NCBI GenBank assembly: GCA_903923395.1
Contig: CAIXXM010000169.1
Span: 1 to 38,215, forward strand
Direction of reading: 5' to 3'
Source: an uncultured Acidobacteriia bacterium
Lineage (GTDB): Bacteria > Acidobacteriota > Terriglobia > Bryobacterales > Bryobacteraceae
Length of the DNA: 38,215 bases
Under the pieces are notes generated by a model that was not told the DNA's origin, searched no databases, and saw nothing but the letters and a program-made list of their open reading frames with translations. Positions within the stretch are counted from its first letter, which is position 1, and every line of letters starts with the position of its first letter. Below are positions 1 to 38,215 of the stretch, piece after piece. The translations under genes were made by a program, and so were the position numbers.

Positions 1-75
1 TGCCGCATCAACGGCAGAACCCGGGGGGCCGGCAAGGATGCCGTGCCCGATATCACTCACTGGCGGAAATCATGA
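1..75 (+). other. Possible 3' end of an upstream gene
   Basis: Frame 1 is open from the window edge to a TGA at 73-75, which overlaps the fliC start codon in an ATGA arrangement. That is the coupling style used elsewhere in this operon. The 24 visible residues match nothing I recognise, and the other two forward frames are also open over this short stretch, so coding status is uncertain. Confidence 0.2.
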
Positions 76-1571
76 GTTTTTCCATTCAGACGAACGTAAC
101 TTCGCTGATCGCGCAGAATAACCTGCGCATCAACGGGAATTTTCAGTCTCAAACCATTCAGCGGCTGACCTCTGGCTACCGCATCAACTCCTCTGCGGAT
201 GACGCGGCCGGTCTTTCGATCGCGAATACATTCCGAAGTAACATTGCGGAACTCAGCCAGGGCGTGCGGAACGCAAGTGATGGCGTCAACCAGTTGCAGA
301 TTGTAGACGGCGGTTTGACGCAGATTTCGCAGATCCTGGACCGTCTCAAGACGCTGGCAACACAATCTGCATCCCAGACCTTCACCGGCGACCGGACAAC
401 ATTGAATACGGAGTACAGCAGCCTGCTGTCGGAAATTGACCGGCAGGCCAACAACGTGCAGCTGAACAGTGGCGGCCAATTCAACTCGAACCTCTCGGTA
501 TATATCGGCGGGGCAGTTACTGCCGCAAATTCCAACTCGAAAGTCAATGTCGACCTTTCCGGAGTGCAGAATGCCGCCGACAGTACCAGCCTTGGCTTGA
601 ATAATACCAGCGTCACGGGAGGGGGCAATCAGGTCGTTGGAGGCGGTGTCGATCTACGCACGACGCCTGCCGTTCTGGGCGCTGGCGGAAGCCAGGCCTT
701 CACGGTAAACTACACCGACTCAACAGGGTCGGCGGCATCCACCACAGTTACCGTTAAATCGGTCACGGGCGGTATCACCGTGGATAATGCATTGGGACAG
801 ATCAACAGCCAGCTCAACAGCCTGGGGATTAACGCCTCGGTGAACCAGACAACCGGATATCTACAGTTCAGTGGCAGCCGCGCGTTCAGCGTGAATGCAA
901 CAGGTCTGGCTGTGGCCGACGGTCTGGTCAGCAACGCCGCCACGATCACGGCAGACAACAAATCGCTCTATACCGTGACCGGGGCCAATCCGACGGGAGC
1001 CTCCTCAACAGAAAGCTTTTCTCTGGTCACCAGCAACAATCAGACAGTACAGTTCACGTTCGCTGGTGAAACGACGGCGGCGACGAAAGTCGCCGATATC
1101 AACAAAGTTTCTCAAGCTCTCGGCATTACAGCCAGCGTGGACAGCGCTGGAAACGTCCAGCTCAGCAGCCAGTCCAAGTTCACTGCAGTGCAGTCGGTGG
1201 CTGACGGAACGGGAGCCAACAATACCTTTGGTGCAGCCGTTGGGAACATCACGGTCAATAATCCGACCGCGGGTACCTCAAACGTGGGCAATGCAAATTC
1301 GGCGCTGGTAGCGATTCAGTCGGCGGTGCAGCAACTCGGTCTGATTCAGGGTGTTGTCGGCGCGGGCGAAAACAAATTGCAGTACGCGATCAACCTTGCC
1401 CAGTCGCAGATCAGCAACTTCTCGGCAGCACAGTCCACCATCCGTGACGCCGATGTGGCTTCGGAAGCGGCGAATCTGACAAAGGCACAGGTCTTGCAGC
1501 AGACCTCACTGGCGGCACTGGCGCAAGCGAACTCCGCGCCACAGGCAATTCTGTCCTTGCTGAAGGGATAA
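72..1571 (+). CDS. fliC: Flagellin (flagellar filament subunit)
   Basis: Structural subunit of the extracellular flagellar filament, 499 residues. The N-terminal D0/D1 helices (about residues 1-140) carry the family motifs LRINGNFQ, RLTSGYRINSSADDAAG and SDGVNQLQIVDGGL. The C-terminal D1/D0 region (about 400-499) carries SAQSTIRDADVASE and ends in LLKG. The central region (about 170-400) is Ser/Thr/Gly/Asn-rich and seems to hold two related flagellin_IN-like units, each ending in a strand-rich GINASV or GITASV stretch. This part should be surface-exposed. The ATG at 72 follows a GGCGG five bases upstream. A strong hairpin lies just downstream. Known biology says export would use the export apparatus and a dedicated chaperone. 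Identification is secure from both conserved ends. Confidence 0.97.
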   Translation: MSFSIQTNVTSLIAQNNLRINGNFQSQTIQRLTSGYRINSSADDAAGLSIANTFRSNIAELSQGVRNASDGVNQLQIVDGGLTQISQILDRLKTLATQSASQTFTGDRTTLNTEYSSLLSEIDRQANNVQLNSGGQFNSNLSVYIGGAVTAANSNSKVNVDLSGVQNAADSTSLGLNNTSVTGGGNQVVGGGVDLRTTPAVLGAGGSQAFTVNYTDSTGSAASTTVTVKSVTGGITVDNALGQINSQLNSLGINASVNQTTGYLQFSGSRAFSVNATGLAVADGLVSNAATITADNKSLYTVTGANPTGASSTESFSLVTSNNQTVQFTFAGETTAATKVADINKVSQALGITASVDSAGNVQLSSQSKFTAVQSVADGTGANNTFGAAVGNITVNNPTAGTSNVGNANSALVAIQSAVQQLGLIQGVVGAGENKLQYAINLAQSQISNFSAAQSTIRDADVASEAANLTKAQVLQQTSLAALAQANSAPQAILSLLKG

Positions 1572-1584
1572 CCTGTCTGACTCT

Positions 1585-1610
1585 GGCGGGCCGGTAAGCT
1601 CCGGCCCGCC
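1585..1610. terminator. GC-rich hairpin between fliC and fliD
   Basis: A perfect 10-bp inverted repeat (GGCGGGCCGG, loop TAAGCT, CCGGCCCGCC) sits 13 bases after the fliC stop. No T-run follows, so it is probably a partial terminator or a 3' mRNA-stabilising structure. Either would let flagellin outnumber the downstream cap protein. The structure is seen directly; the role is inferred. Confidence 0.65.
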
Positions 1611-1625
1611 GTAAGTGACTTCTCT

Positions 1626-2993
1626 ATGTCGACCTCATCCACTTCCAGTTCGGCGACATTCAATGGCTCGAGCCAATTTGCGGTAGACTTGCAGCAGGTC
1701 CTTACGAGAGCAGTGAGTATTGCATCACTGCCAATCTCCGCCCTGAACAATCAGGTGACCGCGTTACAGAGCCAGTCCACGGAGCTCGGCAACATCGACC
1801 AGAAGGTGTCCTCGCTCCAAAGCGCCGTGACGGGCTTGCAAAGCAGCCTGGCCTCCGGCCTTCTAAGTGTTTCCTCCTCTGACTCGACAGTAAGTGCCAC
1901 GCTTGGAACCGGCGCTTCGCCTGGAGACTACAGCATTCAAGTCCTCAGCACCGGAGCATCCGCAACCGCTCTAAGTCAGGCTGGCTCCACGACTGTAAGT
2001 GATCCGTCGACACAGGGCATTAGTACCTCCAAGAGCTACACCTTGACGGTGGGCGGTACGCAGATCTCCGTTTCGGCGGCATCCTCTTCGTTGAATGATC
2101 TTGCTGATGCCATCAACACGCAGGCGGGGGGAAGCGCCCAGGCAACGATTGTCAACGTGGGCAATTCGTCGTCCCCGGATTACAGACTCTCCCTGAAGGC
2201 AGTTGCGCTCGGCGATAACGCAATCTCACTCTCGGACGGCTCCAGTGAATTGATCACCAGCCAGACGACCGGTTCGCTGGCCAGTTATACAGTGGCCGGA
2301 CAAACGACGCCAGTCACAAGCTCCTCACGGACCATCACACTCGCTCCGGGGGTGACGGTGAACTTGTTGTCAGCAGGCACAACGGGCAATCCAGCAACGG
2401 TCACCGTCGCACAGAACCCTGCGGCACTGGAGAGCTCCCTCAGCAACTTCGCTTCCGCCTACAATGCAGTTGTCGACGAACTCGCTACCCAACATGGGAC
2501 AAATGCCGGTGCATTGGCTGGCCAAAGCATTCTCAATTCTGTATCGACTTCACTGCGTGAGTTAGGCGGCTACTCGAACGGCTCACCGGAGGCTTCTCTA
2601 GCCGCCTTCGGCATAACGCTGGATACAAGCGGACACCTAAACGTGGACTCGTCCACATTCAGTACCGCGGCGCAATCAAATTTCTCAACCCTGAAGGCCT
2701 TACTCGGTTCAACGACCACCAGTGGCTTCCTCTATGCGGCGACCAATCAACTCAACGGATTGCAGGACCCAACCAATGGGATTTTGAAACTGCAGGAGGC
2801 ACAGGTCTCGCGAACCATCACCAATGATCAGAACCAAATATCGGACAAACAGAGCAACGTCGACCAATTACAGACTAGCCTGCAGGCTCAACTCGCGAAA
2901 GCCGACGCCTCAATCGCAAGCCTGGAGTCGCAGGTAACTTATTACACTAACTTATTCACCACGGAGCGCGGCTATAACAACACCGGTTACTGA
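1626..2993 (+). CDS. fliD: Flagellar filament cap protein FliD (HAP2)
   Basis: Filament cap that helps flagellin polymerise at the distal tip, 455 residues. The N-terminal FliD helical region (about 30-120) includes ISALNNQVTALQSQSTELG, typical of the family. The middle is a Ser/Thr-rich beta domain with a flagellin_IN-like unit (about 130-190). The C-terminal helical region (about 250-450) ends in a heptad-like stretch (QISDKQSNVDQLQTSLQAQL) followed by LESQVTYYTNLFTTE, which is typical of the FliD end. It lies 55 bases after fliC, and its 3' end overlaps a small FliT-like gene. Composition matches fliC. Confidence 0.95.
   Translation: MSTSSTSSSATFNGSSQFAVDLQQVLTRAVSIASLPISALNNQVTALQSQSTELGNIDQKVSSLQSAVTGLQSSLASGLLSVSSSDSTVSATLGTGASPGDYSIQVLSTGASATALSQAGSTTVSDPSTQGISTSKSYTLTVGGTQISVSAASSSLNDLADAINTQAGGSAQATIVNVGNSSSPDYRLSLKAVALGDNAISLSDGSSELITSQTTGSLASYTVAGQTTPVTSSSRTITLAPGVTVNLLSAGTTGNPATVTVAQNPAALESSLSNFASAYNAVVDELATQHGTNAGALAGQSILNSVSTSLRELGGYSNGSPEASLAAFGITLDTSGHLNVDSSTFSTAAQSNFSTLKALLGSTTTSGFLYAATNQLNGLQDPTNGILKLQEAQVSRTITNDQNQISDKQSNVDQLQTSLQAQLAKADASIASLESQVTYYTNLFTTERGYNNTGY
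2963..2966 (+). promoter_or_regulatory. Ribosome binding site inside the end of fliD
   Basis: GGAG sits seven bases before an ATA codon at 2974, in a reading frame that has no ATG, GTG or TTG ahead of its conserved body. Spacing is ideal, and this decides the proposed start of the small gene at 2974-3258. Confidence 0.45.
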
Positions 2994-3258
2994 TCTTGAG
3001 ATTCGGCTCTCATCCGCCCGGAGATCACTTGAGGCCGGCGACTGGGAAACCTTCGCATCCCTCGTTATTGATCTTGAGAAATCGGCGGAGGCTCCAACAC
3101 AATCGGACGCCACCCGGGTCCTCGGTGAACTTCACTCGCTGCTTGTGAGCGCGAAAGCATACCGTGAACATCTCAGGCATACCCTCCGCAACGTCGCGGT
3201 GAGCCAGCAATTTCGCGGCAAACCCGTCAGTTCCCACGGCAAAACTTTGGCGGCCTGA
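2974..3258 (+). CDS. Small FliT-like flagellar chaperone candidate (non-canonical start)
   Basis: Translating the gap between fliD and flgB in frame 1 gives about 94 uninterrupted helix-rich residues. They include RRSLEAGDWETFASLVIDLE and LHSLLVSAKAYREHLRHTLR. The pattern of two amphipathic helices with an AGDW-type turn resembles FliT/FlgN export chaperones, and fliT usually follows fliD. The frame is open from 2938, but the only possible initiators before the body are ATA at 2974 (with GGAG seven bases upstream) or ATT codons. The first conventional start, GTG near 3148, would remove the N-terminal half. Possible readings are ATA initiation with coupling to fliD, a sequencing error, or a decayed start. 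Coding status looks good; the FliT assignment is inferred from position and helix pattern. FliS is a less likely alternative. Confidence 0.6.
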   Translation: MTTPVTDLEIRLSSARRSLEAGDWETFASLVIDLEKSAEAPTQSDATRVLGELHSLLVSAKAYREHLRHTLRNVAVSQQFRGKPVSSHGKTLAA

Positions 3259-3311
3259 CAATTTTCTGGCAATCACTGACCGCCCTATTGTTGAAACGCA
3301 AGGACTTCTGT

Positions 3312-3680
3312 TTGGCATCAGACCTGCACATTTCGATGGTGATGAAACTGAACCAGACTGGAATGGAACTGGAAAACTACCTGACGTTTCTTTCCAGGCG
3401 CCAGACAGTAACAGCTTCAAACATCGCAAATGCCGACACGCCGGGATACAGGACAAAAGACATAGTCCAGCCCCAGTCCTTTGGCGATATCTTTCAACAT
3501 CAGTCCTTGAACGCTGTGGAGGTGAATACCGGCCGTACGCAGAATGACGGGAACAACGTTGATCTTGACCGCGAAGCCCGAATCCTGGCTGAAAACACAC
3601 TCCGCTTCAATATTGCTACTCAGATAGTCAAGGGTGATTTCAAACAGCTCAAGATGGCTATCGAGGAAGGGAAATCCTGA
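3312..3680 (+). CDS. flgB: Flagellar proximal rod protein FlgB
   Basis: One of the periplasmic proximal-rod subunits linking the MS ring to the distal rod. The diagnostic flagellar rod motif SNIANADTPGYRTKDI lies near the N-terminus and the C-terminal LRFNIATQIVKGDFKQLKMA helix fits FlgB. The frame is open from a TTG at 3288. The TTG at 3312 is preferred because AAGGA lies seven bases upstream, giving 122 residues. ATG codons at 3336 and 3342 are alternatives without a clear ribosome binding site. The stop codon overlaps the flgC ATG by one base (TGATG), indicating coupling. Confidence 0.9.
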   Translation: MASDLHISMVMKLNQTGMELENYLTFLSRRQTVTASNIANADTPGYRTKDIVQPQSFGDIFQHQSLNAVEVNTGRTQNDGNNVDLDREARILAENTLRFNIATQIVKGDFKQLKMAIEEGKS

Positions 3681-4114
3681 TGAACCTGTTCGGTGCCATT
3701 TCTATCGCATCCTCCGGAATGTCTGCTCAGCGCGCACGTGCGCAAGTCATAGCCGAAAACCTGGCCAATGCGGATACAACCAGAACGCCGGATGGAGGGC
3801 CATACAAGCGAAAAGATCTTGTCTTCGAGTCCACGGACATTCCCCAAACCTTCTCTGAAGTTTTTTCGCAAGCGGGCATGAACGCAACCGGCGTCTCCGT
3901 GTCGAACATCATCAGTGATGACCGTGACCCCGAACGCCGCTATCTTCCCGGACATCCCGATGCCGACAGCAACGGCTATGTCTCGTTTCCCCGCGTCAAC
4001 CCCGCCGAGGAAATGGTGGACCTGATGAGCACGTCCCGCAGCTATGACGCCAACGTCGCCGTAGTGTCGAGCCTGAAAGATATGATCTCGAAATCCGTCG
4101 ATCTCTTCCGTTAA
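3680..4114 (+). CDS. flgC: Flagellar proximal rod protein FlgC
   Basis: Second proximal-rod subunit, 144 residues, the usual length for FlgC. The N-terminal helix carries ISSGM-like and AENLANADTTRTPDGGPYKR motifs, where GGPYKRK is characteristic of FlgC. The central VSNIISDDRDPERRYLPGHPDADSNGYV segment is the FlgC-specific insertion, and the end (VDLMSTSRSYDANVAVVSS) is the conserved C-terminal rod helix. It starts at an ATG overlapping the flgB stop and is followed three bases later by fliE, the standard order flgB-flgC-fliE. Confidence 0.95.
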   Translation: MNLFGAISIASSGMSAQRARAQVIAENLANADTTRTPDGGPYKRKDLVFESTDIPQTFSEVFSQAGMNATGVSVSNIISDDRDPERRYLPGHPDADSNGYVSFPRVNPAEEMVDLMSTSRSYDANVAVVSSLKDMISKSVDLFR

Positions 4115-4117
4115 ACC

Positions 4118-4405
4118 ATGCCTGTTCAAATCCAACCTGGCCTGACCTATTCGGTACCCTCTCCGGCAACTGCTCAGCCGGGCAAGGGAGGTTTTGCCGC
4201 GGTAATGGATTCGGCCATCACTGCTGTAGAGGACACCTCCAATACCGCCCAGAAGGCAGTCCTGGACTTCATCTCAGGCGGAAGCCAGGACCTTCATACA
4301 GTAGCCCTCGCCTCACAGCGGGCTGAAGTTTCCATGGAACTGTTCCAGCAAGTCCGCAACAAACTTGTCTCGGCCTATCAGGAGATCATGCGCTCGCAAC
4401 TTTGA
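4118..4405 (+). CDS. fliE: Flagellar hook-basal body adaptor FliE
   Basis: Small rod-MS ring junction protein and early export substrate, 95 residues. The C-terminal part (DFISGGSQDLHTVALASQRA, then ELFQQVRNKLVSAYQEIMR) is the family signature, with conserved VRNK-V-AYQEIM. The N-terminus is short and poorly conserved, as is normal. It begins three bases after flgC and ends 13 bases before the fliF start chosen here. Family and context agree fully. Confidence 0.94.
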   Translation: MPVQIQPGLTYSVPSPATAQPGKGGFAAVMDSAITAVEDTSNTAQKAVLDFISGGSQDLHTVALASQRAEVSMELFQQVRNKLVSAYQEIMRSQL

Positions 4406-4418
4406 GAGCGCTGAAGCC

Positions 4419-6116
4419 ATGGAGCAGATCCTCACATTCTGGCGCAGCCTCAACCCCGTGCGGAGGGTCACGCTGATTGCGATCCCCCTCGCACTCGCCA
4501 TTGCCATCTTCGCGTTCGCCCGCTGGCGACATGACAGTGCCTTTCGCGTCCTCTATTCTTCGCTCGCTCCCGAGGACGCTGCTGCCATCACCCAGAAGCT
4601 TCGCGAGGGTGCGGTCGAGTTCCGGACAGATGAAACCGGCGGATCCATTCTCGTCCCGGCAGAGAGAATCGCGGAGGCACGCATGGCCCTTGCAGCGGCT
4701 GGTCTGCCGAAATCCGGGCGGATCGGCTTTGAGATCTTTGACCGCACCAACATTGGCGGAACAGATTTCGCAGAGCAGGTCAACTTTCGCCGTGCTCTGG
4801 AAGGGGAATTGGAGCGCACCCTCGCTACCCTGTCACAGATCGAGACGGCGCGCGTGCATATCACGGTCGCGAAAGATTCCGTCTTCCTGGAATCGAGACA
4901 ACCTGCCAAGGCGACGGTTGTCGTGCGCCTCAAGAGATCCAATAGGCTCTCGCAATCGACGATCACCGCGATCGGAAATCTTGTGTCAAGCGCCGTGGAA
5001 GGTCTCACACCCGACCGCGTCGCCGTCATTGACTCCAATGGGCAACTTCTTAGCCGGATTTCCCAATCCGAGGATTCCGAGGCGCAACTGGCGGAAGCAA
5101 ATCTCGATTACCGGCACCGGGTCGAAGGCGAACTGCTCCAAAAAGTGAACAATTCGCTTGGCCCCCTCCTCGGCGAGAGCCGCTTCCGTGCCGGCATCTC
5201 CGTCGACTGTGACTTCACCAGCGCGGAAGAGAACGCCGAAACGCTGGACCCAAACGCCTCGGTCGTTACCACTTCCCAAACGACGGAGGAATCGAGCGCT
5301 GCTGGAATCGCCAGCGGTGTGCCAGGTGCCGCGTCCAATCTACCCCGCCCGGTGAGCCGCCCCGCAACCGGCGCCACCGGACTCATCCGCCGCACCGAAA
5401 ATCTCGCCTACCAGACGAGTAAGACTGTCCGAAGAGTCATTACTCCCAAAGGCTCCATCCGCAAGATTTCTGCTGCTGTGATCATCGATCAGACAGCGCG
5501 CTGGGAGGGCGTCGGAACCAGGGCGAAACGGGTGCTCACACCGCCTCCTCCCGAGGTGCTGAAGGGAGTCAGGGATGTCGTCGCGGGGATTCTTGGCATC
5601 AACGAACAGCGTGGCGATCTGATTACCGTCGAGACACTGCCCTTTGAGACGACGCTCTCCGCCGAACCCCCGCCCGCGCCGAATTCCGGACCTGCCCCGG
5701 CGGCTGGCCTGACCCAGCGGGAACAACTCATCACCGGCATCGCCGCGGGCGTTCTTCTGCTCACCATCGCCGCCTTCTTCATGCTGCGCAAGAAGAAGCC
5801 CAAGCTGACCCCGGAAGACCTCGCCGCGGCCGCGTTGGAACCCGGACAACAACAGCCGGCAACCACCGCAATCACCGAGGGCTCCGCACAACCGGGTTCC
5901 GCCGGCACCAATGCGATCGAGACGACGATGACAGATGTTGAAGCGCAACAGGCGCAACTCGAAGCCGAAGCGATGAGCCGCATCAAACTTCCGCCGAATT
6001 CGAAAGCCTCCGAGGTGCTGCTGAAACACATTCGCGAAGCCATCACGAAAGACTCGCAGGGCGTGACGAATATTCTGCGATCGTGGGTCAGCGATATCGA
6101 AATCAGGAAGAGCTGA
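4419..6116 (+). CDS. fliF: Flagellar MS-ring protein FliF
   Basis: Inner-membrane ring on which rod, C-ring and export gate assemble, 565 residues. A first membrane helix lies near residues 17-32 (VTLIAIPLALAIAIFAFA), then the YscJ/FliF ring-building domains (FRVLYSSLAPEDAAAITQKL; TDFAEQVNFRRALEGELERT; ARVHITVAKDSVF). A second membrane helix follows (LITGIAAGVLLLTIAAFFML) with a basic stop RKKK. The C-terminal FliG-binding tail ends in TNILRSWVSDIE. The ATG at 4419 is chosen over 4365 because the longer version overlaps the end of fliE and its extra residues fit nothing in FliF. The Pro/Ala-rich stretch before the second helix is a variable linker in this family. Confidence 0.95.
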   Translation: MEQILTFWRSLNPVRRVTLIAIPLALAIAIFAFARWRHDSAFRVLYSSLAPEDAAAITQKLREGAVEFRTDETGGSILVPAERIAEARMALAAAGLPKSGRIGFEIFDRTNIGGTDFAEQVNFRRALEGELERTLATLSQIETARVHITVAKDSVFLESRQPAKATVVVRLKRSNRLSQSTITAIGNLVSSAVEGLTPDRVAVIDSNGQLLSRISQSEDSEAQLAEANLDYRHRVEGELLQKVNNSLGPLLGESRFRAGISVDCDFTSAEENAETLDPNASVVTTSQTTEESSAAGIASGVPGAASNLPRPVSRPATGATGLIRRTENLAYQTSKTVRRVITPKGSIRKISAAVIIDQTARWEGVGTRAKRVLTPPPPEVLKGVRDVVAGILGINEQRGDLITVETLPFETTLSAEPPPAPNSGPAPAAGLTQREQLITGIAAGVLLLTIAAFFMLRKKKPKLTPEDLAAAALEPGQQQPATTAITEGSAQPGSAGTNAIETTMTDVEAQQAQLEAEAMSRIKLPPNSKASEVLLKHIREAITKDSQGVTNILRSWVSDIEIRKS

Positions 6117-6119
6117 CCG

Positions 6120-7157
6120 ATGATCACCAACGCCGTCGCGCCGCCCCAGACAGAACAAATCAGCGGCCTCCGCAAAGCCGCGATGCTATTGACCCTGGTC
6201 GGTGAAAAGACGGGTGCCGAACTCCTGAAGCACTTTAGCGACGAAGAAGTGCAGTTGATCAGCCGTGAGATCGCACGTCTCGACCCGGTCTCTTCCGAAC
6301 AAGCCGAGATCATCCTGACGGAGTTCTACCAGATGACGGTGGCGCGGGACTTCGTCGTGCGCGGCGGCCTCGACTTCGCGAAAAAAATGCTGATTCAGGC
6401 CTTTGGACCCGACGTCGCGAAGCGCCTGATCGACCGCCTGGCCAAGTCCGTTGGCGGAGATTTTGCGAACCTCGACATCCTGCAGAAAGTAGACCCGCAA
6501 CAGCTCGCCAAGTTCATACACAACGAACACCCCCAGACCATCGCACTGATTCTTTCGCACTTGAACGCGTCACAGGCCGCGGCCCTGCTCATTTCCCTGC
6601 CGCCGGAATTGCGGTCTGACGTTTCTCTGCGAATGGCAAGCCTCGACCAAATCTCGCCGGAAATCATCTCGAAAATCGCCACGATTATCGGCCAGAAGCT
6701 CCAGGCCCTCGGCGAGTTCAGCCGCGAAAGCTATGGCGGCGTGCGCGCCGTCGCAGAAATGTTCAACCGGCTGGACTCGGGCTCCAGCAAAGAGATTCTG
6801 GAGGTCATCGAAACCCAGAACCCCAACCTCGTCGAAACAATCCGCCACCTCATGTTCGTCTTCGAAGACCTGCTGCTGATCGACGTAAATCAGATCAAAG
6901 AACTCATGGCGCGGATTGACCGCAAAGTTCTAACGACCGCCCTCAAAGGCACTTCCGAACAGCTTCGCGAACACTTTCTACAAACCATGTCGGGCCGTGC
7001 GCAGGAAATGCTCAAGGAAGACATGGAAGCCATGGGACCGATCCGCATCAAAGAGGTGGAAGCGGCCCAGCAACAGATCATCTCGCTCGTCCGTCAGCTC
7101 GAAAACGAGGGAGTCATCACGCTGAAGGGCTCCGTGGGCGAACAGTATGTTGTCTAA
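6120..7157 (+). CDS. fliG: Flagellar motor switch protein FliG
   Basis: C-ring protein that couples torque from the stator to the MS ring and takes part in direction switching, 345 residues as expected. The N-terminal domain binds the FliF tail (SGLRKAAMLLTLVGEKTGAE). The middle domain has the HPQTIALILSHL segment, a form of the conserved EHPQ motif. The C-terminal torque helix region includes VFEDLLLIDVNQIKELMARI, with charged residues expected to contact MotA. It begins three bases after fliF and its end overlaps fliH by 11 bases. Confidence 0.97.
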   Translation: MITNAVAPPQTEQISGLRKAAMLLTLVGEKTGAELLKHFSDEEVQLISREIARLDPVSSEQAEIILTEFYQMTVARDFVVRGGLDFAKKMLIQAFGPDVAKRLIDRLAKSVGGDFANLDILQKVDPQQLAKFIHNEHPQTIALILSHLNASQAAALLISLPPELRSDVSLRMASLDQISPEIISKIATIIGQKLQALGEFSRESYGGVRAVAEMFNRLDSGSSKEILEVIETQNPNLVETIRHLMFVFEDLLLIDVNQIKELMARIDRKVLTTALKGTSEQLREHFLQTMSGRAQEMLKEDMEAMGPIRIKEVEAAQQQIISLVRQLENEGVITLKGSVGEQYVV

Positions 7158-7827
7158 GGTGCTGAGCGGATTCCTCGCGGACTTCGCGGAACCACTCGTG
7201 ATCCCGTCGATTCAGCCAAACGACTTTCGTCCGCAGGAGGAAAAAGCAACACCAGCCTCCCCCGCGCCGGCAACCGCCCAGAACCATCCCGATAGATCCG
7301 CGGAAATTGCCGAACTCCAAGCCGAACTCGCGAGCTTGCGCGAGCAGACCGCACGCGCGGAACGCAATGCCTTCGCGCAGGGCGAACAACATGGACGCGG
7401 CCAGGCCAAGGCGGAAATCCAGCCCGTGATGGACCGCATGAACGCCTCCATTCAGGAAGTGCTCGACATGCGCCCGCAACTCCGCCGGGCCGCTGAGCAG
7501 GACCTCGTGCGACTCGCGCTGGCGATTGCCCGCCGAATCCTGCACCGCGAGTTGCACGTGGACCCCGCCGCCCTTTCCGGACTGGTCCGTTTTGCGTTTG
7601 ACCGCATCGGGCGCGCCGAGAAGTACCACATCCGTGTACACCCCAACATGGCGGAAGCAGTCGAGCAGTCCGTGCCGCGCCGCCACGACGCGTCGATCCA
7701 AGTGGAGGCAGATCCTGCCTGCGCACTCGGAACACTCATCATCCGAACCGGCGGCGGAACGATCGACGCCTCCGTCGAAAACCAGCTCGACGAAATCTCG
7801 AAAGGACTCACGGACCGAATGTCATGA
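7147..7827 (+). CDS. fliH: Flagellar export ATPase regulator FliH
   Basis: Stator-like regulator that ties the FliI hexamer to the C-ring, 226 residues. The N-terminal third is variable and Pro/Ala-rich. A long amphipathic coiled coil (about 50-110) has Ala/Gly-rich spacing, including FAQGEQHGRGQAKAEIQ, typical of the FliH GxxxG region. The C-terminal domain (about 115-220; DLVRLALAIARRILHRELHV and SVENQLDEISKGL) matches the FliH/YscL fold. It starts inside the end of fliG and its TGA overlaps the fliI ATG (ATGA), so translational coupling is likely. Confidence 0.9.
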   Translation: MLSKVLSGFLADFAEPLVIPSIQPNDFRPQEEKATPASPAPATAQNHPDRSAEIAELQAELASLREQTARAERNAFAQGEQHGRGQAKAEIQPVMDRMNASIQEVLDMRPQLRRAAEQDLVRLALAIARRILHRELHVDPAALSGLVRFAFDRIGRAEKYHIRVHPNMAEAVEQSVPRRHDASIQVEADPACALGTLIIRTGGGTIDASVENQLDEISKGLTDRMS

Positions 7828-9142
7828 CCGCGTCCATTGACTTGAACCGTTACATCTCACTTGTGGAACACATGGACCCCGTTGTTCTCGAGGGCGAAGT
7901 CGTCGAACTGGTAGGCCTGTTGATTGAGTCCAACGGACCTGCAGCAGCGATTGGCGATTTTTGCGAAGTTCGAACCCGTGATGGACATTCGATCCGCACG
8001 CAGGTCGTGGGTTTCCGCGATGGACGGGTGCTCTCCATGCCGCTCGAAGAAACAGGAGGCTTGCGCTTGGGCGACCGCATCCTGTGCCGCGGCGGGCAAT
8101 CCAACGTCGAGGTGTCGCCGGATCTGTTGGGGCGCGTGGTGGATGGCTTCGGAAAGGTGATGGACGGGTTGCCGGCACCGCACATGACGGACCGTGTGCC
8201 ACTCTATGGAACTCCGCCGAACCCCCTCACCCGCGCGCATATCGTGGAGAAACTGAACACTGGAATACGCGTGATTGATGGCATGCTTCCCTGCGGCAAG
8301 GGCCAGCGCATCGGGATCTTCGGCGGCAGCGGAGTTGGAAAAAGTACGCTGCTGGGGGTAATGTCGAAGTCGAGTTCCGCCGATGTAAATGTCATCGCCA
8401 TGATTGGCGAAAGAAATCGCGAAGTGCGAGCGTTTCTGGAGCATGAGCTTGGGCCGGAGGGCATGAAGAAGTCTGTGGTGGTGGTGGCCACTTCTGACAG
8501 GCCAGCCCCTCTGCGCGTGCGGGCCTGCTTTGTGGCATTGGCGATTGCGGAGTATTTCAAGGACCAGGGGAAGAGTGTATTGCTTGTGATGGATTCGATC
8601 ACCCGTCTGGCGATGGCGCAGCGGGAGATCGGGCTGGCGGCTGGTGAACCGCCCAGCCAGAAGGGCTACACGCCTTCAGTCTTCAGTCTGTTGCCGAAGA
8701 TCTGCGAACGCGCAGGAAATTTTGATTCGGGTTCGATCACTGGTTTCTTCACCGTGCTCGTCGAGGGCGATGATTTCAATGAGCCCATCTGCGATGCGGT
8801 ACGGTCGATACTCGATGGACACATTACGCTTTCGCGGCAGTTGGGCGCGGCTGGGCATTATCCGGCAATTTCCGTCTTGGATTCGGTCAGCCGCTTGCAG
8901 AGTCAATTGTTTACCAGCCGCGAAGCGGAAAGCGCGGCAAAGATCCGGCAAGCGCTAGCCCTGTACCGGGATTCAGAAGATCTGATTCATCTGGGGGCCT
9001 ATGTCTCGGGGTCCAATCCACAACTGGACTCCATCATCCGGTCGCGGGGCGAGTTGATGAAGTTTCTGCGGCAGCCTCCTGAGGATGTGTCGAGTCCGGA
9101 AGAGACGATTCGTCAGATGGAAGCCGTGGCCGGGATGGTGCC

Positions 9143-9146
<4 letters not shown>
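7824..9146 (+). CDS. fliI: Flagellum-specific export ATPase FliI
   Basis: ATPase that unfolds and feeds substrates to the flagellar type III secretion gate, 440 residues. The Walker A loop GGSGVGKST is at about residues 167-175. The Walker B strand is in SVLLVMDSITRLAMAQREIG, followed by AAGEPPSQKGYTPSVFSLLP, which distinguishes FliI/SctN from F1 beta subunits. An N-terminal beta-barrel and a C-terminal helical domain flank the core. ATGA overlap with fliH and GTGA overlap with fliJ place all three in one translational unit, matching their physical complex. Confidence 0.97.
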
Positions 9147-9649
<503 letters not shown>

Positions 9650-9764
9650 CACGAACTTCAGTTGATTAGGTTTTTTCGGATCACCGGGCCGACCGGGCAC
9701 CCCGGTAAGATCAAGACCGAATTTCATCAAGACCTCGCACGGGGCGAACGCAGATAAGACACGT
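9650..9764. other. Intergenic region between tRNA-Arg and the toxin gene
   Basis: No supported gene is visible. A short GC inverted repeat (ACCGG...CCGGT) occurs near 9700 but is too weak to call a terminator. Confidence 0.4.
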
Positions 9765-10070
9765 TCAGAACCGGGTTGAGAGCAACTGCCCGACATCCCT
9801 ATCCCCGTGAAGAATGGCAACCACTTGGAGTGGCGCTGTTTCCGGTCGATAGACAACCAGATAGGAATACACAGCAAAGAACTTCACTGGTTCTTCGGTA
9901 AGATCCCTTCGCCAATGTCCGGCCCCGGGAGCAACTGCCAGCAAAACGATCTTGGCCCTGATGGCATGCTCAACGCTGTCAGCGACCTCAACCCCGGCCT
10001 GCGCCTTCAAATACAGCCAGATTTCAGCGAGATCTAGCGCTGCCGACGGCGCGAGAATGTAGCGCCGCAT
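9765..10070 (-). CDS. ParE/RelE-family toxin
   Basis: Probable toxin of a type II toxin-antitoxin module, 101 residues. The N-terminus (RRYILAPSAALDLAEIWLYL) is the ParE-type beta strand plus helix, and GHWRRDLTEEPVKFFAVYSYLVVYR with the later VVAILHGDRD matches the family core seen in plasmid-stabilisation proteins. ParE members poison gyrase while RelE members cut mRNA, and the sequence alone does not decide between them. The ATG follows the antitoxin stop by one base, so the two are co-translated. The usual antitoxin-first order is kept. Confidence 0.85.
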   Translation of the reverse strand: MRRYILAPSAALDLAEIWLYLKAQAGVEVADSVEHAIRAKIVLLAVAPGAGHWRRDLTEEPVKFFAVYSYLVVYRPETAPLQVVAILHGDRDVGQLLSTRF

Positions 10071-10071
10071 G

Positions 10072-10329
10072 TTACGCGGATCTTGCCTTCAGCTTCGCCA
10101 AGTAACGATCCAACTCATCCTCAGGAATACCCTCGCCGCGGTCAAGTTGCTCCAACCCGCGCCGAATCTTCATCCTGATCGCGTCGCGGTGATCGTGGAG
10201 CCAGCGATCTTGCTCTTCCTGTGTATCGAGGAGATGCAGCAATGCTTCTCCGGCGCTTGCGGCACCGGTTACCGCCATCTGTTTCTGCATTCTGGCTTCC
10301 ACAGCCGGATCGAGAATTTCGATGTGCAT
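10072..10329 (-). CDS. ParD-like antitoxin
   Basis: Eighty-five residues immediately upstream of the ParE-like toxin. The N-terminal part (IEILDPAVEARMQKQMAVTG) is compatible with a short DNA-binding dimerisation domain. The C-terminal helix is charged and includes RRGLEQLDRGEGIPEDELD, close to the 'G...LdrGeg...e' pattern of many ParD/CopG-like partners of ParE toxins. A GGGGAG stretch eight bases before the ATG is a good ribosome binding site. It begins 31 bases after the thiC stop on the same strand, so it may also be read from the thiC transcript. Autorepression by the pair would be expected but no operator was identified. Confidence 0.75.
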   Translation of the reverse strand: MHIEILDPAVEARMQKQMAVTGAASAGEALLHLLDTQEEQDRWLHDHRDAIRMKIRRGLEQLDRGEGIPEDELDRYLAKLKARSA

Positions 10330-10360
10330 GCCTTATCTCCCCCGCTACAGGTTGCGCAGC

Positions 10361-11794
<1,434 letters not shown>

Positions 11795-14506
11795 TCAAGG
11801 CCGCCCCGCCAGCACCCGCATCAAATAAATGTCCCCCAGTGCCAAGTCCTCACTCGAATACAAGATCGAGTCCCCGGCCGGCGACGCCGTCAAATTCCGC
11901 GGACCGTGCAGTACCCGCCTCGGCGGCGTTCCTGGAAACTTCCTGATCCGGCCATTCGGCAGATTCAGCTCTGCAAAGTGTCCGGACTGCCCCTCCTCCA
12001 GAAAGAACAGCCGGCCACCCCGCAGATCCCAAGTTCGATACAGCGCATGCTCCGTCCCTGGCACCAGCGCCCCCGGACCACCCCCAGCCCGCCGCTCCCA
12101 GATCCCGTCGCCCTGCTCACGCCGCGCATACAAAAAACGTCCCGCCGGACTCTCGCGCAAGTCAAACATCTCCTCCGCAAATACTTCCACCGGTTTCCCT
12201 CCCGCTACAGGAGTCTTCACAACCTGCCCCGCGCCGCCCCGCAAACAATAAAGGAACCGGCCATCCGCCGACCAGCCCGGCACCGTGTACTCCGCATCAT
12301 CCGGCGTCACCCGCCGGACTGTTCCGCCGCGTGAAGGAATCACCAGAATATTTGTGAACCGTGTTCGATGATTCGCATCCACCGTCCCGTCAAACGCGAT
12401 CCATTCCCCGTCGGGCGACCACACCGCACTCCCCAGATCGCCCCCCAGCGACGTGATCTGCCGTGCCCTTGTCCCATCCGGTTCGCACAAGTACAATTCG
12501 TAAACTCCCGTGCGATTCGAGCGAAACACCACGTGCCGCCCGTCCGGAGAATATTGGGGCTCACTATCCTCCGCGCTCGAACCCTGAAAGCGCGTCTCCT
12601 TGCCCGTAGCCGGATCCAGCCGCCAGATGTTCACGTCGACAAGCGCCCGGTTGAATACGAAGGTCTGTCCGTCCGGAGCGTTGCGAAAGTTGCGAAACTC
12701 TCCCTCTGCGATTCGTACCGGATGAGCGCCGGACCCATCCATGTTGACCTGCCACAAGGCTCCGGAGCCTGCATACAAAGCGGTCCGGGAATCCCCCAGC
12801 CAGGCCTCACCCTCAATGGTGCCGGGCGCCGCGTAGCAGGTCTCGTGTTGCGGTGCCGTCAGTTCGAGTGCGCAAAGCCAGGCGGAGTCAGCCCTCTTGC
12901 GGCGGAACAGCAGGCGCTTCCGGTCCGGCGAAACAACAGGTGAGTCTTCGCCAAAGCCTGGCTCCCTGGTCAAAAAAGTCTTGCTGCCATCCGCCAGGTT
13001 GATCCGCACCAGAGACCGGCCCCACGGCACCAAATCGCTTGCGATGAGCGAAGCGCCGTCCGGCCAGAACTGTACACCGTAAAATCCCTCGTGGTCTGCT
13101 GTGGAACCCGCCAGGCGCGCGGGACCATCTACCGGAGCCACCATGATCCAGGTTTCGCTGCCATCCCTCGCGCGGCTCTGCCAGGCGATGGTGTGCCCGT
13201 CCGGCGACCATACGGGGCTGTACTTCGGACGGGAGTCATTTGTTAAACGCCGCAGGTCGCCCCCCGCGAGGTTCTGCATATAAACCTCGTCGTGATCGCT
13301 GTCATCCCCGCTCCAGACGAACAGCAGCTTGCGGCCGTCTGGCGAAATGGCCGGTTCGCGTTCAATGCCGTCATAGCTCGTAATCGCCACTGGACTGCTG
13401 AGACGGACCGACGCGGGCGCGGGCACCGGCCAGTATCGGACCACCAGGAATGTCACAAGGGCAGCCATCACCGCGGCCGCAAGCCACCAAGTGGCCGAAC
13501 GGGCACTCCGGCGCGCGGCAATGCTCTCCAGCCGGGCTGCAACTGCAGCCGCCGTGGGCCGTGCAACCGGTTTCGTACTCAACATCTCAAGCAGCAGCGC
13601 GTCGAACTTCTCCGGCAGCCCGCGGCGCAATGCCGAAGGAGGCCGCAAGTCGCCCAGCGCCACCGCGCGCGTCAGTGTCAGAGTCGAAGTGCCTGCCCCT
13701 GCCAGAGCGAATGGATGCGTCCCGGTGGCGAGTTCATAGAGGACGATTCCCAATGAAAAGATGTCCGTGGCGGGCGTGAGCGAGTGGCCGAGCCCCTGCT
13801 CCGGGGACATGTAACGCAAGGTGCCCATGGGCCGCGCATTGCCCCAGGCGCTGTCTTCCGCCGCCAGGCCGAAATCCAGCACCTTCACATACCCATCGGC
13901 CCGCACAATCAGGTTCTCCGGCTTAATGTCCCTGTGGATGATGCCCCGCGCGTGCGTAGCCGCCAGTGCCTCGGCAATGCGCTGTCCCCAGAGCGCCACC
14001 TGCGGAAGCTCATGCGTCCGGCCAACCAGCTTGCGCATCGGCTCGCCCTCGACCAGCTCCATCGCAATGCCCACGGTGTCTGTGCTGCGGATGACCTCGA
14101 AGATTGTCACGATGCCAGGGTGATTCAGCGCCGAAGCCGCCCGCGCTTCCCGCGTTAACGCCTCAATCGCATTCACCGCGCCCAAACGCCGCGATGAGAT
14201 GCACTTGATCGCTACGCGCCGCCCCAAATCCGGGTCCAAGGCTTCATAGACCTCCCCCATACCACCGCGGCCCACCGGTGCCAGCAGCTGGAACCGCCCC
14301 AGCCACTGCCCCACGCGTTCCCACTCGGGGACCGCAACCTCTTCTTCATCGAGAGGCGTATCCGCTGTCTCCAGCAGTTCCCGCACCTTGGCGCGCAGTT
14401 CTTCCTCGGGCAACGCTTTGCGGATGAATTCTTCACGCGACCCCACCGGAAGCTCGCCCGCCTCCTCATAGACTGCCCAGACGCGCTTCCGTTGGTCTTG
14501 CGTCAT
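11795..14506 (-). CDS. Transmembrane Ser/Thr protein kinase with C-terminal PD40/TolB-like propeller
   Basis: Eukaryotic-type kinase of 903 residues from the ATG at 14506. The frame is open 54 codons further, but that extension runs back into the upstream sigma-factor gene. The P-loop GRGGMGEVYEA is near 79-89, catalytic Lys in VAIK at about 101, HRDIKPEN at 191-198, DFG at 211-213 and MSPEQ at 233-237. One membrane helix follows (about 339-358). The remaining 540 residues are repeated propeller blades with SPDGR, SPDGH, SPDGE and SADGR motifs, predicted extracytoplasmic. The domain order fits a sensor that reports envelope signals by phosphorylation. The ECF-like sigma gene 13 bases upstream suggests a two-gene signalling unit, a common acidobacterial arrangement. 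Substrates cannot be told from sequence. Confidence 0.93.
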   Translation of the reverse strand: MTQDQRKRVWAVYEEAGELPVGSREEFIRKALPEEELRAKVRELLETADTPLDEEEVAVPEWERVGQWLGRFQLLAPVGRGGMGEVYEALDPDLGRRVAIKCISSRRLGAVNAIEALTREARAASALNHPGIVTIFEVIRSTDTVGIAMELVEGEPMRKLVGRTHELPQVALWGQRIAEALAATHARGIIHRDIKPENLIVRADGYVKVLDFGLAAEDSAWGNARPMGTLRYMSPEQGLGHSLTPATDIFSLGIVLYELATGTHPFALAGAGTSTLTLTRAVALGDLRPPSALRRGLPEKFDALLLEMLSTKPVARPTAAAVAARLESIAARRSARSATWWLAAAVMAALVTFLVVRYWPVPAPASVRLSSPVAITSYDGIEREPAISPDGRKLLFVWSGDDSDHDEVYMQNLAGGDLRRLTNDSRPKYSPVWSPDGHTIAWQSRARDGSETWIMVAPVDGPARLAGSTADHEGFYGVQFWPDGASLIASDLVPWGRSLVRINLADGSKTFLTREPGFGEDSPVVSPDRKRLLFRRKRADSAWLCALELTAPQHETCYAAPGTIEGEAWLGDSRTALYAGSGALWQVNMDGSGAHPVRIAEGEFRNFRNAPDGQTFVFNRALVDVNIWRLDPATGKETRFQGSSAEDSEPQYSPDGRHVVFRSNRTGVYELYLCEPDGTRARQITSLGGDLGSAVWSPDGEWIAFDGTVDANHRTRFTNILVIPSRGGTVRRVTPDDAEYTVPGWSADGRFLYCLRGGAGQVVKTPVAGGKPVEVFAEEMFDLRESPAGRFLYARREQGDGIWERRAGGGPGALVPGTEHALYRTWDLRGGRLFFLEEGQSGHFAELNLPNGRIRKFPGTPPRRVLHGPRNLTASPAGDSILYSSEDLALGDIYLMRVLAGRP

Positions 14507-14519
14507 GCGTTGCCCGGTG

Positions 14520-15119
14520 TCATGCTTTGCCTGGAACCGCAGCCCGCCGCCCCGGTCCGAACTCTTCCGCCATCCAATCCCGCGCGAAGTTCCACCACCT
14601 GGCCACACTGCGGGGCGAGGCACCCATGCGAGCCGCGATCTCGTCTCCTGTGAGGCCTTCGAAGACACGAAGCTCCACCACGGTCCTCAACCTCGGACTG
14701 ATCTCACTCAGACGGTCCAGCGCACTTTCAATCTCACGCAGGGACTCACCCCCCGCTTCCGTTCCGTGAAAACTCTCTTCGAAGCTCTCAAATTCCGCGC
14801 GCTTCGCGAGGGGCCGGGCATGGTGAGCCAGCAGGCGCTGCATCAGGTAGGCCGAAAAATGCAGAAAGGAGTGGCGCTCTTCTTCTTCACTTTCCGCACC
14901 CTCGCGCAGTTCCCGCACCTTGCGCAATTCCAGGTACAGTTCATTCACCAGCGCCGTGGGTTGCCAAGTGTGGCGCGAGTCTTCGCCCTGCATCCGCGAC
15001 CGGGCAATCTTCTTTAATTGCGGATAGAGCGCTTCCACCAGTTGCCCCGCTGCCGCCGCGTCTCCCCCTCGAAACCGGGCCATCAGATCTCGAACAGATG
15101 CTGTGGGTGATCCATTCAT
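14520..15119 (-). CDS. ECF-type RNA polymerase sigma factor
   Basis: Sigma-70 family protein of 199 residues. A sigma-2-like region (DLMARFRGGDAAAAGQLVEA then LYPQLKKIARSRM) is followed by QPTALVNELYLELRKV, typical of the acidobacterial and planctomycete ECF group often found beside Ser/Thr kinases. Sigma-4 is a clear helix-turn-helix (PRLRTVVELRVFEGLTGDEI, then AARMGASPRSVARWW). It lies directly upstream of the kinase gene and diverges from the dockerin-protein gene. The ATG at 15119 lacks a close ribosome binding site, and an in-frame shift of the start is possible. Promoter targets are unknown; the palindrome at 15156-15173 is a plausible nearby control site. Confidence 0.9.
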   Translation of the reverse strand: MNGSPTASVRDLMARFRGGDAAAAGQLVEALYPQLKKIARSRMQGEDSRHTWQPTALVNELYLELRKVRELREGAESEEEERHSFLHFSAYLMQRLLAHHARPLAKRAEFESFEESFHGTEAGGESLREIESALDRLSEISPRLRTVVELRVFEGLTGDEIAARMGASPRSVARWWNFARDWMAEEFGPGRRAAVPGKA

Positions 15120-15155
15120 AGAAACGCTGCGACTCCCTCGAATTGTATCGCACCA

Positions 15156-15173
15156 AAGAAAAATATTTTTCTT
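15156..15173. promoter_or_regulatory. 18-bp perfect palindrome in the divergent promoter region
   Basis: AAGAAAAATATTTTTCTT is fully self-complementary, strongly AT-rich in a GC-rich setting, and sits between the divergent sigma-factor and dockerin-protein genes. A TACAAT box (minus strand, 15142-15147) lies just downstream on the sigma-gene side with no good -35 box, so the palindrome would cover the -35 zone. This suggests an operator, but AT-rich promoter DNA alone could also explain it. Confidence 0.5.
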
Positions 15174-15248
15174 CCGTGGCAGAATCCAGACCCCTCCTCT
15201 CCCTTACATCATTGGACCCCGAATTCAGCCTTTCGGTGAGGATTACTT

Positions 15249-18200
15249 ATGATCAACCGCAAATCAAAGCCACGCAGAATGCGAAAGACCACCGGTGCCC
15301 TTTGGATGCGCCGCGCGCGTTTCTTCCAGCCGATCGCGCTCATTCTTGCCATCATGATGCTGCCGGCCGACTGGATTCCGCAGCGTCTCGGCATGACCGC
15401 CCAGGCCGCGACGTTTACCCTCCAGCCCGGGTGCGCTTTCCTCGGAGGAAACAGCATCATCCAACAGGTTTGCGGACCCAGTGCCAATTCCGTCCCGAAC
15501 TCCGCCATCATCGGCGCCGTCCAGCAATGGGAACAGGATTCCGTCACCCAGTTCCTGCAGTTGAATCAGCTACCCTCCAGCTCTGCAGACGTCGCCTTCG
15601 TCTACCAAAACGCACGTGCTGACCTCCGGGCTGCCATCCGCGCTTTTATGGAGGTCCGCATGTGGTCGATGGCCACCGAAGACCCCTCACAACTCTCCGG
15701 CAACGAAGCCACCGTCCTTAGCTGGTTCCAGTCCCGCTGGACCTACCACGAGCGGAATCTCTACGACCACGCCATCGCTGACTACAACAGCTGGCTCAAG
15801 AATCACTGCACCTGGAAGCCCGATCCCGACGTCGCCAAAGCGCTCAAACTGAACTATATTGCCTGCGTCGGCTCCATTCTGACCAAGAACGCCCCAAACA
15901 CCGATTACTACCTTCTGGCTGCCCGGAAAAGCGAATACGAAACGCTTCTCGCAAACCTTCCGCCACTGGCCGGATCACAGGTTTCCACCAGTTCCCTGAG
16001 CACAACAGCTGCCCGCGCAGCCAATGCCGCGGGCCGGTCCACCCGCACGGAATCCACAAGCTCCGGAACGCAGGCCAGCACGCCGGGTCCCAGCGTATCT
16101 GGCTTCACCATGTACAACGTGAGCAATCAGTTATTTGATGCAGAGGTTGGCAGCGCCAGCGGCGCAGCTGGACTACTAATCGGCATCCCTGCGCTCATAT
16201 CTCAAGTCCCCGCTTTCAGAAACTCCATCTTCCCCAACCGCAGAGCCGGAGAGACCGTACGACGGTATGTCAGATCAGCGGAGAAGGTGCAGTCTGACTC
16301 AGAGCAAGTCGCAAAGGACGCGGCGGCGGAGGGCGATGAAGAGTTAGCCACTGACAGCACCAAGCTGAGTAGCAACGTTGAAGCTGAGTTCACCGCCGAA
16401 GCAGAGGTCGAAGCGGAAACCACCCTCGAAGCCGGCGCCGACGGTGCCGCCGAGACCTTCGGCATCAGCATGATCGTCGCAGTAATCGCACTCGCCATCA
16501 CAGTCGCCGTCACCTTCGCCATTGACGAAGCTAACGCGATCGATGTGGTCAATTCCCAGTTGCAGCAGGCCTCGGGCCAGGCCTTCCCCGGCGGTTTCGT
16601 TGATATGGCAGCCCTGCTTTCCACCAAGGATGGCTTCTATAAGTTCGGCGTCGTCTGGACCGAAGCCACTTACCCCGACGTTCCTTCCACCAGCACGCTC
16701 CCCTCGCCCAGCAACTCAGTCAAGTTCCTACACACCGGCGCCGGTCAGTCACAGCCAGTGGTCGGAGCAACTTACAAAGACTGGTCCGGCAACACCTGGA
16801 ACATGGGTTACTACAACGGCTACTTTTTGAATAATGGTGCGAAGAACGTCACCGTCAACAGTCAAACCACCCCAATCACTTATGATTCCATCAACCCGCT
16901 GATCCGGTTTCGGGATTGGAACAACCAGAAATACACCGCCACGTTGTTCGGAACCAACTTCATTGTCACCAAACTCACCCCCGCCAGCACCGATACCGCC
17001 TGTGAGCCAGACCCCTCCACAGGCATCAGCAGCACCACGAATATCAGTACCTGCGCCACCCAGGTCGTCACGCAACTCCAACTGCTCGATGGCGGCGGGA
17101 ACCAGGTCACGGTACAAATCGGCACCGCACCGGTCTTGAACTTCCCCTCGGGAGTCACCCTTTCGAGCAGCGCGGACAGCCTTGTTGCCATCCCAGCCAC
17201 CGGCCTGCCCGTTCCCGCCGTCACCGGGGACACCAGTGTGATCTCGCTTGACTTTTTTAAGTTGGCCACACCCCCTGCCGGCATCAGCTTCACGCCGGGT
17301 ACAGGTACGGGAACCCTCCACTGCTGTTTGAATGGCTCCACGTCCACCATGGGCCCTGGCAAATATTCAATGAATGTCACCGCAACGAACATCGTCGGCA
17401 CCACCACGGGTTCTTTCGAGTTCAATGTCGGTGATCCTTCACAGCCGCTCAGCATCACCCAGGTCAGCGGCCCCTCCGGCAACGTGTATTTCGGCCAGAG
17501 CCAGAAATGGGTCTGGAAAGCCTCCGGCCCCGGACAGCGCTATACCTTCTACACCAACGTTTCCATCCCGGGCATGACCTTCTGGGATAACGGCAACGGC
17601 ACGGCGCAATTCACCGGAACCCCTACCATCGGCACCAAAGTCTGCAGCAGCCTGAACTACTGCGGTGTCTGGGTCACCAACGCCTTGGACCACGCGGAGA
17701 CACCTGATTCGAACCACACCTTCACGCCCTTCCTCCCCAATTACCTCTACGCCCCGGCGGCAACGCTTTCGCAGAACATGATCACCTTTCCCATTGGGAA
17801 GACCACCTCATTCGTCATCGGCGCGAACGCCATCACCCCCGTCTCGTTCTCCACGCCCTGCAGCGGGCTGCCCAACTGGTTCAGCGTTACGGATAACGGG
17901 AACGGCACCGCCACGGTAACCGGCTCCCCCGGCCAGGGCTCGGCCACCTCCCTGCCTTTTGTGATCTTCCCGACCGCGCTGGGTTCACAGCCGGTCTCGA
18001 ATCCTTGCGCGACCCCGAACTTTACCGCCGGCGTTGATAAAACCCTCAATGTTTTGAGCGCCGCCAGCACCACCTTCCAATCCGGCTACCAGGGAAGCTT
18101 TACCATCCAGAGCAATGGCTACGGCGGCGGCACCGTCGTGCTGGATTCACCGCTTCCTGCTGGCCTTCAGTTCGTCCAAAACAACGCCGCCGCACAGGGC

Positions 18201-18821
18201 ACCATCAGCGGCAAGCCCAACACAGGCACCGGCGGCACTTACCTGATCCGCTATCACCTGACGCCCGGCACCGGCCAATATGGCGGCAACTATTCCCCCG
18301 CGCCGCTCGTGCTGACCATCAATGAATACCCCAACATGCTCAGTCTGCCAGCCTCGGTCTATATGATGGCGGGCGTGCCCCAGACCTTCGTTGTCAGGCC
18401 CGGCGGCTTCCCCACACTCGGGGATATGAAGGTCACTCTAGATGGCGGCTTCCCTTCGGTGCCTCCCGGCCTCAAAGGCAGCGGCGAAAGTGAAGCGACC
18501 ACCTCCCTCGGCACTTACACCCTCTCCGGCACCGTACCCGCCTCGGCGGCTGGCAACTCCTACCTGCTGCAGTTCGGGGCCTCTAATTCGCTCGCGAATA
18601 CCACCGGTTCCACTAACGTCACCATCGTGCCGCCCGGCGACGTGAACCACGACATGGTCACCAACTGCACCGATTACAGCATCGTCAAGTCTCTGCTCAA
18701 CGTGACTTATACCTCCACCCGCTACAACGCTGCCGCCGACATCAACAGCGACGGCGTCATCAACATTCTGGACCTCGCGTTCGTCTCTTCCGGACTGCCC
18801 AAAGGAACCGTCTGCCACTAA
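15249..18821 (+). CDS. Large secreted/membrane protein with Ig-like domains and C-terminal type I dockerin
   Basis: A protein of 1190 residues. A basic N-terminus and hydrophobic stretch (about 24-40), with an AQAA-type cleavage site near 51-54, make a long signal peptide. Residues 55-230 are a helix-rich domain that I do not recognise. Hydrophobic segments occur near 303-322 and, strongly, at 404-425 (SMIVAVIALAITVAVTFAI), separated by an acidic Ala/Glu-rich stretch. From about 630 come putative Ig/cadherin-like units (He_PIG type), such as GPGKYSMNVTATNIVGTTTG and LPAGLQF...GTISGKP. The last 61 residues form a complete dockerin with two calcium loops, DVNHDMVTNCTD (1131-1142) and DINSDGVINILD (1164-1175), each with D-x-N-x-D...D ligands. 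ATG 15249 has GTGAGG upstream. The next gene encodes a cohesin-like protein, so the two probably bind each other (inference). Confidence 0.85.
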   Translation: MINRKSKPRRMRKTTGALWMRRARFFQPIALILAIMMLPADWIPQRLGMTAQAATFTLQPGCAFLGGNSIIQQVCGPSANSVPNSAIIGAVQQWEQDSVTQFLQLNQLPSSSADVAFVYQNARADLRAAIRAFMEVRMWSMATEDPSQLSGNEATVLSWFQSRWTYHERNLYDHAIADYNSWLKNHCTWKPDPDVAKALKLNYIACVGSILTKNAPNTDYYLLAARKSEYETLLANLPPLAGSQVSTSSLSTTAARAANAAGRSTRTESTSSGTQASTPGPSVSGFTMYNVSNQLFDAEVGSASGAAGLLIGIPALISQVPAFRNSIFPNRRAGETVRRYVRSAEKVQSDSEQVAKDAAAEGDEELATDSTKLSSNVEAEFTAEAEVEAETTLEAGADGAAETFGISMIVAVIALAITVAVTFAIDEANAIDVVNSQLQQASGQAFPGGFVDMAALLSTKDGFYKFGVVWTEATYPDVPSTSTLPSPSNSVKFLHTGAGQSQPVVGATYKDWSGNTWNMGYYNGYFLNNGAKNVTVNSQTTPITYDSINPLIRFRDWNNQKYTATLFGTNFIVTKLTPASTDTACEPDPSTGISSTTNISTCATQVVTQLQLLDGGGNQVTVQIGTAPVLNFPSGVTLSSSADSLVAIPATGLPVPAVTGDTSVISLDFFKLATPPAGISFTPGTGTGTLHCCLNGSTSTMGPGKYSMNVTATNIVGTTTGSFEFNVGDPSQPLSITQVSGPSGNVYFGQSQKWVWKASGPGQRYTFYTNVSIPGMTFWDNGNGTAQFTGTPTIGTKVCSSLNYCGVWVTNALDHAETPDSNHTFTPFLPNYLYAPAATLSQNMITFPIGKTTSFVIGANAITPVSFSTPCSGLPNWFSVTDNGNGTATVTGSPGQGSATSLPFVIFPTALGSQPVSNPCATPNFTAGVDKTLNVLSAASTTFQSGYQGSFTIQSNGYGGGTVVLDSPLPAGLQFVQNNAAAQGTISGKPNTGTGGTYLIRYHLTPGTGQYGGNYSPAPLVLTINEYPNMLSLPASVYMMAGVPQTFVVRPGGFPTLGDMKVTLDGGFPSVPPGLKGSGESEATTSLGTYTLSGTVPASAAGNSYLLQFGASNSLANTTGSTNVTIVPPGDVNHDMVTNCTDYSIVKSLLNVTYTSTRYNAAADINSDGVINILDLAFVSSGLPKGTVCH

Positions 18822-18830
18822 GGACTCGCC

Positions 18831-19424
18831 ATGAAAAATACTTTGCTCACCTCCCTCATCCTGCTCCTCGGCACGGCCGCCTCCGCTGCCGCCGGCACGG
18901 TCTTCAGTTTCATCAACGTCTCGTCCGTCAACACAGGCGACAACTTCACCGTCGATGTCGTCGCGGATACCACGTCCCTATTTGCCTTTAATTTCGACGT
19001 GACGTTTGACCCCACGCTCCTTAATGCCACCAACGTGACCGGACTGGGCGACTTCGTCGACAATGCAGGCTACCTCGGCATCGACAACAGCACAGACCCG
19101 TCGGACTCCAGTGGGGGCACCATTTCCTTCGTCTACAGCATCGCGACTTCCGGAAATGCGTCCAGCGGGACGGCGATTCCGTTGGCGGAAATTGACTTTA
19201 CCGCTGTCTCCACGGGAGTCAGTGCGTTGAACCTGGCCAACTTCATCGTCGCCCAATACTCCGGCGATCTGGCGGGGGACCCCAACGTCAGCGTCACTCC
19301 GGGTTCCGTCACCATCACCGACAGCACCCCGCCAGCTCCGGCTCCTGAACCCACGCCGACTGCGTTGGTCGCCGCCGCGACCGTATTGGTTTGGGGGCGA
19401 AGCCGGAAGGCGCGCCGTCCATAA
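18831..19424 (+). CDS. Secreted cohesin-like protein with PEP-CTERM sorting signal
   Basis: A protein of 197 residues: signal peptide (1-20, ending ASAAAG), one cohesin-like beta-sandwich (about 22-163), and a PEP-CTERM tail. The sandwich shows the family pattern: TGDNFTVDVVADTT, FAFNFDVTFDPTLLNATNVT, GTISFVYSIA, PLAEIDFTAVSTG and VSVTPGSVTI. The tail has PEP at 172-174, a hydrophobic run (178-189) and RSRKARR at the end. This should be recognised by an exosortase and processed at the membrane. It starts nine bases after the dockerin gene, with AAGGA overlapping that gene's stop. Known cohesins bind dockerins in cellulosomes, where scaffoldins carry several copies. Here there is a single cohesin, so a surface anchor for the neighbouring protein is the simplest idea. 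Loose similarity to other PEP-CTERM beta-sandwich proteins is the alternative. Confidence 0.82.
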   Translation: MKNTLLTSLILLLGTAASAAAGTVFSFINVSSVNTGDNFTVDVVADTTSLFAFNFDVTFDPTLLNATNVTGLGDFVDNAGYLGIDNSTDPSDSSGGTISFVYSIATSGNASSGTAIPLAEIDFTAVSTGVSALNLANFIVAQYSGDLAGDPNVSVTPGSVTITDSTPPAPAPEPTPTALVAAATVLVWGRSRKARRP

Positions 19425-19482
19425 CGGCAATGCAGGGGGCTGGCCAATGTCAAGAAAATGATTGATGCTTCATCCTTCTTTA

Positions 19483-19515
19483 GCCGCCCGGAAGTTTTAT
19501 GTCGTTCCGGGCGGC
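19483..19515. terminator. Hairpin between convergent genes
   Basis: An 11-bp perfect inverted repeat, GCCGCCCGGAA and TTCCGGGCGGC with an 11-base loop, sits 58 bases after the cohesin gene stop and faces a gene on the other strand. There is no T-run on the plus side. It probably ends or stabilises the cohesin mRNA. The rest of 19425-19675 shows no supported gene. Confidence 0.6.
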
Positions 19516-19675
19516 AGTCCCTCGGCCCATAGAGGCAGAGACGCCAGCCAAGCGAGATCGCAACTCCATAGAAGGCGTACACGAGAGCACTGTACGCAGC
19601 CAGCCTGACACCCGGCTCCTCTCCTTCATCGACCGCCATTTGCAGGAGGGTTTTGATTGCATTTCTGTCGTCACG

Positions 19676-20146
19676 TCAGGGCTGGTGTTCCTGCTTGTGA
19701 TAGACCTGAAGAACCTTGAGCGGTTCGCCGGTTGCATTCGTGCCCGTTGTGGTGATGGTCATGGTACGTCCGTCGTCGGAGATGGTGATTTCGCTCTTGA
19801 CCCGGAACTGCCCGCCCTCTTTCCAGCGCTCGTTGACAAAGTGGTTCGCATCGATTTGTTTTGCGGCAACGCGATCGTAGGTGGGGAAACCAACAATTTC
19901 GGCGGGTTGTCCATCGTACTTATAAACGGCGGACGAGCGGTTCGTTTTACCATCGGCAAGTTCCTCGGTGATGGTCACTTTCACGCTCCCACCGATGGCT
20001 TCGCGAACATTGGTTTGGGCTTTCGCTGGATTTTTGGGAATTGGCGTCGTGCTCGATTTCGAGACGTCCAGAATCCAGGTACCAAGGGAGTTATCGGCGC
20101 CGAAAGCAACGAGAGCAAAGAGAAGAGCTGATCCAAGGAGTCGCAT
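19676..20146 (-). CDS. Small secreted protein of unknown function
   Basis: A protein of 156 residues with a short signal peptide (RLLGSALLFALVAFGA). The mature part starts DNSLGTWILDVSKSS and is rich in beta strands (VKVTITEELADGK, YKYDGQPAEIVGFP, VKSEITISDDGRTMTITTTG). The 'GTW.LD..KS' opening followed by alternating strands recalls a lipocalin-like or DUF-type secreted family that is common in acidobacteria, but I cannot name it. It diverges from the M14 peptidase gene across 116 bases and converges on the cohesin gene. There is no sign of damage. Confidence 0.75.
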   Translation of the reverse strand: MRLLGSALLFALVAFGADNSLGTWILDVSKSSTTPIPKNPAKAQTNVREAIGGSVKVTITEELADGKTNRSSAVYKYDGQPAEIVGFPTYDRVAAKQIDANHFVNERWKEGGQFRVKSEITISDDGRTMTITTTGTNATGEPLKVLQVYHKQEHQP

Positions 20147-20262
20147 ACTGGATGCGGGGTAGGTTAGCAGGTTTGGCGAAGGCGCTGCAAGGCGGTTGAA
20201 TCGTGTAAGATTACCGATTACCCCCTCTCCGCCCCGTTGCGTTTATTTCAGGAGTTCCGAAC

Positions 20263-23151
20263 GTGCAATCCATTCGAAAAACCGGCCTCGCGCTGGCTTT
20301 GGCGTTCTGCCTTGGCTCAACCGCGCTGGCCCAGAAGCTGACGACGCCGAAAGAAGTTCTCGGTTTCGATATCGGCGATGACTACATGATGGCCAGCTAC
20401 ACACAGCTGACCACCCACTGGAAGAAGCTTGCCGCGGAATCGCCGCGCATGAAACTGGTGGATATGGGCCCTACGGCTGAAGGCCGCCGCCAGTACATGG
20501 CGATCCTCACTTCGCCGGAAAACATGAAGAAGCTCGATCGCTATAAAGAGATCAACCAGAAGCTGGCGCACGCCGAAGGCCTCACCGAAGCCGACGCCCG
20601 CAAACTCGCCGCCGAAGGCAAGGCCATCATCTGGATCGACGGCGGTCTCCATGCCTCGGAAACCGTGGGCTCCCAGCAACTCATGCAGTTCGTGTGGGAC
20701 ATGGTCAGCAAGAATGACGCCGAGACATTGCGGCTTTTGAATGACTGCATCATCCTTGCCGTGCAGGCGAACCCCGATGGTCAGGAGATTGTGGCCGATT
20801 GGTACATGCGCGAGAAAGAGCCCACCAAGCGTTCGCTGAATGGTCTGCCGCGGCTGTATGCCAAGTACATCGGCCATGACGATAACCGCGACTTCTACAT
20901 GTCTAACATGCCGGAAACCACGAACATGAACAAGTACATGTTCCAGGAATGGTTCCCGGAGATTGTGTACAACCACCACCAGACGGGCCCCGCCGGCGCG
21001 GTCATCTTCATGCCGCCGTTCCGAGACCCTTTCAATTACACGCTCGATCCCCTCGTGCCGCTTGGCATTGAAGCGGTCGGCACCGCGATGCACAGCCGTC
21101 TGGTCGCAGAAGGCAAGGGCGGCTCCGCCATGCGCTCCGGCGCGAATTACTCCACCTGGTGGAATGGCGGCCTGCGCACGGTCACCTACTTCCACAACAT
21201 GATTGGCCTCCTCACCGAAATCATCGGCGGACCGAATCCCACCCCCATCGCACTGGTCCCGGAAAAGCAACTGCCCCAGGGCGATTGGCCCTTCCCCGTC
21301 ACCCCGCAGGTTTGGCATTACAAGCAGTCCATCGAATATGAGATGTCGAACAACCGCGCCGTGCTGGATATCGCGTCGCGCTACCGCGAAACGTTCCTCT
21401 TCAACCTGTGGCGCATGGGCATGAATTCCATCGAACACGGCAGCGCCGACCATTGGACGGTCACCCCGAAGCGCATTGAAGCCCTCAAGGCCGCAGCCGC
21501 ACCTCCCGCCGGTGCTCCCGCAGCAACAGGCGGAGGCGGTGGACGCCGTGGTGGCGGTGGTGCCGCTGCAGCAACTGCGGCCCAGGCCCCGGCCGGTGCC
21601 CCCGCGGGCGGTGACGCCCCCATGTCCGCCAGCATGGGCGGCCTGCGTGCCAACACCGTGCCCGGCGCCCTCTACAACACCGTGCTGCATGACCCCAAGT
21701 TCCGCGATGCGCGCGCCTACATCATCCCTTCCACGCAGGATGACTTTGCCACCGCCGCGAAGTTCGTCAACACCCTGATCAAGAACGGCATCAGCATCGA
21801 ACGCGCCAAGAGCGAATTCACCGTGAACGGGAAGAGCTACCCCGCCGGTTCCTACATCATCGACTGCGCTCAGGCCTTCCGGCCCCACATCCTCGATATG
21901 TTCGAACCGCAGGATCACCCCAATGACTTCCGTTACCCCGGTGGCCCACCGATTCCCCCTTACGACATCACCGGCTGGACCCTTGCCTTCCAGATGGGCG
22001 TCAAGTTTGACCGCATCGTGGATCTGCCCGCCAACGCCAAGGTCACCGGACCCTTCGAAAAGATCACCAAGCTGCTCGATATGCCCGAAGGCAAGATGAG
22101 CGGCCCGGCCAACCCCGCAGGCTATCTCATCAGCCACCGTGAAAACAACTCCTTCATCCTCGCCAACCGCCTGCTCAAGGTCGGCGCGTCGGTCTACTGG
22201 CTGAAGAAGGAAGAGATGGGCCTGGGTACCGGCACCATGTGGGTTCCCTCCGGCAACGGTGTGGCAGCCATCATGACCACCGCGGCCAAGGAACTCGGCG
22301 TCAACATCCACGCCGTGGCAGCCAAGCCCACCGGTGAAGCCATGCAGTTGAAGCCCATCCGCATCGGGTTGTTCGATCAGTACGGCGGCTCCATGCCCTC
22401 CGGCTGGACGCGCTGGATCTTCGAACAGTTCGAATTCCCGTATGAACTCGTCTATCCGAAGATGCTCGATGCCGGCGATCTGCGCGCGAAGTATGACGTG
22501 CTCGTCTTCCCCGATGGCGCCATCCGCCGTGGTGCTGGTGGACGCGGCGGCGGTGGCGGCTTCGGCGGAGCACCTGAAAACGTGCCTGCCGAATACCAGG
22601 GCTGGCTCGGTCGTATCTCCGAAGATGTTACCGTTCCCCAGTTGAAGAAGTTCACGGATTCCGGCGGGTCCATCGTCACCATCGGCAGTTCCACGTCCGT
22701 GGCGGATCTCTTCGGCATTCCCGTGAAGGATTACCTGACCGAAAAGGGCCCTGATGGCAAGGACCGCCACCTGGCGCAGGAGAAATTCTACATTCCCGGC
22801 GCGCTGTTGAAGGTGAATATCGACAACACCAACCCGCTGGCTTACGGGATGCCGAAGCAGGTGGATGTGGTGTACGACAACAGCCCTGTCTTCAAGCTGG
22901 GCCCCGATGCGGCACAGAAGAAGACCGGTTCCGTGGCCTGGTTCTCCGGTCCGGAAGTGCTGGATTCCGGCTGGGCATGGGGGCAGCAATACCTCGATGG
23001 CGGTACGGCGATTGCGGATGCGAAGGTAGGCGAAGGGCATGTCGTCATGCTCGGACCCGAGGTCGCCTTCCGCGCCCAGCCGCACGCCACGTTCAAGCTG
23101 CTCTTCAACGGCCTCTTCGTCGGTACCGCGACCGATAAGAAGCTGGACTAA
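20263..23151 (+). CDS. Secreted M14-family zinc carboxypeptidase (large form)
   Basis: Predicted extracytoplasmic metallopeptidase of 962 residues. The GTG at 20263 follows CAGGAG by eight bases. A signal peptide (TGLALALAFCLGSTALAQ) precedes the M14 domain. The zinc site is HASE (His130, Glu133) with a third His in YNHHQTG (about 238), supported by ANPDGQE (169-174) and HDDNRD (205-210). A Gly/Ala/Pro-rich insert (about 410-450) and another Gly-rich stretch (about 750-765) interrupt the later part, which contains a Rossmann-like region (IRIGLFDQYGGSMPSGW, VLVFPDG, FTDSGGSIVTIGSS) resembling a ThuA or glutamine-amidotransferase-like fold. Substrate specificity is not readable. A strong terminator follows, so it is probably monocistronic. 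Confidence 0.9.
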   Translation: MQSIRKTGLALALAFCLGSTALAQKLTTPKEVLGFDIGDDYMMASYTQLTTHWKKLAAESPRMKLVDMGPTAEGRRQYMAILTSPENMKKLDRYKEINQKLAHAEGLTEADARKLAAEGKAIIWIDGGLHASETVGSQQLMQFVWDMVSKNDAETLRLLNDCIILAVQANPDGQEIVADWYMREKEPTKRSLNGLPRLYAKYIGHDDNRDFYMSNMPETTNMNKYMFQEWFPEIVYNHHQTGPAGAVIFMPPFRDPFNYTLDPLVPLGIEAVGTAMHSRLVAEGKGGSAMRSGANYSTWWNGGLRTVTYFHNMIGLLTEIIGGPNPTPIALVPEKQLPQGDWPFPVTPQVWHYKQSIEYEMSNNRAVLDIASRYRETFLFNLWRMGMNSIEHGSADHWTVTPKRIEALKAAAAPPAGAPAATGGGGGRRGGGGAAAATAAQAPAGAPAGGDAPMSASMGGLRANTVPGALYNTVLHDPKFRDARAYIIPSTQDDFATAAKFVNTLIKNGISIERAKSEFTVNGKSYPAGSYIIDCAQAFRPHILDMFEPQDHPNDFRYPGGPPIPPYDITGWTLAFQMGVKFDRIVDLPANAKVTGPFEKITKLLDMPEGKMSGPANPAGYLISHRENNSFILANRLLKVGASVYWLKKEEMGLGTGTMWVPSGNGVAAIMTTAAKELGVNIHAVAAKPTGEAMQLKPIRIGLFDQYGGSMPSGWTRWIFEQFEFPYELVYPKMLDAGDLRAKYDVLVFPDGAIRRGAGGRGGGGGFGGAPENVPAEYQGWLGRISEDVTVPQLKKFTDSGGSIVTIGSSTSVADLFGIPVKDYLTEKGPDGKDRHLAQEKFYIPGALLKVNIDNTNPLAYGMPKQVDVVYDNSPVFKLGPDAAQKKTGSVAWFSGPEVLDSGWAWGQQYLDGGTAIADAKVGEGHVVMLGPEVAFRAQPHATFKLLFNGLFVGTATDKKLD

Positions 23152-23169
23152 GCAGTTAAGTACAAAAAC

Positions 23170-23221
23170 AAAGAAAGCCCGGAGCGCCGAATCAAGGCAT
23201 TCCGGGCTTTCTTTTTTTGTT
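23170..23221 (+). terminator. Rho-independent terminator of the M14 peptidase gene
   Basis: A 14-bp perfect stem (AAAGAAAGCCCGGA at 23170-23183, TCCGGGCTTTCTTT at 23201-23214) runs directly into a T-tract and TGTTATTTT. The A-tract on the left side means it could also work on the minus strand. Confidence 0.93.
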
Positions 23222-23282
23222 ATTTTCTCAGGCGAAGCCTTGTCATCATGCGCGACCATGGAAATGAGAGGCCATGGACTGA

Positions 23283-23558
23283 TTGACCGACCCCAATTTA
23301 CATGATCCGCTGTTCACGTTTGCTTATGGCTTCCTGGGAAGTCTGAGTGTCTAGCTATTCGCTGTTTACCAGGCGTTTCACCGTTCCACCAGGCTGCCCG
23401 CCAGGTACTACCACCCTGTGTTCTGGCTCGTTCGGCTGCTTATCGCCTGCGTAGGTGGCGGCTTAGCGGTCGTCTATCACGTGGACAGTCCAGTCGGCGC
23501 GATCCAGATTGGTGTATCTGCACCGATCATCATCAAAGGGTTTGTTCGGTACAAGTGA
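23283..23558 (+). pseudogene. Small membrane-protein gene interrupted by an amber codon
   Basis: Reading from TTG at 23283 gives a coherent protein (DPNLHDPLFTFAYGFLGSLSV), then a TAG at 23352-23354. The same frame continues for 67 residues to TGA at 23556: LFAVYQAFHRSTRLPARYYH, PVFWLVRLLIACVGGGLAVV and GAIQIGVSAPIIIKGFVRY. The two halves read as one protein of about 91 residues with two or three membrane helices and a basic LPARY turn. I recognise the style of small bacterial membrane proteins but cannot name the family. The first conventional start after the TAG is a GTG deep inside the second half, so restart is unlikely. Probable recent pseudogene; amber read-through or a sequencing error are alternatives. 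Confidence 0.6.
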
Positions 23559-23577
23559 AGCGGCCGCCCCCGCGAGG

Positions 23578-23757
23578 TTAACGTTGCGATAGGGGCTTGT
23601 GCCCGGAAAGATCTTTCTCCACGTCTTCATTCGCTACATATTCCGCGAATCTAGACAAACCAGGGACGAAACGGGAAGCAATCAGCAATCCGATCAGCAC
23701 AAAAAACGCAATGGCGAGCCACGGTGAGATGGCACTGATGAATTGTTGAAGCGTCAT
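23578..23757 (-). CDS. 59-residue single-pass membrane protein
   Basis: A short complete reading frame on the minus strand, ATG at 23757 and TAA at 23578, preceded by a GAGGG ribosome binding site. An amphipathic start (TLQQFISAISPW) leads into one membrane helix (about 14-28, LAIAFFVLIGLLIAS), then a charged tail (FAEYVANEDVEKDLSGHKPL). It lies 20 bases from the end of the broken membrane-protein gene and converges on it. No family recognised. Its length, hydrophobic pattern and ribosome binding site favour a real gene. Confidence 0.55.
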   Translation of the reverse strand: MTLQQFISAISPWLAIAFFVLIGLLIASRFVPGLSRFAEYVANEDVEKDLSGHKPLSQR

Positions 23758-23780
23758 ATGCCCTCAGCCCTAATCGTACA

Positions 23781-24599
23781 CTACTTTGTCTTCGCGTGCG
23801 ACTCCACGCTTCCCTCGGTTAAACCCAGCGCCCACTTGATGGCCTCAAAGTAGAAACGCTGAATGTCCGGGTCGTTCCAGGATTCGTTGGTGTGTCCGAG
23901 CGTGGAATAGAAGACGCGGCCCTTGCCGTACATCTTCGTCCAGGCGACGGCAAAATCGTGGTCGTCGCGGTGGACGCGCGGGTTGTTGTTGTAGTCGAGC
24001 TTCGATTCATCCAGCCGCAGCAGCACGTGGACCTTCCCGCGGGAGAATTCCTTCGAAGGCTGGTAGATCTCATCGCGCTTCATGAACGCCTTCGGGAAGT
24101 GCCTGGTGGCCGGGAAACTGGGGTCTTCGTTGATAATCGGAGCCCAGAAGGTGCCCCAGGGATGCTGGTCAAACCAGCCGCCAATCATCTCGCCATATTC
24201 CGGCCACTTGTAGTTCGTGTCGAGCGCCGCATGTATGCCGACGAAGCCCTTGCCCTCGTCGTGTATGGCGGCAAGGAAATCCTTCTTCTGTGCATCGGTC
24301 ATCTCCAGTTCACCGGTAGTCGAAGCGAAGACGATGGCATTGAACTCATCCAGGTTCTTGCCATTGGCCCCAACTTTGCCCTTGGAAAGCAGTTCCGTGT
24401 CGGTGCGCATGTAGGTATCCCACAGGCCGCTGTCATGGCCGAGTTTCCAGACCGTGCCCATCGCATCGGAAACCGAATCGTGCTGGAAGCCCTTCGTCTG
24501 GCCGATGACGAGAATGCGCTTCTTGTTCACCGGAGGCGCAGGCTGCAGGGAAGCCGCCGTGACGGCAAAGAGGAGAGGAAGAAGAATAGAGCGTCGCAC
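23781..24599 (-). CDS. Secreted ThuA-like domain protein
   Basis: A protein of 272 residues. Signal peptide RSILLPLLFAVTAASLQPA, then a ThuA-like alpha/beta fold related to class I glutamine amidotransferases: KRILVIGQTKGFQHDSV, FNAIVFASTTGELEMTDAQK, GKGFVGIHAALDTNYKWPEY, GGWFDQHPWGT, and near the C-terminus DDHDFAVAWTKMYGKGRVFY followed by STLGHTNESW. These are the standard ThuA landmarks. Some members are linked to sugar metabolism, but the exact reaction is not established and the signal peptide implies extracytoplasmic action. It lies downstream of the glycan cluster, separated by a large hairpin, so it is probably transcribed separately. Confidence 0.9.
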   Translation of the reverse strand: MRRSILLPLLFAVTAASLQPAPPVNKKRILVIGQTKGFQHDSVSDAMGTVWKLGHDSGLWDTYMRTDTELLSKGKVGANGKNLDEFNAIVFASTTGELEMTDAQKKDFLAAIHDEGKGFVGIHAALDTNYKWPEYGEMIGGWFDQHPWGTFWAPIINEDPSFPATRHFPKAFMKRDEIYQPSKEFSRGKVHVLLRLDESKLDYNNNPRVHRDDHDFAVAWTKMYGKGRVFYSTLGHTNESWNDPDIQRFYFEAIKWALGLTEGSVESHAKTK

Positions 24600-24624
24600 G
24601 TCAAGACTTTATCACCTCCGCCCC

Positions 24625-24679
24625 ATAAACACCCCATAAAGAATTGGTGCCAGGCACCAATTCTTTATGGGGTGTTTAT
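24625..24679. repeat. 27-bp perfect inverted repeat (REP-like or bidirectional terminator)
   Basis: Arms 24625-24651 and 24653-24679 are exactly complementary around a single A, so the tip is GGTGCCAGGCACC. A further CCCCATAAA at 24621-24629 is matched by TTTATGGGG at 24679-24687, so the structure extends outward with a small offset. The right arm includes the TAA stop of the GT4 gene, whose final codons (CCC CAT AAA) belong to the outer repeat. The GC-rich tip in an AT-rich stem resembles repetitive extragenic palindromes. Confidence 0.85.
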
Positions 24680-25764
24680 TTATGGGGTTTGAGGCGGCGA
24701 AAAAGCTGTTCGTACTGGGTCGTGATCACTTCCCAGTCATAGCGTTCCCGCACCCGCGCCAGAGCCTTCGCGGAATACGCCGCGCGTTCTCCCGCCGGCA
24801 TCGCCAGCACTTGCTCCAGTCGCGCCGTCAGCTCATTCTCCGTTTCGAATGGCAGCCCCGCATCACCGCATGCCTCCGCGTTCTCGACTGTGTTCCGGTA
24901 GATCACCAGTGCACCGCGGCCCATCGCTTCAATCAAAGCAGGATGCGTGCCGCCCACCTCCGTCGCCTGGATGAAAGCAAAGCAGTGGGACCCCAACTCG
25001 CGGTAACCCTTGCCATAGATGCCGCCCGGCATCACGATGCGCGGGTCACCGGTATCCCGCACCTGACGGATGTACTCGCTCGCATACGGCGCATCGCCGA
25101 TGAGCGCCAGCTTCATGTCCGTTGCCACACGCTCGAAAGCCATGCGGACCAGCAGCGCATGGTTCTCCGGCTCCATGCGGCTCACGTAGAGAAAGTAGCG
25201 GCCGGGCTCCAGACCAAGCTCGCCCAGCACCGCGGTGGATTCCTCGCGTTGCGCATCCGCACCGTACGCAATACAGGTGGAGTCTTTCCGGTAGTTGTCG
25301 AGATAATATTGGCGGATCACCATCGCATCGGAAACCACGGCGGTGGGCAGCAGCGTCGCAAGGTATTCCGACATCTGGAACCAGAGCTTCCCCGCCCTGT
25401 TCCACTTCTTGCGCAAGCGTTCAATGCCATCCACATTGAGAGCCACCGGAATACCTGTCAGCCGGGGCAGCGGCGTGAACAGGGCATTCGCTCCATTGCA
25501 GACCAGGGCCACGTCCGCGCGGTGAAAGAGCAAATGTAGCGTCGAGACAAAGGTGTGCGCGAGCGTATCCAGATACTTGTGCCGCAGTGTGGGAAGGTAA
25601 ACCAGACGGACGCCCCGGTAGAAGGAGCTGCCATAGTTTTCCCTGCAATAGACGGTAACTTCATGACCCCGCGCCGCCAAGCGCACGGACAGTTCTTCGG
25701 CAAACGTCTCAAAGCCGCCGTAATTCGCGGGAATACCTCGGGTTCCGAGCAGGGCAATTCGCAC
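24676..25764 (-). CDS. GT4-family glycosyltransferase (DUF1972-type N-terminus)
   Basis: A GT-B glycosyltransferase of 362 residues. The N-terminal Rossmann half opens with RIALLGTRGIPANYGGFETF, the signature of DUF1972/rhamnosyltransferase-type enzymes. The C-terminal half has RYFLYVSRMEPENHALLVRM for nucleotide-sugar binding and the acidic GGTHPALIEAMGRGALVIYR motif. Likely cytoplasmic transfer of a sugar, possibly rhamnose, onto a lipid-linked glycan (inference). The start is GTG at 25764, nine bases after the upstream GT2 stop. Its last codons merge into the large palindrome. Confidence 0.92.
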   Translation of the reverse strand: MRIALLGTRGIPANYGGFETFAEELSVRLAARGHEVTVYCRENYGSSFYRGVRLVYLPTLRHKYLDTLAHTFVSTLHLLFHRADVALVCNGANALFTPLPRLTGIPVALNVDGIERLRKKWNRAGKLWFQMSEYLATLLPTAVVSDAMVIRQYYLDNYRKDSTCIAYGADAQREESTAVLGELGLEPGRYFLYVSRMEPENHALLVRMAFERVATDMKLALIGDAPYASEYIRQVRDTGDPRIVMPGGIYGKGYRELGSHCFAFIQATEVGGTHPALIEAMGRGALVIYRNTVENAEACGDAGLPFETENELTARLEQVLAMPAGERAAYSAKALARVRERYDWEVITTQYEQLFRRLKPHK

Positions 25765-25773
25765 AGGGAAGGC

Positions 25774-26823
25774 TTAGCGGCGCGCAGGCTTGGGAGGAGT
25801 CATGGACGCGGCGTACTTCTTCGGCGCGGGCTTGGCCACCGGTTCAAAGCTGAACCAGCTGGAGATGTAGGCATCATCCACGCGGCGGCGGCGCATGATC
25901 TCACGCCGCTTCTCGAGCACGCGCGACCAGTTCGCAAACAGGAAGGGGAAAGCGCGGAGGGAAGTGTGTTCCCAAATCAGGCAGCAGGCGATGACAATCA
26001 GATCGCGGAAGGTAATCGAGAGGAAATTCCGCCAGTACAGCGGCCAGGTCATGTTCTTGATCCGGAGAAGAAAACGGTTCTTCACCGAATGCATGTTGAT
26101 CTCGGCAGGAAGAGCGCGGCGGTTGCCGGGGAGCGCCTTCCGGACGTGATAGCCCTTGGCGTAGGGAACATACAGGCACTTCCAGCCCATCAACTGGGCG
26201 CGCCAGGCGACGTCAGCATCTTCACGGTATGCAAAGAAGTCGTCGTCAAAGAACTCACCGCCAATGGCGATGTCATCAATCATTTCGCGGCGGTAAAGGG
26301 CGGCGGCGGCGGTGGCACCGAAGACGTATTCGAAGTTCCGGAAATGGCCGCGGTCCACTTGCAGACTGCCGCGGTCCAGATGGCGCAGGTTGGGGGTGAA
26401 GTAAATGCCGGTGGAATCCACGAGTGGTTCTTCCGGGAAGTCAAAACCCGCAGTCATGGTGAGCAATTTGCCGCATATGGTGCCAGCCTTGGGGTCCAGC
26501 GAACCGGCGTTCGCCAGAACTTCGATGAAGCCGGGAAGCAGCAAAACGTCCGGGTTGAGAGTGAGGACCCACTCGCCGTTCGAAGCAGCAATGGCTTGGT
26601 TCTGAGCCGCGGCAAACCCAATATTTTCTTCGTTATAGATAATACGGCAGCGGTCCTCGAACGGCTCAAGAATATCTATCGTGCCGTCAGAGGAGTTGTT
26701 GTCAATAACAATGATCTCCTTGAGCGGGTACTTCTGGTCGAGTACCGATTCAAGGCACCGCTTAATGAAGCGGCCACTGTTATACGTGACAATCGTTACG
26801 GAAACGAAGCCGCTACGGGACAT
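25774..26823 (-). CDS. GT2-family glycosyltransferase
   Basis: GT-A inverting glycosyltransferase of 349 residues. The nucleotide-binding start is FVSVTIVTYNSGRFIKRCLE with VIDNNSSDGT. The metal site is LTLNPDVLLLPGF (NPD type) and EFFDDDFFAYREDADVAWRA is the acceptor/catalytic region. This resembles rhamnosyltransferase-like enzymes of O-antigen pathways. The C-terminus is basic and hydrophobic (RNFLSITFRDLIVIACCLIW), probably membrane-associated. A gap of 67 bases separates it from the preceding GT2 gene. Confidence 0.92.
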   Translation of the reverse strand: MSRSGFVSVTIVTYNSGRFIKRCLESVLDQKYPLKEIIVIDNNSSDGTIDILEPFEDRCRIIYNEENIGFAAAQNQAIAASNGEWVLTLNPDVLLLPGFIEVLANAGSLDPKAGTICGKLLTMTAGFDFPEEPLVDSTGIYFTPNLRHLDRGSLQVDRGHFRNFEYVFGATAAAALYRREMIDDIAIGGEFFDDDFFAYREDADVAWRAQLMGWKCLYVPYAKGYHVRKALPGNRRALPAEINMHSVKNRFLLRIKNMTWPLYWRNFLSITFRDLIVIACCLIWEHTSLRAFPFLFANWSRVLEKRREIMRRRRVDDAYISSWFSFEPVAKPAPKKYAASMTPPKPARR

Positions 26824-26890
26824 GAACTTGCGCTTGGCCTGCTCGATTCATTGATTTTCGTGTTACCGCAACTGCCAGCATACGGAAACC

Positions 26891-27802
26891 CTATTCCGTC
26901 CGGCCCACAAGGCATCGCAGGGCGTGGCGGAAAACCGCATACTGCACTTCAAAGGCATCTTGATTCTGCCCAGCAGTCCGGAGAAACCGGAGGACAGAAC
27001 CCACTGCTACAGCAGCACAGAGCAAGCGGAATGCCAACGTTCGATAGTGCTTTGCCCCGTACTTTAGAAGACTAACATACCAATATTTCTGACGGCTTTT
27101 CAGCGGTAAGGCACCCACGGAATGACCGCCCTTGTGCTCTGCCGTACATTCAGGGACGAAGCAGATTCGTAAGTCGTTTCCCTGCAATGCAGCACAAAAA
27201 TCAACATCTTCGAACCACACCGGCCAGAAGCGCTCATCGAAGCCGCCGGCGGTGAGCCAGGCCTGCCGGGAAAAGAGGAGAAAAGCTCCGGCGGGCTGCT
27301 CCACAACGCAGGGGCGGGTCAGGTCCAGATCCAGACAGCGGTAGTGCCGGTTCACGGAATTCTTTGAAAACAAGAGATTTATCCCCAGCACCTCAAAGAT
27401 CAGCGCCGTGGCCGTGGGGAGCCTGCGGACCGTAAAGCCCGTCTGCGGCGTACCGTCCGGATTGCTCAGCAGACCGGCCGCCGCACCGGTGCCAGGCTGG
27501 GAGACGGCCTCCAGCAAAGGGCGGATACCCGTCTGCAGGCGCGTATCCGGGTTGAGCAGCAACAGGTATTCGGCGTCGGTGGCCCGCACACCCTGGTTGA
27601 CCGCCCCGGCGAACCCCGCATTCCGGCTGTTCGAGAGCAGGCGCACGGGGTAGCGCAGCGCGATTTCCCGCGAGGAATCCGAGGAATTGTTATCCACCAC
27701 GACAGGCTCCACCTCTGGCGCGTACCGGCCGAGCGCTTCGAGGCAGGGACCCAGCTCATCAGCCGAGTTGTAGGTGACAATGATGGCGGCGACGCGTGGC
27801 AT
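26891..27802 (-). CDS. GT2-family glycosyltransferase
   Basis: GT2 enzyme of 303 residues. It starts VAAIIVTYNSADELGPCLEA, with VVDNNSSDSS, then NAGFAGAVNQGVRATDAEYL and the LLNPDTRLQ metal-binding site. PVWFEDVDFCAALQGNDLRI is the ED(V)D catalytic region shared by rhamnosyl- and galactosyl-type members. It begins three bases after the stop of the upstream GT2 gene, so the two are co-translated. Sugar specificity cannot be read from sequence. Confidence 0.92.
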   Translation of the reverse strand: MPRVAAIIVTYNSADELGPCLEALGRYAPEVEPVVVDNNSSDSSREIALRYPVRLLSNSRNAGFAGAVNQGVRATDAEYLLLLNPDTRLQTGIRPLLEAVSQPGTGAAAGLLSNPDGTPQTGFTVRRLPTATALIFEVLGINLLFSKNSVNRHYRCLDLDLTRPCVVEQPAGAFLLFSRQAWLTAGGFDERFWPVWFEDVDFCAALQGNDLRICFVPECTAEHKGGHSVGALPLKSRQKYWYVSLLKYGAKHYRTLAFRLLCAAVAVGSVLRFLRTAGQNQDAFEVQYAVFRHALRCLVGRTE

Positions 27803-27805
27803 GTG

Positions 27806-28774
27806 TCAAAGCGCACCGGCGGTGAGGCGGAAATACCAGCGCCAATAGGAATCAGCCGCCAGCTTGCGGATCTGCGCTTCGGAGTTCTCCACGGCAGCGC
27901 GCAGTGCCCGCGTGGGGTTGCCAGCCAGGTGGAAACCGCGGCACGCCTCCAGCTTGCCCTGCAGCCACGCGGAAGCAGCACCATGGCGCAACGCCGCAAG
28001 GCCCCACAGCAGTTGCCCCGCCAGAATGGGCCACAGCCAGGCGCGGAACAGTGCCTTGTCGTAGTGACGCTGGATCAGCAACAACTGATTCCGTGAGATC
28101 AGCCGCACTACCGCCGGACTCCACGCACCGAACGTAGCGCTGCCCAAATGCGTGGCGCGGGCAGCAGGAACATAGAGACCGGTCCAGCCAGCTGCGGCAC
28201 AGCGGAGAGCAAGATCCACATCCTCCAGGTAAGACTCAAAGCTCTCCTCGAAGCCGCCCAGCGCCGCCAGAATCTCCCGGCGGTAAAGGCAGGCGGTGGC
28301 GGAGGCCAGCAAAATCTCCGTGGGTTCTCCGGTGCTTGCTGCGTCCCTCTGACCGTGACCTGCACGCCAGGCACACCCGGCGCGGCTGATGAGATCGAAC
28401 GTGCCGTCCAGATACTCCGGCCGCGACGCCTGGAGCAGCTTGCCGGTGAGAAAGGCAGAGGTGGAATTCAGATGCGCTGTGAATTGATCGAGCCAGTTGG
28501 GCGACAGGACCACATCGCTGTTCAGGATGGCGACCCACGGTGTCCGGGACTCCAGCCAACCCCGGTTCACGGCAACGGCAAAGCCTGTGTTCGCCCCCAG
28601 GCAAATCACGCGGCAGCCACGCTCCCGTGCCATGTCTGGAGCGCCATCGCGTGAGCCGTTGTCCACCACAATGATCTCTGCAAATGGAACAGATTGTGCG
28701 CTGATGGAATCCAGCAGAGCAGCCAGCAGGTCACGGCCGTTGAACACCGGAATGACCGCGGTCACGGAGATCAT
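27806..28774 (-). CDS. GT2-family glycosyltransferase
   Basis: GT2 enzyme of 322 residues. It opens SVTAVIPVFNGRDLLAALLD with IIVVDNGSRDG, has AILNSDVVLSPNW at the metal site and SYLEDVDLALRCAAAGW in the catalytic region. The C-terminal 80 residues (LFRAWLWPILAGQLLWGLAA, then an amphipathic basic stretch) suggest peripheral membrane binding. Its ATG overlaps the end of the upstream small GT2 gene by four bases (ATGA). Confidence 0.92.
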   Translation of the reverse strand: MISVTAVIPVFNGRDLLAALLDSISAQSVPFAEIIVVDNGSRDGAPDMARERGCRVICLGANTGFAVAVNRGWLESRTPWVAILNSDVVLSPNWLDQFTAHLNSTSAFLTGKLLQASRPEYLDGTFDLISRAGCAWRAGHGQRDAASTGEPTEILLASATACLYRREILAALGGFEESFESYLEDVDLALRCAAAGWTGLYVPAARATHLGSATFGAWSPAVVRLISRNQLLLIQRHYDKALFRAWLWPILAGQLLWGLAALRHGAASAWLQGKLEACRGFHLAGNPTRALRAAVENSEAQIRKLAADSYWRWYFRLTAGAL

Positions 28775-29442
28775 GAGAAGCGCTTCCGGATCAGGAAGAG
28801 CAGGTTGTTGATGCCATCGCGCCAGGGGTTCAGCTTCGTTTCGCCTTCGCGGGAGCTGTAGAGAATGGAGATCTCGCCGAAGGTCAGATCAGGATGCTTG
28901 ATCGCTTCCACCTTGATCTCCTCAGAGAACGCCATGCCGTCGGATTCGAGCTTGATCTTGCTGAGGATCGACCGCTTGAAGACCCACATGCCGGATTGGG
29001 AATCACTCACCCAGCGCAGGAAGAGGATCGACGTGGCAGCGGAGAGAATCAGGTTCCCGATCTTGTGCTTGAAGCTCATGGCCCGGGGATCGCGAACCGG
29101 GAAGCGGGACGCGTTGAGGAAGTCGACCTGGAGATGCAGGAAGGCTTCGAGCAGGTAGGAGATGCCGCTGACGGGATAGGAATGATCGCCATCGAGCGTA
29201 ATGATGACATCGCCCGTCGCTTCGGCGAAACCCCGCTTGTAGGCTTTGCCATAGCCGGGCATCTTCTCATGAATCACCTTCGCTCCCATGGAGAGCGCGA
29301 CGTCGCCGGTGCGGTCGGTTGAGTTGTTGTCGACGACGATGGTTTCGTCGACAAAGTCCGGAATGTCCTGCAGGACAAGCCGGATTCCCTCCTCCTCATT
29401 GAGGCAGGGAATGATGACCGTGATTTTTAGACCTTTGTACAC
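28771..29442 (-). CDS. GT2-family glycosyltransferase, polyprenyl-phosphate sugar synthase (DPM1)-like
   Basis: A short GT2 enzyme of 223 residues. It starts GLKITVIIPCLNEEEGIRLV, then IVVDNNSTDRTGDVA, GYGKAYKRGFAEATGDVIIT and the DGDHSYP metal site. This set is typical of dolichyl/undecaprenyl-phosphate mannose or glucose synthase-type enzymes, which make membrane-linked sugar donors. The conserved SDSQSGMWVFKRSIL and SREGETKLNPWRDGI segments support that subgroup. The start is GTG at 29442 without a clear ribosome binding site, only 19 bases from the divergent gene at 29462. Confidence 0.9.
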   Translation of the reverse strand: MYKGLKITVIIPCLNEEEGIRLVLQDIPDFVDETIVVDNNSTDRTGDVALSMGAKVIHEKMPGYGKAYKRGFAEATGDVIITLDGDHSYPVSGISYLLEAFLHLQVDFLNASRFPVRDPRAMSFKHKIGNLILSAATSILFLRWVSDSQSGMWVFKRSILSKIKLESDGMAFSEEIKVEAIKHPDLTFGEISILYSSREGETKLNPWRDGINNLLFLIRKRFS

Positions 29443-29461
29443 GCAGTAAACTGTCAGTGTA

Positions 29462-29917
29462 ATGAAGACCCTTGTGTTGTCTCTGATTTTGGTGGGCGGA
29501 GTCTTCGCCCAGAGCGCCGGGATGCGTTCGGTTTACGTGTTCCCGATGGCCGGAGGACTCGATCAGTACCTGGCGAGCTGGATCGCAAAGGAACATGTAT
29601 TGCAGGTCACCACAGACCCGCAGGCGGCCGATCTGGTACTGACGGACCAGATCAATGACAAGCTGGCGAAAAAGCTGCTGGAGCTGCATCCGGTGGCACC
29701 TCCCGAGGCAGACGACGAGGACACGGACAAAGCCTCCGGCCAGCGCGGCATGGAGTTCCACGGCGGCCGCGGCAAGGGTACGGTCTTCCTGGTGGATGCC
29801 AAGAGCAGGACAGTGGTTTGGTCGGAAGCGCGGAAGCCGGTGGAAGCTACTGCGGTGAAGCTGAGCCTGGAAGCGAAGCGGATTGTGAAGGGGATGCAGG
29901 GAGCGGCGCTGAAGTAG
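29462..29917 (+). CDS. Small secreted protein of unknown function, opposite strand within the glycan cluster
   Basis: A protein of 151 residues with signal peptide KTLVLSLILVGGVFAQSAG. The mature domain mixes helix and strand: SVYVFPMAGGLDQYLASWIA, VLQVTTDPQAADLVLTDQIN, an acidic linker (PPEADDEDTDKA), then GTVFLVDAKSRTVVWSEARK. The 'd...AD..l...' and 'vflvDaksr.vvWs' patterns recall small secreted proteins often seen in acidobacteria, with no function known to me. It diverges from the DPM1-like gene with only 19 bases between starts. Its last 71 bases overlap the 3' end of the converging GT fusion gene. Confidence 0.75.
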   Translation: MKTLVLSLILVGGVFAQSAGMRSVYVFPMAGGLDQYLASWIAKEHVLQVTTDPQAADLVLTDQINDKLAKKLLELHPVAPPEADDEDTDKASGQRGMEFHGGRGKGTVFLVDAKSRTVVWSEARKPVEATAVKLSLEAKRIVKGMQGAALK

Positions 29918-32243
29918 ACCGCTTCTTTGCCATCACGCCCCGGTAGCTTTCCACCAGCCGCGCGGTCAGCACGGCAGCATCCCAGTTGGATTCCACTTCC
30001 TGCCGCGCGCGGGCCGCGAGGGTGTCCGCCAGCGTCTGGTTTTCGAGTAACTGGATGACTTTCTCCGCGAACTGCACCGGATCATCCGACAGAAGACAGA
30101 ACTCTCCATCCTGCCGCGCAAGACCCTCAGCACCCAGGTAAGTCGAAACCACGGGGATGCCATGCGCGAAGGCTTCGAGCAACTTGACGCGCACGCCTGA
30201 GCCGCTGCGGATGGGACAAACGAAGACTGCCGCTGAGGACATCAGCGGTTCGATATCTTCTACGAAGCCGAGCAATTCCAACCCGGTGGTGGGAGGGAAA
30301 GCATGCAGTGGCGGCGGATCGGAACCCGCAACCAGCAGACGCGCCTGCGGCAGACGCGCCGTGATCAGCGGCAACACGTGGCGGACAAACCAATCGAGCG
30401 CGACCTGGTTCGGGATGTGGCGGAAGCTGCCGAGGAACAACATCGTATGCGGCGTGCGGGGACCGCCGGGGTATTGATAGAGCGTCGTGTCAATGCAGGC
30501 CCGCATACCGGCATGGAGCCTCGGTGCCAGTTCGGGACGGAAGCTTTCGAGATAGTCCCGGTTCTCTTCCGTGCAGACCTGGATGTGATCACAATCCGGC
30601 AGCATGTTCAGCTCATAACGCAATGCGCGCAGATACTCAAAGCTGGCCTTCACGCGGTCTATCGGGCTCTTCATGAAGGGAATCGCGCGGCCCACGGACT
30701 GGAAGTAGACATCGTGTTCAAACAGCGCACAGACCACGTTCCGGAACGGGCGCGCGTATTGGCCGAGCGAGGTGTACTCCAGTTGCAGAACATCGATCTT
30801 GTGCTGGAGCATCTGCCGGTTGATCAGCCATTCGACTTTGTCGGCATAAAACTCATCAATCGAATGCGGCGTGATGGAGCCCAGATGTGGATCATCGTCT
30901 GTCTCCCGGGCATGAAATTCCACAGTGGCGCAGTACTCGCGAAGTTCCTGATTTGGCCAGTGCTGGTCAGGATAGTCGAGCATGACGATCGCATGCACCT
31001 CACAGTGGCGGGACAACTGCCGCACTGTGTTGTACATGAAGACGCCGCCGCCGTGCGTGGGCGGGCAGATGGGATAGGGCGAAACAAACAGCACGCGGGG
31101 CCGTGCGGGATTGCGCTCGAAAGTGGAGAAGCGGTCATGAAACCCCGCCGGAGTAGCGCGGAAGAAAGCCTCGGTATCCGTAACAGCAGAAAGCGCAAGC
31201 GCGCGGCGGCGCGAATGCATGGCCATGGAAAGCTGCCGGAAAGCCGCCAGGATGCCGGGAATGCTCACCCTTGTGGGTTCATTGCCCGACCAGGCGGAGA
31301 TGAAAGCGCCAGCCTGCGCAAAGGCAAAGTGACCGAGCAGACGGTCCCACTCATGGATGTTCTTCCAGGTGAAGAGGAGAAAGTTCTTCTGCAGAACCGA
31401 GGCGATGTATTCCTGCGTGAACTTCTTGCCGATGGTGCCGCGGTGTTCATGGTGCACCACGCTGAGCGGTTGATAGAGAACCTTCCAGCCGCGCTTCCAG
31501 GCCATGTAGCCCAAATCCGTATCTTCGAGATAGAACGGAGCGAGAAGTTCGTCAAAGCCCCCCAGTTCGAGGAACTTGCGGCGGTCAAAGGCACAGGATC
31601 CGCCGCCGCCGTACAGGCAGGGGAACAACTGTTTGACGTCATTATCTTCGCGGTGCCGCACACGCAAATTGCCATCGGCCCAGCGGCCTTCGGTGAGGCC
31701 TGTTTCTTCTCGGCGTTTGGTCTTGTCACCCAGGAAGATCTGGCAGGAAACGGCGAAAACAGAAGGGTCAGTAAAGCCGTCGAGAAGGGGCTGGAGAAAA
31801 TCCGGCTCCACGCGCATATCGCTGTTGAGCAGCACAACAATATCGTTCTTCGCGGCACGGAACCCGGCGTTGGAACCACCGCCGAAACCCAGATTTTGGG
31901 GCAAAGCGAGCAGGTGAACCTCAGGATAGGTTTCGCGAATCCACTGCGCGCTGCCATCGGTGGACCCGTTATCCACCACCAACACTTCTGAACCGGGGTG
32001 ATTGCGAATGGCTTCGAGCCAGGTGGGCAGGAACTTCTTGAGCAGATCGAGACCATTCCAGTTGGGAATCACCAGAGACGCAGAGCGTGTACCGGGCAGA
32101 CTGTCCGGTGCCTGCTGGCGGCGCCTGCCCAGCGCGAAGGTGAGATCCGTAAAAAACAGGGCCACCACACTCAGAGTGAGCGCGAAGGGCGTGAGCAGTA
32201 AGGCTGGCAAGGCCCTCAGGAAGCGGAGAAAAGCTTCTTTCAT
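29847..32243 (-). CDS. Bifunctional glycosyltransferase: N-terminal GT2 fused to C-terminal GT4
   Basis: A protein of 798 residues. An N-terminal hydrophobic segment (about 11-38) probably anchors it. The GT2 domain (about 54-290) has SLVIPNWNGLDLLKKFLPTW, VVDNGSTDGS, LLNSDMRVEPDF and FYLEDTDLGYMAWKRGW. After a linker, the GT4 domain (about 395-775) has RVLFVSPYPICPPTHGGGVF, TMLFLGSFRHIPNQVALDWF, PQARLLVAGSDPPP and FVCPIRSGSGVRVKLLEAFA, where the last contains the donor-binding E. Two transferases in one chain suggest sequential addition of two sugars. It begins three bases after the methyltransferase stop. The Ser/Pro/Ala tail of about 25 residues is low complexity and overlaps the gene on the other strand. 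Confidence 0.92.
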   Translation of the reverse strand: MKEAFLRFLRALPALLLTPFALTLSVVALFFTDLTFALGRRRQQAPDSLPGTRSASLVIPNWNGLDLLKKFLPTWLEAIRNHPGSEVLVVDNGSTDGSAQWIRETYPEVHLLALPQNLGFGGGSNAGFRAAKNDIVVLLNSDMRVEPDFLQPLLDGFTDPSVFAVSCQIFLGDKTKRREETGLTEGRWADGNLRVRHREDNDVKQLFPCLYGGGGSCAFDRRKFLELGGFDELLAPFYLEDTDLGYMAWKRGWKVLYQPLSVVHHEHRGTIGKKFTQEYIASVLQKNFLLFTWKNIHEWDRLLGHFAFAQAGAFISAWSGNEPTRVSIPGILAAFRQLSMAMHSRRRALALSAVTDTEAFFRATPAGFHDRFSTFERNPARPRVLFVSPYPICPPTHGGGVFMYNTVRQLSRHCEVHAIVMLDYPDQHWPNQELREYCATVEFHARETDDDPHLGSITPHSIDEFYADKVEWLINRQMLQHKIDVLQLEYTSLGQYARPFRNVVCALFEHDVYFQSVGRAIPFMKSPIDRVKASFEYLRALRYELNMLPDCDHIQVCTEENRDYLESFRPELAPRLHAGMRACIDTTLYQYPGGPRTPHTMLFLGSFRHIPNQVALDWFVRHVLPLITARLPQARLLVAGSDPPPLHAFPPTTGLELLGFVEDIEPLMSSAAVFVCPIRSGSGVRVKLLEAFAHGIPVVSTYLGAEGLARQDGEFCLLSDDPVQFAEKVIQLLENQTLADTLAARARQEVESNWDAAVLTARLVESYRGVMAKKRSTSAPLPASPSQSASLPGSASPQ

Positions 32244-32246
32244 CGG

Positions 32247-33770
32247 CTAGTGCGACTCCAGATTCGGACCAAGATGCAGGCTGCGCCCCAACTTCATCCA
32301 CTTGGCAAGCGAAGCCGTGCGGAGAACCTCGCGCGTCTGCTCCAGGCTCAACAGAGCGGCATCGCGTTCCGCATGGACCTCTTCGAGCTGGACCTTCAAC
32401 GCTTCAATCACCGCTTGGTAGACGCTGTGTATCCGGGCCTTTTCTTCTTCCAGACCCGCGATGACGTTCTCATAGCCGGCAGCAATGTTCTGCTTTTCTG
32501 ATTCGAGCAGCGTGATGCGGCTGGCATAGCCCGCGTGCAGTCCGGCGATGTCGCGCTCCAGAGCAGCGACCACCAGTTCGTAGCCGTTCGCAGCGGCAGC
32601 GGCTTCCTGCCGGGCTTCTTCGAGGGAAGCCAGTGCCTGCACACGGACGGCGGCAAGTTCGTCTTCCAGGCGCTTCACTGCAGCGGCGGCTTCGGCCTGC
32701 GCGGCTGCGAATTCCTCTTGCAGTGCTTCATGTTTTGCCGTCCACTTGGCGATGATGTCCAGTCGCTGCGCCACTTCGGCTTTCAACTGCTCCACCCAGG
32801 CATTGCGAAGAGCCAGTTCCGCATCGCGTGCGGCCACAATGTCCCTCGCGGCGGCCAGGTCCTCTTCAAGCCCTTTGCCCCAGGCCTTTGCCTCATCCAG
32901 TTGCGTGGCCAGTTCCGCCGACCAGTGATTCACCTTTCGCAGTTCCGCGAGCACTTGCTCATGTTCCGTCTGCAGATGAGCGTGATTACCGCGCAGTTCA
33001 TCGAGCCAGAAGGTCTTCTGCTTGACCTCGCCTTGCAGCAGGGCGATGTGATGCTCCCTGGTGCGCAGAACGTTCGAGGCATCCGGCACCCAGGCGAAGG
33101 GCGTCAGAGCTGGCAACGGTGCGCGGCTGCAGAGGGCAAGGTAGAAATGCGCTTCTTCCGGCGCGGCATCTGGATTGGTTTCGAGCAAGCCGCGCGGTGT
33201 GCCGCCAGGACTGAACGTTACCGCTTCGGTGTGGTTCTGTAGCAGGATCTGCACGTGCTGAAAATGGCGCTGCAGGGCATCTTTGAATTCCTGGAACTCA
33301 AACTCATGGGCGTGGAAGGGATTGGGTCCAGTGGCCTCCCTGGTTTCGGCGTAGTAGCTCTTGTTGGGAGTGGAGACCAGAAAGATGCCGCTGGCAGTCA
33401 ACGTCCGGCGGGCTTCGGAGAGGAGCTTGTCCCACTCTTCCAGGTGTTCAATCACTTCGAAAGCCGTGATGAGATCGAAGGACGAATCCGCAAAAGGAAA
33501 CGCCTCGCAACGGGATTGCAGATGGACGGGCCCGGGGAAGTGTTCCCGGGCATGCGTCAGCGCATCGAGAGAGAGATCGAGGGCGGCGGTAAAGGTTGCC
33601 TGGCGGGAGAGTTCCGCGGCACCATAGCCGGAACCGCACCCGGCATCCAGGACCCGTTTTCCTGCCGCGAAGGCCGCGGCGAAGCGGTACCTTGCGAAAT
33701 GTTCGTTGTAGAGGTTGGTATCCACAAGGCCAGGGATGACCCGTTCGCCGGTGAATTCGAGATCAGGCAA
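32247..33770 (-). CDS. SAM-dependent methyltransferase with long C-terminal coiled coil (WbdD-like layout)
   Basis: Class I methyltransferase of 507 residues. EFTGERVIPG opens it, motif I is RVLDAGCGSGYGAAELS, followed by FPFADSSFDLITAFEVIEHL and SGIFLVSTPNK. From about 230 to 480 the chain is an Ala/Glu/Leu coiled coil (LATQLDEAKAWGKGLEEDLA and similar). In WbdD-type proteins a methyltransferase caps the glycan and a coiled coil sets chain length; the kinase domain of classic WbdD is absent here. The TTG at 33770 is preferred: GGAGAG lies upstream at proper spacing, EFTGER follows at once, and overlap with wzt is eight bases. The ATG at 33821 is the alternative. Confidence 0.85.
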   Translation of the reverse strand: MPDLEFTGERVIPGLVDTNLYNEHFARYRFAAAFAAGKRVLDAGCGSGYGAAELSRQATFTAALDLSLDALTHAREHFPGPVHLQSRCEAFPFADSSFDLITAFEVIEHLEEWDKLLSEARRTLTASGIFLVSTPNKSYYAETREATGPNPFHAHEFEFQEFKDALQRHFQHVQILLQNHTEAVTFSPGGTPRGLLETNPDAAPEEAHFYLALCSRAPLPALTPFAWVPDASNVLRTREHHIALLQGEVKQKTFWLDELRGNHAHLQTEHEQVLAELRKVNHWSAELATQLDEAKAWGKGLEEDLAAARDIVAARDAELALRNAWVEQLKAEVAQRLDIIAKWTAKHEALQEEFAAAQAEAAAAVKRLEDELAAVRVQALASLEEARQEAAAAANGYELVVAALERDIAGLHAGYASRITLLESEKQNIAAGYENVIAGLEEEKARIHSVYQAVIEALKVQLEEVHAERDAALLSLEQTREVLRTASLAKWMKLGRSLHLGPNLESH

Positions 33771-35082
33771 GCAGGCTCTCCGCGGCGGCTTCCCGGCGGC
33801 GCGCGTCCCACATGCTGGCATTCAAATCCACGCGGCAGGGCAGGTGGATGTAGCCATAAACCTGGCCCTCACCGTGACCCATCTGGACGGTAACAGCGTT
33901 GTCGATCCAGTCACACATCTTGTAGTTTGTGAGCGTGCCATCCGCAATGGCGGGCGAGAAGGAGAACGAGCCGGGATAGAGTTCGGGGATTTCCAGATGG
34001 AAATCGACGGTGTAAATCTCGCCGGTGGTCATGGGCGGCAGAACAGCTTCTTCGCGGGTGGTGTTGGTACCTGAGAAATCGATGCCAAGGTGGTTCCGCA
34101 GCATGAAACCGACGTTCGGACGGGGCAGGTCTGCCTTCGCCTGAACGCTGATGCGGACGGTGATGTTGCAACCGGGCATGATCAGGTGGGCGGGGTTGGC
34201 GTTCTCATCGAGGACCGCGATCCCCAAGATCTCAGCGCGGCCGTCACCATGGCGGTGGTCGATGTTGGGAATGGTGTGCACCACTTCCGCGGCCTTGCGG
34301 ACGGGAGCGGCCTGCGAGACAGGGGTTTCAGCAAGGTTGAGATAACGGCCATCCTTCTCCACCATCGCCGCCAAGTACTTGGGCACAACGGTATCGACGG
34401 GGCCGAGTTCCACCATGCGGCCGTTTTCGAGCCAGAGCACGCGGTCGCCGATGGCCTTCACGTCCCCAATGGCATGGGAGACGAACACGATGGTGACACC
34501 GCGGGAGCGCAGTTCATGCACCTTGCGCATGCAGCGGTGGCGGAAGTAAATATCCCCCACGGCGAGCGCTTCATCAACGAGGAGCACTTCGGGATCGACG
34601 TTGATGGCAACGGCAAACGCGAGCCGGACCACCATGCCGCTCGAATAGGTTTTGACGGGCTGGTTGATGAAATCACCGATCTCGGCGAACGCTTCGATTT
34701 CCGCGTAGCGCCGGTCAATCTCTTTGGTGGAAAGACCGAGGATGGAACCGTTGAGATAAACGTTGTCCCGGCCGGTAAATTCAGGATTGAAACCCGCGCC
34801 GAGTTCGAGTAGTGCCGAGACGCGGCCTTCGACGTGAACGCGGCCGGAGGAGGGACGCAGGATACCCGCGATCATCTGCAGCGTGGTGCTCTTGCCGGAT
34901 CCGTTCTCACCGACAATGCAGAAGGTTTCACCCTTGCGGACTGTGAAATCAAGGTCGCGGAGAGCCCAGAAATCGCGGTGGCAGCGGCGCCGGTTAAATG
35001 TCAGGAGTTCCTTGAGCCGGTCACCTGGCTTTTCATAGACGGCATAGCTTTTCGAGACGTTCTCGAACTCAACGGCATTCAC
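33763..35082 (-). CDS. wzt: Polysaccharide ABC exporter ATPase with C-terminal glycan-binding domain (Wzt-type)
   Basis: A protein of 439 residues. The ABC domain has Walker A GENGSGKST (58-66), LELGAGFNPEFTGRDNVYLN (typical of Wzt/TagH ATPases), signature YSSGMVVRLAFAVA (146-159) and Walker B LLVDEAL (167-173), with SHA for the H-loop. From about 265 onward lies a beta-sandwich Wzt_C-type domain (AEILGIAVLDENANPAHLIM, FHLEIPELYPGSFSFSPAIA). In characterised systems this domain binds the capped end of the glycan before export. It heads the cluster, overlapping the methyltransferase gene. The permease partner (wzm) is missing: the gene upstream is a peptidase. Confidence 0.93.
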   Translation of the reverse strand: MNAVEFENVSKSYAVYEKPGDRLKELLTFNRRRCHRDFWALRDLDFTVRKGETFCIVGENGSGKSTTLQMIAGILRPSSGRVHVEGRVSALLELGAGFNPEFTGRDNVYLNGSILGLSTKEIDRRYAEIEAFAEIGDFINQPVKTYSSGMVVRLAFAVAINVDPEVLLVDEALAVGDIYFRHRCMRKVHELRSRGVTIVFVSHAIGDVKAIGDRVLWLENGRMVELGPVDTVVPKYLAAMVEKDGRYLNLAETPVSQAAPVRKAAEVVHTIPNIDHRHGDGRAEILGIAVLDENANPAHLIMPGCNITVRISVQAKADLPRPNVGFMLRNHLGIDFSGTNTTREEAVLPPMTTGEIYTVDFHLEIPELYPGSFSFSPAIADGTLTNYKMCDWIDNAVTVQMGHGEGQVYGYIHLPCRVDLNASMWDARRREAAAESLLA

Positions 35083-35194
35083 GGGGACTGAACTTCAGTG
35101 TAACGCGTGGCGGGGGTATATCGGCTTTTGCCGGTAGACGGGCGGCGAAGTTCGGAGGGAACGGGCAGTACTCGCGGGTGGTGAAAAAAGAGGT

Positions 35195-35225
35195 CCGCAA
35201 GTGATCCGGGATCAATCACTTGCGG
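35195..35225 (-). terminator. Rho-independent terminator of the S9 peptidase gene
   Basis: Perfect 11-bp stem (CCGCAAGTGAT with ATCACTTGCGG, nine-base loop). Read on the minus strand it is followed after a few bases by CTCTTTTTT. It lies 36 bases past the peptidase stop and separates that gene from the wzt cluster. Confidence 0.85.
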
Positions 35226-35261
35226 GCGAATTGGAGATGAAATTTGGGGGAAGGTCCGCGC

Positions 35262-37586
35262 TTACCGGCTCGAAACCACCGGCAAATCCCAGAGGAACTT
35301 CCGCAGGAATGTTTCCATGCGGCCGAGCGTGTAGATCCAGCGGCTGTGCAGCAGGGATTCATGAACATCATCCGGGAAGACGATCAGCTCATAGTAGACA
35401 TCCCGCTGGCGGAGCATCTGCACCAAGCCTGTCATTTGCTGGAAGGCGACGTTGCGGTCATCGTCCCCTTGAATCAGCAGAACGGGCGACTTCCAGCCGG
35501 AGATGGCACCGACGGTGGAGGACTTCCAGGAGACTGATTCGGGGTCCAGTGAACTGCCGAAGAGGTGAACACCGGCGAGATCCACACCGGCCTTGAAAAT
35601 GTCTGAGTTGCGGGCGAGAGCCTGTGAGGTCAGCAGGCCGCCGTAAGAAAGGCCCCAGATACCGACGCGGTTGGGATCAACGTCCGCGCGGGATTGCAGA
35701 TACTTTCCACCGGCGAGGACGTCCTGATATTCGCTGTTGCCAGCTGCACCACCATTGGCGGCACTCCGGAAAGAGCGGCCATAGCCCACGCCGAGGCGGT
35801 AATTCACGGACATGACGATATAGCCCTGGTTGGCAAGCCACTGATTGATGCCATAGGCCCAGTGATAGAACTGCATGTAATGGTAGGCGGGCATCATCTG
35901 GCGCATGGGTCCGCCATGCACGAAGATGATGGCGGGGCGGCGTTCACCGGGCTTCAGATCTTTCGGCAGGAAGAGCTGGTTGTGGATCTCCAGGCCATCA
36001 GCGGCTTTGGTGAGAATGATCTCGGGCTTGACGTGCAGATTGGTTGGGAACCCGGCGAGAGAGGTGGGGAAGACGATTTTCTGGGGCGCGGCGGGAGTAT
36101 CGAGCGACGGCGTCTTCCAGATGCCAATGGATTGCGGCATGTTCCAGGATGCGCTGAGTGTGGCGAGGAATTTGCCGGAAGCCAGCGGTGCCGGATAGAG
36201 TTCCACGCCTTCCCCTGTGGTGAGTTGCACCGGAGTGCCGCCGGTGACAGGGACGGTCCAAATATGACGGCGTTCAATGTCTTTGGCGTTGGTGCAGTAG
36301 TAGAAAGTCTTGCCATCGGCGGAGAGATTGACAGCCGTCTGGTCTTCAATCATGCCGTCCGTCTTGGTGAGCAGAACGGGCCGCGCGGAAGAGTGCAGAA
36401 CATCGAGGGAGTAATAGCGTTCCCATTCGTCAGTCACAGGGGGTGCGGGAGCATCGGGCACGGCCGGGCCGCCGCCTCTGCGTCCACCACCGCCACGGCC
36501 GCCGGTGGCCTGCTGGAAGACGATATATTCGCCCGCCAGGCGCGGGTTCATGATGTTGGAGGCAATCGGGTCATTTGGCAGGTTGTGCCAGACTTCCTGC
36601 GCGTCTCCTGTGGTGGCATCAGCCTTGTAGAAAGCGAGCGAATGACCGCCGCGGAAGGTGGCGCGCATCAAGCCCGGGGTGTTGTTTGCGGGAGTTGCCG
36701 CTGCAGGGGCGGCCTGGGCACCGCGGCCTGCGCCACGTCCACCGGTGGCTGCCGCGGGCGCGGCGGCTGGCATCGCCGGACCGTTGGGAAGACCAATTCC
36801 ACCGCCACCCTGCTGCGCCTGCTGGCCAAAGGGCAGGCCCGGGCGGCGCATGAAGAGCAGGTGCTTGCTGTCACTCATCCAGAGCGGTGTGGTGTCGAAA
36901 TCGACTGAGGGCGACATGTATTTCACGGAGCGTGTGGCAACGTCGTAGACGACGATGAAACTGTGATCCGTGCGGGTGCTGACGAAGGCGATCTTCTTGC
37001 CATCGGGCGACCATTTGGGATTGCTCTGCACGCCCCACTCAGTGATGAAGGCCTTCTCGCCGCGGTCCATTTCGCTGGCGGGTTTGACCGGGGAGAGCTT
37101 GGCGCGGAAGATTTGGCCGTTCTTGACGAAGAGAATGGAGCTGCCGTCCGGGGCGAGTTCAGGATTCGAAGCGTCCGCGACGCGCCATGCGGCACCACCG
37201 TTGGTTCGTGCGGCCCAGATTGCGTGTTCCGGACCGTTGGGATCGGCCGAAGGGTTGGGGGCCCAGCCATCGCGGTTGGGAGCTTCGCCGCGCAGGAAGA
37301 TGACGGTGCTGCCATCGTCTGAGATTTTGACCTCGGACATCATGATGCCGTCGTCTTTGGTGAAGTTGGTGAGTTTGACTGGCGCAAAGAGCGGCGCGGC
37401 TGCGAAGTAGGCGTTGCGCTTGCCTTCGGCATAGTCGACCCATGCGATCTTGTCGGCCTTTTTGGCGGAGACGACCTCCTGCGGGGAAGTGGGGCTCAGG
37501 AATTGTTGGTACAAAGGCGTTTGCGGGGCTGCCACAGCGGGGGTGGCGATCGCGATGCAGAGTGCCAGTCGGTTCAAAGTACGCAT
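35262..37586 (-). CDS. Secreted S9-family (prolyl oligopeptidase-like) serine peptidase
   Basis: A protein of 774 residues from the ATG at 37586, which has GAGG upstream and a signal peptide (TLNRLALCIAIATPAVAAPQ). The frame is open back to 37976, but that extension translates the tRNA fragment and is rejected. The N-terminal half is a propeller with TolB/PD40 motifs (WSPDGKKIAFVSTRTDHSF). The C-terminal alpha/beta hydrolase (about 545-770) has the HGGPM oxyanion segment, nucleophile GLSYGG (Ser647), GDDDRNV (Asp710) and VHES (His742). Gly/Ala/Pro-rich inserts near 270-310 and 350-380 resemble those of the M14 peptidase in this window. Probable dipeptidyl or oligopeptidase activity outside the cytoplasm. 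Confidence 0.92.
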   Translation of the reverse strand: MRTLNRLALCIAIATPAVAAPQTPLYQQFLSPTSPQEVVSAKKADKIAWVDYAEGKRNAYFAAAPLFAPVKLTNFTKDDGIMMSEVKISDDGSTVIFLRGEAPNRDGWAPNPSADPNGPEHAIWAARTNGGAAWRVADASNPELAPDGSSILFVKNGQIFRAKLSPVKPASEMDRGEKAFITEWGVQSNPKWSPDGKKIAFVSTRTDHSFIVVYDVATRSVKYMSPSVDFDTTPLWMSDSKHLLFMRRPGLPFGQQAQQGGGGIGLPNGPAMPAAAPAAATGGRGAGRGAQAAPAAATPANNTPGLMRATFRGGHSLAFYKADATTGDAQEVWHNLPNDPIASNIMNPRLAGEYIVFQQATGGRGGGGRRGGGPAVPDAPAPPVTDEWERYYSLDVLHSSARPVLLTKTDGMIEDQTAVNLSADGKTFYYCTNAKDIERRHIWTVPVTGGTPVQLTTGEGVELYPAPLASGKFLATLSASWNMPQSIGIWKTPSLDTPAAPQKIVFPTSLAGFPTNLHVKPEIILTKAADGLEIHNQLFLPKDLKPGERRPAIIFVHGGPMRQMMPAYHYMQFYHWAYGINQWLANQGYIVMSVNYRLGVGYGRSFRSAANGGAAGNSEYQDVLAGGKYLQSRADVDPNRVGIWGLSYGGLLTSQALARNSDIFKAGVDLAGVHLFGSSLDPESVSWKSSTVGAISGWKSPVLLIQGDDDRNVAFQQMTGLVQMLRQRDVYYELIVFPDDVHESLLHSRWIYTLGRMETFLRKFLWDLPVVSSR

Positions 37587-37910
37587 GGAATACCTCAGGA
37601 GATTCCAGATTGTAGCATCGCGGGCGAGGGGGTGGGAGGCTGCGCTAATCAGCGATTCGTCGAGTCGCGGTGCCCAGGACGGCACGGCAAGGTTGCGGTT
37701 CCTGAGTATGGATCGCAAAAGACCACGGCATACAAGATAAACAACAGACGCGCAATCGAAAAGGGCGCTGGAGAATCGGCAGACTTCTTGACTATTCGGT
37801 CTAATGCCCTCGCGCCGCTGTCGGCACAGATCCAGGCACAATGCAAAGACCGATTCCAGGCCGGAACCGGCGGCTATCCCTGCAAATTCCTGAGGGGAAA
37901 CAAGATGGGT
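37587..37910. other. Intergenic region upstream of the S9 peptidase gene
   Basis: About 320 bases with no supported gene on either strand. It presumably holds the peptidase promoter, but no convincing -35/-10 pair was found. The proteins encoded by its open frames have no recognisable features. Confidence 0.4.
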
Positions 37911-37945
37911 TGGTGCGCCCGAGAGGATTCGAACCTCTGGCCTTT
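37911..37945 (-). tRNA. 3' fragment of a tRNA gene, probably tRNA-Arg (att-site remnant)
   Basis: On the minus strand the sequence contains a perfect T arm (AGAGG, loop TTCGAAT, CCTCT), the acceptor 3' strand CGGGCGC, discriminator A and CCA. The matching 5' acceptor strand GCGCCCG and a D arm are absent upstream, and no standard seven-base anticodon loop can be drawn. It is therefore a truncated copy of the 3' end. Integrases commonly leave such copies at the far border of an island. The arginine assignment rests on resemblance of this 3' end to known tRNA-Arg genes. Confidence 0.75.
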
Positions 37946-38041
37946 TGCTCCGGCGGCAGGAAGCGACGATTCGCAATGCGGCACAACGTTTCTATGTGTG
38001 GCATGGGCACAAATTTGGGCAGAGATGAACGGAGTGTAGTC

Positions 38042-38197
38042 ATGAGAAGAGCCTTCTTACTCTTGCTGGTCACTTATATGTCCCTCACAAGCGCGGGGTG
38101 TTCATCTGCTCCTACGCCGAAATCTAAGCCTGACATTTACGCCGAAGTCGCACCGAACGAGGTAAAGTCAGCACACTCGACGATAGTGCTCCTCTGA
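38042..38197 (+). CDS. Small predicted lipoprotein (51 residues)
   Basis: ATG at 38042 with CGGAG upstream. A basic start (RRAFLLLLVTYMSL) leads to a lipobox-like TSAGC, so Cys20 is probably lipidated and the signal peptide removed. The mature part is only about 32 residues (SSAPTPKSKPDIYAEVAPNE and a short tail) and shows no domain. It could be a complete small lipoprotein or the start of a frameshifted longer one, since the window ends 18 bases after its stop. It lies just beyond the tRNA fragment and may belong to an inserted element. Confidence 0.6.
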   Translation: MRRAFLLLLVTYMSLTSAGCSSAPTPKSKPDIYAEVAPNEVKSAHSTIVLL

Positions 38198-38215
38198 AAC
38201 AAAAATGGACGCGAA

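Follow-up and report, generated by a model that had tools for sequence, protein, structure and literature searches.

A dockerin gene and a cohesin gene at one locus

Two co-directional genes lie 9 bp apart in the window, by which we mean the whole stretch of 38,215 nucleotides that was analysed. Gene 1 (15249..18821, plus strand) encodes a cargo protein of 1190 aa, predicted to be secreted, with a dockerin at its C-terminus, and gene 2 (18831..19424, plus strand) encodes a protein of 197 aa with a cohesin domain and a PEP-CTERM-like tail; a signal-peptide-like start was recognised by eye in both proteins. The type I dockerin domain (18633..18788, plus strand) scored 47 bits in the Dockerin_1 search of the genome and 41.7 bits in the Pfam protein scan (PF00404, aa 1129-1180), against a cut-off of 22.9. 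Its two calcium loops, DVNHDMVTNCTD and DINSDGVINILD, keep the residues at what we take to be the calcium-ligand positions of dockerin loops, and the loop Asp columns D8, D12, D19, D41 and D52 are invariant in 29/29 domains of the subfamily described below. Two Cys codons, one in loop 1 (aa 1140, 18666..18668, plus strand) and one beside the C-terminus (aa 1189, 18813..18815, plus strand), fall in columns that are invariant among 35 aligned proteins and 29 domains, and we propose that the Cys at aa 1189 may be the disulfide partner of that at aa 1140. The loop-1 Cys aligns with the Ser of a Ser-Thr pair in the cellulosomal dockerin 4fl4, so that an invariant Cys stands here where the cellulosomal domain has Ser. 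The Ser-Thr position presumably contacts the cohesin, and our guess is that a Cys-Cys disulfide would close one of two cohesin-binding sites.

The cohesin domain of gene 2 (18915..19316, plus strand) was above the cut-off both in the genome profile search (28.7 bits) and in the Pfam protein scan (PF00963, aa 29-162, 28.0 bits against 24.1). Its last 26 residues (19344..19421, plus strand) show by eye the layout of a sorting tail, with PEP, a hydrophobic stretch and RSRKARRP at the extreme C-terminus. Neither the Pfam nor the NCBIfam PEP-CTERM model (PF07589, TIGR02595) reports this tail, and a Pfam PEP-CTERM match is absent also from an orthologue with 79% identity to gene 2; we read it as PEP-CTERM because the tail is conserved across the family of partner proteins, in which P-E is invariant. 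An AAGGA ribosome-binding-like site (18820..18824, plus strand) overlaps the TAA stop of gene 1, 6 bases ahead of the gene 2 ATG, and the same holds in the orthologue, making translational coupling of the two genes possible. AlphaFold2 was run on the pair as a single read-through chain from dockerin to cohesin, with the in-frame TAA given as Gly, for the window and its relative at L024, and returned a pLDDT of 27.8 from an alignment of only 2 sequences.

A sequence-only reading of this DNA had described a dockerin with both calcium loops complete at the end of a 1190-residue protein, a gap of nine bases and then a single cohesin domain with a signal peptide. These features are borne out, the gap exactly (18821/18831). 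Of the profiles it named, PF00963 and PF00404 matched above cut-off and TIGR02595 found nothing on gene 2, so that the PEP-CTERM tail stands as a feature visible by eye and conserved in the family, below all model thresholds in the window copy.

The assembly has 6.15 Mb in 169 contigs, the window being contig C169, and the one named relative found with gene 1 is an uncultured Acidobacteriia MAG (L024, 93% identity in the top segment), for which reason we take the genome and its phylum to be Acidobacteriota. The genome has 1 Dockerin_1 match and 4 cohesin matches in 4 separate ORFs (E<=0.001 for both). Besides gene 2, one cohesin (C106:38420-38728; L001, L305) forms the C-terminal end of an 837-aa ORF that by eye is a secretin-like protein, and cohesin ORFs of similar length were found in many of the order's genomes, some of which lack a dockerin match. 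The other two are weak cohesin-like domains in tandem PEP-CTERM proteins, also on C106 (L305: 6851-7462 and 7830-8480, minus strand), near which no dockerin match was found in the 19 kb fetched. An exosortase, on which the sequence-only reading depended, is indeed encoded in the genome (PF09721, 237 bits), and among the matches listed 60 of 77 PEP-CTERM matches lie above the Pfam cut-off. The earlier statement that cellulase and scaffoldin are missing holds for the 16 window ORFs that were scanned with Pfam, to which the search for cellulases was confined. If a cellulosome is taken to be a multi-cohesin scaffoldin with several dockerin-tailed enzymes acting on plant polysaccharides, the genome, with its 1 dockerin match and 4 cohesin matches in separate ORFs, does not fit that description. 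Elsewhere in the window are genes for flagellin, FliD, FliF, FliG and a flagellar/T3SS-type ATPase (72-9146), an M14 zinc carboxypeptidase-like gene (20263-23151, plus strand) with a long antisense ORF that Pfam does not match and that seems spurious, and polysaccharide genes for a glycosyltransferase and a Wzt-type ABC transporter ATPase (29847-35082, minus strand).

A dockerin subfamily with a cohesin gene beside it

The sequence-only reading had called for a survey of conserved adjacency, which we carried out in the 257 genomes of the order, where Dockerin_1 was found in 79 genomes and Cohesin in 206. We examined 101 of the 113 dockerin matches, i.e., the window and 100 fetched loci; the 12 left out were two on G086:C1, four more repeats in G205:C99, a second match in G128, and those at G131:C54, G187:C323, G186:C1, G100:C115 and G102:C757. 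The G086:C1 contig (L223), which we did not count, carries two partial dockerin and cohesin copies, inverted on one 8-kb contig, and is perhaps an assembly artefact. Cohesins were searched for with a model seeded from the order-wide Cohesin matches and iterated on the dockerin loci (35 domain hits in round one, 41 in round four), which finally matched in 40 of the 101 loci. A downstream partner was defined as a separate co-directional cohesin ORF at most 200 bp after the dockerin gene. The 25 dockerins with such a partner share a signature that defines subfamily 1, namely a Cys in loop 1 (CxD) and another just behind the domain; the second Cys is at or beside the C-terminus in 24 of them, while the protein at L125 runs on for ~300 residues. 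With a profile built from 29 members of the subfamily, the 101 loci fell into two groups: 35 scored at least 76.6 bits, and the highest of the others scored 37.7. L168 was not counted; it is a truncated match that has both Cys and scores 35.2 bits. The split recurred at class level (399 genomes; at least 83.9 vs at most 43.9 bits), and at phylum level (396 genomes) there was one intermediate, G590 (68.2 bits), in which the dockerin lies inside a long protein and a PEP-CTERM-like ORF upstream reaches only 15 bits as a partner.

The 35 subfamily-1 loci are spread over 30 genomes, and 34 were testable, since the contig of L093 ends 94 bp past the stop codon. More than one pair is present in G009 (two), G181 (three) and G098 (two). 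A cohesin ORF is directly adjacent to the dockerin gene in 29 of the 34, in five gene arrangements: downstream in 25 (including L100, where the contig ends within the partner), upstream in L105, divergent in L088, convergent in L085 and within one merged ORF in L106. In L106 (G070) one reading frame continues from the cohesin and its PEP-CTERM-like segment through another signal-like segment and the cargo to the dockerin; this may be a gene fusion or an assembly error. At L102 the cohesin is 837 bp downstream with another ORF between, and at L112 (over 20 kb), L124, L126 and L129 no cohesin was found nearby. In the last three of these the dockerin is internal, with a C-terminal extension of ~130 aa. 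Genomes with cohesins have one to seven of them, and by our own estimate adjacency by chance is far below 1%. A downstream cohesin was found by HMMER in 25/34 loci of subfamily 1 vs 1/66 of the others (L128; Fisher p=5e-15), a contrast that understates the others because the partners of subfamily 2 lie under HMMER detection. Outside the window's family, the class search yielded two subfamily members, G452 and G467. The first, a one-contig genome from another family that was held out, has, directly after the dockerin, an ORF that the cohesin model matches and that carries a PEP tail, and in the second the contig ends ~300 bp past the dockerin. A reciprocal check by eye among the matches listed, with G000 uncounted, showed that 9 of 11 cohesin ORFs of 180-240 aa adjoin a subfamily-1 dockerin; of the other two, L303 starts at a contig end and L304 resembles a broken secretin end.

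To compare the partner proteins we aligned 28 of them, comprising 24 of the 25 downstream ones (without the truncated L100) and those of L085, L088, L102 and L105, and omitting the merged L106. Because our cohesin model was iterated on the same loci, Pfam Cohesin serves as an independent check, and it reports 22 of the 28 (E<=0.1). Their tails have P-E in 28/28 and PEP in 27/28; at the same threshold Pfam PEP-CTERM reports 22 of the 28, the window's own not among them, and TIGR02595 reports 18. An exosortase was present in 30 of 33 genomes. The search was negative in G079, which has a pair, and in G036 and G467, and G030, which also has a pair, gave a weak match of 40 bits. Dockerin distances and cohesin distances were correlated over 27 pairs (Pearson 0.69, with 0 of 20,000 permutations as high) and over 18 less redundant pairs (0.50, p=0.0001), a correlation that shared descent alone could explain. 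Nearest neighbours were concordant in 12 of the 27 pairs, eight of those being four close-orthologue pairs.

Other dockerin subfamilies, anchors and cargo

Two further dockerin subfamilies were assigned by eye. By a simple rule, a secreted ORF with a PEP tail follows the dockerin gene in 6/9 loci of subfamily 2, 8/9 of the third subfamily and 23/35 of subfamily 1, and in 0/48 of the remaining loci of the 101. After removal of signal and tail, six aligned partner cores of subfamily 2 scored 96.3% against the cohesin profile (hhalign), and between 5.5 and 85.1% as single sequences. Eleven PEP-CTERM sequences of the window genome, used as single-sequence controls, each stayed below 1% (two of them are from overlapping loci, and L018 was dropped). 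In sequence, the PEP-CTERM partners of subfamily 2 look like cohesins. The partner core of the third subfamily, trimmed in the same way, scored 13.4%; a whole-protein comparison of this partner (98.4%) was set aside, as that score takes in signal peptide and tail. At the loci of this GDFNDDG type (L111, L115, L121, L131, L139, L150, L159, L175, L202, L212) the dockerin is followed by a secreted PEP-CTERM protein in which no cohesin could be detected, and the receptor of the third subfamily is possibly a PEP-CTERM protein of another type. In three further loci (L128, L141 and L160, in G005, G006 and G017) a long open frame of ~970-4150 aa ends with both a cohesin and a dockerin, and behind it come small ORFs that, judged mostly by eye, are cohesin-like and secreted and have no PEP tail.

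We fetched 60 loci from the rest of the phylum, 59 from the phylum search (best hits and a hand-picked spread) and one from the class search. Fourteen of them, from eight families, have a cohesin ORF directly after or overlapping the dockerin gene whose protein begins, by eye, with a lipoprotein-like signal ending in Cys; for L289 and L294 an ordinary start codon before this signal was not seen. At some of these loci the start codon of the cohesin gene and the stop of the dockerin gene share 1-4 bases. In the other 46 loci the model used found no directly following cohesin, and some of these have cohesins within the same ORF or kilobases upstream. Sixteen aligned lipoprotein-like proteins share one invariant Cys; Pfam Cohesin reports 11 of the 16 (E<=0.1), and L286 and L299 are without a cohesin-model hit. 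The recurrence of an anchor-type signal in another chemical form is in our view the strongest argument that the cohesin acts as an anchor.

The cargo varies. In a scan of 35 proteins (34 of the subfamily and L168, the incomplete L095 being left out) He_PIG domains were found in 13 and PKD domains in 5, with rarer matches, in one or two proteins each, to FGE-sulfatase with a caspase-like domain, sortilin, MG2 and InlB-type repeats. By tblastn, parts of the window cargo were found in 27 loci (21 without refetched copies), and at L122 the similarity falls outside the dockerin ORF. Divergent from gene 1 is a gene for an ECF sigma factor (14520..15119, minus strand; profile match), and beside it one for a Ser/Thr kinase with PD40 beta-propeller repeats (11795..14668, minus strand; profile match). 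A similar ECF gene is near 13 of the 35 subfamily loci, the window included, vs 0 of 66 others, a similar kinase near 15/35 vs 2/66, and both together near 12/35. The ECF sigma factor had matches also in three phylum loci (L283, L287, L288). The two genes may be controlled by the ECF sigma factor and the kinase.

A proposed docking cassette and its alternatives

The pair in the window is real and is one instance of a recurrent cassette. We consider it probable that the cassette serves docking, with a small anchored cohesin holding a large dockerin-tailed cargo. The gene 1 protein would be secreted with the dockerin at its end, and gene 2 would probably be translated right behind it to give a secreted product with hardly anything in it but a single cohesin and its anchor. 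Through its PEP-CTERM tail this cohesin would be sorted by the exosortase to the envelope or to an exopolysaccharide matrix, and there it would hold the gene 1 protein by calcium-dependent cohesin-dockerin binding. A large cargo would thus not have to carry an anchor, and the two could be exchanged independently. The sequence-only proposal that a PEP-CTERM cohesin anchors the dockerin protein is thereby supported, physical docking and exosortase processing being the steps that we infer.

A different account, which we regard as unlikely, is that the two proteins are co-regulated members of an exopolysaccharide/PEP-CTERM regulon without direct binding, the cohesin-like domain being that of a beta-sandwich matrix protein. 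The 60 PEP-CTERM motifs above cut-off among the matches listed for the genome and the polysaccharide transport and glycosyltransferase genes within the window fit such a regulon, as does the joint occurrence of similar ECF and kinase genes near 12 of the 35 loci of the subfamily; at L124 and L129, which are among these 12, there is no cohesin. The neighbour, however, is specifically a cohesin and not just any PEP-CTERM protein, it stays while a lipoprotein-like signal replaces the tail, and the adjacency outlasts gene reordering. Even less probable, in our judgement, is that the dockerin has its receptor in another cohesin, the C-terminal one of the secretin-like protein at C106:38420, to which it might bind, e.g., in the course of secretion. 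Such a protein, secretin-like by eye, is encoded in the genome, but cohesins are far more widespread in the order than dockerins (206 and 79 of 257 genomes), cohesin ORFs of ~820-860 aa occur in genomes that lack a dockerin match (e.g., G033, G157, G084, G168, G028, G111), and it is the adjacent cohesin that tracks the dockerin locus by locus. The least credible account is that the dockerin just stabilises gene 1 as a cap folded by calcium and that the cohesin-like protein plays an unrelated part. It fits the 65 of 66 dockerins outside the subfamily for which HMMER shows no separate cohesin ORF in the 200 bp behind them, but it leaves the adjacency in 29 of 34 loci and the different anchor types elsewhere unexplained.

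Returning to the docking cassette, its two domain families are those of the cellulosomal type I pairs of Clostridium and relatives. Searched against solved structures, the dockerin profile had its best match in a cellulosomal dockerin (2y3n_B, 56.9 bits) and the cohesin profile in a scaffoldin cohesin (3l8q_A, 53.3 bits over two domains). Unlike in the cellulosome, there is one cohesin per protein and a single dockerin match in the genome, and the cohesin has a PEP-CTERM or lipoprotein-like anchor. The NagJ/hyaluronidase pair (PDB 2ozn), both members of which were among the structure-profile matches, likewise consists of secreted non-cellulosomal proteins. There the cohesin and dockerin modules are, as we assume, parts of enzymes, whereas here the cohesin is a small anchored protein encoded beside its presumed ligand. 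With the PEP-CTERM/exosortase system the window cassette has in common the type of tail and the exosortase. A term search of the paper that founded this system (Haft 2006, PMC1569441) did not find the words cohesin or dockerin, and among open-licence full texts we found none in which PEP-CTERM is mentioned alongside cohesin or dockerin and none on Acidobacteria with PEP-CTERM and exosortase. In the sections consulted, a review (PMC5244752) states that the function of cohesins and dockerins outside the cellulosome is not known and reports many non-cellulosomal ones in methanotrophic archaea, whose genomes also have exosortase/archaeosortase domains; those sections do not describe pairwise adjacency or an anchored-cohesin cassette such as the present one. 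The constituent domains are already known, and adjacent cohesin-dockerin pairs may have been mentioned earlier in the literature.

A broader proposal, to which we give an even chance, is that a modular system of surface display has spread through the phylum. A gene for a dockerin-tailed cargo would be coupled to one for its private single-cohesin anchor, and the cargo, the subfamily of the dockerin and the chemistry of the anchor (lipid or exosortase tail) would each have been swapped independently. In the window's subfamily a disulfide linking loop 1 to the C-terminus would render the dockerin single-mode, and the receptor of the third subfamily may be a PEP-CTERM protein not recognisable as a cohesin. 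The survey provides ~30 natural candidate ligand-receptor pairs (the 29 loci and G452). Because the two members of each are encoded side by side, the function of non-cellulosomal cohesins and dockerins becomes directly testable, by binding and by partner exchange, and the pairs are also candidates for orthogonal docking in display on Gram-negative cells. If true, the docking reading would give one family of PEP-CTERM proteins a concrete job, and the recurrence of the cassette with different cargo and a different kind of anchor suggests a general way of holding large secreted proteins on the cell.
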